A DNA stretch of 64,000 bases from NCBI GenBank assembly GCA_038373885.1, contig JAWZYV010019574.1, positions 248,001 to 312,000 of the forward strand. The letters are read 5' to 3'. A model generated the notes under the pieces. It was not told where the DNA came from and searched no databases. It saw only the letters and a program-made list of their open reading frames with translations. The position numbers and the translations under genes are program-made. Positions 1 through 64,000 of this stretch are shown here, one piece after another. The DNA comes from Cheiracanthium punctorium (taxonomy: Eukaryota > Arthropoda > Arachnida > Araneae > Cheiracanthiidae). How positions within the stretch are numbered: the stretch's first letter is position 1; each line of letters opens with the position of its first letter.

Positions 1-180
1 GGCCCCCGGCCCCAAGGGGTCCCCGGTGAGGCATTCAAAAGTGGATACACAACTTCATAATAAGATTAATTTGATTATTCATTTTCCAGCAATCTTGTGC
101 TGTGCAGTGACGCAGCGGAGGATCCCAGAAACCCCGCGACGCAAGGGGCCCCCGAAAAGTCAGGGCTCCCCAAATCTCAA
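1..180. repeat. GC-rich repeat fragments at window edge
   Basis: Bases 1-40 resemble the terminal region of the Helitron family seen at 3020-3100 and 48550-48618: both have a GGGGCC-type inverted pair followed by GAGGCATTC. Around 105-150 there is a second GC-rich stretch with GACGCAGCGG, like the ends of hAT-type MITEs elsewhere in the window. No gene is visible. The window edge cuts the structure, so the class is a guess. Confidence 0.3.
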
Positions 181-321
181 AAATAGTTAAATGTGAGTTA
201 GTGCAGCTTTCTATCGCTAAAAATACTTTTAGAATCGGCTTAGCAGTTACAGAGATACCCGTAGAGCGTAACTCAATTCTACGAGTGTCCGTGTTAAATA
301 ACTATTTTTGTTATATACAAG
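181..321 (-). repeat. Satellite S1, one unit (minus orientation)
   Basis: One unit of the S1 family (period about 148 bp). Shared landmarks read on the minus strand are ATTCCTGAGTATTATAGGCT, CTTTTACAGGGACACTCATA and GAACCGATTCTAAAAC. The Helitron-like copy beginning near 322 interrupts it, and S1 resumes at 4165. Confidence 0.7.
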
Positions 322-772
322 CGGACAAGGCCCCTTGTAAGGTTCCTCTTGGCATCACGCTGACAGCCTTGTGAGGACTCCTCCGACCGCCGTGTTCAAG
401 ATAGTAAACGAACTTGGTGCGTTCTTGAGTGGGAACTGTTTGCGAACCATCAGCCCGAATGAATTCGCTGTTGCGATTGAACTGAAGAGAATAAACTTCT
501 GTTGTCTCCCTACAAAAACTGAGTTGGACACGAGGAGTGCGCGGTAGAGATGGGCGATTCGACTCATTTTACTGATTCGAATCTCGACTCACTCACTACT
601 TCGATGATTCGAATCAGTGATTCGAATCTTGAATCAATAAAACAACTAAAGAAATTTTCCCTCTCTCTGCGCCGAAAGCCGTACTATTTAAACACCCTTC
701 ACCCATTCATCGGGTTTCTTCTCCGCTGAGTTCTCGGGCAGTAAGCATCTCTCTCTCCTTGCTCCAGTAAAA

Positions 773-1293
773 CTAGTGTTTAAACTGCCCGAAATGAAAA
801 TACAGGGGAGCTTCGTATGACCCCCTGGGCCTGTAAGATTAAAAGGTTAAGTTTGGTGTCAAAGTATTCGAAATTTTATGTATCGATGGGGGTTACGTCT
901 AGGGGGGGTCGAGAATCAATAAAAACGCGCTCCGATGGATAGTTTCCGAGATATACGTTAATTAATTATGGTAATTAGACTAATTAACCATGATTGAGGC
1001 TTAAAAGGACTGCAAACATGTAGAAATTGGCTCTGGGATGGTTTCCAGACTTTGGAGATGCCGCCGGAGGAGGCTAGTGTTTAAAATGCCCAAATTGAAA
1101 ATATAGGGGAGCTTCGTATGACCCCCTGGGCCTGTAAGATTAAAAGGTTAAGTTTGGTGTCAAAGCATTCGAAATTTTAAGTATCGGTGGGGTGTTGAGT
1201 CTAGGGGGGGTCGAGAATCAATAAAAACGCGCTCCAGTGGATAGGTTCCGAGATATACGTTAATTAATTATGGTAATTAGACTAATAAACCAT
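773..1293. repeat. 219-bp direct repeat inside the hAT element
   Basis: 773-991 and 1074-1293 are near-identical copies, about 301 bp start to start. Landmarks in both are GGGGAGCTTCGTATGACC, ACGCGCTCC and GAGATATACGTTAATTAAT. The copies differ at scattered bases. Confidence 0.85.
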
Positions 1294-1397
1294 GGAGCTG
1301 TTTTTTCCGCGATCCGGCATCGTCATCAACGGAGAGAAAGCAGTAGCAAAAGCATCACAAGCTGGTATTGATCTCAGGATTTTCTTATCGCCGGCCT

Positions 1398-1566
1398 CAG
1401 AGGCGTAGCCAAGGGGGGGGGGTTAGGGGGGTCATAACCCCCCATGAGGAATTTTTTGCCATACAAAATGTATATTCTTCACTACATTATCATACACACG
1501 TATACATATATATGAGTTGCAGTAGTCATAACCCCCCCCCATGAAAAATTTCTGGCTACGCCCCTG
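1398..1566. mobile_element. 169-bp hAT-type MITE with exact TSD
   Basis: The ends read CAGAGGCGTAGCCA (left) and CAGGGGCGTAGCCAG (right, reverse complement). The 8-bp duplication GCCGGCCT is exact (1390-1397 and 1567-1574). The subterminal G/C runs are typical of this MITE type. It lies inside the hAT element 545-2800 and is therefore younger than it. Confidence 0.88.
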
Positions 1567-1689
1567 GCCGGCCTGTATTTTTGACCTTTATCGAATTCGA
1601 GATTTCACTGAAATGAAAATGGGAATATCGGATATTTGATGTTGAAATAAAACCGATATGTCGATATTTATCGATTTTTGGCCCAGTCC

Positions 1690-2180
1690 TACTGAGGGGC
1701 TGCTGCCCCCCCCCAAAAAAAATGAGACCCTTTACTTAGCTTACAATTGAACTTTATCTTTAAATTTGATACCCAGCCCACCCCGAAATAAAATCCTGGC
1801 TACGCCACTGTCAATAACACTAACTACTCCACTGCTTATTTAGACCCTATTTTGTATTTCTCTGAATTACGAAAGAAAATAAAATAATTCCCCTTAAACG
1901 ACAAACAAGGTAAAAAAAATATCTTAAACGAAATCTGCAGCAATAAAGCGAAATGTTATTTTGCTTACTACAAAGTCCTTTTGTGAGAGCGCTTAATACC
2001 GCCCCTGTATCCTTCATTAAAAGTGACAAGCACAATCCTAACTTTATTTCATTCTATTTCCCTTCACATGAAAACCCGCCACCATGTAAACTTAACGTTC
2101 CGTTTTTTTTCTTAATTTTTTTTTCGGGGGGGGGGGGGATTGACCCCTCTTGCCCTTAGGAAGTAACGCCTATGCCCCCC
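1690..2180. repeat. Decayed MITE-like fragments
   Basis: GC-run fragments at 1690-1812 (ending CCTGGCTACGCCACTG) and 2110-2180 resemble ends of the CAGNGGCGTAGCC MITE type. No complete pair of ends or target duplication is visible. No coding sequence is supported; the A/T-rich reading frames here are short and unlike any family. Confidence 0.35.
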
Positions 2181-2271
2181 GCCAAAAGCAAACGATGTTC
2201 GACCCACTCCACACCCACAGACAGATGAAACTTTAAATCCGACCACCAACCAAGAAATGAAACACCAAAGA

Positions 2272-2625
2272 TTCGAAAAAAAAACTTCAATTAAATGAAA
2301 CATCCTTTCAACTCTTTTCGACTCCTTTCGACTCTGAGTCGATAGAAGATTCGAAAAAAACCCTCTAATTAAATGAAACATCCTTTCAACTCTTTTCGAC
2401 TCCTTTCGACTCTGAGTCGATAGAAGATTCGAAAAACTAACAAATCTCAACGATCGTATACAATCACCGAAACAGAGCGAAACACTGAATCAGTAAAGAT
2501 TCGTTGCTGCACCAACTCAGTGACCAACTCACCCACACCCACTCATTTACTGTTTCAAATCATCTATCGACTCAGAGTCGAAAAGAGTCGTAAAGAGTCG
2601 AAAAGAGTTGAAAGAGTAAGGGAAA
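2272..2625. repeat. 77-bp tandem repeat and inverted partner in the hAT
   Basis: Two copies of a 77-bp unit (from 2272 and 2349) contain the palindrome TCGACTCTGAGTCGA. An inverted segment at 2560-2620 repeats GACTCAGAGTCGAAAAGAGT. These are subterminal repeats of the hAT element 545-2800. Confidence 0.75.
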
Positions 2626-3367
2626 ATCTCTGGGAACGGCAAAGGGAAAATAAGTTTTCCTTCCCTTCGAACTTGGAATGTATTTCCCCACAGTTGAGCG
2701 CTTGAGATTCGAATCAGTAGAGTGTGAGTGTAAAGACTGAGCCACTCAGTACCAAGATTCGAATCACTGATTCGACTCATCGAATCATTGGCCATCTCTA
2801 GTGCGCGGTGAGTCCAGCACGTGAAGAGATGACCCATGCGGGGGTTGTTATTTTAACTGCTAATGAGATATTCCGAGCAAGGAGTTTTGTGGATTTTATT
2901 TTATTTTGTTTAATAAAGTGTCAGTGTGAAATTTATGTAATTATTGTAAATGGCTGGAATAAACATATGTTAACCCAGAATGACTGATTGTCTGGTGGCC
3001 CTATCCTGAAGACGTTACACCCTAGACTCGATACGCTCACTTTCTGTATGAGGCATTCGGCCCCCTAATAAGGCTTACTCGTAAAAAAGGCATAATTTAA
3101 ACAAAAAACCCCAAAGGTTGGATCAGATAGAATGTTACCGAACTACATATTATTTACATATAAGCTTTGGAAAACCTTTGCGTATTTGCCACCCATGGCA
3201 ATTTTTCATAATTTGGCGACTTACGTACATGTATAGTTAATAATTATTTTGAAGAAAACAGTACTTTATATGTGTTCCTTGATAAAAACTACGGAACAGC
3301 TAGAATAGCTTGCCACCCATGGCGACTTTTCATTATTTGGCGATTTACACAAACTCATGACCAATAA

Positions 3368-3660
3368 TTACTGCTCATGTAAGGTTACCGTGTAAATCGT
3401 TATCCATGTATTCATATACATAATTCTTTGCAGATTGGAGTATTTAGCAGCACGAAATATATCATCTCGCCGCGCTGACAAATATCCAAGCTGTACTGCA
3501 ACTGCTATAATGGCATGGTCAACGCCGCCAAACATTTTTACTGTAGCAAATAAGCTGAACCTAACCGGTTTTACTATAATCTGCATTTTAATTATTTTTC
3601 ATTTTCAAGATACTGGGTGTTAACATTTTGAAAAACGCGTTTTAGAGTTACCCTGCTTGG
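3368..3660 (-). pseudogene. Coding-like relic inside Helitron X
   Basis: The minus strand encodes a short peptide with a segment like HAIIAVAVQLGYLSARRD. The other copy of the element encodes the matching YAIIAVIEHFGYLLARRD on the plus strand near 47860-47920, followed by KYANLQTIM (here KYSNLQRIM). That the reading frame is similar in two diverged copies suggests ancestral coding sequence. I do not recognise the protein. Each copy has stops nearby and neither has the helicase or Rep motifs expected of an intact Helitron. Confidence 0.35.
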
Positions 3661-4164
3661 AGAAATAGTCTTTTGCCAGATCCTACCTGTACCTAATGCC
3701 AAAAGGGCGCTTTTTAAATGAGCTAAAATTTGTTATTCTATTTTGGAAAAACGAATAATCGGTAATTCTAAACTCCTTTTATCTAAGGGAACTTTGTGTA
3801 ACGCACTTTGACTTATTTATGTCACAAACTTTTTAATTTGGCATACAATTGGTGTCATTCTACTTCACGTTTGTCAGTTTCAGGTGATTCTACACACTTG
3901 GAAAATTTCTTTGTTGCAAAGGCATGAATGATTTTATGCTGGCGAAAATTGCCTGGCCTGGCAACCATTATGCTTATTTTTTCAGTTTTTTATTAATATC
4001 TTCTAAAATAATTCGAATTTTGAAGTCTAAGTCAACTTATTGGCTTCCCCGGAATTTTCCGAATTCGTGGACACCTTCGTTGAAACTCAAATCCTCACGG
4101 TTTCGGAGGCGATATCAGAACAAGCTTGCGGCAGCAGCCGTTACTTTTTTTTAGAATAGAGGGA

Positions 4165-4792
4165 AATAAAAGGTAGTCCATGATACTCAGGAATAGTGAA
4201 GCTTTCTGTTAGTGAAAACATATTTGGAATCGGTTCAGTAGTCATAGAGATGTCCTTAGCGCGTAACGTATTAGAATTATTTGGATTGTCCATGTAAAAG
4301 AACTATTTATGCTATATGCATTAATACCCAACCCAGGAATAACGTAATTTTCTATGAGTGAGAAAATTTTCAAAATCGGCTTAATAGTTACAGAGGTACA
4401 CATAGAGCGTAACGTAATTTGTATGAGTGTCCCTGTAAAAGAATTAAAGTATGCTATATACAAGAAATATAGCCTACAATACTCAGGAATAGTGCAGCTT
4501 TCCGTCCGTGAAAATTTTTAGAATCGGTTCATTAGTTCCAGAGATCGTAATGTAAATCGAATGAGTATCCCTTTAAAAGACCTATTTGTTGTATATGCAT
4601 GACATGTAGCCCATATAATACTCAGGAAAAGTGTAGCTTTCTATCAGTTAAAAAAAAAAAAAAATTTGAATCAGTACAGACGTCAAAGAAATACCCATGC
4701 AGCTTATGCATTAGAATTAATTTGAGTGTCCCCGTAAAAGAACTATTTAAACTTTTATTTTATTTTTAAGAAATTCATGAAAGGTAGCCAAT
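4165..4792 (-). repeat. Satellite S1, about four units (minus)
   Basis: Consecutive diverged S1 units, each with the minus-strand landmarks CTATTCCTGAGTAT, TTTTACAGGGACACTC and GAACCGATTC. They continue the unit at 181-321 across the Helitron insertion. Confidence 0.8.
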
Positions 4793-5655
4793 TGTTGCAG
4801 AAAACTCTGTTTAATTTCTGGGTCCGTCTTTTTAAAGTCCAATAAGAATAGAAAGTTCTAGTAAAGAGTCCACTTTTTAGGATGAAACACGAACTTTATT
4901 GCTTCTAGTTGTACAAAATTCAAAGGCACTAACGGCCAGTAGCTTGCTCTAATAGTCCGCTCAGTACCGAAGCTTTCACAGATGTTGTAATTCACACTCA
5001 ATAAAATACTTCCACAAGCAAAATATTCAGTGGAATCTTATGAGGGATTGCAAGAACAGTCCCTAAGCAATGAGGAATTTACACAGCGCTTAAAAACGCG
5101 CTTTTAAAAACATGCAAATTACTACTTCTATAAGCGATAACACAGAGTCTTATGCTCTCAACAGAACGGACGTCTATTTCTCATAGCAATCAAAAAAAAG
5201 ACTGACTCAACCGGGGCAGAACGCTGTCGTATTTATAGGGGATGCAGAAGCTATCAGAAATTTCTCGAAGGATCCCCTTAAAGAGCGAATTTTGATTACG
5301 TCATAGGAATACACTTGAATCATTAGACTATTACGCAATATTAATGCAGGAAAATGAAATTTATAAGCCCCATTGTAAAAATCGCGCCAAACATCCGAAA
5401 TTTCGCCACGCCTGGCAAATTTTGGCGAAATATGGCCAAGTTTGGCGCCAAATATAAGTGACCCCCAAGAGTGACGTCAGCTAAGCTCTAACATCAATAT
5501 TTCTCGAGATTTTAGAAAACCCTATGCTAAACAATGGGGAAACCCAAAACTCCATATCTCCCGGTCTAGGTAACCGATTGTGATGCAACAAAATACGAAA
5601 TTTAATTATTTGGCGCGTAGAAATACGAATTTTAAGCTAGTTTAACCCTAGGAAT
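4793..5655 (-). mobile_element. Solo LTR-2, copy a
   Basis: Matches the reverse complement of the complete LTR at 15087-17721 (hAT insert removed). It begins TTGTTGCAGAAA and contains the polyadenylation signal (minus AATAAA near 4900-4907) and a minus-strand TATAAATA near 5230-5237. The distal part carries GGCGCCAAA palindromes. S1 lies on both sides and no internal retrotransposon region is present. Confidence 0.7.
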
Positions 5656-5727
5656 AGAAGACTTCTATTATAGAAGTTGTTTTTGATTCGGTTTAAGAGT
5701 TACAGAGATATTGGCTTCGTCGGGATT
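5656..5727 (-). repeat. S1 satellite remnant between two LTRs
   Basis: A 72-bp stretch with TTTTGATTCGG and AGAGTTACAGAGATA, an S1 fragment read on the minus strand. It shows that the two neighbouring LTRs are separate insertions rather than one element. Confidence 0.5.
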
Positions 5728-6609
5728 CGATTCTTAGGTTCGTCTTTCTAAAGTCCAGCGTATGTAGAAAACTCTAGTAAAAAGTCCATTTGTCAGGATG
5801 GAACACAAATTTTATTGCTTCTAGAACTTCGTCGAACAATCAGCTGTGCAAAATTCACAGACACTAATGGCCAGTACCTTGCTTATAATAGTCCTCTCAG
5901 TACAGAAGCTTTCAGAGATGCTGTATTTCTTACAAAAAATAAAACACTTCCACTGGCAAAAATTCAATGGAAACTTACAAAGGAAATCATAAACAGTCCC
6001 TCAGGACTCAGCAATGAAGAATTTACACTCTGTACTCAAAAAATAGGAAAATACTGCTTCCAATAGCACAATTTACAGAGTAATGCATCGAACTCAATTA
6101 TAGTTCGAACATAACTATCTCTTGTGTCCTGCCCTGTCTCTATTTAAAGGTGCCGCAGAAGTTAAGCGAAAATTCTGGTAGGAGCTATTTCTCGAAGAAC
6201 CCGCATAAAGCTCGAATTTTGATTATGTCATGGAAATGGAAATTAGTAATACTAAGCTACAGCGCAATATTAATGCAGGAAAACAAGCATTACTGCCCCC
6301 ATTGGTAAAAGCGCACCAAATGACCGAAATGTCGCCAAGATTGGCGACTTTTTGGCGAAATATCGCCAAATTTGGCGTCAAAAATAAGTTCCCATAAGTC
6401 AAATCACCAAAGCTCTAGCATCAATATTTCTCGAGATTTCTAGAAAACCCTGTGTTAACCAATGGGCAAACCCAAAACTCCGTACGTCGCGTTCTAGTTA
6501 ACCGATTTTGATACAACAAAATGCAAAATTTAATTATTTAACTCGTAGGGTACGAATTTTAGAATAATTTTAATATCTGTGAGGCAGAACAAACCGAAAA
6601 TTCTTAACA
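5728..6609 (-). mobile_element. Solo LTR-2, copy b
   Basis: Second minus-oriented copy of the LTR at 15087-17721. Shared landmarks: TAGTAAAAAGTCCA, TTTTATTGCTTCTAG (polyadenylation signal on the minus strand), CTCGAGATTTCTAGAAAACC and the end AAAATTCTTAACA. The reading frame at 5815-6066 lies antisense within it and matches no known protein. Confidence 0.7.
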
Positions 6610-7060
6610 ATATATATATATATACCGTTTAGTATTAGAGGTGCCTTCAGAGCTTAATATAATTCTTATGAATGTCGCTGCAAAAGAACTACAGGTATAT
6701 AATATAATGGACAAAGGTACTTTATAATACACGGGAATATAGTAGCTTTCTGAACATGAAAAATGTTTGAAAATCGGTTCAACATTTACCGAGATGCCAC
6801 AAAGCGTAATCCAATTCTTATGAGTCTCCCTGTAAAAGAATTATTTGTGAAATATGCATAAAAGGTAGCCTATAAAATACAGGTATGGTGTAGCTTTCTA
6901 TTAGGGGAGAAAGTTTTAGAACTTGTATAGGACTTACAGGGATGTACATAGAACGCAATGTATTAGAATTATTTTGAGCGTACCTGTCAAAGAACTATTT
7001 ATGCTATATGCATAAAAGGTAGACTGCATATTAATCCAGGGAGTAAGCTATTTTCAGACC
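6610..7060 (-). repeat. Satellite S1, about three units (minus)
   Basis: Three diverged S1 units up to the edge of the S2 array, with the same minus-strand landmarks as elsewhere. The orientation of S1 changes to plus on the far side of S2. Confidence 0.75.
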
Positions 7061-7154
7061 AAATTTTACGGAAATCCGTTCTACGGTTTTTGCGTGATTG
7101 AGTGAAAAACATTCAAACGCACAAAAAAGCGAACTTTTACATTTATCATATTAG

Positions 7155-10100
7155 TAGAATAACTTTCAATACAGAGACATAATTTCTTTAAATCAATGCT
7201 ATAAAACATGGTTTAATAATGCTTTTTCAAGATGTGGCTATAATATACTTTGGAATAGATAGACTATATCAAAAATCGTTTTAACAAAGGGGCGTAACCG
7301 TTAGAATCAATTAAAATATGTACGGTATAACAATGCTCTTTAAGAATGTGTGTCAATAATATACGTTAAAACAGTGCACTAAACCTTAATTAAAAATGTC
7401 TTTCAAGAAAGGGACGTTAATTGTTGGAAATAATGCAAAAATACACGGTATAACAATGCTCTTTAAAAATGTGCGTCAATAATGTACTTTGAAACAGTGG
7501 ATTACATCTTTATTTAAATGACTTTCAACAAAGGGGCGTAATTGTTGGAAAGGCAAAAATACACGATATAGCAATGCTCTTTAAAAATGTGCGTCAATAA
7601 TATGCTTTGAAACTGTGGACTAAACCTTTATGTAAAATGGCTTTCAACAAAGGGGCGTAATTGTTGGAAATAAGGCAAAAATACAGGATATAACAATGGT
7701 CTTTAAAAATGTGTTTCAATAATATACTTTGAAACAGTGGACTAAACCTTTATTCAAAATAACTTTGAACAAAAGCACGTAATTGTTGGAAATAATGCAA
7801 AAATAAAGGATATAACAAAGCTTTTTAAAAATGTGTGTCAATAATATAATTTGAAACAATGCACTAAACATTTTTTTAAATGACTTTCAACAAAGGGACG
7901 TTAAGTGTTGGAAATAATGCAGAAATACACGGTATAACAATGCTCTTTAAGAAAGTGTGTCAATTATATACTTTGAAACAGTGGACTAAACCTTTATTTA
8001 AAATGACTTTCAACAAAGAGGCGTAATTGTTGAAAAAAAAGGCAAAAATACAGGATATAACAATGCTCTTTAAAAATGAGTGTCAAGATTATACTTTGAA
8101 AGAGTGGACTAAACCTTATTTAAAATGAATTTCAACAAAGGGAAATAATCGTTGGAAAGGCAAAAGTCCATGATATAGCAATGCTCTTTAAAAATGTGTG
8201 TCAATAATATAATTTGAAACAATGCACTAAACATTTTTTAAAAATGACTTTCAACAAAGGGACGTTAATTGTTGGAAATAAGGCAGAAATACACGGTATA
8301 ACAATGCTGAAACAATAGACTGAACCTTTATTTAAGATGACTTTCAACAAAGGGACGTACTTGTTGGTAATAATGCAAAAATACAGGATTAGCAATAGTC
8401 TTTAAGAAGGTGTTTCAATAATATACTCTGAAACAGTGGACTAAACCTTTATTCAAAATAACTTTGAACAAAGGGGCGTAATTGTTGGAAAGGCAAAAGT
8501 CCACGATATAGCAATGCTCTTTAAAAATGTGTGTCAATAATATAATTTGAAACAATGCACTAAACATTTTTTAAAAATGACTTTCAACAAAGGGACGTTA
8601 ATTGTTGGAAATAAGGCAGAAATACACGGTATAACAATGCTCTTTAAGAAAGTGTGTCAATCATATACTTTGAAACAGTGGACTAAACTTTTATTTTAAA
8701 TGACTTTCAACGGAGGAACGTAATTGTTGGAAATAAGGCAAAAGTACAGGATATAACAATGGTCTTTAAGAATGTGTGTCAATAATATACTTTGAAACAC
8801 TGGACTGAACCTTTATATAAAATGAATTTCAACAAAGGGAAGTAATCGTTGGAAATAAGGCAAAAATACTCGGTATAACAATGCTCTTTAAAAATGTGTG
8901 TCAATAATAAACTTTGAAACAGTGGACTGAACCTTTATTTAAGATGACTTTCAACAAAGGAACGTAATTGTTGGTAATAATGCAAAAATACAGGATATAG
9001 CAATGCTCTTTAAAAATGTGTGTTAATAACATACGTTAAAACAGAGGACTAAACATTTATTAAAAATGACTTTCAACAAAGGTACGTTAATTGTTGGAAA
9101 TAATGCAGAAATACACGGTATAACAATGCTCTTTAACAAAGTTTGTCAATAATATACTTTGAAAACGTGGATTACACCTTTATTTAAATGACTTTCAACA
9201 AAGGGGCGTAATTGTTGGAAAGGCAAAAATACACGATATAGCAATGCTCTTTAAAAATGTGTGTCAATAATATAATTTGAAACAATGCACTAAACATTTT
9301 TTAAAAATGACTTTCAACAAAGGGACGTTAATTGTTGGAAATAAGGCAGAAATACACGGTATAACAATCCTCTTTAAGAAAGTGTGTCAATTATATACTT
9401 TGAAACAGTGGACTAAACCTTTATTTAAAATGACTTTCAACAAAGAGGTGTAATTGTTGAAAAAAAGGCTAAAATACAGGATATAACAATGCTCTTTAAA
9501 AATGAGTGTCAATAATATACTTTGAAAGAGTGGACTAAACCTTATTTAAAATGAATTTCAACAAAGGGAAGTTATCGTTGGAAATAAGGCAAAAGTACTC
9601 GGTATAACAATGCTCTTTAAAAATGTGTGTCAATAATATACTTTGAAACAGTGGACTGAACCATTATTCAAAATAACTTTGAACAAAAGCACGTAATTGT
9701 TGGAAATAATGCAAAAATACAGGATATAACAATGCTCTTTAAAAATGTGTGTCAATAATATAATTTGAAACAGTGCACTAAACATTTATTTAAAATGACT
9801 TTCAACAAAGGGACGTTAATTGTTGGAAATAATGCAGAAATACACGGTATAACAATGCTCTTTAAGAAAGTGTGTCAATAATATACTTTGAAACAGTGGA
9901 CTAAACCTTTATTTAAAATGACTTTCAACAAAGGGACGTAATTGTTGGAAATAAGGCAAAAATACAGGATATAAAAATGGTCTTTAAGAATGTGTGTCAA
10001 TAATATACTTTGAAACACTGGACTGAACCTTTATTTAAAATGCATTTCAACAAAGGGAAGTAATCGTTGGAAATAAGGCAAAAATACTCGGTATAACAAT

Positions 10101-10713
10101 GCTCTTTAAAAATGTGCGTCAATAATAAACTTTGAAACAGTGGACTGAACCTTTATTTAAGATGACTTTCAACAAAGGAACGTAATTGTTGGTAATAATG
10201 CAAAAATACAGGATATAGCAATAGTCTTTAAGAATGTGTTTCAATAATATACTTTGAAACAGTGGACTAAACCTTTATTCAAAATAACTTTGAACAAAGG
10301 CACGTAATTGTTGGAAATAATGCAAAAATACAGGATATAACAATGCTCTTTAAAAATGTGTGTTAATAACATACGTTAAAACAGAGGACTAAACATTTAT
10401 TAAAAAAGACTTTCAACAAAGGTACGTTAATTGTTGGAAATAATGCAGAAATACACGGTATAACAATGCTCTTTAACAAAGTTTGTCAATAATATACTTT
10501 GAAACAGTGGATTACACCTTTATTTAAATGACTTTCAACAAAGGGGCGTAATTGTTGGAAAGGCAAAAATACACGATATAGCAATGCTCTTTAAAAATGT
10601 GTGTCAATAATATAATTTGAAACAATGCACTAAACATTTTTTAAAAATGACTTTCAACAAAGGGACGTTAATTGTTGGAAATAAGGCAGAAATACACGGT
10701 ATAACAATGCTCT
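7155..10713 (+). repeat. Satellite S2 array, about 29 units of ~122 bp
   Basis: Long tandem array. Unit landmarks: GACTTTCAACAAAGG, ATTGTTGGAAATAA, TATAACAATGCTCTTTAA and GTGTGTCAATAATATA. Units at the left edge (7155-7320) are the most diverged, as expected if unequal exchange homogenises the centre. Composite units recur: the variant with GGAAAGGCAAAA then GAAACAATGCACTAAAC appears near 8148, 8488, 9218 and 10548. Frames inside (for example 8201-8395 minus, 10617-10952 plus) are products of the repeat. Confidence 0.93.
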
Positions 10714-10809
10714 TTAAGGCGTCTTCTCACTTTGAAAATTTAAAAAAATCGAATTTTTTTTTTTTAATTTTGAAAGTATATATCATCAAAAATGTTATAT
10801 CAAAATTTC

Positions 10810-11184
10810 ATAAAGGTCGGACGAATCTAACTACATTACCCAAAATAACAACGAGTGTTTCAACAGCTGTGTCTGGGCAATGGCACCGAAACACGTTTTT
10901 ACGGGAAAAAAACCGTGGAAATTGCTTGTCAAACAGCAGCATGCATTTATAACGAAGGTCTACAACCTGTTTAAAAAATTTTGGAGGTGATGGGTGTCAA
11001 ACTTGGCCCTATCACCGCTCAATACGCCGAGAAACGCGACAGTGATCGCGTACGCGTAGGGAACCGCCGCAGCTCTAACGCTTCAAAAGAGACTAGGTCG
11101 AGACGAAGGGAAGCTATTTTGGACGAGCACAACTTCTACGAAGAATCGGAAGGTCCATTGTATGGAGCAGGCATCGCTGATTAA
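10810..11184 (+). pseudogene. C-terminal fragment of Mutator-like (Kolobok-type) transposase, M1
   Basis: The frame reads WAMAPKHVF, KTVEIACQTAACIYNEGLQP, then VMGVKLGP and, near the end, GPLYGAGIAD before a stop at 11182-11184. This pattern (PKH..., KTVEIA, NEG, basic linker, YGAGIAD) matches from memory the C-terminal region of the widespread arthropod proteins with a Mutator-like transposase domain. Two defects are visible. A one-base loss in an A-run near 10908-10914 shifts the frame relative to copy M2. An in-frame TAA at 10972-10974 sits where the family has a sense codon. The stop is followed by GTAAGG, and TTTCAG lies at about 11536, suggesting a spliced 3' UTR. The catalytic part is absent, so no activity is expected. 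Confidence 0.65.
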
Positions 11185-11779
11185 CCCGAGGTAAGGTTTT
11201 TTCATGATTTTTCTGCAACCAAAACTTTAAACGCGTTTATCTCAAAACAAGGTTTTTCAGTGCCTTGTTGATGAAATTTCGGAAACTATCCGGCCGATTG
11301 TCATGAAATTTGAATGACATATTCTTCATAGTTATGGCTATAGCGCATATCATCAGATTTTTGAAATTTTGATTTGAAGTATTTTTTTTTTACAAAAAAC
11401 TGCAAAAAAACGCGTTTTTTTTTTTTTACTTTTTCGAAAAACGTGCGCCATTTTGTTATTTTCGCGAATATCAAAAATCTGATGATATGCGCTATAGCCA
11501 CTGACATACTGAATCTAAAACTGTTTTATTTTTTGTTTCAGATGACCTGTCTCGGAGATACCATCAACAAGCCACGAACATTACATTTCTACACGGGTTT
11601 TTCGATGCTACTGTTTTATTATAATAATTGTTCAAAAAAATAAAAAATAAAATTTTCTTGTACTTGAAAGATGTGTTTATTATATAGGATCCATTTTATC
11701 CCATAATTGTTTGCAAAAATCCTCGAAAAAAAATCGCGAAAATAGCTTATTTTCGAGGTGCCTAAAGTGAGAAGACGCC

Positions 11780-12195
11780 TTAATTATTTGACACGTAGAA
11801 TATGAATTTTAAACCCCAGAACAGCCATAAAAATTCGAAACAATATATCACAACTAATTCTTTTGCAGAGATACTCATATGAATTACATTACGATCTCTG
11901 GAACTAATGAACCGATTCTAAAACTTTCACTGAAGTAAAGCTGCACTATTCCTGAGTATTATAGGCTACTTTTCATGCATATATTACAAATTTACACGGA
12001 TACTCATAAAAATTACATTCTGCTCTAAGGGCATCTATGTATGTGACCACTGAATCGAATTTAAAAAAATTTAAGTGATAGAAAGCTACACTATTCCTGA
12101 GTAACATAGCTAAAATTCATGCACGCATCACAAATAATTGTTTTACTTTACACAAATTGTTTTGTTTACACAAATAATTGTTGTTGTTAGTGTTT
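11780..12195 (+). repeat. Foreign flank copied into M1
   Basis: After the first right end at 11779 the sequence runs TTAATTATTTGACACGTAG, through LTR-2 end sequence (to about 11836) and S1 satellite. It matches base for base, with few differences, the flank of copy M2 at 21761-22125. Short TTTACACAAAT repeats (12150-12185) mark the point where the sequence returns to the element tail at about 12196. Confidence 0.85.
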
Positions 12196-12291
12196 GATCC
12201 ATTTTATCCCATAATTGTTTGCAAAAATCCTCGAAAAAAAATCGCGAAAATAGCCTATTTTCGAGGTGCCTAAAGTGAGAAGACGCCTTAA

Positions 12292-12720
12292 GAGAGTGTG
12301 TCAATTATATACTTTGAAACAGTGGACTAAACTTTTATTTAAAATGACTTTCAACGAAGGAACGTAATTCTTGGAAATAAGGCAAAAATACAGGATATAA
12401 CAATGGTCTTCAAGAATGTGTGTCAATAATATACTTTGAAACAGCGGAGTGAAACTTTATTTAAAATGACTTTCAACAAAGAGGCGTTCATTGTTGGAAA
12501 TAATGCAGAAATACACGGTATAACAATGCTGTTTATAATGTGTGTCAATAATGGACATAGAATCAAAGGGTCATTACCGTTAGACTTAAGGCAAAAAGAT
12601 ACGGTATAACTATGCTTTCTAAAAATCCGTCAATAATATATTTCTAAACAATGGGCTAACTTTTTAAAGAATGACATTAAACAAATGGAAGTAATTGTTT
12701 CAAATATTTGTAAAAGTATG
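12292..12720 (+). repeat. Satellite S2, right part of array
   Basis: Three or more units continue the array exactly from the TTAA after M1. The last ones (12540-12720) are strongly diverged, mirroring the left edge of the array. Confidence 0.88.
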
Positions 12721-12779
12721 GGTTAAAGTGCTTGTACACTGGATTAACTTATGGAAAATCTTTCATGTATTAGCATAAA

Positions 12780-14953
12780 TCCTAACTAATATTATAAATG
12801 CGAAAGTGAGTTTGTTTGTTTGTTTGTTTATGACGCTTTCACGCCTAAACCGCTGAATCGATTAGAATGCATTTTGGTTTAGATATAGAGGGGACCCTGG
12901 AGATGGTTATAGGCTACTTAGAATTTTAGATTTTTAATTACTTTTTTAATTATTAATTAAAAACCGTTTTTACGTTGCCATGCTTGGCGAGTTTCGCCCG
13001 TATCAATCAAATGATTCATGTTTTGAGCTAACAAGAATGCTATTGCTTCAATAAAGAAGCGCGTGCGTGCATCTGAAAAACATTAAATTCCACGGAAATT
13101 ATGCCAGTTTTATGCCAAATCTATCTATCAATAATAATAAAAATGAATGTTCTCCAGACAAATCTACAGAAAGCAGAGCTTTGAAAATTTGAGCATAGAA
13201 GCCCATGACTGTGCACCTGAGGCTCAGAATGTTGAAATTTTAAATACTTTTCTAATTATTAATTAAAAACCGTTTTATCGCCCGCACAAAATGATTTATG
13301 CTTTTGAAATAAAGCTGAAATTCTATTTTCAGATAAACATGCATTTGAAAAACATGAAATGCTATGGAAATTATGTTGATTTTACGCCAAATTAAAAAGC
13401 ATTAGAAAGAAAAGTCCAAATGTGTTTCTTAAACTTCATAAATTTCCAAATCCTACCAATAATATAAAAACTCGGCTGTTCGAGCCTCGTCAGGGGGAGA
13501 TCCCCCTGAACCCCCCTAATTTTTTAGTTTTGTTATTGCCATATTAAAACTATATTAATGGACTTGTCATTTTATCGCTCAGCTTTCGCGTATTTCGCCT
13601 GGAAATCTTATGTTGAAATTTTTATGAGTGTAACCTATTTATAGATAAATACATGTGGTGCATATTCTACAGCTTACGAAATAGTGTAACAATATCGAGA
13701 CTAAAGATTGCTTTAATCTCGATATTAAAGCTGTTGTGAACTAATAGTATTTAAATACATGTAAAATTATGTCGCTTTTTATGTCGCTTTATTATGTCGC
13801 ATTTTTGGGACACATTTTTCAATAAGGGTATTGAGAGATAAAATGACATAGTCATTAAAAAATGTGTACGTTTGTGTTTAGATGTTTTTGACTGAATCAC
13901 ACACAAATTGCTGAAAGGATTTGGAAAAATTCGTAATGAAGATAGCTTATGCCCTGGATTAACATACAGGCAACCTTTCAAGCATATAGCATAAATAATT
14001 CTTTTACAAAAACATTCAAAATAATTCTAATGTATTGCGCTCTATGGAAATTTTATAGCTACTAAACCGATTCTAAAACTTAGTTACACTATTCCTGAGT
14101 ATTATTGTTCGTTTGTTTGTGGATTAAGACCGATTGACTGCACTACGGTCCTAGGCCTATATGGGGAAATCCTCTGTGGGGAACTTTCTAAGGGATCCTA
14201 GCCCGTATTTACGCGAGGTTTTGGAGAAAACCGCGAAAAACTGCGAGCGGCTAGGTCGACAGGCTCGACCAGGGGTTGAACCTGGCACCTCCAGCCTTCC
14301 AGTTTTGAGAGTAGAATTTCTTAGACACTGGTGGGACCCTGAGTGTTATAGGCTACCTTTTATGCATATATCACAAATAGTTCTTTTACAGGGATACTCA
14401 TAAGAATTACATTACACTCTATGCGTATCTCTGTAAGTACTGAACCGATTCCAAAACTTTTTTCACTGTTAGTAAGCTACACTATTCTTTAGTAGTATAG
14501 GCTAAAATTCATGCATGTAAGTGCAAATAGTTCCTTTACAGGAACATTCAAATTAATTCTAATACATTACGCTCTCTGGGTATCTAACTATAGAACCGAT
14601 TCTAAAACTTTTTCGCTATTAGAAAGCTGCACTATTCCTGATTAACGTAGGTTAAAATTCATGCTATAGCATAAATATTTCTTTCACAAGAACAATAAAA
14701 ACAGTTAGCAAATACTGTCGTAACTGTATTCACCAAATGCCTGAAAAAAATCTAAATTTAGTAACTCTGCTTACTCTTATTTTAAATGAAGTATACTACC
14801 ATGCATTATACTTCATATAAAATTAAGTAAAAAGCAAATAATATTTAAATGCAGTTTCTTTTGTCGCAAACATATGCGTTATTCACACATGCTTCATTTC
14901 TTTTGGGACCTAACTCTAAAACCGACGCGGACGAAGTCGCGGGTAGCAGCTAG
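12780..14953 (+). mobile_element. Non-autonomous Helitron H1 with exact A|T insertion
   Basis: It begins TCCTAACTAATATTATAAAT with GTTTGTTTGTTTGTTT shortly after. It ends GTCGCGGGTAGCAGCTAG after a short hairpin (CGCGGAC, GAA, GTCGCG). These are the classic ends of a common arthropod Helitron family. The flanks join as TAGCATAAA|TAGTTCT, which restores an intact S1 unit (elsewhere AGCATAAATAGTTCTTTTAC). So it inserted between A and T with no duplication, as Helitrons do. It contains S1-like units (13985-14700) and a tRNA-like SINE. No Rep/helicase ORF. Confidence 0.88.
14110..14345 (-). mobile_element. tRNA-derived SINE-like insert
   Basis: Read on the minus strand, 14345-14270 looks like a tRNA: TCCCACCAG start, CTAAGAAATTC, and a B-box-like GGTTCAACCCC (near 14280), followed by a GC-rich body with GGTCGAGCCTGTCGACC. 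The A box is only partly recognisable. It lies within S1-like sequence of Helitron H1. No clear target duplication was found, so the boundaries are approximate. Confidence 0.45.
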
Positions 14954-15086
14954 TAGTTCTATAAAGACACTCAAAACAATTCTTATTCATTACGGTCTCT
15001 GTAACCACCGAACTGAATCTAAAATTTTTTTTCACTGATAGAGAGCTATGCTACCCCTGAGTAATATGAGTACCTTTCATACATAA
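14954..15086 (+). repeat. Satellite S1 (plus)
   Basis: The S1 unit continues from the Helitron insertion at 12780 (TAGTTCTATAAAGACACTCA) up to the LTR beginning at 15087. Confidence 0.8.
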
Positions 15087-15536
15087 TGTTACGAATTTTC
15101 GGGGCAACCCGCTGTTCTGGGGCTTAAAATAGTTCAAAATTAGTATTTTACGCGTCCAATAGTTAAATTTTGCTTTTTGTTGCATCAAAATCGGTCATCT
15201 AGAACCGGAGATAAGGAGGTTTCGGTTTTCCCATTGTTTTTCTATGGGTTTTTAGAAATCTCGCGAAATATAGGTCTTAGGGCTTCGATCTCTTCACTTT
15301 TGGGGACTTATTTTTGGCGCCAAATTTGGCGATATTTCGCCAAAAGTCGCCAAGCTTGGCGACATTTTGGTTATTTGGCGGGATTTTCCCAATGGGGCCT
15401 GTAAGTTGGTTTTTCCGCATTAAAAACACATAATAACCTAACATTTCTCTTCTATGACGTAATCAACATTCCCACTTTATGTGGAATCCTCGAGAAATAG
15501 ACTTTTCTCGGAGTTCTTGTTGCTTCTGCGTCGAGT

Positions 15537-15545
15537 ATAAATATA
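15537..15545 (+). promoter_or_regulatory. LTR TATA box
   Basis: The sequence GAGTATAAATATAAG places a TATA element about 20 bp upstream of the hAT insertion. The corresponding positions in the minus copies are TATAAATA near 5230-5237 and CTATAAAAGG near 20302-20311. The transcription start should fall almost exactly where the hAT inserted. Confidence 0.5.
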
Positions 15546-15559
15546 AGTGTGTTTCTGAA

Positions 15560-17289
15560 CATAGAGAAGGAATATAGGTGGAGGGAGCAATTGTAACCCT
15601 AAACTGAAGCATGCACACGAGTCACGTGACTTGTGGTCAAGCGGGGTGGAATTTCTCCATTTCCTTTGCTGTTCTCCATAGCTTTGTGTGAGGTCGATGG
15701 TTCTAATCCAAAAAAATTGTGCATTATTGCTCTCATATGGATGCAATGAAAAATTCTTGAAAGGAGGACAACTGGCATTTCACAGGAAAGCTATGTTTTG
15801 CAATTTTAGCCATTTAAAATGTATGAATGTTCTTTAAAACACTAGATTGACAATTTGGCGATTATATTAACTCGCCAAGTATTGCAGATCTGAAAGTCAC
15901 GTAATTTAACTTTTAATTTTAAATTAAAATTGAAAATCAAATCAAACTAAAATTTACTCTTTATTTTCTCAGTTAATATAACAGGTTATTGTTTTAGAAT
16001 GTCTATTGGCGCTGTAGTGCCTCACTCATGTTTCTTTCTTAAACATTCTATTTCTTCAAAATTTCCTTATTGCTAAGGTAATTTTTTCAGACTATTAGTA
16101 ACAAATTGAACTTTTTAAGCTGATCCACTGAAGCTATATTCCTCTGTTTTTGGACAAAGAATATCACAAATCATGGGGGGAGGGAGAAATACCATTTCAT
16201 TATGTTAACAGAAACATAAATTTCAATTAACGAATTCACTATATATGTGTATATAAATGTAAAGATATTGCTAAAAAATCAGCTGTTTAAAACGTTCATA
16301 TTAACTCTAGTAACAATATGGCTTAAAATACTAGATCGCACCCCGCCTCCCGAAATGGAAACCTATATGCGCCACTGAATACAAACTTGGAATTTTAAAT
16401 TGCTTAATATTCTTCGTAAAATTCTGAAAAAAAGGTTGTCGATGTATGCATTATTTTATTCTACATAAATAAGTTTCTAGTCTTTTCGCGTGACCAGCAT
16501 TAAAAAAAAAAAGAGTTTTATTGAAATTTTGGACCTTTTTAAAAAAATAAAAATTTGTATCAATTATCAATTTGATAAGTAATTATAACAATTGTGAAAA
16601 AAGTAGTGTCTTGTTATACGAAATACAAAGCGATGCTTTATCCTACAAATTATTTTTTTTTTCATCAAGAATTACTTTTTTTTTAAGCTATCCTAAAGAT
16701 CTACAGAGAAGACTTCTTTAGGAAACACTTAAAAAGAGAAGGATTTAAAGCTTTAGATTATTCGAAGCTGCGTTCAAAGCCTTTTACAGAAGATTGCTTT
16801 GAGAAAGCAAAATTTGCAGGAACGTAGTTAAAGAAGGATGCAATACCAACCATCTTCAATTTTCCTCATCATCTCCAACGAAAAAATATTCTCATCAAGC
16901 TTGATAATGTAAATTACTAGATTAACTCATTTGATAATGTACTTTACTAGATTTTATTACCATGTTTTATAACAAAATCAAAATAATGCAAAAAATACAA
17001 CAAAATAAAATGTTTCAAAAGCCGAAACTTCAAAGTAATTCTGCAAAACAAAATTAAAGACTAAATAATTTCAAAATAACTAGAGAGGGAGAAAATAAAT
17101 AGTGCTGCAAAAACCATCCCCCCCCCCCATTCTCTTTCTAGAAAAATAAAACGCTTGAGTTTGCGAACCAAAAGGCGATAAGCAGCCAAATCCGCTTATT
17201 CTTCTTCTCCTACGACGCTCTTATCTTAGCTTCAACTTTCCCGGGAAAATACAATAGGAGGCTCCCTCCACCTATATCCCTTCTCTATG
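15560..17289. mobile_element. 1730-bp non-autonomous hAT with exact 8-bp TSD
   Basis: 29-bp terminal inverted repeats at 15560-15588 and 17261-17289, one mismatch, beginning CATAGAGAAGG and including ATATAGGTGGAGGGAGC. The flanks are TTTCTGAA at 15552-15559 and 17290-17297, an exact 8-bp duplication. No transposase reading frame. Internally AT-rich, with a MITE-like scar near 16165-16375 ending ATATGCGCCACTG. The ends are unusual for hAT (CATAG rather than CAGNG), so P or Merlin, which also make 8-bp duplications, are alternatives. Confidence 0.85.
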
Positions 17290-17616
17290 TTTCTGAAGCC
17301 CCAGTTCAGTGTTGATCAAGCTTTGAGAGAGTGAGTACGCTTGCTTTGCTCTGTTATAGAAGCGGTGCTTCGCGCTGTTTATGAAGCTTTGAATTTAAGT
17401 GCTGTGTGTAAATTCTTGATTGCTGAGTCTTGAGAGTTTGTTAGTGTTATTTCTCGTATATTTTCACTGAATTTTTGCAGTGAAAGTGTTTTATTTTGTG
17501 TGAGAAATACAGAACTTGTGAGAGCTTCTGATCTAAGCGGACTGTTAAAAGCACATTACTGATTAATTGTGCTTGTGAATTTTGTACAGCTGATTGTTCA
17601 ACCAAGATCTAGAAGC

Positions 17617-17622
17617 AATAAA
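17617..17622 (+). terminator. LTR polyadenylation signal
   Basis: AATAAA within LTR-2 copy c, conserved in position in the minus-strand copies a and b (TTTATTGCTTCTAG). Confidence 0.6.
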
Positions 17623-17721
17623 GTTGTGTTCCATGCTGACCAGTGGACTTTTTACTAGAACTTTCTACACCAACTGGACTTTAGAACGACGTACTCCGGA
17701 AACAAGCAGAGTACTTCTGCA

Positions 17722-18099
17722 ACATATATAACAATTTTACAGGTGCTCTCATAAGAAATACATAAAATTGGCATAATTGTAACCATTGACCAGATTCTAA
17801 AAAAATTTCTCAGGTAGAAAGCTGCACTATTCCTGAGTATCATAAGCTAAAGTTCATGCATATAGCATAAATATTTCTTTTACAGGAATTGTTAAAATAA
17901 TTTAAATGCAATACCCTCTATCGGTATTTCTTTAACTTCTGAACCGATTCTAAAACATTTTTCACTGATAGAAAGCTACATTAGTCCGGAGTATTACGGC
18001 TACCTATCATGGATATATCACAAATAGGTCTTTTACAGTGATACTCATTCGATTTACATTACGATCTCTGGAACTAATGAACCGATTGTAAAATTTTTT
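17722..18099 (+). repeat. Satellite S1 (plus)
   Basis: Two to three S1 units between LTR-2 copy c and the foldback-ended element copy 1, ending in a T-run used as target. Confidence 0.8.
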
Positions 18100-19930
18100 A
18101 CTTCCTTGTACGGAGTATAAGGAAGCAATGTGATCCCGAATAATTTCGGGGGCCAAATTTCGACGAAAAAACCGATTTTGACTACTGCTAAATTTAATTT
18201 TAAGAATTTTTTCGATGCATCTCATCGTAAGCTAGCATGCAGGATCATATAAATGCGTCTGCAACCCATTTTGACCAACGGTGAGTCTACTTTGACGAGT
18301 TTTTCTATGCCATCTGTACGTACGTATGCATGTAACTCGCATATCCCAAAAACTATTGGTCGTAGAATGATGAAATTTTGTATTTAAGATTGTTGTAATA
18401 TCTAGTTGTACAGTACACCTCCCCTTTCGGTCCCATTCAACTGTATAGTTTATCTACAGGGCCGCCCAAAAGATTTTAAACACATTACGCTCTATGGGCA
18501 GATATTAATTAAAGCGCATTTTAGAGGTATTACGCTACTTCAAACGACTCAGAAGTGATATATGCTTTTAAGGGTTACAAAATGAATTTCTCCATCGAAA
18601 AAAGTGTCTTTATCATTTATAGTTCTGCTACAGGAACACTCGAAAGATTTCCAATACATTATACGGTCAATGGCAATTTTAAGGACTTTTTGATCCATTT
18701 CAAGCACGATACCGTCCAACCATATAGTTAGGTAATGGTCCGACCGCGGTCACGTGCCTCCCTCAAGAAATACACCAAAACTCGCCAAGCTTGGCGACTT
18801 TAGTGTACATGTGTATGTATTTAACTCTCAAAAACTATTAGTCGTAGAATGTTGAAATTTCATTTATATGATTGTAGTAACATCTGGTTTTGCATCTCGT
18901 TTTTGGTTCCAATCTACTGGAGAGTTTATTTACAGGACCACCCAAAAGAATTTCAGTACATTTAATGTCGATGGACATCTTCACTATATTACATCTGTAG
19001 ACAGTCATTGTTCGGTCCATGCCTAAAATCTTGCCGTCTGTTGTCGACCATGGCGAGTTTTGCCCAAATATCGCCAAATTGGCGATAGTGAGTCATTTGG
19101 TCCATGCCCAAAATATCGCCATTTGTCATCGTCCTTGGCGAGTTTTGGCGAAACACTGCCAAATTTGGCAATAGTCAGTCATTAAAGGAAATAAAAAACT
19201 TTGTAAAAAACACACATAAGATGTTATAAGTAAGAAGATACGCACGTTTCGACAATTTTTGGTCGAAACGTGCGTATCTTCTTACTTATAACATCTTATG
19301 TGTGTTTTTTACAAAGTTTTTTATTTACTTTATTGTTTAACACCAGTATTTTGAGTGTTTTTTCCGTTGTTTTGTTTAGTCAGTCATTGTTTGGTCCATG
19401 CCTAAAATCTCGCCATTTGTCGGCGAGTTTTTCCGAAATATCGCCAAATTTGGGGACAAAAACTATTACGTATTTTGCATAACTCGAAAAATTTTACCCG
19501 TAGAATTTTGAAATTTTGTATTTAGAACTATTGTAACATCTAACTGTGCATCTCTTTTTTGATTGCAATCCACTGGGTAATTTATTTACAGGGTCTGCCA
19601 AATGACTTAAAATACGTTAAGGCGCATGGATACATTCAATTCATTGAAAGTCTGTGGTCAATGACCACCTTGGCTATCCCCAAAATCTCGGAAACTATCT
19701 CAAGCTTGTCGGCTTTTGGTGAAATATCGGCAAATGAAATGTCAGAAGGAAATCTTTCAAATTGAACCCAGCTTGCCGATATCGGAAATATTTGGGTAGA
19801 ATTCGCTAAACCATACTATATTACTGCAGTATTTTATCTCTTTCAAACAAAATAAGTTTAGATGAAGTGGGCCGAAAATATTTTTGATTTAATAGATGTA
19901 CAAGGAAGTCATGTGTTGTCCACATGAGAT
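18100..19930 (-). mobile_element. Foldback-ended element FBE, copy 1
   Basis: Related to 25820-28008 and 33992-35876 but in the opposite orientation. One end is ACTTCCTTGTACG followed by an AAGGAAG foldback. The other end is ACAAGGAAGTCATGTG with a GTGT...ACAC-type hairpin. It is flanked by TTTTT on both sides (18095-18099 and 19931-19935) in an S1 unit. The interior holds several GGCGATATTTCGCC-type palindromes and a 193-bp hairpin insert (19184-19376). No transposase is visible; superfamily undetermined. Confidence 0.75.
19184..19376. mobile_element. 193-bp insert with a 65-bp perfect hairpin and 12-bp TSD
   Basis: The arms 19189-19253 and 19262-19326 are exact reverse complements (65 bp each) around an 8-base loop AATTTTTG. 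A T-rich tail follows to 19376. Both sides carry TAGTCAGTCATT (19172-19183 and 19377-19388), a 12-bp duplication. The FBE copies at 26400-26560 and 34540-34640 lack the insert. Confidence 0.85.
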
Positions 19931-19935
19931 TTTTT

Positions 19936-20257
19936 CACTGACGGAAAGCTACACTATTCCTGAGTAACATAAGCTAAAATTGATGGCATATATCATAATT
20001 CCTTTACAAATACACTCATATGAATTGCACGGCGATATGTGTGTATGTCTAACTACTGAATCGATTCTAAAATTTTTTTCACACAATACTATTCCTGATA
20101 GAAAGCTACACTATTCTTGAGTATTATAGGATATCTTCCATGCATATAACACAAATAGTTCTTTTACGGGGACACTCAAAATCATTCTAATACATTACGC
20201 TATACGGGCATCTCAGTAAATACTATACTGGACCGATTCTAAAAATATTCTCATCAG
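19936..20257 (+). repeat. Satellite S1 (plus)
   Basis: Two diverged S1 units with CTATTCCTGAGTAACATA, TTTTACGGGGACACTCA and ACCGATTCTAAAA. Confidence 0.8.
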
Positions 20258-20689
20258 CAGACAAAAGCAAACTGAAACTCAACTGGGAGAATGTGCTGAC
20301 CTTTTATAGGTGTCGCAGAAGCTAGGAGAAATTTCTCGAAGGATCCCCATAAAGAGCCAATTTTGAGTACGTCATAGAAATGCAGTTTAGTCGCTGGGCT
20401 ATTACGTAATATTAATGCAAGAAAACAAACTTTATATACTTTTAAACAAACTTTTACCCATTGGAAAAATCCCGCTAAATGTCCGAAATGGGGCCAAGCT
20501 TGGCGAATTTTTGGAAAATATCGCCAAATTTGGCACCAGAAATAAGTCCCGAAGAGTGAGGTCAGCTAAGCCCTAGCACCAGTATTTCTCGAGATTTACA
20601 AAACCCTACGGTAACCAATGGGGAACCCGAAAATTTCTTATCTTCGGTTCTAGTTAATCAATTTTGATGCAACAAAATGCAAAATTTAA

Positions 20690-21383
20690 GGCGTCTTCTC
20701 ACTTTGAAAATTAAAAAAAATCGAATTTTTTTTTTAAATTTTGAAAGTACATATCATCAAAAATGTTATATCAAAATTTCATAAAGATCGGACGAGTCTA
20801 ACTACATTACCCAAAATAACAACCAGTGTTTCAACAGCTGTGTCTGGGCAATGGCACCGAAACACGTTTTTACGGGAAGAAAAACCGTGGAAATTGCTTG
20901 TCAAACAGCAGCATGCATTTATAACGAAGGGCTACAACCTGTTTAAAAAATTTTGGAGGTGATGGGTGTCAAACTTGGCCCTATCGCCGCTCAATACGGC
21001 GAGAAACGCGACAGTGATCGCGTACGCGTAGGGAACCGCCGCAGCTCTAACGCTTCAAAAGAGACTAGGTCGAGACGAAGGGAAGCTATTTTGGACGAGC
21101 ACAACTTCTACGAAGAATCGGAAGGTCCATTGTATGGAGCAGGCATCGCTGATTAACCCGAGGTAAGGTTTTTTCATGATTTTTCTGCAACCAAAACTTT
21201 AAACGCGTTTATCTCAAAACAAGGTTTTTCAGTGCCTTGTTGATGAAATTTCGGAAACTATCCGGCCGATTGTCATGAAATTTGAATGACATATTCTTCA
21301 TAGTTATGGCTATAGCGCATATCATCAGATTTCTGAAATTTTGATTTGAAGTTTTTTTTTTTACAAAAAAGTGCAAAAAAAAC

Positions 21384-21419
<36 letters not shown>

Positions 21420-21760
21420 TCGAAAAACGTGCGCCATTTTGTTATTTTCGCGAATATCAAAAATCTGATGATATGCGCTATAGCCACTGACATACTGAAT
21501 CTAAAACTGTTTTATTTTTTTGTTTCAGATGACCTGTCTCGGAGATACCATCAACAAGCCACGAACATTACATTTCTACACGGGTTTTTCGATGCTACTG
21601 TTTTATTATAATAATTGTTAAAAAAAAAAAAAAAATTCTTGTACTTGAAGGATGTGTTTATTATATAGGATCCATTTCATCCCATAATTGTTTGCAAAAA
21701 TCCTCGAAAAAAAATCGCGAAAATATCTTATTTTCGAGGTGCCTAAAGTGAGAAGACGCC
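20690..21760 (+). mobile_element. TTAA-flanked Kolobok/Mutator-type element M2
   Basis: GGCGTCTTCTCACTTT and its exact inverted copy bound 1071 bp. TTAA lies on both sides (20686-20689, 21761-21764). It is nearly identical to the first part of M1. The insertion point is a native TTAA of LTR-2. Besides the transposase fragment it contains long T-runs (21384-21413) and the pair GTAAGG ... TTTCAG, which looks like an intron in the 3' UTR. Confidence 0.85.
20812..21156 (+). pseudogene. Mutator-like (Kolobok-type) transposase fragment, M2
   Basis: Same fragment as in M1 but with the frame intact across the A-run. CVWAMAPKHVFTGRKTVEIA reads straight through 20835-20900, followed by QTAACIYNEGLQP. 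The shared in-frame TAA is present (about 20944-20946), so the lesion predates the separation of the two copies. After it the frame continues from VMGVKLGPIAAQY to GPLYGAGIAD and a stop at 21154-21156. About 110 residues of C-terminal sequence survive. The upstream catalytic DDE part is absent. The family assignment rests on memory of the C-terminal pattern. Confidence 0.65.
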
Positions 21761-21820
21761 TTAATTATTTGACACGTAGAATATGAATTTTAAACCCCAG
21801 AACAGCCATAAAAATTCGAA

Positions 21821-22660
21821 ACAATATATCACAACTAATTCTTTTGCAGAGATACTCATATGAATTACATTACGATCTCTGGAACTAATGAACCGATTCT
21901 AAAACTTTCACTGGAGTAAAGCTGCACTATTCCTGAGTATTATAGGCTACTTTTCATGCATATATTACAAATTTACACGGATACTCATAAAAATTACATT
22001 CTGCTCTAAGGGCATCTATGTATGTGACCACTGAATCGAATTAAAAAAAAATTTAAATGATAGAAAGCTACACTATTCCTGAGTAACAGCGCTAAAATTC
22101 ATGCACGCATCACAAATAATTGTTTTACAGTTACACTCATATGATTTACATTGCGATGTATTTGTATGTCTGTAACTACGGAATCAATTCTAAAAATTTT
22201 ATCACGCTACACTATTCCTGAGTATTATAGGCTATCTTTCATGTATATAGCACAAATAGTTCTTTTACAGGGGTACTTAAAATTATTTTAATACATTATG
22301 CTCTACATGCGTCCCAGTAACCACTGAAACGATTTTAAAACATTTTCACTGATAGAAAACAGCATTATTCCTGAGTAATATAGGCTACCTTTTATACAGA
22401 TATCACAGTTTTTTACAGGGTCACCATAAGAATTGCATTTCACTCTACGGGTACCTCTGAAATTACTGAAACGTTCTATAACTTTTTTCACTGATGGAAA
22501 TCTACACTATTCCTGAGTATTACAGGCTGCTTTTTATGCATATTGCATAAATAGTTGTTTGACAGGGACACTCATAGAATTACATTACGTTCTATGGGTA
22601 TCTGTAACTATTGAACAGATTCGAAAACTTTCTTCACTGACAGAAAGCTGCTCTATTCCC
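21821..22660 (+). repeat. Satellite S1, five to six units (plus)
   Basis: The best stretch for deriving the S1 consensus. CTATTCCTGAGTATTATAGG, TTTTACAGGG, ACATTACG and GAACCGATTCTAAAAC recur every ~148 bp. Reading frames at 22303-22491 and 22559-22747 are repeat shadows. Confidence 0.88.
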
Positions 22661-23554
22661 AGGGCCATAACCAGAGGGGGGGCTATGGGGGCTGAGCCCT
22701 ACCTAGCAGGCTTTCAGCCACCCCTAAGATTTTCAAAAAAGTTGTAAATTTATAGATAAATACTATTGTTTAGAATGATTTTTAACAATCGTTATATTTT
22801 ACATCATTAAAAATAACTATTGTTTTGGCGGGAATTTCTTATCACAATTGCTAGACTTCTATATATATACAATTAATTAATTTTCTTCTCTTGGTTGCGC
22901 GTAGCATCAGATCTAGGATTTTTCCGAGAACACAAAACTGCCATGCCACGCAAAGATTTCTAGGGGGAGTAAAAACTTAAATTTTCAACGTGTTCATGTT
23001 TGCATTCAAAATGGCGGCGAAAATTTTCAACATTTGCTGTGAGGACTGATACTGTAAAAAATTGGAATTCAATTATGTTTTTCAAAAACAAAATGATCAC
23101 AGGATTAAGTAACGTGTGTCTCCGTTTCTGTTTTACCTCACACATAAAGTTGTAACAGTCCCCAACAGTGCTCGAAATCGTATAGTTGCCACATTCGTCA
23201 GATTTTTAGGTAATAAGAGAAACCAACGGGCAGTCTTTTAAATTGATCGCTCTGGATAATATTTATATTTTTGCTTTATCATACATATTTAAAATGAAAC
23301 ATAAATAAAATGGATTTTTCAGTAAATTTTCTTTTGAATATTATTCATGCAATCTCAATGTAAAATTTACTAACATAATGAATGTTAAATATTTTTAAAA
23401 TACGGCGTTTTTTGAAACAAATACTCTAAAAAAAAATATACAAATTGAAAAACAGTCTCTTCCCTCGCCCCTCAATTACTAATACTTATATTCGGTCAGC
23501 CCCCCTAACTAGATTACTAAGCCCTACCTAACATTTCATCCTGGTTACGGCCCT
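22661..23554. mobile_element. 894-bp element with AGGGCC(A/G)TAACCAG ends
   Basis: Left end AGGGCCATAACCAG, right end (reverse complement) AGGGCCGTAACCAGGATG, with G/C runs just inside. It is hAT-like in appearance. It interrupts an S1 unit (CTATTCC ... GAGTATTATAGG), but no target duplication is visible, so a deletion or an odd mechanism is possible. AT-rich interior without a gene. Confidence 0.65.
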
Positions 23555-24225
23555 GAGTATTATAGGCTAATTTTCATACATATAACATAAATACAGCTCT
23601 TTTACAGGGACACATAAAAAATTCTAATACATAATTCTCTATCGGTATCTCTGTAACTACTAGATGGATTCCTAAACTTTTTTCCCTGATTGAAAGCTAC
23701 ACTATTTCTGAGTATTATAGGCTACCTTTTATGCATACATCATAAATAGATCTTTTCCAGGGACGCTAATAAGAATTACACTAAGATCCATTTGTATCTC
23801 TGACTGAACCGATTATAAAACTGTTTTCGCTGATAAAAAGCTACACTATTGAGTAACATAATTACCTTTCTAGGACAAATCACAATTTTACAAGGACACT
23901 CATAAGAATTAAATTATTCTTGATTGCCCTCTCTGTAACAACTGAATCAAGTTTAAATAATACATTAAGCTGTATGGGCATCTCTGTAACTACTGAATTG
24001 TTTCTAAAACTTTTGTCACTGATAGAAAGCTATACTATTTCTAAGTAATATAAGCTACCTTATAGTACATTTTTACACATACCTAAATATCACATTTTTA
24101 CAGGGACACTCATAAGAATTACATTATGCTTTACCGGCATCACTGTATCTTACTGAGTTGATTCGGAAGATTTAATCACTGATAGAAAGCTACACTATTT
24201 CTGTGTAACATACTCTAACGGCGCT
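23555..24225 (+). repeat. Satellite S1, last units
   Basis: Four to five S1 units up to about 24225, where the satellite stops. 24226-24497 resembles the interior of Helitron X (compare 46960-47100: TCTGAAAAT...CCGTTCC, CGAGAGTCAAAAA...AAATCATTTG). Confidence 0.8.
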
Positions 24226-24837
24226 TTTTGACCAATCCCCTCGAAGTTTTGCGCAAGTGCATAAAAAGATGCAGGACGAGTTATTGTCCACTTTGAAAAT
24301 CTGAAAATATATCCGTTCCTTAATTTTTAGCGATTTTCAGCTCCTTTTAATATCGAGAGTCAAAAATATAAATCATTTGAATGATACAAACTTTTGTATT
24401 GTAAGTAATGTAACGTCGTTATGATGTCGCGTTAGAGTTTGAAGGGAACAACGTGATTAAAGTACGTTTCATATAGCTTCTTGATAACACCCATCACCAA
24501 AGAAAGCCAAATTAAATGATTAATAAATTAGATATGTGATCTCCATCACATATATACTCCCCTCAACCAGGAAAAAAATTTTGAAGAATTTTTTTTTTAA
24601 TTAGTTACAATTAATGTCCAAAAAAAATTTAAATTAAATGCTCTGTTTGGCTAGCTTAAACAATTAAGAAAATCATAAACATATTCAGACAAAATTATAC
24701 AATTGCAAAATTACTGCTGACCACCACCTAATAAATGTTTAGAGAAGAAAAAAAAATGTCATGACACAATAAAAATAAGAACTGCTAGCAATACAAAAGT
24801 AAATGTCGACAAAATAAAAAGGGAGCATTTAGCTCAC

Positions 24838-24894
24838 AATACAAAGGGGCATTTTAGCTCATCCTTTCTTTCAAACAAGGGGCATTTTAGCACA

Positions 24895-24927
<33 letters not shown>

Positions 24928-24985
24928 AAGGGGCATTTCAGCACACCCTTTATTTTTTTAAAAAATTGAGCATTTCAAGCTCATG
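24838..24985. repeat. Short GGGGCATTTTAGCTCA repeats with poly-T
   Basis: Four or five imperfect units around GGGCATTTTAGC(T/A)CA, spaced by A/T tracts including a 26-base T-run (24898-24923). Confidence 0.7.
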
Positions 24986-25063
24986 TGCACATCAAAGATA
25001 TACTACTTAAACTTGCAGTGAGTACTCAAAATTATAATTATAAACAAGCACTGTTGAATGATT

Positions 25064-25065
<2 letters not shown>

Positions 25066-25152
<87 letters not shown>
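25066..25152. repeat. (AT)n microsatellite
   Basis: About 43 uninterrupted AT dinucleotides. Confidence 0.97.
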
Positions 25153-25154
<2 letters not shown>

Positions 25155-27041
25155 ATAAGGCCTTTAAATATCAGAATTATGTATCAAAAATACTTCTCAA
25201 TTGACAAAATAAAACAATATATTCAAAGCATAATATGATACTATGATACTCAAAAAAAAAAAAAATTTTTATGTTTGATGGTAATTTTTCATGCCGTTCT
25301 GTACCATCAGAATTGTAATAATGTTTTAAATTGTACATGACATAATAGTATTTTGACATACATATCTGTATATCATAAGAAAAATAAACACATTCAATTA
25401 AAAAAATTATACTTGCACAAAATGCCAATGAAAAAATACTTTAAGGAAATTGTATATCAATCTGTACAATACAATCAACGAACATCAATCTAAGTACAAT
25501 TAAAAAAAGATCTCAGAAAAAGGTTTAAGTGTTATTGGACAGTCACATATTTATTTATTTATTTTAAATTTTCAAGTTAGAGATAATACTAAATGAATAA
25601 TTTTATTTTATTATTTTATGTCTGTGAAATTATTTACTTTAGAAGTCATCATTTATTAAGTGTTTTGTTTTAACTTTAAAAAACAAAGATATATTAACAG
25701 ACAGCAAAAATTCCTAATACACATGTGATAGCTGCTGGTCCAGCCAGACAGTACACAGAAACAAACAGACATCCAAGTAAGTGCAGCCGTCACAAACTTA
25801 GGAAGCAAACATACAACAAAATCTGATGTGTCCAACACATGACTTCCTTGCACGTCTATTAATTCAAAAATGTTTTATACGCACTTCCTCTAAACTTATT
25901 TGTTTGAAAGAGATAAAGTATCAATAATAGTAAGGTATAGCGATTTCTAGCCAAATATTTCGATATCGCCAAGCTGAGTTCAATTTGAAAGATTTCCTTC
26001 TGACACTTTATTTGGCGATATTTCACCAAAAGCCGACAAACTTGAGATAGTTTGCGAGATTTTGGGGATAGCCAAAGTAGTCATTGACCACTGACTTTCA
26101 ATGAATTGAATGCATCCATACACCTTAATGTATTTAAAGTCATTTGGCTCACCCTATAAATAAATTCCCAGTCGATTGCTGTCAAAAAAGATATTGAAAA
26201 CAGTTAGATATTATAATATAGTTCTAAATACAAAAGTTCAAAATTGTACGGGTTAAAGTTTTAGAGTTATACAAAATACGAAATAATTTTTGGCGCCAAA
26301 TTTGGCGATATTTCGGCGAAACTCGTCAATGTCGACGACATTTGGCGAGATTTTAAGCATGGACCAACAATGACAGATTATCGCCAAATTTGGCGATATT
26401 TCGCCAAAACTCGCCAAGAACGATGACAAATGGCGATACTTTGGGCATGGACCAAATGACTGACTATCGCCAAATTTGGCAATATTTCGCCAAAACTCGC
26501 CAAGGTCGAGGACAGACGGCGAGTTTTTGGGCATGTACCAAACAATGACTGTCTACAGTTGTATTATATTGAAGATGTCCATAGACATTAAAGTACTAAA
26601 ATTCTTTTCGGTGGTCCTGTAAATAAACTCTCCAGTAGATTGGAACCAAAAATCGAGATACACAACTAGATGTTACAACATTCTTATATATGAAATTTCA
26701 TAATAGTTTTTGAGATTTGAGAGTTAAATATGCACACACGTACACCAAAAGTCGCCAAGCTTGGCGACTTTTGGCATAGTTCTTGAGGGAGGCACGTGAC
26801 CGTGGTCGGACCATTACCTAACTTATGTGGTAGGACGATATTGTGCTTGAAATGGATGAATGCCCCTAAAATTGCCATTGACCGTAATGTATTGGAAATC
26901 TTTTGAGTGTTCCTGTAGCAGAACTACAAATGATAAAGACACTTTTTTTAATGCAGAAATTCATTTTCCAACTCTTTACAGCATACATCACTTCTGAGTC
27001 GTTTGAAATAGCCCAATACCTCTAAAAAACGCTTTGATGAA

Positions 27042-27730
27042 TTTCGGCCCATAGAGCGTAATGTATTTCGAATCTTTTGGGCGGTTCTGTAGATAAACTA
27101 TCCAGTCGAATGGAATCGAAAGGGGAGGTGCACAACTAAATGTTACAACTATCCAAAATATGAAGTTTCGACATTCTACGCTTAATAGCTTTTGAGTTAG
27201 GCGAGTTTAATGAATTTCGGCCCATAGAGCGTAATGTATTTCGAATGTTTTGGGCAGTCCTGTAGATAAACTATCCAGTCGAATGGAACCAAAAGGAGAG
27301 GTGCACAACTAGATGTTACAACTATCCAAATTATGAAGTTTCGACATTCTACGCCTAATAGCTTTTGAGTTAGGCGAGTTTAATGAGTTTCGGCCCATTG
27401 AGCGTAATGTATTTCGAATGTTTTGGGCAGTCCTGTAGATAAACTATCCAGTCGAATGGAACCAAAAGGAGAGGTGCACAACTAGATGTTACAACTATCC
27501 AAAATATGAAGTTTCGACATTCTACGCCTAATAGCTTTTGAGTTAGGCGAGTTTAATGAATTTCGGCCCATAGAGCGTAATGTAATTCGAATCTTTTGGG
27601 CGGTCCTGTACATAAACTATCCATTCGATTGCCACCAAAAGGGGAGGTGCACAACTAGATCATAGAACAATCCTAAATATCAAATCTCAACATTCTACGA
27701 CCAATAGTTTTTGAGATATGCGAGTTACAT
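27042..27730 (+). repeat. 173-bp tandem repeat, about four units
   Basis: TTTCGGCCCATAGAGCGTAA recurs at about 27042, 27215, 27388 (with a T/G change) and 27561, an exact 173-bp period. FBE copy 3 has about three units (35135-35640). Unit number therefore varies between copies. Confidence 0.9.
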
Positions 27731-27793
27731 ACATACGTACGTACATACGTACGTACATACGTACGTACGTACATACGTACGTACGTACGTACA
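27727..27793. repeat. ACGT/ATAC tetranucleotide microsatellite
   Basis: ACATACGTACGT-type repeats, self-complementary, so the strand can fold on itself. Shorter in FBE copy 3 (35639-35660) and minimal in copy 1 (near 18318). Confidence 0.9.
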
Positions 27794-28013
27794 GACGGCA
27801 TGGAAAAACTGACCACAGCAGACTCGCCGCTGGTCAAAATGAGTTGCAGACGCGTTAATATGATCGTGCATGCTAGCCTACGATAGGATGCATCGAAAAA
27901 AATTTTAAAATTAAATTTAGAGGTAGTCAAAATCGGTTTTTTTGTCGAAATTTGGCCCCCAAAATTTTTCGGGATCACATTACTTCCTTATACTACGTAC
28001 AAGGAAGTAACAA

Positions 28014-31000
28014 GCATGCACTAATATATCAGTGTCTGACAAGGAAGTTTTTACATATGCGAAAGCCGGAAAAGTAAAATGAAATTAATCTCAAAAATAG
28101 CAGGACAGTTAATTTTGAAGTTTAATATATAGCTCAAAATTGAAGGTATTTGAGGTCATACGGTGGAAAAATCAACTAAATTATTTTTGAAAAATTGAAG
28201 AAAAGAATGTGTCATTTAAGTGACCACATTAAAATTTTTTAAAGTGACAAAATTGTGAAAGAAAAACACAAAAGTACAAATAAAATGCACTAAAATGAAA
28301 TTACAAAACAATACAATATACCCTAAAATTTCACTTATTAAATGTCAAGTGTTAATCTGATCAATAGATAAACATTTTATTAATAAAATATATGAAGAAA
28401 CAACAGTTAACAAAAATAACTACAAATAAGCACAATCAAGTAATCAGATAATTGTAAATACTCTGAAAATATATTTCAACTAATGTGGTATTTTATAACA
28501 CTGTGAATACTTGTCAAAATAATATTGTATTAATTTACAAAAAGGTACATAAGAGTTTTAAATATATCATATTGTAGAAAAAGAAAATAATGAGATATTT
28601 CAAAGTATGATGTTATGTTTGTGTGTGTGAACAAAAGAGAGGCAAGACAAATACAGTGTGTAAAAAAAATGAACTGTACTACAGTACATCATAGTGAAAA
28701 TGTAACAAATATTCAAAAATTTTGTGTGTAACAAATTGTGAATAATGAACTCAGAATGAGCAGTACATTAGTGTGAACATGTTTGTGTATGTGAACATAT
28801 AAGACATAAACACAAGTGTGATGAAAAAAAAAAAAAATCAAGTGTGTGAAAGGCTGAGAGTCAGCAAGCGTAAGCAATGTAAATAAAAACAACAACATGA
28901 AAAAAATGCAAGTAGATGTGGAAAAAGAGTGTAATTGTGGACAAACACAAACTTCAAAGATCAGTGACTATTCAAGTATGAATCTTATTTGAAGTACAAC
29001 AAACAATGTGTCATATTGTGTAATTGAGAAAAGGAAAGAAAAGGTAATCAAATGAATACCACTATACTCTTCCAAAGAATGCATGTTTTAAACAGAGGCA
29101 TATCAATGGCAGGAAAAAACAAAACAATAAAACAGTGTATCAAAAAGGTAAACAAGTGTGAACAGTACAACTTATGGTAAACATGTAAAACTTGTATTAA
29201 AAAGGCCAAAATATGGAGTGAAACACAAAAATATAAGGTACTCTTTAAAAAAATGTTCAAAACAAATAATGTGTAAACAAAAATCAGTCAACATGGTGAC
29301 TGTAAATAATAGCATGTTCAAAGAAAAAAAAAGTGTAAAAATATATGACAAAAAAAGAAACAGTATATTGTGAGGTAAGAAAAAAAAAAAACTGAAAGAA
29401 TATGTATGCTGTGCCATGGACTTTAATATGCAAAATTGCAGTGTGTAAGAGTGAGTAAAAAGTGTGTGCCTTAGAAAGGCCTTACCATGGACTTCATTAT
29501 TGCAAGAGTGTGAAAAGACATGTAATTGAAGACTGTCAAGATTATAAAAAGAGTAAAGAAAAAAATAACGATGTATGTGTACCTTAGTAGAGGCAGTACA
29601 ATGAACATAAAAATGTAAAATGTAGTACGAGAAAAAATTCAAACACTATAAAGATAACTAAGAGGAATATTTAAGCAAATAAAAAATTAAACAAATAAAA
29701 AGAAATATACACAAAACATATAAAGTAATAAGTAAAACTGATATTCATCTTAAAAATTAATGGGTCTTATCTTTTTGCAAAATTAATAGGTAATTGAAAG
29801 TAACGCCATGTACTAAAATCTCAAATAACGCTACATTTACTCTACTTAAGAAAAATGCACATTTTATATAAAGCACTTAACTTTCATAATTTAATTTTTA
29901 ATGTATACATAATAGCAATAAAGGAAATAATCATTGTTAGAAAAACCCAAAGTTATGTAGAATTATTTTATACAGTATACATAAATACACCACTGAAACA
30001 TTCCTTTTTTTTTTACATATATAAAATTATCGCCACTTAAATATCACTATATCAAAAATAATTGTTGAAAAATTAAATTATTCAGTGTTCCTTTTCGGTA
30101 CAGTTATTTCGATTTTGTGAAGTCCCGATAGAAACACCACTTTTACCCTTAAATAAAATGTTCTCTATTCAAAAGCAAAGAAAACAATATTACATACTTT
30201 GTTACTTCTATTTCAATCTTTGTGTCACATGTTACGCAGCTGACCAATGTCTGATCAGCAAAACTCCTTCATTTTCAAGGCGAAGTACGAGCGAGCCGAG
30301 TACAAAAAAACAAAACAAAAAGCTAAACAGAGGTGTGAGATGACACAGTTTTCCTCTCACGTTCATTCCAGTGCACGGAGACATGCACAATAACATGATA
30401 TCAGTACGTCACATGCCGGAATGAACTAATAATTTTTTTTTACACACAGAGTTCGGCTTCCATAATCAGTCTCCTAAGCTAAGAATGCCAGGCAGAAAAA
30501 TATTCAGTGTCATTACGTATTAATCGCACCCCAAGGAGAAACAAAACCGATGAAGTGATGCAAAACAAAACTGCACAATTCTGTAAAAGCACAGTTAGGA
30601 TTCGGGATCCTTGAGAATATGAGCCATACGAAACACATGGTTGACACGAACACACTGAATCCGGCTAGAGATCACCACAGCGGGCCGAGCACCAGATGAA
30701 TAAATGGCTATCCACAAGTTGTAAGTTCCCGACCACGAAAATGGAAGTCAAGCCATCCTGAAGGAGTAGTAACATGCTGGATATATACAAGTTGGATACT
30801 GTACGCTTCCATTTGCTAAGCCACTAAAAATGCAGGAGCAGGCAGATTTCTGAATGCTGACATCCAACGGTCGGAAATGATTCCATCCGAGTGCCGTTTG
30901 CTAAGCCACCACCAAAAAATGCAACACAAGTGCCTGGGTAGGCACAAATTTGTGTAAAGAAGTTGAGAGGTTTTGGCTGTTTTAAATTATTAAGTTGCGT

Positions 31001-31060
31001 TGTGACATGAAAATCCAGGTTCGATACACTTGGTTGCAATAAAATAAAAAGACGTTAAAA
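28014..31060. other. AT-rich region without recognised genes
   Basis: Interior and leader of the putative LARD-like element. 28620-29640 is A-rich with many GTGTGAA/AAGTGTG words but no clear period. 30240-31060 is less AT-rich and contains a near-duplicate phrase GTTTGCTAAGCCAC (about 30816 and 30897). No protein family is recognisable on either strand. Confidence 0.4.
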
Positions 31061-31613
31061 TACTTAAAACTATTTTATTAAACATATACTATTGAAACAT
31101 TATTATAACGGGCGGTGGTGGCTCAGCGAAAATAAAATGACGTCCTAAATGGACAGTGCAATTAAGATGGTATCACTTAAAAATTACGCCAGCACAGAAT
31201 TACACATTGGCGAGAACAATAACTTGGTCGAGATAAATAACGCCAATTCCAGAGCAACCCTAACAGTTAATCCAATAAAATTAAAAATGACGTAATCGCG
31301 AGCAAATAATTTTGAAGACGAGGCAGGGCAACAAAAAATAACTTACACCAACGCTATGCCAAATGAGGGGAAACAAAAAGCCGTTGATATTGCAAATGGA
31401 CGCAATTAAAATCTATTTTTAGCACACCGGTCCGAAGAGATGAATAAACAAAAAGAATAGTGCATACGGGAAAAGCGAAAATACAGATTTAAAAGCCAAA
31501 ACGGCAGAAAAATGGAAACAGAAGTGATTTAGAATACATGATTTTGGATAGATTACATTAAAGAAAGCCAAATTAAATGATTAATAAATTAGATATGTGA
31601 TCTCCATTACAAG

Positions 31614-32490
31614 TTCCTGTCTTCTTTTTCCAGAGCAAATTTTTACATATTAAGCAAAACCCAGCAGAGCTTTTGAATATTGCATTCTAGTCAAAATTTG
31701 CTCCCATTTTTATACACAAACTGATTTTAGCAGACAGACCCATCAAGACTTGTTTTGCCTCGAACCAATTTGAGAGTCCTGAGACCAACAGATTTTGGGT
31801 ACGATTTCTTCATACTAATTTCAGACTATGTCATTTCATTTCACTGTTCTGTGAAATAATGAAAATACTTTTACATGGGAAAATCTTTGAATTGTCATTA
31901 TTTTAATAGAATGTACCACTGATTTCCGCATTGCAGGTGTTACGGAGGTTTACAGTACAACAATGAGAGTGAACATGAACTCTAGAGAATACTATGGCTC
32001 AGACACTTTTTTGCTAGAAACTTAGCTTTAGAAAAAACACCAGATGAAGAACTTTAATAAAGCTAACCTGGAAATTTGTGATCCTTATCGTTTTCTGCAA
32101 GTTTCCATTTTTTGAAAATCATTTTTCCATTATGAAAATGCATAAGTGTACAGCGTATTATATGTTGCTATTGTTAGCTATGCTATATAAATGCATGTGT
32201 GCTTGTGTATACAATGTAAACAAAACTTACTAATGCATGAATACTTGATATGAAGGCTAAAGTAAGTTACTTTTAGAAAATCGACAAAAACAAAATTATA
32301 CATGGTTTGAAACAAAAAATGTTATGATTATAACATAACCTGCTTGAAATTATAAAATTTAACAGCTTTTCAAATATAACCTCTAACTTATCTAACTTTA
32401 ATAAAGTGCCTGATTTCAGAATGTTATTAAAAATAACAAAATAGGCAGACTTCAATTTTTGAATCTCAAATATATATCTATATATATAAT
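31614..32490. other. Unannotated AT-rich sequence
   Basis: No gene, tandem repeat or paired element ends seen. A short CT-rich stretch near 31620 is the only compositional feature. Confidence 0.4.
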
Positions 32491-32764
32491 CACGGGTCAT
32501 AGCCAGGGGGTGGGCCATAAGGACATGGGCAACCACTGAAATGTTCAATTTTTATAATTGGATGTCAGTAAATCACGCATTTTTGTGAGAATTCTACATT
32601 TTTCATCTTTCAGGCACCCCACAAATTTTTTTTCTAGCTACATCGATATATTTATATATATATATATACGTGTGTTCATTTATGTGTACATGTATATATT
32701 TAAAAGCCCCCTTTGGAAAATTTGGAGGCCCCCCCCCTATAAAAACGGAATAGCTATGGACCTG
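32491..32764. mobile_element. hAT-like MITE, decayed
   Basis: Left end CACGGGTCATAGCCAGGGGG and right end (reverse complement) CAGGTCCATAGC, with C-run and TATATA interior. The flanking 8 bases are not a convincing duplication, so it is old or the ends are imprecise. Confidence 0.5.
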
Positions 32765-32788
32765 ATATGGAGGTATATTATTTGGTTA

Positions 32789-32996
32789 CGGTAAAATCAC
32801 TCATTTTGGCAAGGCTTTAATTTTCGAGATTTTCACAAGCCCGTCTAAAAATACCTTACAGTTGTCTTGGAAAAAGGGGTGCTATATTCAGATACTTTCG
32901 GGATTTTTAAATTTTCAGTTCAGTTCACAATTTGAGAAATTTTCAGCTCAAAAATCACAGATATCTTCATGTTCCCGAAAATAAGTGATTTAACAG
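32789..32996. mobile_element. 208-bp TA-flanked MITE
   Basis: Ends CGGTAAAATCACT and CTGTTAAATCACTTATTTT (reverse complement of right end), TA on both sides (32787-32788, 32997-32998). The interior (GGATTTTTAAATTTTCAG, TTTTCAGCTCA) matches the MITE at 36795-37271. TA duplication and size suggest a Tc1/mariner-type MITE. Confidence 0.7.
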
Positions 32997-33627
32997 TATT
33001 CAACTTAAACAAAATGAATATTTTCGATCTTTTAAATGCTCATTTGCTTTTTAAGATATTGTGAAAATTGTTAAATTTTATTGATGCCTAGTATTAAAAT
33101 ATCTGCAGTGAATCAAACAAAACTAAAAGTTGGTGAATGACCTCTTGAATTTAAGAGCTCCTTCTAGTTAAATAAAATGCCTTCTCTATTGACAATTTCA
33201 CCAAGCATGATAACCTGTAATCTTTTAACAAAACACAGAAGTTATAACATTGCTTTCTATACTTTTATTTTTTGTACTCCTACAATGTGTTGATTTAAAT
33301 TCAGGCTCTTTAGAAATCTGCATTACATACTCTAATTGTTTGTACATCAAAATGAATTTAAAAAAACATACAACAAGTTTAAAATAAAAAATATACATTA
33401 GAAACAAAAATTAAGCTTTGCTTAGGTCAATAGCTGTGTCTCAAATTTCTCAGGGGAACTTTCATATATATATATTCAAAAATTCATAAAGTTTTTCATA
33501 TCTCATGTTAATTCCTTTCAAGGTTGGCTAGGAAAACTTAATTCATACCACCGTTTTCCAGAAAGCCACTAACAATAATGAAATCGTCAATTTCCATTCA
33601 AAACCCCCATTTAAATTTAAAATTGCA

Positions 33628-33990
33628 GCTGTTCATTCATATGTTAATCTCGCAATAAAAATATGCTCTAATGAAATTCTCCTCAAAGAAGAAATTTAAT
33701 TCCTCAAAAATCAATGTAAAAATTGCAGGATACTCCAACTGCATTGTCAAGAATCTTTACAAAAGTTGAATTAAAAATCTGGAACAAATTGATAATCAAC
33801 AAATAGAAAAACAAAACTATACAAAAGCCATACCCTACTGCAAGGGAGCAGCCATAAAAATATCTTTAAACATACACGTAGTGATAAAGATATAATAGAA
33901 AATGAAGAAACCACCAGAATCCATAAAATAAATTTCACGAATAACAACTCATATAAACCTGGCTGCTACATAGGTATGACAAAAAGAAAA
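33628..33990 (+). pseudogene. Penelope-like element RT C-terminus and GIY-YIG start
   Basis: Across frameshifts and stops the plus strand reads HSYVNLAIKICSNEILLKEE, then VKIAGYSNCIVKNLYKS, KAIPYCKGAAIKI and, near 33960, SYKPGCYIGMTKRK. The order (basic thumb-like region, IPYxKG, then a YIGxTKR motif) matches Penelope-like retroelements, where the reverse transcriptase is followed by a GIY-YIG endonuclease. The frame is broken by FBE copy 3 just after YIGMTKRK and resumes at 35882. Upstream reverse-transcriptase catalytic motifs were not found. This is a dead 3' fragment. Confidence 0.6.
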
Positions 33991-33991
33991 A

Positions 33992-35876
33992 AATCTGATG
34001 TGTCCAACACATGACTTCCTTGCACGTCTATTAAATCAAAAATGTTTTTTACGCACTTCCTCTAAACTTATTTGTTTGAAAGATATAAAATATCAATAAT
34101 AGTAAGATATAGCGATTTATAGCCAAACATTTCGATATCGCCAAGCTGAGTTCAATTTGAAAGATTTCTTTCTGACACTTTATTTGGCGATATTTCACCA
34201 AAAGCCGACAAACTTGAAATAGTTTGCGAGATTTTGGGGATAGCCAAAGTAGTCATTGACCACAGACTTTCAATGAATTGAATGCATCCATAAACCTTAA
34301 TGTATTTAAAGTCATTTGGCTCACCCTGTAAATAAATTCCCAGTCGATTGCTGTCAAAAAAGATATTGAAAACCGTTAGATATTATAATATAGTTCTAAA
34401 TACAAAAGTTAAAAATTCTACGGGTTAAAGTTTTAGAGTTATACAAAATACAAAATAATTTTTGGCGCCAAATTTGGCGATATTTCGGCGAAACTCGTCA
34501 ATGTCGACGACATTTGGCGAGATATTAAGCATTGACCAACAATGACATATTATCGCCAAATTTGGCGACATTTCGGCAAAACTCGCCAAGGTCGAGGACA
34601 GACGGCGAGATTTTGGGCATGTACCAAACAATGACTGTCTACAATTGTATTATATTGAAGATGTCTATAGACATTAAAGTACTGAAATTCTTTTCGGTGG
34701 TCCTGTAAATAAACTCTCCAGTAGATTTTAACCAAAAATCGAGATGCACAACTAGATGTTACAACAATCTTATATATGAAATTTCATAATAGTTTTTGAG
34801 ATTTGAGAGTTAAATATGCACACACATACACAAAAAAGTCGCCAAGCTTGGCGACTTTTGGCATCGTTCTTGAGGGAGGCACGTGACCGTGGTCGGATCA
34901 TTACCTAACTGATGTGGTAGGACGGTATTGTGCTTGAAATGGATGAATCTCCTAAAATTGCCATTGACCGTAATGTATTGGAAATCTTTTGAGTGTTCCT
35001 GTAGCAGAACTGTAAATGATAAAGACACTTTTTTTAATGGAGAAATTCATTTTCTAACTCTTTACAGCATATATCACTTCTGAGTCGTTTGAAATAGCCC
35101 AATACCTCTAAAAAACGCTTTGATGAATTTCGGCCCATAGAGCGTAATGTATTTCGAATTTTTAGGCGGTTCTGTAGATAAACTATCCAGTCGAATGGAA
35201 CCGAAAGGGGAGGTGCACAACTAGATGTTACAACAATCCTAAATATAAAGTTTCGACATTCTATGCCTAATAGTTTTTGAGATATGCGAGTTTAATGAAT
35301 TCCGGCCCATAGAGCGTAATGTATTTCGAATGTTTTGGGCGGTCCTGTAGATAAACTATCCAATCAAATGGAACCAAAAGGGGAGGTGCACAACTAGATG
35401 TTACAACTATCCAAAATATGAAGTTTCGACATTCTACGCCTAATAGTTTTTGAGATATGCGAGTTTAATGAATTCCGGCCCATAGAGCGTAATGTATTTC
35501 AAATCTTTTGGGCGGTCCTGTACATAAACTATTCATTCGATTGCGACCAAAAGGGGAGGTGCACAACTAGATCATAGAGCAATCCTAAATATCAAATCTC
35601 AACATTCTACGACCCATAGTTTTTGAGATATGCGAGTTACATACATACGTACGTACGTACAGACGGCATGGAAAAACTGACCACAATAAACTCGCCGCTG
35701 GTCAAAATGAGTTGCAGACGCGTTAATATGATCGTGCATGCTAGCCTACGATGAGATGCATCGAAAGAATTCTTAAAATTAAATTTAGAGGTAGTCAAAA
35801 TCGGATTTTTTGTCGAAATTTGGCCCCCAAAATTTTTCGGGATCACATTACTTCCTTATACTACGTACAAGGAAGT
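33992..35876 (+). mobile_element. Foldback-ended element FBE, copy 3
   Basis: Same ends as copy 2 (AATCTGATGTGTCC ... TACAAGGAAGT), flanked by A5 on both sides (33987-33991, 35877-35881). It has three 173-bp units instead of four, fewer GGCGATATTTCGCC repeats (34465-34600) and only a short ACGT microsatellite. It splits the Penelope-like remnant. Confidence 0.8.
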
Positions 35877-35881
35877 AAAAA

Positions 35882-36200
35882 AGAGAGAGAAGGAGGGAAC
35901 ATATAAATGATATTAAATTTAATAAATTCAGTACTGCCCTGGTCAAAAATAGCCCAAGAACAGCCTATCGAAATTAATTTCAATAAAATAGAGAAACTCA
36001 CTGATTATCGAAACCTTGATTACGCATTAAAAATGGAAGCCCTACAAATACTTACGGCAGATGGCATCATCAACAACATGACGCATGCACAAATAGATCC
36101 GGGGTTGGATGAAATTATGAGGAAGGATATCAGTGCACACACGATAAAGACTGAGGATGGTGGTTGCATGCCACCGAAAGTGTTATTAAAAAGATTTTAG
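35882..36200 (+). pseudogene. Penelope-like element C-terminal segment
   Basis: An open stretch of 97 codons (35907-36200) includes IAQEQPIEINFNKIEKL, NLDYALKMEALQIL and INNMTHAQIDPGLDEIM. The pattern H/Q-x-I-x-F-x-K-I-x-x-L ... EALxI ... IN fits the region after the GIY-YIG motif in Penelope-like elements. With 33628-33990 it forms one reading direction once FBE copy 3 is ignored. I infer, but cannot prove, that it is the same element. Nothing indicates a host gene. Confidence 0.45.
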
Positions 36201-36295
36201 CATATTTTTAACTTTTATGATGTAAAACAGTTTGTATTTTGCAAAACATAACTTTTTTATACAAATACAAACTTAGAAAACAAAAAAATATTTCT

Positions 36296-36324
36296 AAAAG
36301 TGTCCACAATTTTTGCCACCACTG
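36296..36324 (-). mobile_element. Tc1-like terminal repeat, single end
   Basis: Reverse complement reads CAGTGGTGGCAAAAATTGTG then GACAC, a typical Tc1-type end, followed on the plus strand by TA (36325-36326). No opposite end was located in the window. Confidence 0.5.
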
Positions 36325-36612
36325 TATATATGAGAAAGAGCCAAAACTCGCATATTGATGGAAGTAAATTGGTCAATTAGTTTACCAGTTAATGATGATT
36401 ATATTGCCAATGGCTACAACTGGGATATGACTATTACTATTATGACTGATTAGAATGATATCTATATACTTACTGCATTGTGCTTGAAATGGTTGGATGG
36501 CTCTAAATTGCCACAGACTTTGCCACAGAATGTAAGAACTATGAATAAATACTACACACACCATATTTAATGTGGCCTTATTTTATGAACTTCAATAATA
36601 ATAATAATAATA

Positions 36613-37591
36613 CAGTAGAGTATCAATAATTCGAGATGGATGGGAGTGGGCTTCACTTAAACTATTGAAAACTCAAAATTATAAAATTTAATAAACAAAT
36701 AATTGGAAATAAAGCAATTTTTGTCATTTGAGTGAATATTTAAATGAAAAATGTACTTGCATATTATTACATTACTGATGATTAGAACAAGATACTGTAA
36801 AAGCACTTATTTTCGTGACCCCATCGTAATTGCAAAAGTTAAATCCTCGCAAAAAATATTTTTTTTCCCACTTCAAATAATAATAAAAAATTTGAAACTT
36901 TTCATTTACCAAAATTTAATGATTCATTGTACAGTTACAAACTTTTTCTTGACAACTTTCTTTCTTACAACTATTTCTTGAATATAAAACAATAATACAA
37001 CAACTAATAAAATGCAACTCATTCACTTACAATATTTATACTAGCTTCTTTGAAGCCATTCAAAATGGGGAGGGGTTGGGGATGAATTTTTTGCACAAAA
37101 GGAAGTTCCTTAAAGTGCCTTATGCAAAAGGGGTTCTATATTTAAGTACATTCAGGATTTTTCAACTTTCTGTTCTATTCATATAAAATTCATGAAATTT
37201 TCAGCTCACAAAATTGCTGATATCTTCATTTTTGCAAAAATTACGGCTTGTAAAAATATGTGCTTTTACAGAAATTATATTGGAAAATAACAGTCAAATA
37301 CTTTTTTTTTGTATTAAAATGTTGACCTGCTTCTGTACAGCAATATGGTGCCATCGTCAAAGCAGCATGTCACCACTGCACAGAAATGTCTGTGAGGGCA
37401 TCTACATGAAGAATAAACCCATTTCTTTGGAAGGGAGATTTCTAATGTGGCTTTTGTGTGTGTCAAGTATTCGAATTTTGTGGTGAAAAGTAATTCTTTC
37501 ATGTGTTTTATATGTGTTGGTCATTATTTGGAAGCTAAACTGATTTTTTTGTGAACTCAGATTTATAACTTGAACAATCGATACTCTACTA
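36613..37591. mobile_element. TA-flanked pogo/mariner-like MITE
   Basis: Ends CAGTAGAGTATCAATAATTC and (right, reverse complement) TAGTAGAGTATCGATTGTTC, TA on both sides, surrounded by AAT microsatellites. Another MITE sits inside it (36795-37271). No transposase. Confidence 0.65.
36795..37271. mobile_element. MITE nested in MITE
   Basis: Ends CTGTAAAAGCACTTATTTT and CTGTAAAAGCACATATTTTT (reverse complement of right end). The interior matches the MITE at 32789-32996, including TTTTCAGCTCA. Confidence 0.6.
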
Positions 37592-37943
37592 TAATAATAA
37601 TAATAAATGGCATAAAATAAAAAAATTTCATTAAGATATTTCCTCTCAAATTATTTTCTAGAAAAATTAATTTTGAATAGAGAGCTAAAATTCAAACTTA
37701 AAACTAGTTTGGCCTTATAGGGTTAGAGATACATTTGATACTTGTCTTTCAACAAGATTTGACCCATAAATCTATTATCTTCTTTTTAAAAAACAAATAA
37801 ATCAATTACTCACATTAATTTTGATTATTTCTCTTTTTTAAAAGCATGACTGAGTGGCAACAGTTGTTGTGCTTAAGGAATATGCCATTAATCTGACTTA
37901 AGTTACTTATTCAAATAAATAAAACTCAAAAATGTATAAAAAG

Positions 37944-37949
37944 TTTATT
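37944..37949 (-). terminator. HACL1: HACL1 polyadenylation signal
   Basis: AATAAA on the minus strand about 310 bp after the HACL1 stop codon. The 3' UTR would be about 38258 to 37925. Further AATAAA-like words follow within 40 bp. Confidence 0.5.
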
Positions 37950-38258
37950 TCCCATATATCAATGTACAAAATCCACAACGGAATTAAACATAAAAAAAAA
38001 AAAAAATTCTTAAACTATGCTCAACAAACTGTTCTATGAAATGACATTTTGCAGTTGCAATTTTCATAAGTAAATTTGCAGCTTTCAATAACATTTATTT
38101 ACATTTTATAAAGATCATATTAAGAATACCATAATAAAATAATTAATCTTTAAAATATAATGAGATATATCTTTTTTTCTCCTTTGACAAGACAAACGTA
38201 GCCGTGAATATACATATCACATTTTAAGAAAGGCATAAAACAAATTACAGAATACTGA

Positions 38259-38291
38259 TTAAAGTTTTGATCTGGTGAGCCAAGGGAACTC
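38259..38291 (-). CDS. HACL1: HACL1 last coding exon, C-terminal SKL
   Basis: The minus-strand acceptor TTATTATTTCAG precedes GAG TTC CCT TGG..., encoding EFPWLTRSKL and a TAA stop (38261-38259). Exon phase 0 fits the preceding exon, which ends with codon CAG. The end WLTRSxx is characteristic of 2-hydroxyacyl-CoA lyase 1. The last three residues SKL form the canonical type-1 peroxisomal targeting signal, consistent with this enzyme's role in cleaving 2-hydroxyacyl-CoA during peroxisomal alpha-oxidation. The vertebrate enzyme, as I recall, has the weaker SNM. The exon is too short for automatic ORF calling but the splice sites and homology are clear. Confidence 0.88.
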   Translation of the reverse strand, partial: EFPWLTRSKL

Positions 38292-39881
38292 CTGAAATAA
38301 TAATAAAAAAAATAATTATGAAACTCATAAAACTCATTAAGTATAGCTTAAGGTAATAATTTTAATGATTACCATAAAGTCACAACCAAATATGAATACA
38401 GTCAAACTCAATTGTTGCAAACTTGCATTTAATAGGGGAAAATAAAATAATTTTGTGTGTTTAATTCATTAAAATTTAAATTAATACTAAATCAGATTAT
38501 CACAAGCACTCAGATTTAACAAGCGAATTGTCTTGGTCTCTTCACCCTCATTATAAACGAGTTTGGCTGTAGTTATGATTCAAAATTTCATATCATACAC
38601 TATTCTTTTACCAAAAATAGTTTAGAGAAAACTTTTTACGACTCCATTAACCCAGACTTATAACTATACAGTATGATAATTTGATGATTTTAAGCTTTCC
38701 CTTTAATTACTTGAGGGAGATGGGAGATTAAATAAATCTTTAAATAATTAAGCAATTGAAGCATATTTCATATTTAAAATTTTTTATGAACAATCAAGTT
38801 TATATATTTAGTTCTACTGTTAATTTTCTTTAAAAAGGTAACCCCGAATTTAAAGCTGGTATTAATCTGATATTAAAAAAAAAAAAAAAAAATGCTGGCC
38901 ATTTGTGCAGTTAGATGGGGGCTTTTGGATTCTTCTAGGAACTATTAAAGATTTCTTGGCTCACTGTAAAATTATCCAATTATGCAAATGTTTAGGGGTA
39001 CCCATAATCCAACCTATTCCCAGAAGAAAAAAAAAAACTGGTACTAACATTTAATTTTCCTAGGTATTATATATATATATATATATATTACAATCAAATA
39101 CAAACTTTGTTAGCATAAGCATTTGCAAAGTGTTAATTTGAACTGGGGAAAAATAACACCATGATAAAGATCAAAGTTGACGAAACAGAAATTAGATTAA
39201 GGTCCTGCATACATTTGACCACAAGAACTTAGAACAGCTGAAGCGAACATTATTTATAGATTATCAGCTCAATATAATACAACAAACAACATTAACTGGA
39301 GAATATTTTAAAATTACCATATTAATCAGCTATTTGAAATTTGTAGCTTATAGTCTATTACGAAGCTCAAATGACATGAATGAAAGTTCGGGCTTTAAAT
39401 AAATGATACATTATGACAAACTATAAGACAAATAATTTTTTAATGCTTTCTGAAAATGACTGGAAAACTAAAGAATCATTTTAAAAATACTGGATCAAAT
39501 AAATCTTGAATCAAATATAGTTGAACCTAAACATAATGCATAAAGTGATTTTTTTTTTTTTTTCTTCTTAACATGCAGTGTAGATCTAAAGACAATTGTA
39601 TATATTTATTTTTTGAAAAGAAGGAAATACCTGTAACATAGTTGAAAACACTTTTTAAATAATACTTTTAGGGTGGTTATGGTACTTCAAATAAATAAAT
39701 GAATAAATAAAAACGAATTTCTAAGCTTTTTGCTGATAAACATGGAAAATTTAGTAATTTAATTATATGAACACTTTTAAAATCTTGATTCATTGATTTT
39801 TTAAATTTCACTTGAAAACTAACTTTAAAATGAAATTTAGAAAATCAATGAATACTGAATTTTTATTTCATGAAAATATAC
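38292..39881 (-). other. HACL1: HACL1 last intron
   Basis: 1590 bp, GT...AG on the minus strand. AT-rich, with an A-run at 38877-38892, a short (AT)n at 39068-39088 and a T-run at 39550-39563. No element ends or exons recognised within it. Confidence 0.8.
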
Positions 39882-40068
39882 CTGAGGTTTTCTCTGGGCG
39901 TAAGGAGATATAGCTATGTTTATCACACTTATCCCGCTGTCTTGATTCAATGACTTTCTCAAAGCATTTTGAAGTTGTTCTATAGTTCTCACAGAGTAAC
40001 CTGTACCACCAAACATTTCAGTAATTTTTTCATATTTTGCATCAGGCAAAAGTGTAGTAGGAGGAATA
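39882..40068 (-). CDS. HACL1: HACL1 penultimate coding exon
   Basis: 187 bp on the minus strand between acceptor TTTATTTTAG and donor CAG|GTATAT. One base completes a split codon (AG+T, Ser), then 62 codons, starting IPPTTLLPDAKYEKI, then EMFGGTGYSVRTIEQLQ, and ending AISPYAQRKPQ. This is the C-terminal part of the thiamine-diphosphate-binding domain of HACL1/oxalyl-CoA decarboxylase-like enzymes (LP...Y...FGG.G..V.T.EEL...L). No stop or frameshift. Both neighbours join in phase, which strongly supports a working gene. The 40070-45284 intron separates it from the upstream exon. Confidence 0.92.
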
Positions 40069-41858
40069 CTAAAATAAAAATCTTAAGTCAAATACAGCAA
40101 GCATTACTTTTCATGAAAAGATTACACAATGTGCAAATACAAAATAATAAATATTGAATTTTAAAACAGTTTTTCAGGAGATTTCAAATAGGTTTATATT
40201 TTTTTTAAAAACAGTATCCCTTGAATATTAAAAAAAGTAATTATGTCAGACACTTAAAATAAAATATTTCTTCAGGATTATATATTCTTGCTAGAGATAA
40301 ATCTATGAGTTAAGGGTGTTCCTTTTGAAAAGCGATGATCATCACAGGACTAATGACAGTTTTAAAACAAACCAATAATGCTAAAAACAATCAATAATAA
40401 TAAAAATAATAATAATGCTTTTTCCCCAAATATGGACTAATAGCCCCTTATTTGGACTAATAGCTGTATGTTTCATGCAACTTTCAGAAAAAATTCATAA
40501 GCACAAAAATTACCTTCAAAAATGGGTCAAGGAATTACCTGTTTAGGGAAATATTTCAAAATTCCGTATGTTTAGCATTTTATTTTGAGAGTTTCATAAC
40601 GCTTGTAAGTTCATTGTTTGTAGTAGTTTACAGTACAACTTGTAAAGAAATAATCTAAATTATCTCGAGTCTCTAGGAAATTGAATTCTTTAAAAAGCTG
40701 TTCAAGAGTTGCATGATTTCCTAAAAGAACAGCCTTAAGTAACTTTTAGAAAAAATATTAAATTCAGAATTAGATTAACTACTGATCTTGTGATATGACA
40801 GACCTATATTATTTTCTGTGAGGCTATATTAAAGGACAAAACCATTCAAACAATCCAGAGTTTGGATCATTTGAAAGCCAACCTTTATCAAGATATCATC
40901 AGCATACCGATACAAATGATGCACAGGTAATGAAAATTTGACATATCAGGTGTTTCAATATGTGGTTGATATTTGGACAATATCTTGTTCCAAACACAAC
41001 TATATTATCAGAACTTGAAAATATGGTAATAAGTAACCTATTATGTAGACATGTTGTTCATTTATTTAAATTTACAAGCCATTCATTCTTAATTAAAGAC
41101 CCCCATATCATTTTTCTATTATGTCCCCATATCATTTGTCAGTTAAGTCTATATAATTTTAAATGAAGATTATATTGCTAAAAAAGTCTTTTCACTTTAG
41201 GTATATTTTTGAATTTCATTTTACAAAAATATTTCTTAAATATTTTCTGAAATATGACACATTTAGCAGAATAGTGTATGCTTAAGAATTTTTGTGAGTG
41301 TCACATAACTAGTATATTTACCATACTACAACTTGTGAAGAGACATTTTGTATTCTTTTAAGGTTCCTATGTAATTTATTATACTTGACTTCAGAATTAC
41401 AGCAGAGGTTATTCTGACCTTCAGTTTATTATTGTTTTCTTTAATGGAACATCACAAACCTTACAATTGTATTATTGATCATTTGCATTTTTTAAAAAAG
41501 AAATCTCAAGTGCACATTAATAATTTGAGCCGTTACATTACTCTCATTTTTACATATGATTAAAATTGATTCACTGATTAGAAAATACTGTAAAAACTAA
41601 ATATTGCATTTGTTTCATTCATTTGTTGATGATTAAATTTAGGTATTAAGAAATGATTCAGATAAAGATGAAATTCATATCTTCATTTATATCATACTAA
41701 TATGTATTATAACAGATTAGTAACTTTTACTCATTTACCATGAGCAATAACAAAGAAGAATCAATCAAATATGAATAAGACTTTTTAAAAATAGCAAAAA
41801 ATTATTTACATCATAAAGTGACTGCAGAGTAATGTTTTTTCTACATACTATTTCAATA

Positions 41859-42375
41859 CAGTGATTTTGCAATAGTCAAAGTCTGATAAGTCAAATATCC
41901 AGCTGTGTTGAAGTTTTTATGCAATCCCAGCCCAATCCAATAAAATTCAATGCTAAAATTACTCCTTAAGCCAAAGTGAGCATCTTTTAAGTCAAAGTTT
42001 TTTACTCAGTTCTCAGCGCCATCATGAGTTCTCTTAACTTCTTCTTTTCATGAAATTTCCACTCCTATCGCCTTTTTTCACTGTAAAAAGTTTTAACTAA
42101 TTAGAATTTATCTAGCCACTCGCTTGCGGTATAAAAAATGCGTGGTTTGTTGTGTTCCTTCATTAGTCTGTTCTTTACTACAAAAACAATAACTAAACTT
42201 TCAGTATAGTTATTGTTCTTATAAGATGTCTAAGCGAAAATTCAAAACTCCCAATTTGAAAGAAAAAGTAGATTTAATCAGAGATATTGAAATAAATCAA
42301 AACTTGGAAAAAAAAAACAAAGCTAGAAAATATGGCAGTGCAACCAATATACTGTCAACAATTTATCTATCTTAA
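41859..42375 (+). pseudogene. pogo/Tigger-type element, 5' end and HTH start
   Basis: CAGTGATTTTGCAATAGTC, preceded by TA, resembles a Tigger-type terminal repeat. At 42226 an ATG opens a 49-codon frame: MSKRKFKTPNLKEKVDLIRD, then KKNKARKYG and ILSTIY. This matches the CENP-B/pogo N-terminal helix-turn-helix pattern (KRK-x-L-T-x-x-EKV-x-x-I ... ARK-x-G ... STI). It stops at 42375 (TAA) just where the recognition helix should continue. No catalytic part is found downstream. It lies antisense to HACL1 inside the intron. Confidence 0.65.
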
Positions 42376-42758
42376 TAGTAGTAGTATTGTAGGGATTAGG
42401 AGTGAGATTTTATATTTTTGTTTGGGCCGGCAAAAGGGCTAGGCTGACCCTGTCTTTGGCTACTACTCTTGCTCATTTTGACCTACTTCCAGTCATCATA
42501 TGAATTTAAAGGTGTTAATAGAATTCAACAGTTCTGCTATTTGTAATTTAGAGATATGCACGAGCATTCATATAACTTTCTGTTAATCTGATGTTAGACT
42601 TAATCATTATGATTAGATGAAACTTTTGTGCTTTTAGTGTTAGAGATAGAGGCACTGTATCTGTCAAGAAAATACCTATACCAGTCAGTGAATGCTTTTA
42701 TGCAAGAAATGTTGAGTGAAGAGTACAAATCTCTCTGCAAACCCATCTAAAACTAAAA

Positions 42759-42905
42759 GTGTTGAAAAGAAAAGCCGAAGTAGATTTTGTAGAAAAGGAA
42801 GAAGAGATGCTAGAAAAAAAGTGCAAACTCTGCCAAAACAATAAAGGCACTAGAGTCACAAGGTTTAGCTGCAAAATTTGTAAGAAATTTACATGTCTAC
42901 AGAAC
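42759..42905 (+). pseudogene. piggyBac-type zinc-ribbon fragment
   Basis: The frame includes KKCKLCQNNKGTRVTRFSCK and CKKFTCLQN: four to five cysteines as CxxC...CxxC followed by a further Cys. The pattern resembles the C-terminal cysteine-rich zinc ribbon of piggyBac transposases. It runs into an A-tract at 42908, which ends the similarity. The frame upstream has stops. The fragment is too short for certainty. Confidence 0.4.
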
Positions 42906-42907
42906 TC

Positions 42908-43055
42908 AAAAAAAAAAAAAAAAAAAAAAAAGAACACGGAACCTCATACAATACAGAGGTTGCCAGGAACTGGGCGTGGCTAGGCTGGAATGTGAATCCT
43001 CCTGCTGCAATGATAAAAAAAAAAAGGACACTGGATTTCCCACTGCAACAAAAAA

Positions 43056-43086
<31 letters not shown>

Positions 43087-43480
43087 GAGCAAAGCACTTG
43101 ATAGCATAGAGGCTACAGGGAATTGGAAGTGGATAGGCTTCACCTCTTCTACCTGTCTATGTTCTAACAGCCATTTATTACTAATACCTATGCAACTACT
43201 AAAAACAAATAGAGCCCAGTCATCTGTATGAGATTTTAAAGGGAAGGAATGTGAATCCTCCTGCTGCAATAATAAAAAAGAAAAGGACATGGGACTTCCT
43301 GCTGAAAAAAAAAAAAAAAAAAAAGAACAAAAAATGAACATGGCATCTGTTAGCATATGGAGGTTACTGGAAATTGGAAGTGGGTAGGCTGGAATGAGAA
43401 TCCTTCTGCTGCCATGATAAAAAAAAAGGACATGGGATTTCCCCGCTGCAACGAGAAAAAAAAATGAACACAGGGCTTGT
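42908..43480 (+). repeat. A-rich imperfect tandem repeat
   Basis: Units of GGAATGTGAATCCTCCTGCT, GCAATGATAAAAAA, GGACA(C/T)(T/G)GGATTTCC and a 10-24 base A-tract recur at about 42986, 43246 and 43398. Each A-tract looks like a poly(A) tail. The long antisense frames here are low-complexity artefacts. Confidence 0.8.
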
Positions 43481-44299
43481 CAACGAACTGAGTTACCGGG
43501 AATTTGATGTGGCTAGGCTTCTCCCCTTTCACCTATCTGAGTTCTAATATGTAGTCTTTTATCACTAATACCTACGGACCAACAAAAAACAAATAAATAG
43601 TTTCCAGTCATCAATTTAATAACCAGTCTGCCTGAATTTCGCGTAGTGGTGGCACAAAGGGGTATGTGTGTGTATTAGATTAGCATGGTCGCCATTCCAT
43701 ATCTCTCTTTCACCCTCTACCTCTCTTCACCCTGCCTGACGCCAGAATAAAATTCCTCCTTCCCGCGAGTGTGCTCACAGTTGAAGAGAACTTCAACAAC
43801 CTTGAAAATGCAGAACCAGTGGGGGAACCTTGCTACCTTTGTTTCCAGAACTTACATTCAGGAGAGACTATTAAATTGTGATATTTTCAGAAAAAAAAAT
43901 AATGTAAAAAAATCTAATTAGCATTTCTGCACGGTTCAAAATTTAAAAGAGGGTGAAATCAATGTTTTATCAAAGGTGAAAAGATGGAACATTTTTGCCA
44001 GTTAGATTTTTCTATGCGACAGTTTAAAAAAGAAAAACAGTATATTTTGTTGAAAACTGGAATTTCTTTAAAAAATTCCCAAAAATCTGCAAATTTAAGT
44101 GTGATTTTGTAACAAAGTTTATTTAAAAAAGAAAACTGTTGTTTCCGATAATATAAAAGATACAGTGTTCGGACAAAAATCTAGCTTGCAATAATGCAAA
44201 ATGCAAAAAAATATGGCCAAAATCCTTACAAAACAAAAAATAACTAAAAAACTATTCATCTGATTAATTTCATTTTTACGGTATTAGCTTTCTCTTGTC

Positions 44300-44405
44300 C
44301 TATTTAGTCTGTGATCCAAATTTGGTCCAGATCCGTCGAATGGTCTGGACGTCTATAGCGAAGAAAGAAAGAAACAAACAAGATTTCCTCTTTTATATAT
44401 ATACA
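44300..44405 (-). mobile_element. Helitron-like 5' end (minus)
   Basis: Read on the minus strand: TATATATAAAAGAGGAAATC, then TTGTTTGTTTCTTTCTTTC, then CGCTATAGACGTCCAGACC and CGGATCTGGACC. It matches the general start of arthropod Helitrons (TATATATAAA, GTTTGTTTG). No 3' end with CTAG was found. Confidence 0.35.
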
Positions 44406-45284
44406 TATTACCTTTAAGATATTATAATACAAATGCAAATAATTGACATAATGGTAATTTCATTAATTTTGTTTTCATATCATTTTGATAATTCTTTGGT
44501 TACTTCATTTTGTTTTTGTTTACATTATTCCAATTTCCTTATAAATAAATATTGTTTAAACAAATTTTAGTTAATAACCATTAACAAATTATAACAATTT
44601 TAACACACTTCTTGAAAACTGGTATTTTTTAAAAATTGTGAATCTAAAAAATATGTGAGACCTTTCACATTGGCATAAAAGGCTTGACTGCTGGAAGGTT
44701 ACAGCTTGAGAACATTGTTTCTATTTACTGTAATCATTTACGTGCTTAAACAGTTCATTCGTTGAAGTGCATTAAAAGAAGTAATAATAATAATAACAAC
44801 CTGATTATATGCCAAATGCTTTTTAGAGTACTGAAATTAGGGCCTTTTTGCATTCCTTTACTAAGTGAAAGTTGGTACATATTGCAGGTGAAGAAATGAG
44901 GACTCATCCTTTGTACCATTTGAAATGTACGTTCTGTGCTATATTTATGCATGTGCATTAAATATGAAATTCTTTATTAATTCTGACCTTTAAATAAAAG
45001 ATATATTGAGGGTTATTTATTTAATAAAAATTGCAATAATGCAACTTTAAATAATGTCCTACTAGCTTCAGTCACAGGTTATTCTTATTACATATAACTT
45101 ATTTTGGTTCTATTCCAAAATAATATTATTCACAACCGTGGAAATATTTATTAGCCAAAATAATCAAACAGTTCAATGATAAATGCCACTGCTTTGAGGA
45201 GCCTAGGGGAATTTCCCATGGGTCTTTCACATCTCATGTATTCCAGAAGTATTATAAACACAAATATATGACTCAAAAATATAC

Positions 45285-45395
45285 CTCAGGGACAAATGGA
45301 GACCATCCTCCTCAAGCATTTTGAAATGTTCTTCTTCCATTCCAGAATAAATACCATTGTTATTAAAGATTATTACTATCATTGGCAACTTATAC
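45285..45395 (-). CDS. HACL1: HACL1 third-last coding exon (TPP-binding core)
   Basis: 111 bp between acceptor ATCTTTTTCAG and donor CTGAG|GTATAT on the minus strand. Codons read YKLPMIVIIFNNNGIYSG followed by MEEEHFKMLEEDGLHLSL. RYxLPxxxxxxNNNGIY is the downstream end of the thiamine-diphosphate/magnesium motif (GDG...NN) of this enzyme family, so this exon carries metal- and cofactor-binding residues. It starts with the third base of a codon and ends with two bases (AG), completed by T at 40068. The preceding exon, expected to encode the GDSAFGFSGME region, is not in the window up to 64000. The upstream intron is therefore at least 18.6 kb, or the assembly is broken. Confidence 0.92.
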
Positions 45396-46611
45396 CTGAA
45401 AAAGATTTTTGAAATGAGTTAATTCGAATGTTTACTAAACATATTAAATGGGTGACACAGTTTGAAACACCAATAAATAATAGGGAAGTTTAAAAATAAC
45501 TTATATTCAGAAAAAATCCAGTATAAAAGGTATTTTGAATTAAATTATTATGGCTTTTGAAAAAATAAATAATCTTCAAATGACTTTTTAGAATTTTTTA
45601 AAATCTTGAATATAATTAGACTCTTAAAAAACATCCCAAGCAGCAAGAAATCCCCGGCCTCATCTCAGCCAACTGTCCTCACGCGACCCCAATTTCACCC
45701 GTTCGATCTCGGTGCAGGACTTTCGTTGAAGGCTGGGGATGTCAGGTCGGGTGACAGTCCCTGGACTGTCTGCTTCGGAGGGATTCTATGCGTCTCCGGA
45801 CGATTTTCCGAGGATTCCCTGACAATTTGCTCTCTTATCCTGATTCAGTCGAGATTATATCTATTGCTTTAGGGGCATTTTTTATGAGCTATATTATATA
45901 ACTTTTCCACTTCAAATTGATGAAGAAATTGGTTCTTAATTAGGATAATTAATTTCTAAAGCTTCAAAAAAAGATGTTAATTAATAGTTATATTTTCAAA
46001 ATATAGTAACTTTTAACACCCATTAAAACCTAATGTAGTATGCTAAATTTCACAATTTAACTAATGCAATTTTTATTCGCCCTTTCATTTTTATAGAATT
46101 TAAGAGATATCTAGCTCTCTTAAAATATTTTCTTCTTAAATAAGAAATAAATATCTAATATTTCGTCATGAATCTAGTCTAATAATGTTTTAGAAATCAG
46201 ATGAGTAAACTGTGTTAAAATGTTGAAACTTGTGCTGAACATAAGTAAATCATTATGCATATATTTAATTACATAATTATAGTGTCACATAAAATATATA
46301 TTATGTGTTAACAAGAGAAAAATCTTCTTGGATAAACTCAAAATGTCCCAGTTTATTTCAAGGAAACTCAGCGATTCCATAATTAAATTTATATTGAGAC
46401 ATATTAAATGCAATACAAAGAAGCACGGTTTTCTATGAGGAAGTATTTGTGCTAACCATACAGAGTTATATAAGTATTTTTAAAATGCTCAAAATGCTAG
46501 TTAAAGAATGAAGAAATAAAACTAGTTCATTTGCAACACTCACATTTAATTTCAATGTTATAAAAAGAAATAGGTTTTGGAAAATATGTAATGGAAAAAA
46601 TATTTTCAGTA

Positions 46612-47311
46612 TCTCTCTATTCTAAAAAAAAGTAAAGGCCGCTGTCACTGTCAAAGCTTCTGGACCTATCTCCTCCTAAACCGTAGGGATTTGAGTTTCG
46701 ACTAAGGTACCCACAGATTTGAAAAATTCCGAGGAACCTGCTAAGCTGATTTAAATTTCGAAAATCGAATTATTTTAGAAGATATTAATAAAAAACTGAA
46801 AAAATAAACCGAATGGTTGCCAGATTTGGCATAAAATCATCCATTCCTTTGCAACAAAGCGTTTCCAAGTATCTAGAATCGTGTGAAATTTACAAAGTTA
46901 ACACAAAAAGCCTAATAACTTCTTCACCGTTTGCACGATCCGCTTGAAAATTTCCATGATCATGTATAAAAATATAGAAAACAATCTGCGCTTCTTTAAA
47001 AATCTGAAAATCTACCCGTTCCCTCCTTTTTAAGCGATTTTTCGCTATTTTCAGCACCATTTTATTTCCGAGAGTCAAAAAAGTAAATCATTTGCGTGAC
47101 AAAATTACCCTTTTCAAGTGAATATGACGTCATACAATTGGGATTCAAATTCGTTTAAAAGAGATTTTCCAGATTACACAGTTTATTATCATTTTTTTCA
47201 TAAATAAATCGTTTGCATGGACATGAGAATAGCCGTGTACACAAAACAAAATCTTTCGATAGCGAAAAGATTCCACGAGTTTCCAGAACAGCATGAAATT
47301 TAATTTGGGTA
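46612..47311 (+). mobile_element. Helitron X copy 2a, 5' part only
   Basis: Starts A|TCTCTCTATTCTAAAAAAAA and shares its first ~285 bp with 47312-47600. It has no 3' end before the second 5' end. Internal 46960-47110 matches 24290-24390. Confidence 0.75.
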
Positions 47312-48618
47312 TCTCTCTATTCTAAAAAAAAGTAAAGGCCGCTGTCGCCACTGGCGCTGTCAAAGCTTGTTGGCCTATTTCCTCCTAAACCGTGGGGATT
47401 TAAGTTTCAACTAAGGTGCCCACAGATTTGAAAAATTCCGAGGAACCTGATGAGCTAAGTTAAATTTCGAAAATCGAATTATTTTAGAAGATATTAATAA
47501 AAAACTGAAAAAATAAACAGAATGGTTGCCAGATTTGGCATAAAATCATTCATTCCTTTGCAACAAAGCGTTTCCAAGTATCTAGAATCGCGTGAAATTT
47601 ACAAACATGAGTTAGAATTACGCCGATTTTATGCCAAAATAAAAATTATGTGAAATAAGTAACTCAAAATGTGTTACTCAAAGTTGACAATTTTCAAATA
47701 GTAAGTTCGCTTAGACAACAGGAGTTTATAATTAGCGATTATTCGTTTTTCCAAAACAGAATAACTAATATCTTGAAAATGAAAAATAATTAAAATGCAG
47801 ATTATTTTAAAGCCGGTTCTCATCCAGCTGGATTATTTGCTACCAGTAGAAATATTTGGTGTTAACTATGCCATTATAGCAGTTATAGAACACTTTGGAT
47901 ATTTGCTAGCGCGAAGAGATGGTATAATTCGTGGTGTTAAGTACGCCAATCTGCAAACGATTATGTAAATGAAAGTACGGATAACGGTTTTCCAGTAACC
48001 TTAAATGAACAGTAAATACAGGTTGTGAGTATGTGTAAATCGCCAAATAATGAAAAGTCGCCATTGATGGCAGGCTATGCTATCTGTTCCGTAGCTTTTA
48101 TTAACTTTACATGTACGCAAGTCGCCAAATAATGAAAAATCGCCATGGGTGGCAAATTCGCAAGGTGTCCAATAGGTTTTACATTATTAAAAATACAGCT
48201 GAAACATATGTTCTTATTTTATTACGCTTTAGCTCCTAATTAGTATAACCTTTGAATGGCAACATTAAATATCATTGTGTTTCTGAGGAGTACAAATAAT
48301 TTTTCCAGCGATTATAAGCGGAATCCGCACTCCAGGTGGAGTATAGCTCAGGACCCGTACAACACGGATTCCCATAACAAAATATCTTCCGTGTTATGAG
48401 GGGTAGGGGGTCTACTGTAGTGTGAAGTTTAAATTTTTATGTACCAATGAAGATGCAAGAACTAAGAAATGTGTAGCTTAGCTCAGTAACATTCTATCTG
48501 ATCCAATCTTCGGATTTTCTCTGTTGAAATTATGTCTTATTTATGAATAAGCCCGATTAGGGGCCGAATGCCTCATATGAAAAGCGAGTGTAGCGAGTCT
48601 GGGGGCCTTGGCCCCTAG
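47312..48618 (+). mobile_element. Helitron X copy 2b, complete
   Basis: Second 5' end TCTCTCTATTCTAAAAAAAA at 47312. 3' end is the hairpin GGGGGCCTTGGCCCC followed by CTAG (48615-48618) and T. The A...T flanks suit a Helitron. The 3' half matches 3020-3660 of copy 1 in reverse, including ATGCCTCATATGAAAAGCG and the relic frame at 47795-47990. No Rep/helicase. Confidence 0.8.
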
Positions 48619-48619
48619 T

Positions 48620-51169
48620 TTTATTAATTTTTTAAAATATTCGATGCTTTATTCTTTTAAAAAAGGCTGCAAAGTCGCTATAAATCATAAATTGCTTACT
48701 TCAACTTCAGATGCAATTATATTATGCATGCAATTTCATTTTCTGTTCAGCAGAAATTTTAACAGGCAACAAAAGTACATTTGTTTTAAGTGAACAAACA
48801 CAGAAATAATTTACTATCCTTTTTAAATTGAGTGTGTTTCTTGTTGGTATGTTATCTTGTGTAAGCCTTCTTTTGAATATTTCACCCAACATTTTGCCCC
48901 ACAACACTGCACTATGTCAAGCGAAGCTAACTAAACGCCCCCGAAAAAATACTGCCAAGCAGAATGAAAAGGCGGCTTCTTATTGTATGGAAGATAATAG
49001 AGATAGGAGCACGCGAAATTCTTCAAATCAACGTGAGGGAGGGAGGGGTAGCGATGTTATACTAGGAAGCAGCATCTGCTTTCATCCCCTTCCCCACAGA
49101 CAGCGCCATCTCTAAATAGTCTTTTCGAAGTCCAGTTTCGAGCTTGGTTCAATGGACCAAAAATACCTGAGACCGAGGAATATATGAAGGAAGTTGGTTG
49201 AGTTTTCTCTCGAGGTCAGGGAGCTACAGAATGAATAAAATGTCAGCGGTATACTTTCAGTGACGTCAAAGAAAAATTCCCGAGTACGAGTTAATGAAAT
49301 AGGCAGTCAGCCAACTTTTTACTGAACTCTTTTGCTGCCTGGGATTATTTCTTAGAGAGAGATGCATAAATACTTAAAGCAGCTTTAATCTTCTATTCAT
49401 TTTCTAACACTATTCATTATTCACATGTATCACTAGTTATTTTACTGTACAGCATGTGTCTGAGATATCAGATAGGGGTCCCTTCACAATAACAACAAAG
49501 AGGGAAAAAATAGTTTATGTACACACACAATAAATTAAATAAATAAATGAAAAGAAAGCTCAATGTTTGAGTTATTAATAAAATGTTGGAGACTATTATA
49601 AGTACTTTTTTTACTAACTAGCTGAAGTACCTGTTTTTTGCAGAAAGCAGTTATTTTTTAAGTTGAAGTTCATTCAATCAGAGCAGATTTTTCAGTAAAA
49701 AGAATCTTGAATAATCTAATATCAGAAGGTGCTTTCTCGGCCCCCTTTTTTAACATGTAAAAAGCAATTATCTGGCAGCAAAACAATTTTTATTTGTATT
49801 AGTGAAAACTACACTCAATACATTTCAGCTTAGCCAGGATTGAATGGCATTTAATGTCTGTTGGCTTTTACAGGCATTTACTAAGTTTTTACACTCTTTG
49901 GAAAAACAAGTTTTTTTTTCAGGTTTTTTACAATCTTTGAAAAAACTTATTAGTTTGACTGTTTTTGTCCCTTTTTTGAAAATTTATCCACCAATTTTCC
50001 ACTTTCCAACATGTGGGCGTTTTGCAGCTACATCTAATTCTACTATTTTCACATAACAATATTTACCTAATTTAGTTTCTAATTAGGTAAATAAAAGAAT
50101 ACTATGTGAAATTAATGGCTTTTAATCCTTTAATGTGTATTAGGATATTATTATACAAAATTTTAGCATAATCATTATTGTTCGCAAACACAATTAATCC
50201 CAGGCAGCAAGAGTCCCCGGGAAAAGTTGGCCCAAATATCCATTTTATTGGTTCGTACTCGTCAGTTTATTCTGGCAACCCTATAACGTTGCAGAGAATC
50301 ACACTTTCTGAGTATGTGACTCACTATTCCCTCCGAACATTGGTAAAAAGTTCTAGTCATGTTAGACAAAGAGTACTCGGTAGAATATACTCAGCTGCTG
50401 TTTTTGGAGCTCTTGAGTCATGGTCAAAAAATAGAAATCAGCATTCCAACCCCCCCCCCATGTCGAATCGGGGTATGTGACACGCGTACATGGTTTGCCA
50501 TCCATCCAATCAAAAACTCTGTTGATTGTCCCCCTTTTTTTCCCCCCTGAAGGAAATCTGCTTTTTTCTGAAGACTTACTCCTTTCTCCATGTAAAGTAC
50601 AACTGTTTTGTTGTTCAGTTGGATTTCCAAAAGTTCAATAGATTACATCATCAGACACACAAAAATAAGTTTGCATTTGAAGTCAAGCTATTTCTGTGTT
50701 TGATTACTAAAGCAAATATATTGTTGTTACTTGTTGAAATTTATGCTAAACAGTAGGTAAAATTATAAGCATGACTGGATCTAATGTCGAAGTGGTAAAT
50801 TCATAACTCGTGGCTTTGCAATGCTGTTTAAAAAAGCGAGGTGGAGCATTGGATGTTTTAAAAATTAATGCAATATTCAGAGTTTATTTATGTATTTTGA
50901 GAGTGTATTTCTTTTATAGTACTGACATTAAAAATATGATAGTAGAAATGAACTTTTTTAAGTATTTCTTTCTTTAAATAATTTCAAAAACACCAAAATA
51001 TAAATCTATAATTAGTAAAAATATTTCCTCATGGAAAATTATATTTCTTTGTATGACATTATATGTAAGTTTTACTAAATTTAATTACAGAATTGTTGAC
51101 ATAAACTAGAATAGTTTAAACTTATCCAATAACAGTTTTTCCTACCAAATATACAAAATCTTAATCTTA
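48620..51169. other. Probable HACL1 intron, no gene seen
   Basis: AT-rich with a C-run at 50450-50459 and T-runs. 49010-49343 is GC-richer and may be the right end of the CCCAGGCAGCAA element. Reading frames (for example 48828-49115, 50178-50480) have no family resemblance. Confidence 0.4.
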
Positions 51170-52287
51170 TCTTAATATATATATAAAATGCTAATGTTCG
51201 TTTGTAAAGACAGGGTTTTCTCTATCACCACCTACTCGAATTAACTTCCCGTTGGGGTGGTAAATACCCCTTGGTCTCACGGTGAAAGTAAGGGAGTTTG
51301 GTGGAAGTGGGTGGCGAAAATGTGAAAAAAAATATATATCTGTTCTTTTCTAACTCATGAGAACTTCTGAAAAGTTCTAAAAATTCCTGGAATGACCTAG
51401 AAAATTCCAAAATGTGTGCAACTGTTACAGTCAATCTAGAATGTTCTAAAAATTTCCAGAAAGTTCCAAAACATGTGCAACCATTCAAATCGATTTAGAA
51501 TGTGTCTAGAACGTTCTAAAAATTTCTGGAATGATCTAGAAAGTTCCAAAATGTCTGCAACTGTTAAAATCGATCCAGAATGATATAGAAAGTTCTAAAA
51601 ATTTCTGGAATGATCTAGAAAGTTCCAAAATGTCTGCAACCGTTAAAACAATCCAGAATGTTCTAAAAAGTTCGAAAAATTTCTTGAATGATCTAGAAAG
51701 ATTCAAACTGTCTGCAACTGCTAAAATCGGTATGGAATGTTCTAGAAAGTTCTAAAAATTTCTGGAATGATCTAGAAAGTTCCAAATTGTGTGCAACTGT
51801 TAAAATCGATATGGGATATTCCAGAAAGTTCTAGAAATGTCTGGTCGAGTGAAGATCAATTGCGATTGGTGATTGTCATTCGGAAATTTTATAGCATACT
51901 GCTTCGCAGCCTCTCGATTATTCCGATGAAATTCTCCGTAAAGTAACACCATTTCAGTGTATTCATTAGTATTAAACATTATCTTTCGTTTTTTACACTC
52001 AATAAGCTACGAATTCAAATAGCATGAACTTTAGACAAACACTAACAAAGTAACTTAAACAACAGTTTTTCAACTCCAATAAAATATTAAAATTTAATGT
52101 TTATCGTCTGTTGCCATATCAGCAGGAATACTTTCTATACATCGCATGTTTAATGGTCGAATAAGTCTCTCAATATCTAAAGATAGAAATCTAAATTATA
52201 TACGTTAAAAATGGATCCTTAAATATCTTTTATACCATTAAACATGTGGTGTATTTTAACCCGAGCAACGCCGGGTTTCGCTGCTAG
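51170..52287 (+). mobile_element. Helitron module A1
   Basis: Starts TCTTAATATATATATAAAAT after an A and ends ACGCCGGGTTTCGCTGCTAG. Just before the end, CCGAGCAACGCCGGG can fold as a hairpin; then CTAG (52284-52287) and T. It contains the ~79-bp repeat array 51360-51850. No coding sequence. The next module begins at the very next base. Confidence 0.85.
51360..51850 (+). repeat. ~79-bp tandem array with heat-shock-element-like motifs
   Basis: About six units with GTTCTAAAAATTTCTGGAAT, GATCTAGAAAGTTCC and GTCTGCAACTGTTAAAATCG. Each unit has inverted GAA/TTC blocks two bases apart (TTCtgGAA, GAAagTTC) and some TTCTAGAA, the form of heat-shock factor sites. Whether any factor binds is unknown. 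Confidence 0.8.
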
Positions 52288-52909
52288 TCTTAATATATAT
52301 ATATAAAATGCTAATGTTCGTTTGTAAAGACAGGGTTTTCTCTATCACCACCTACTCGAATTTACTTTCCGTTGGGATGGTAAATACACACCTCTTGGTC
52401 TCACGGTGAAAGTAAGGCAGTTTGGTCGCGGTGAGTGGAAGTGGGTGGCGAAAATGTGAAAAAATGTATATCTGTCCTTTTCTAACTCAGAAGAATTTCT
52501 GAATTTCAACTCCAATAAAATATTAAAATTTAATGTTTATCGTCTGTTGCCATATCAGCAAGAAAACTGAATTTCAAGCAATTATCGTCTGCGAACCATT
52601 TTACCTGAAACAAATTCAAGTTATTTTGACAAGTGAAAAAGAACAAATTATTTGAATAATCTAGAGCAGTGATTCCCAAAGTGGTCCAGGTGGACCCCTA
52701 GGGGTACACGGGATACAAGACAGGGGTCTACGTTGGGGTGAAAAAAAATGGGATTCATTCACATTTTTTGAAAAGATTTGGGAATATGGTAGAAATGTAG
52801 CAGCAGGGGTCCACCGAAACCAGTAAAATTTCGTAAGTGGTCTACGAGGGAAAAAAATTTGGGAACCTCTGATCTAGAGTGTTCTGGTACTAGCAATTTC
52901 GATGTGTTA
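52288..52909 (+). mobile_element. Helitron module A2
   Basis: Begins TCTTAATATATATATATAAA directly after A1's CTAG. It shares the first ~250 bp with A1, A3 and A4 (CTAATGTTCGTTTGTAAAGA, CGTTGGGATGG). Without the MITE at 52667-52871 it is about 409 bp. It has no CTAG end of its own before module B1 starts. Confidence 0.75.
52667..52871. mobile_element. 205-bp hAT MITE with exact TSD
   Basis: Ends CAGTGATTCCCAAAGTGG and CAGAGGTTCCCAAATT (reverse complement). Exact duplication ATCTAGAG at 52659-52666 and 52872-52879. Modules A3 and A4 lack it (AATATTCTAGAGTGTTCTGG at about 63950 is the empty site). Confidence 0.92.
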
Positions 52910-55900
52910 TCTATATATATATAAATGACTGTTTGTGGGTATGTGTGTGGGTGTGTATGACGTTGAAAAACTCCAAAAGCGTTTGACCGATCACCATGAA
53001 ATTTGGTACCCTTAAGTCTTTTGTCACGCAGAAGGTTTTTATGCTATCCATTTTACTAAGGTGACCAAACATCCCCATTTTCTGGGGACAGTCTCCATTT
53101 TCAGGACGTTTTTCAAATTGTCCCCAGAATGTAAAAATGGAACTGGGGACAATTTTTAATTATTGCATTGTTTTTCAATTAAATTACTGTTAATTGTAAC
53201 CATTAATACCATTAATTATAAATGTCCCCAGTTTTGCTGTCAGAAATGGGGACGTGTCCCCGATTCTGACTACAAAAATCTGGTCACCTTAATTTACCCT
53301 AGCTCGCTGCTATGGGTGCTGCAGAACGTCGAATTCTATTCAACCGCTTCCTATGGAAATACCGTTTAACTTATCTCGATGAAAATTGGTACGCATAGAT
53401 ATTTGAACACGGAGAATACTTTTACGCAATCCATTTTGATATAACTTGGCGCTAGGTGGCCCTGCAGAGTGTCGAATTCTATTCCATTGGACTGCTTGCT
53501 ATGAAAATACCACTCAACCAATTTTAATGAAAATTGCTATTTAGGGATATTTGAACACGGAGAAGGTTTTTATGCTATCCATTTTCCTCTAGCTTGCCGT
53601 TAGGTGGCACTGCAGAACGTCGAATTCTATTCTGTTCGACCGCTTGCTCTGCAAGTACCGTTCAACCGGTTTTGATGAAATTGGTAGACACGGATATTTG
53701 AAGACGTAGAATATTTTTACTTTATCCATTTTGCTGTAACTTGATGCTAGATGGCGCTGCAGAACGCTGATTTCTATTCCATTCCACCGTTTGCTATGAA
53801 AATACCGTTCAACTGATTTTTATGAAAATTGGTACGTATTTGAACACGGAGAATATTTTTACACTATCCATTTTGTCATGACTTGCCGCTAGATGGCGCT
53901 GTAGTACATTGAATTTAGTTCCGTTCGACCGCTCGCTATGGAAGTACCGCTCGACTGTTTTTGATGGAAATTGGTACTCACGGATATTTGAAGACGTAGA
54001 ATATTTTTACCAAATCCCTTTGCTATCCCTTTTGCTATAACTTGCCGCTAGATGTCGCTGCAGAACATCGACTTATATTCCGTCAACCCTCTTGCTGTGA
54101 AAATAATGTTCAACCGATTTTGGATAAAATTGGTACGTATGGATCTTTGAACACGGAAAATATTTTTACACTATCTGTTTTGCCATGACTTGCTGCTAGA
54201 TGGCGCTGCAGTACATCGAATTCTATTCCGTTCAAACGCTTTTGATGAAAATTGGTACACACGGATATTTGAAGGAGTAGAATATTTTTACACTATCCAT
54301 TTTTGCTATAACTTGCCGCTAGATAGTGCTGCAGATAGCCGAACGCCGAATTCTATTTCGTTTAAGTGCTTGCTGTGAAAATACCGGTCAACCAATTTTG
54401 ATGACAACTGGTACATATGGATATATGAACATGCAGAATATTTTTACGCTATTCGTTTTGCTATAGCTTGCCGCAAGATGGCGCTGCACCACATCAACTA
54501 CTATACCGTTCAGCCATTCGTTATAAAAATTTTTATGCTTACATATTTGAGCACGGAGAATACATTCTAAGTATGCATTTGGCTGTTATTCACTACTAGA
54601 TGGCACTGCTGCGCATTAATACTTTAACTCGCCATGAGATGCCAATGCAACGATGCCTTGATCTCCATGAAAATTGATATAGCTAGATGCTTGAACACCG
54701 AGAATATTTTCGAGTTATCCATTTTGCTATAAATAGCTACTTCATTGTGCTGTAGCACATCATTACTTTAACTCGCCAATAGATAGCGCTGCAACGTATC
54801 AACTTCTTACTTTAATTCGTCTATTGATGGCGCTGCAGCATATAAAGACTGTTCAACTGATCGCTATGAAAACTGGTATAAATAGATATTCGAACACGGA
54901 GAATATTTTGGCGTTATCCATAACGCCACAACGTTTGCTATACCTTGCCACTAGATGTAACTTCAAACCAATGACTTCACGACCGTTCAACTGACGACCA
55001 TGAAAATTAGTAAACATAGATGTTTGAACGAAAAGAATATTTTCGTCTCATCCGTTTAGCTATAACTCGCCGTCTGTACATTCAATCATTCAATCTGGTA
55101 CACACAGATATTTGAGCACGGAGAATACTTTTATGCTATCTATTTTGCTATGACTTGCCTCTAGATGCCGACAGCACACCAACTTCAAAGTAGCACACCA
55201 AGCACACCAACTTCAAAGGTGGTAGCACACCAACTTCAAAGCCGTTCACCCAATCACCTTAAAAATTGGTATACATACACATTTGAGCAGAGAGAATATT
55301 TTTTTAGTATTCATTTGGCATTACTCACCACTTGATGGCACTGCAGCCATGGCCTGATTTAAGGGAGGGCATTCGGGGCAAGCGCCCGGGCCCCCAAATT
55401 ATTTTTTAAGATTAAAAATTTGTAAATTTTGAAAAAGCTTTCAAAAGAGGGTCCCCTAATGAAGCTTTTGCCCAGGGCTCTCAACTCGGCAAATCTGCTC
55501 CTGACTGCAGCACTTTATTATTTTAACTCGCCACTAGATAGCACTTCAGCAATCAACTGCTTGATCGTTCAACTAACCGCTCTCAAAATTGGTATACATA
55601 CACATTTGAACACGGAGAATATTTTCGCGTTATGCTTAACTCTCTTTGCTTAACTCGCCCTTTGATGGCGCAGTAGTGTATTCACCACTAGATGGCACTG
55701 CAGCGTATTTCGACCGTTAAGGTGTTTGCTATGAAATTGGTACACACAGATATTTGATAATGAAAATATTTAGATGCTATTCATTTTGCAAAAAATGCAT
55801 CGCCATGAAATTCTTTAATTGACTTGCATAATTGTTGAACACAGATAATATTTGTGCACTATCAATTTTGCTATATCTATTTATTATGATAAATAGTAAT

Positions 55901-55970
55901 TACATTAAACCGTAATAAAAAAAAAAAAGAATCCATTCATTCCCGTGCGAAGAACGGGGCATACAGCTAG
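52910..55970 (+). mobile_element. Helitron module B1 with CTCF-like satellite
   Basis: Starts TCTATATATATATAAATGAC after TTA. Ends CCCGTGCGAAGAACGGGGCA and TACAGCTAG (CTAG 55967-55970), where CCCGT/ACGGG forms the terminal hairpin. Between them lie about 17-20 tandem units of ~148 bp. Unit landmarks: TTGAACACGGAGAATATTTT, CCATTTTGCTATAACTTGCC, GCTAGATGGCGCTGCAG, GAATTCTATTCCGTTC and ACCGATTTTGATGAAAATTG. The array decays towards the right. Confidence 0.82.
55348..55503. mobile_element. 156-bp hAT MITE in module B1
   Basis: Ends CATGGCCTGATTT and CAGGAGCAGATTT (reverse complement), with a CCCGGGCCCCC run inside. 8-bp duplication ACTGCAGC exact at 55340-55347 and 55504-55511, inside a 148-bp unit. 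Confidence 0.88.
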
Positions 55971-56357
55971 TATATATATAAAATGCTAATGTTCGTTTGT
56001 AAAGACAGGGTTTTCTCTATCACCACCTACTCCAATTAACTTCCCGTTGGGGTGGTAAATACCCCTTGGTCTCACAGTGAAAGTAAGGGAGTTTGGTCGC
56101 GGTGGGTGGAAGTGGGTGGTGAAAATATGAAAAAATATATATCTGTCCTTTTCTAACTCATAAGAACTTCTGAATTTCAACTCCAATAAAATATTAAAAT
56201 TTAATGTTTATCGTCTGCTGCCAAATCAGCAGGAAAACTGAATCTCGAGCAATTATCGTCTGCGAACCATTTTACCTGAAACAAATTCAAGTTATTTTGA
56301 CAAGTGAAAAAGAACAAATTATTTGAATATTCTGGTACTAGCAATTTCGATGTGTTA
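55971..56357 (+). mobile_element. Helitron module A3
   Basis: 387 bp, follows B1 directly: TATATATATAAAATGCTAAT, then the A sequence, ending CTAGCAATTTCGATGTGTTA before B2. Confidence 0.8.
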
Positions 56358-58079
56358 TCTATATATATATAAATGAATGTTTGTGGGTGTGTATGTGAGT
56401 ATGTATGACGTTGAAAAATTCCAAAACCGTTTGACTGATCACCATAAAATTTGGTACACTTAAGTCTTGCCGCTAGATGGCACTGCAGAACGTCGATTTC
56501 CATTCCGTTCGAACGCTTGCTATGAAAAGACCATTCAACCGATTTCGATGAAAATTGGTACACATGGATATTTGAAGACGTAGAATATTTTTACACTATC
56601 CATTTTGCTGTAACTTGTTGCTAGATGGCATTGCGCAACGTCGATTTCTATTCCATTCGACCGCTTGCTATGAAAATACCATTCAACCGATTTTGCTGTA
56701 ACTTGCCGCTAGATGATGCTGCAGAACGTCGAATTCTATTTCGTTTAAGCGCTTGCTGTGAAAATGCCGGTCAACCGATTTTGATCACAATTGATACACA
56801 TGGATATATGAACATGGAGAATACTTTTATGTTATCTGTTTGACTATAACTTTCCACAAGATGGCGCTGCAGCACATGACCTTCTATACCGCTCGAGCAA
56901 TCAACATAAAAATTTTTATACTTACACATTTGAGCGAGCAGAATACATTCTAACTATTCATTTAGCTGTTACTCACTACAAGATGGCACATTATTACTTA
57001 ACATGCCATTAGATGGCAATGCAGCGCACCAACTTCTTCACCGGACAATTGACCGCTATGAAAATTGATATACATAGATACTTGAACATGGAGAATATTT
57101 TCGTGCTATCCATTTTGCTATAAATAGCTACTTCATTGTGCTGTAGCACATCATTACCTTAACTCGCCAATAGATGGCGCAGAAGCATATAAAGACTGTT
57201 CAATTGATCCCTATCGAAACTGGTATAGATAGATATTTGAACACTGAGAATATTTTGGCGTTATCCATTTTGCTATAACTTGCCACTAGATGTCACTTCA
57301 AACCTATAACTTCAAGACCGTTCAACTGATCACCATGGAAATTCGTAAACATACACAGGGATGTTAACTCCAACACTCGATTTTAGAGCACCCCGGGAGC
57401 AGAAAAGATTTCATTTGGGAGCACCTCGGGAGCAGAAAAATTCCATTTGGGAGCACCTCGGGAGCACAAAAAAATAGTTTCCGAGAGGAAAACTAAGATT
57501 CGAGATCAGAATTAACATGATTTTGGAGCATAAAATTGAAGATTTAGGAACACAATAAATGCATACAAGAAAAGCAAAGTTTGCAAGCAAACACCATTTG
57601 CTAAAAGCAAAACACTATTTGAAAGCACTTTAGGAAAGCTCTGGAAAAAAAAGGGTGTATACAGGCTATGCTATCAGCAACTTGGTAAAAACAATACATG
57701 GATTTATATGGACGGAAGGAATTTTTTTGTGTGTGTGTGTGAAACTGCTCTTTTTAATGGTTTTCATATAAATGCTTAATGGAAAGAGAGTGGGAGGGAA
57801 GTATTTCTTATATGCAATGGTACTTTTAATGCATGTTCGAAGGTTGTAAAAATACTAATACTTAAATAGTAGAATTAACATTTCTGCCGTTTATATCATT
57901 CCAGAATTATGTATTCAAAATTTAGTCTATTTTAAAATAAAGAATTTAAATACGGATCTATAAATGAAATTCGTAACACATTCTGAAAAATTTGCAGACG
58001 CACATTGGCTGAACACAGGCCCAGGGCGTCGTCCCGTCTGCCCCCTCTCGTAGAGCCTGCACACACACAAAAAGAAAAT

Positions 58080-58229
58080 CAGTGGTGTAGTTTTAAGAAA
58101 AAAGGTTTAGGAACGCTCGCAACTGAAGACTCAAAAATGCTGAGGTCAGCCCGTGCCTTGAATGAATCGTGCTGCAAAAGCCTGGGCCCGCACAGATCTC
58201 TACCCCCCCCCCACGCGACTACACCACTG
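58080..58229. mobile_element. 150-bp MITE
   Basis: Ends CAGTGGTGTAGTTTTAAG and CCAGTGGTGTAGTCGCG (reverse complement), C-run near the right end. No convincing target duplication. Confidence 0.55.
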
Positions 58230-58418
58230 GCAGCGGATTTCCGGATTATTTTGAAATGAAATATTCTATTAATTCAGACAGCCTAGATTCTGATTTCTAA
58301 ACCGGTCATGCTTCCAATTTTCACTCTTGCTACGGGCCGGGTCATAAACAGTGATTTTTTAGGGGCTGGGACGTCACCGTAATATACTGTTTTCTTTACG
58401 GACCGGTCTGGTTTAGAT

Positions 58419-59985
58419 CAGGGGCGGCCCTGCGGTACATGACACCCACTCCACCCTGCAAACGTAGAAAAAGACGTCCCTTTTACTTTTTTCAAAATTT
58501 CTTTTATGATTTTAAGTTGGAAATCGTGCCCCTTCATAAACAAAAAACGGTGCCCGTTGCGATGATTACCGTAATTTATGGAAGAAACGCCACGGCATTT
58601 ATGAGTTTAAAAGTTCAAAAATAGTAAGTGCGGCGTTTACAATATTTTTAATTTTTTTTAGCCGGTCTTCAACGAAAAATCGAAAAATTCGTTTAGTGAT
58701 AATTTTCTCAAAAGATGGCGCCACCACCAACACGTACTCTTTAGCGTGCACAGATCACAGCGTAGCGAATCAGAATGCGAACCTACCCCCATAGAAAAGA
58801 GGTTTAATCTTTGATTCAGTTTTGGAGAAAGTCAGAGCGCCCTGAGATGGGTCCATGTCCGGTGCTCTGAAGTGGATGGCTTCATACATCCAACCGATGT
58901 CTCCTCAATTAAGTAAAAAGAAAAAAAAAATAGAAGTAAATCTTTTACATCTACATTTTAGAACTATAATTAAATTTTAATGAAGTTTTGAATTTTATAT
59001 TTTGAAGGGTTAAAGTTCTGTAAAATACCGCAAAAGTGCACTACCCTCTATTAAATGCACCCGTTTTTCACATGAACCTCTATTGTTCTTAAAATACTGA
59101 ATTTCAGCGAAAATTAGTCTATGTTGCGCCCGGTGCGAGTTTAATCCTTCCTCCACCCACCCACCCCCCAAAAAATAAATAAAGTTAATCTAAAAGTTAT
59201 TTTTTTTATCGCCGTGCGGCTTTGCGCCCTGTCCAGGAAAACTCTATCGAATAAACACTGCCAACTAATTGGTATGCTCAAGAAATGCTGAGTGCTTTTA
59301 AAATAAATCCCAATGTTATAAATATAAAAAATAATAAATAAATAGAACGATCAGGTGTTGTTACACAACATTCAGTTTAAAACGACAATTTGCTGAAGCA
59401 AGCTCATTACGTAATCAACAGCTGGCCATCCGCAGGGGGAAAATGTTTACTTTTAACTGGAGCCTCTTCTCACACATCGATTGCTGTTTTCATTTTGATG
59501 GCGCCTGGTAGTCTGTCCGAACTTTGTGCGGATGCAAGACGGTTTTTAGAACTTATTTTTTTATTTCTATAAATTCCCCTTTGTGAATATGAACAGTGAT
59601 ATCTGATTATTTGAAAATAGAAATCGTAAGCTTCGTAAAATAGCGGTAAATACTTTAACATACATTAAAAACTTCTATGGGAAGGGGGAGAAAAAAGGAG
59701 ATTTTTTTTTTTACCGTTTATCCAATTTCTCTCGAAATATATCCGATCAACTTAATAGCTTTTCTAATAAATTAGATCTAATAAGTAATGCAACATATTT
59801 TTTATTTATTTATTTTTGTTAATTAAGAAATTGTTTTAGAAATTGAATTTATCTGGCATTGACTTCTTCTGACCACGATCACCCCCCCCTCCTCCCCCAC
59901 CAACGATCGTGGCTGCGGCGTTTATGCCGGGTGCGGCGTTTCTTCCATAAATTACGGTACTTGTTTGCCTATCTGGCCGTCCCTG
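58419..59985. mobile_element. hAT-like element, CAGGG(G/A)CGGCC ends
   Basis: Left CAGGGGCGGCC, right (reverse complement) CAGGGACGGCCAGATAGG. Internal inverted segments TACCGTAATTTATGGAAGAA at about 58569 and 59939. Flanking octamers agree at 5 of 8 bases only. No transposase visible. Confidence 0.55.
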
Positions 59986-60582
59986 ATTGAGGTGACTAAC
60001 AAAGCCCGGCTGGTCCGATCCGGGGTGGGTAGAATGGCTTCGGAATGCAGCTTTTGTACGCAGTTTGAATCTTGCTTTACTGCTAACTAGCTTTTCATAC
60101 ACGCTTTAAAAGATAAATGAGCGTGGCAAAAATTTAACAAAGAGTCAAAATGACGTATTCGGCGCAGACCGGCACAAAAATCGGCTAAAAGCGCAGTTCG
60201 GCGCAAGATTTGTGTTTCGGCGCAGCTCGGCGCAGAATTAACATCCCTGCATACATGTTTGAACGAAAAGGATACTTTCTCGGCATCCGTTTAGCTATAA
60301 CTCGCCTTCTGTACCGTTCAACCGTTTGCTATGAAAATACCGTTCAATTGATTTATGAAAATTGGTATATACAGATTATTGGTATATACAGATATTTGAG
60401 CACGGAGAATACTCTTACGCGATCTATTTTGCTATGACTTACCTCTAGACACCGATGCAGCGCACCAACTTAAAAGCCGTTAGACCGATCATCTTAAAAA
60501 TTGGTATACATACACATTTGAACAGAGAGAATATTTTTTTAGTATTCATTTGGCTGTACCCACAACTTGATGGCACTGCAGC

Positions 60583-60739
60583 CAGGAGCTGATTTCCGGG
60601 AAGGCATTCGGGGCAAGCACCCGGGCCCCCCAAATTCTTCTTTAAGTTTCAAAATTTGTAAATTTTGAAAAAAAATTCGAAAGAGGGTCCCCTAATGAAG
60701 TTTTTGCCCATGGCCCTCAACTCGGCAAATCTGCCCTTG
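60583..60739. mobile_element. hAT MITE in module B2, same site as in B1
   Basis: Ends CAGGAGCTGATTT and CAAGGGCAGATTT. Flanks ACTGCAGC and TGTGCAGC, with two mismatches. Same position within the repeat unit and same neighbouring units as the copy at 55348-55503. Confidence 0.8.
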
Positions 60740-61247
60740 TGTGCAGCACTTTATTATTTTAACTCGCTACTAGAAAGCACTTCAGCAATCAACTTCTTGA
60801 TCTTTCAACTAACCGCTCTGAAAATTGGTATACATACACATTTGAACACGGAAAATATTTTCACGTTATCCATTTTTCTTAACTCGCCCTTTGATGGCGC
60901 TTTAGCGTATTATTTCTTTTAATTTGCCACTAGATGGTGATATAGCATATCTTGGCCGTTAAACTGTTTCTATGAAAATCGGTACACATAGATATTTGAA
61001 CATGAAAATATTTTGATGCTACCCATTTTGCAAAAACTTCGACAGTTGATGGCGCTGAGCCATATCATCTTCTTCACCGTTCAAACAATCGCCATGAAAT
61101 TCTTTATGCATAATAATTGAACACAGATAATATTTATGCGATATAAATTTTGCAATATCTATTTATTATGATAAATAGTAATTACAAGAAACCGTCATAT
61201 AAAAAGAATCCACTCATTTCAGTGTGAAGAACGGGGCATTCAGCTAG

Positions 61248-62529
61248 TCTTCTTATAAATAAAAATGAAATTCTGTTTGTTTGTTTGTTTGTTAGTGGAT
61301 TTGATTCGTATACAAATCCACAAAAATGGACCTATCGGCCTGAAATTTAGTACAGATATGTAAAATAATATAGAATAACTCACAGTCCACTTTAAAACTT
61401 TGAAAGTCCACCCGTTCCCGGAATTTAAGAGATTTTTTATGCTCTTCACGCAAAAATCGTTCCGTAATTGTAACCCCTGTAGTGAAAAAAGTGTGAAATA
61501 AGGATCGTGGTTGCCATGTGTGGCGATTTTGCCGAATAAAATGTCGTTCGTATACAAATCCACAAAAATGGACCTATCGGCCTGAAATTTAGCACAGATA
61601 TGTAAAATAATATAGAATAAATCGTAGTCCACTTTAAAACTTTGAAAGTCCACCCGTTCCCGGAATTTAAGAGATTTTTTATGCTCTTCACGCAAAAATC
61701 TTTCCGTAATTCTAACCCCTGTAGTGAAAAAAGTGTGAAATAAGGATCGTGGCTGCCATGTGTGGCGATTTTGCCGAATAAAATGTTTTAAATTTTCAAA
61801 GTAAAAATAAAAGAATAATAATGATTTTTTTTTTTTGTTAGTTTATATTCGTAAGGTTATTTTTTTTAAAATTATAATATCGTGTGCATGGGAAATCAGA
61901 GCAGGAATGTAATGCTTTACACGCAAAACAATAAGAATTGAAGATTTCCGAGGCTAATAGGTAAATTATTTTAGTTTGGCGAAAAAATAAAATGGCTCAA
62001 ATGCCGATTTTGTGAAAGTGAGTTCTAGCGGTTTGCACAGATTTCGGCTTGGCACAATTTATTGAGAGCTTAAGGAAATAGATTTTTGAAAACAAGTGCA
62101 AAGGTTTTATTAGAATACAGCGTTAAATTTTAATGACCCGTGAAGAAATAAAGCAGTTATTAAGGGATTTCAATTGATCTATCTCCAGAATTCTCGCCAA
62201 ATGAGTACATTGATTTAAGTTGGGGGAATTCCGCCAAATTTCAGAAAATTGAAATCTTCTCATTTAGTACATCGGAGTAATGATGAATAAAACACGTTAT
62301 AGTTGATAATTTAAAAAAATTCGGCTGTATTAAGGGATTCAACTTTTCAAATAAAGGCTTGCTTTACTTTTTCGCGGTCGAACCATTTCCCATATATTAT
62401 TGCTGCTAAGTCAATGCTTCGAATGATTTCCTGAAAAAACGCTTGCAAAATGGCGTATGTTGGCACTTTGGCGAGGCTTAGATTTGAAACTGGATTTTAT
62501 TTGAGACTGGGATATATAATGACACTGGT
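61248..62529 (+). mobile_element. Helitron module C
   Basis: Starts TCTTCTTATAAATAAAAATG with GTTTGTTTGTTTGTTTGTTA right after B2's CTAG. Contains a ~243-bp direct repeat (from about 61305 and 61548; landmarks CACAAAAATGGACCTATCGG and CCACCCGTTCCCGGAATTTA). It runs without a CTAG end into B3. Confidence 0.65.
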
Positions 62530-63586
62530 TATAGATAAAAATGAATGTTGGTATGAGTGTATGAGGTTGAAAAACTCCAGCACCGTTGCACCATGAAATT
62601 TGGTTCACCTAAGTCTTTTATCATGGAGAAGCTTTTTATGCTATCCGTTTTCCTCTAACTTGCCACCAGGTGGCGCAGCAGAACGTCGAATTCTATTCCG
62701 TTTAGCCATTTGCTATGCGAATATCGTCCAACCGATTTCGATGAAATTTGGTACACGCGAATATTAGAACACGGAGAATATTTTTCACTATCCATTTTGC
62801 TGTAACTTGCCGCTAAATGGCGCTGAAAAGCATCAACTTCTATACCGTTCGACCGATCGGCATAAAATTTTTTATACTTACACATTTGAGCACGAAGAAT
62901 ATATTCTAACTGCATTCCTTTTGATGTTACTCACCACTAGATGACACTGCAATGCATTATTATTTTAACTCGGCACTAGATGACGCTGCAGCAGGCCAAA
63001 TTCTTGACCATTCAAACGGTCGCTATGAAAATCAGTATACATAGCTATTTGAACAATGAGAATATTTTGGCGTTATCCATTTTGCTATAACTCGCCACTT
63101 GACGGCGCTGTAGCAAATCATTACTTTATTGAACCACTAGATGGCCCTGCAGTGTATCACTTCTTGACTGTGCAAATGATCGCTATGAAAAGAGGTATAC
63201 ATAGATATTTGAACACGGGGAAGAGTTTGGTGCTATCGATTTTCCTATAACTTGCCACTAGATGTCGCGTCAACACATGAACTTCAGGACTGTCCAGCCG
63301 ATAGTCATGAAAATTCGTATACATCGTTATCTGAATGCGAAAAATATTTTCGCCGTATCCGTTTTGCTAAAACTCGCCACTAGATTGCGCTACGCCGCAT
63401 GGCCTTCTGCACCGTACAAACGATTGCCTTGCAATTCGGTATGCATGATTATTGGACACAATACGACGATGGACAAAGCGATATCCACTTTGCTATATCT
63501 GTTTATTATAATGAATAGTAATCACCACAAATCGTAATATCAAAAAGTCCATTCATTCCCGTGCGAAGAACGGTTACTTCAGCTAG
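62530..63586 (+). mobile_element. Helitron module B3
   Basis: Decayed start TATAGATAAAAATGAATGTT. Ends TCCCGTGCGAAGAACGGTTA then CAGCTAG (CTAG 63583-63586). About six ~148-bp units, including GCCGCTAAATGGCGCTG and CCACTAGATGGCCCTGCAG. Confidence 0.75.
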
Positions 63587-63988
63587 TATATACATAAAAT
63601 GCTAATGTTCGTTTGTAAAGACAGGGTTTTCTCTATCACCACCTACCCGAATTAACTTTCCGTTGGGGTGGTAAATACCCCTTGGCCTCACGGTGAAAAT
63701 AAGGGAGTTTGGTCGTGGTGGGGGAAGTGCGTGGTTGTGGGTGGCGAAAATGTGAAAAAATATGTATTGGTCCTCTTCTAACTCACGAGAACTTCTGAAT
63801 TTCAACTCCAATAAAATATTAAAATTTAATGTTTATCGTCTGTTGCCATATCGGAAGGAAAACTGAATCTCAATTATCGTCTGCGATCCATTTTACCTGA
63901 AACAAATTCAAGTCATTTTGACAAGTGAAAAAGAACAAATTATTTGAATATTCTAGAGTGTTCTGGTACTAGCAATTTTGATGTGTTA
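63587..63988 (+). mobile_element. Helitron module A4
   Basis: TATATACATAAAATGCTAAT follows B3's CTAG. About 402 bp of A sequence ends CTAGCAATTTTGATGTGTTA, and a new B start (CTATATATATAT) begins at 63989, so the chain runs past the window edge. Confidence 0.8.
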
Positions 63989-64000
63989 CTATATATATAT

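Follow-up and report, generated by a model that had tools for sequence, protein, structure and literature searches.

At the right-hand end of the window, by which we mean the whole 64,000-nt stretch of Cheiracanthium punctorium DNA analysed here, lies a head-to-tail chain of Helitrons of about 15 kb, which starts at position 51170 and ends about 2.6 kb beyond the window, at contig position 314633 (window-equivalent ~66633), with CTAG/T followed by host sequence (a slash marks a junction, a caret an insertion point). A first-pass annotation had placed the chain here and divided it into nine modules, A-A-B-A-B-C-B-A-B. Their Helitron-like nature and head-to-tail order were borne out, but no module boundary lies at the A-B join, and the chain is made of five mobile units, A1, A2·B1, A3·B2, C·B' and A4·B4, all on the forward strand and, as first described, with no host sequence between them. 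Unit 1 (51170..52287) is A1, a 1.1-kb non-autonomous Helitron running from TC to hairpin-CTAG, with relatives in loci L029 and L016. Directly before it, on the same strand, stands the ladder TCTTAA-TCTTA (51159..51169), which is read from its sequence as the putative left stubs of interrupted 5' ends. The join 52287/52288 (CTAG/TCTTAATATATATATATAAAATGC) is exact and leads into unit 2 (52288..55970), an A2·B1 composite of the long-B type with long-B relatives in L021 and L026. Its A-left piece (52288..52909) bears a 205-bp small element (52667..52871, unassigned strand) between the two copies of an 8-bp duplication, ATCTAGAG (52659-52666 and 52872-52879); from its ends we take this element to be hAT-like, and the insert-bearing part of A2 had no match among the fetched A copies compared. 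B1 (52910..55970) contains a degenerate ~148-bp tandem repeat and has the 3' end CCCGTGCGAAGAACGGGGCATACAGCTAG. After the exact join 55970/55971 (CTAG/TATATATATAAAATGC) follows unit 3 (55971..61247), an A3·B2 composite of the short-B type whose 5' end is without TCTTAA and whose fusion point, GATGTGTTA/TCTATATA at 56357..56358, is identical to that at 52909/52910. Inside B2 sits a 2.9-kb element (57356..60249, unassigned strand) with termini CAGGGATGTTAA...TTAACATCCCTG and CATACA on both sides (57350-57355 and 60250-60255). Two more exact joins, 61247/61248 (CTAG/TCTTCTTATAAATAAA) and 63586/63587 (CTAG/TATATACATAAAATGC), delimit unit 4, the C·B' composite (61248..63586) also found in L009, L037 and L049, and open unit 5, A4·B4 (63587..64000), which runs past the window to the end of the chain. 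Nothing of relevance came from scanning the window for Rfam families, tRNAs and ORFs, and no frame in it exceeds 200 aa; elsewhere in the genome, the Rep-helicase profile PF14214 finds matches in at least 150 places, and open frames at some of these are longer than 1500 aa.

The ends of these elements carry the hallmarks of Helitrons. The 5' terminus is TC in A (TCTTAATATA), B (TCTATATATA), C (TCTTCTTATA) and the further family D (TCTCTACTTA), and the 3' terminus is CTRR, present as CTAG in 8 of 10 solitary A·B copies, as CTAA in L015 and as a decayed ATAG in L020. A host A precedes the TC end and a host T follows the 3' end in all ten, and insertion between A and T without duplication is supported by the empty site GTGTTA^TGG of a longer Helitron, A-long. 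Helentrons insert between T and T and have no CTAG end; membership in that group was rejected on account of the A and T flanks and the CTAG ends. Regarding the hairpins, stems form at the 3' ends of A1 (-6.2 kcal/mol) and B1 (-5.0 kcal/mol), most of the stem is lost in B2 (-1.7 kcal/mol) and B' (-2.8 kcal/mol), and none of the four stood far apart from its shuffles (z -1.6 to +0.4). Of the hairpin-CTAG ends that had been assigned to every module, those of A1 and B1 fold into a stem and those of B2 and B' are eroded, and no stable hairpin forms at the A-B join.

The A-B join, GATGTGTTA/TCTATATATA, had been described as alike in three places. It is exact at 52909/52910 and 56357/56358, but at 63988/63989 the sequence after GATGTGTTA is CTATATATA, which lacks one T. 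That it is not a module boundary follows from the CTAG in TACTAGCAATTTCGATGTGTTA, which ends 16 nt upstream, from the lack of a stable hairpin when the join was folded (-0.5 and -0.2 kcal/mol), and from A-long, which runs through the site. Genome-wide there are 69 exact A-B junctions (GTGTTA/TCTATATA), scattered over many contigs; 10 of 20 fetched loci hold a solitary A·B with host DNA on both sides, and five copies that can each be aligned to L010 without a break share 92.4-95.5% identity with it. A and B together form a single mobile Helitron, which moves as a unit with A and T flanks, the test that the first-pass annotation had named. A-long uninterrupted at the fusion point (GTGTTA/TGGTATATAAACC) is present in 145 exact copies genome-wide, and this sequence was read in four distinct fetched copies of A-long and in L019. 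The latter seems to be a duplicate of the L018 locus. Judged from these sequences, the fusion point is an insertion of B at A^T inside A-long, after which the outer left piece and the whole inner element moved as one. One or more outer 5' ends before a complete inner element are found in A·B, at dispersed sites, and in the double ends of A161-A, and C·B' may be an outer-5'/inner-3' fusion too.

Junctions in which CTAG abuts an A 5' end head to tail number 213 genome-wide, to be set against 962 A 5' ends (roughly 22% occupied) and against none in a reversed-pattern control, so that they do not arise by chance. Among the 100 junctions listed, with classes counted by eye, 89 read CTAG/(TA)4-8AAATGC, starting 6 nt inside A with TCTTAA missing; in 79 of these the repeat is (TA)5, as it should be when the common 5' end loses its TCTTAA. 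The full end, CTAG/TCTTAATA, appears in 4, and the other 7 differ, three of them being TCTATATA. At 20 loci selected among the (TA)5 junctions, with upstream ends grouped by eye, the upstream element was A-type in 7 and of another type, of at least six kinds, in 13. A fixed offset combined with mixed upstream families fits insertion at TCTTAA^TATATA of the resident and not unterminated copying or unequal exchange. Stub and remainder are found together in L031, which reads host-ATCTTAA/TCTTAATATA...CTAG/TATATATATAAAATGC. An odd join, CTAGA/ATATATA, was seen in L016.

Altogether, the chain is probably a nest produced as Helitrons inserted one after another into resident Helitrons at their 5' ends. 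A newcomer would enter A^T six bases inside the resident A (TCTTAA^TATATATA), or A^T in the TCTTA ladder before the resident; the first 5-6 bases of the resident would stay as a far-left stub, and the CTAG of the newcomer would abut the rest of it, so that repeated insertions could build head-to-tail chains without host DNA. Where the insertion is deeper, transposition from the outer 5' end to the first 3' terminator would mobilise the outer left piece together with the whole inner element, and A·B, where B entered A-long at GTGTTA^TGG, would be such a fusion, as would A161-A with its several 5' ends. The fusion point, the empty-site sequence, the solitary A·B insertions, the fixed junction and the mixed upstream families enter the model as observations, to which we infer the order of insertion, the stop at the first terminator and a RepHel encoded elsewhere in the genome as the driver. 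A-long retaining both the inner B and A-right, the nested parent expected of a self-insertion chimera of FoHeli type, was not found in an exact-pattern search, which could miss mutated copies. Two exact instances of CTAG/TGGTATATAAACC exist, each with family D and with host DNA without evident likeness as left flank; given this flank, the two cases are D·A-right fusions and not preserved nests and, as the own end of D has been passed, the terminator does not always win. Only tentatively can it be proposed that the A 5' end truly serves as a landing pad, where the Helitron machinery, with a transposase perhaps bound to the 5' terminus of the resident, would steer many families to one dinucleotide six bases in. 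If so, polar stacks of Helitrons would build up at the starts of Helitrons themselves, and hybrids would arise at these sites. The junctions may instead reflect a plain sequence preference for TTAA^TATATA sites.

The left stubs were looked for in other chains. TCTTAA stands directly before the leftmost element in 6 of 6 chains starting with a one-5'-end element (L029, L031, L035, L037, L051 and L057) versus 1 of 10 solitary A·B copies (p 0.0009), a comparison with classes set by eye, with the 3' junctions of L051 and L057 deduced from the sites at which these two stretches were taken, and with A1, A-long and C elements set against A·B. Where the leftmost element has two 5' ends and its outer end can be seen, the stub is TCTTAA in L013, whose first element is A161 plus another family and hence two-ended, and in L043, and TCTTA in L023 and L047; with this class included, the count is 8/10 versus 1/10 (p 0.005). 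A fixed-regex version, which overlooked variant 3' ends and also took in elements from the interior of chains, gave 8/13 versus 2/8 (p 0.18). Both junctions that meet A exactly at TC and whose left side can be seen, A1/A2 of the window and that in L071, have a TCTTA stub, as predicted by a hit in the ladder. A strict rule equating stub count with junction count failed in L013 (one stub for two junctions), in L029 (one for three) and in the window, where there is one TCTTAA fewer than the proposed nesting order needs. Upstream of the first C6909 junction, the element is A1 in L071, and L050, fetched for an A-long 5' end, showed no A 5' end; 19 short stretches fetched for the same purpose (L051-L069) yielded one A 5' end (L057) and one C (L051).

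The origin first suggested for the chain, rolling-circle copying that failed to terminate, would likewise leave head-to-tail joins without host DNA, and the A1/A2 join does read CTAG/TC; L029, with four A1 copies head to tail (96.2-98.7% alike in three compared) behind a single stub, also suits concatemers. These should, however, join CTAG to their own TC, whereas TCTTAA is missing from 89 of the 100 listed junctions and the full end is kept in 4, elements other than A-type lie upstream in 13 of the 20 examined, and each of the window copies resembles copies elsewhere more than it does the others in the window: A2 (96.4% versus 95.3/93.1% to its window mates), A3 (97.9% versus 95.3/93.9%) and A4 (95.1% versus 93.9/93.1%). 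With a fixed 6-nt offset and different families abutting the same base, such an origin is quite improbable. Even less credit can be given to multiplication of the A+B block in place by unequal exchange, also put forward earlier, or by segmental duplication: A·B does occur three times in the window and the spacing in L029 is an equal 1075 bp, but B1 is of the long and B2 of the short type, each A·B of the window is more closely related to copies on other contigs than to its mates, and the 69 exact A-B junctions are spread over many contigs. The quadruple array of L029 is itself probably a tandem duplication, and unequal exchange or unterminated copying is a good reading of some arrays other than this chain, L029 among them.

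A few ancient joins could also have been copied as larger mobile blocks passing internal terminators, instead of repeated hits at a hot spot. Terminator bypass does occur, D·A-right being found at two host sites with unlike left flanks, and multi-unit chains have too few stubs; yet one and the same base is abutted by upstream 3' ends of at least seven kinds, which needs several independent joins anyway and makes this account unlikely. As for an assembly artefact, the assembly is repeat-rich, with 15171 contigs, and includes the apparently duplicated L018/L019 locus, but 213 junctions, mostly at one offset, and a stub in L031 that completes the interrupted end leave it hardly any probability.

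Nested insertion has precedents. For the chimeric FoHeli Helitrons of Fusarium oxysporum, which have several 5' termini, self-insertion, nicking at the leftmost 5' end and a stop at the first 3' end were proposed, and a three-copy tandem in Metarhizium was read as repeated insertion into the 5' end or as rolling-circle copying (PMC5148889). As far as that description goes, FoHeli elements are non-canonical, with repeated 5' ends of 31-85 bp, whereas the spider elements are canonical, with CTAG ends; their junctions run to hundreds, involve many families and keep one 6-nt position, and the unfused parent site of a fusion is seen in 145 copies. A published pair of unlike Helitrons joined as CTAG/TC was attributed to consecutive insertions, A^T before the resident being one of two possible orders; the available account concerns a single pair with an exact TC join and describes neither offset site nor ladder, whereas the spider junctions are mostly offset. 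According to silkworm work, a new Helitron can arise by the merging of two, and a new hairpin may be acquired from Helitrons close by (PMC3789558); a site-level comparison, as made here for the spider fusion, is not part of what is described there. Tandem and composite Helitrons are already known, and the new part is the fixed landing site, which, filled in roughly a fifth of copies (22%), is a strong lead on Helitron target choice.

Tandem arrays in bat and silkworm were read as terminator bypass (PMC4067079; for bat also PMC2267711 and PMC5876387), and Helitrons in head-to-tail order have been invoked in favour of rolling-circle transposition (PMC5876387). As those arrays are described, they share the head-to-tail order with the spider chains, but the latter join mostly unlike elements with 5' ends short by 6 nt. 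Since the offset of most spider junctions points to insertion, old arrays merit re-reading for stubs. Work on Helraiser and Helibat presents the hairpin as a bypassable terminator, with insertion beside other Helitrons giving new 3' ends (PMC4778049). D·A-right fits a bypass of this type as described, while A·B, with an outer 5' end and an inner 3' end, is the reverse of its product. Both outcomes are found at one site, A·B stopping at the inner terminator and D·A-right passing one, which makes the rule for where copying stops testable.

From position 51170 to the end of the window, five Helitron units follow one another in a single orientation without host DNA between them: a non-autonomous A1 element (51170-52287), the A·B composites A2·B1 (52288-55970) and A3·B2 (55971-61247), a C·B' composite (61248-63586) and a further composite, A4·B4, which starts at 63587. 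In the sequence after the window (bases 248001-312000 of contig C14432), this fifth unit ends at contig position 314633, where GGGGCATACAGCTAG is directly followed by TATAATAATATT, so that the chain spans ~15.5 kb. Two units carry later insertions: A2 has received a 205-bp element flanked by an 8-bp duplication, and B2 an element of 2.9 kb with inverted termini. The C part contains a 242-bp tandem duplication (61305-61786, 97% identical). Published work already describes Helitrons in head-to-tail pairs and in tandem arrays, as well as composite elements and bypass of the terminator (PMC2267711, PMC5876387, PMC4778049, PMC5148889, PMC4067079 and PMC3789558), and the chain is a real, well-formed case of a known kind of structure.

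The origin of the chain was approached through a search of the whole genome (2.53 Gb, 15171 contigs) for CTAG followed within 14 bases by an exact A 5' core. This pattern occurred 213 times (0 in the control), equivalent to ~22% of the 962 A 5' cores of the genome, although the latter were counted with a pattern two bases longer and include some inner ends of multi-ended elements. Among 100 listed junctions, 89 read CTAG-(TA)4-8AAATGC, 79 of them with (TA)5, while 4 kept the full TCTTAATA end, 3 showed TCTATATA and 4 were other variants. Since the common intact A end is TCTTAA(TA)5AAATGC, the usual junction lies 6 bases inside it. The upstream 3' ends at 20 places, all picked from the (TA)5 class and therefore sharing the same base by selection, were grouped by eye as 7 A-type, 4 B-type, 2 C·B', 2 ending in CGGGCACGCAGCTAG, 2 of GTGCGGAGAACGGG type and 3 single others. 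The convergence of many families on a single base within A is the hallmark of an insertion site, and base 6 of the A 5' end appears to be a shared and heavily used landing site. Searches of the open-access literature brought up no Helitron 5' end with a constant point of insertion a few bases within it, and this site is the feature for which we found no published description.

A newcomer entering TCTTAA^TATATA would leave the resident's TCTTAA as a stub on its own left, as seen in full at one locus (L031). TCTTAA directly preceded all six leftmost elements with a single 5' end (L029, L031, L035, L037, L051 and L057), the 3' junction of two being deduced from their fetch position; among 10 solitary A·B copies, one had it. 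Leftmost elements with two 5' ends were split, L013 and L043 with TCTTAA, L023 and L047 against. Altogether, stubs accompanied 8 of 10 leftmost elements versus 1 of 10 solitary copies (p 0.005), a comparison between different families; the uncorrected scripted test gave 8/13 versus 2/8 (p 0.18). A ladder of 0 to about 4 TCTTA/TCTTAA units precedes A and C 5' ends at 51159-51169 and many other loci. Its 5-nt unit cannot derive from A^T insertion in A itself; it fits a C-type end, TCTTA^TAAATAAA, slippage being the other option. Exact-TC joins onto A (A1 to A2 in the window, and locus L071) have TCTTA on the left and fit insertion in this ladder.

Repeated insertion into the 5' ends of resident Helitrons is probably how the chain was formed, a reading slightly weakened by L013, which is not a clean case in the stub comparison. 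The first-pass annotation had instead considered a recurring A+B composite multiplied by unterminated rolling-circle copying or unequal exchange. Local multiplication was not supported for this chain: a tree built from the A pieces, albeit with few well-supported forks, left the three window copies ungrouped, each lying nearer to copies on other contigs than to its window mates. It is nevertheless suggested elsewhere, since four A1 Helitrons stand head to tail at L029 (G000:C5952:308700-314700) with a spacing of 1066-1075 bp, three compared units being 96.2-98.7% identical, and with one stub; a single insertion followed by apparently recent tandem duplication looks like the simplest reading. 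This array lies near an exon-like stretch. Longer chains (L013, L029 and the window) show fewer stubs than junctions, and some of their joins may thus have arisen when sequence was duplicated, when blocks moved together or when repeat units were lost. At L009, L013, L021, L023, L030, L043 and L047, and at further places in the genome, elements with multiple 5' ends were observed, in which the first ~161 bp of A are followed by a second Helitron (A, C or of another kind), in most cases through a GGCGAA-TCTTAA join, with A 5' ends every 165-190 bp and up to three in a row.

The suspicion that A+B moves as one unit was borne out. A 181-base query across the join gave 1686 candidates, 40 of which were scored (84-100% identity), and exact A-B junctions numbered 69 genome-wide (0 in the control). 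Host sequence flanked both sides in 10 of 20 loci fetched among the matches, all ten being preceded by A at the TC end and followed by T at the 3' end; the remainder had a damaged end or adjoined another Helitron. Five copies aligned in one piece to the copy at L010 (92.4-95.5% identity over 2.45 kb), and the others in pieces. Among 14 copies, distance from the majority sequence was 0.3-3.9% for the A part and 1.3-5.8% for sampled B parts. A+B is therefore a single mobile element.

Its origin is suggested by A-long, an element of ~2.25 kb with 3' end ACCCGAGCAACGCCGGGTTTCGCTGCTAG, which has its first ~400 bp in common with A. Thereafter A-long continues from GTGTTA into TGGTATATAAACC and A·B into TCTATATA, the 5' end of B, so B entered A-long at an A^T. 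The uninterrupted reading was present in five fetched copies (L013, L018, L019, L021 and L023, although L018 and L019 are apparently duplicates of a single locus) and in 145 exact copies genome-wide; an exact-pattern genome search found no B within A-long with both A halves. Copying that began at the outer 5' end and halted at the first terminator would yield the left piece of A plus the whole B, without the right piece of A, which is the content of the A·B family and agrees with the chimera model drawn for Fusarium (PMC5148889). The opposite product exists too: at two places in host DNA that differ in their left flanks (L074-L081, G000:C5506 and G000:C10140), a D element and CTAG are followed by the right part of A-long (TGGTATATAAACC...), which persists to within ~20 bases of the expected A-long 3' end. 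The compared stretches, comprising the ends of D and of this right part, are ~97% identical between sites. D's own terminator was bypassed there, and the fusion is a product of such bypass at the A^T that B had used in A.

As for candidate machinery, the window holds no reading frame >200 aa. Genome-wide, the curated cut-off was exceeded by at least 150 copies of the Rep-helicase domain Helitron_like_N, several of them in open frames >1500 aa, so that autonomous Helitrons look recent.

Other repeats in the window include arrays of a 122-bp satellite-like unit (7322-10717 and 12296-12552, ~28 copies plus 2) and two arrays of a similar 173-bp unit (27033-27726, 4 copies; 35119-35638, 3 copies). 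Repeats of 86-88 bp with CGCCAAATTTGGCGA (26294-26549 and 34466-34635) each end 484 bp before a 173-bp array, and a related pair lies at 19014-19183.
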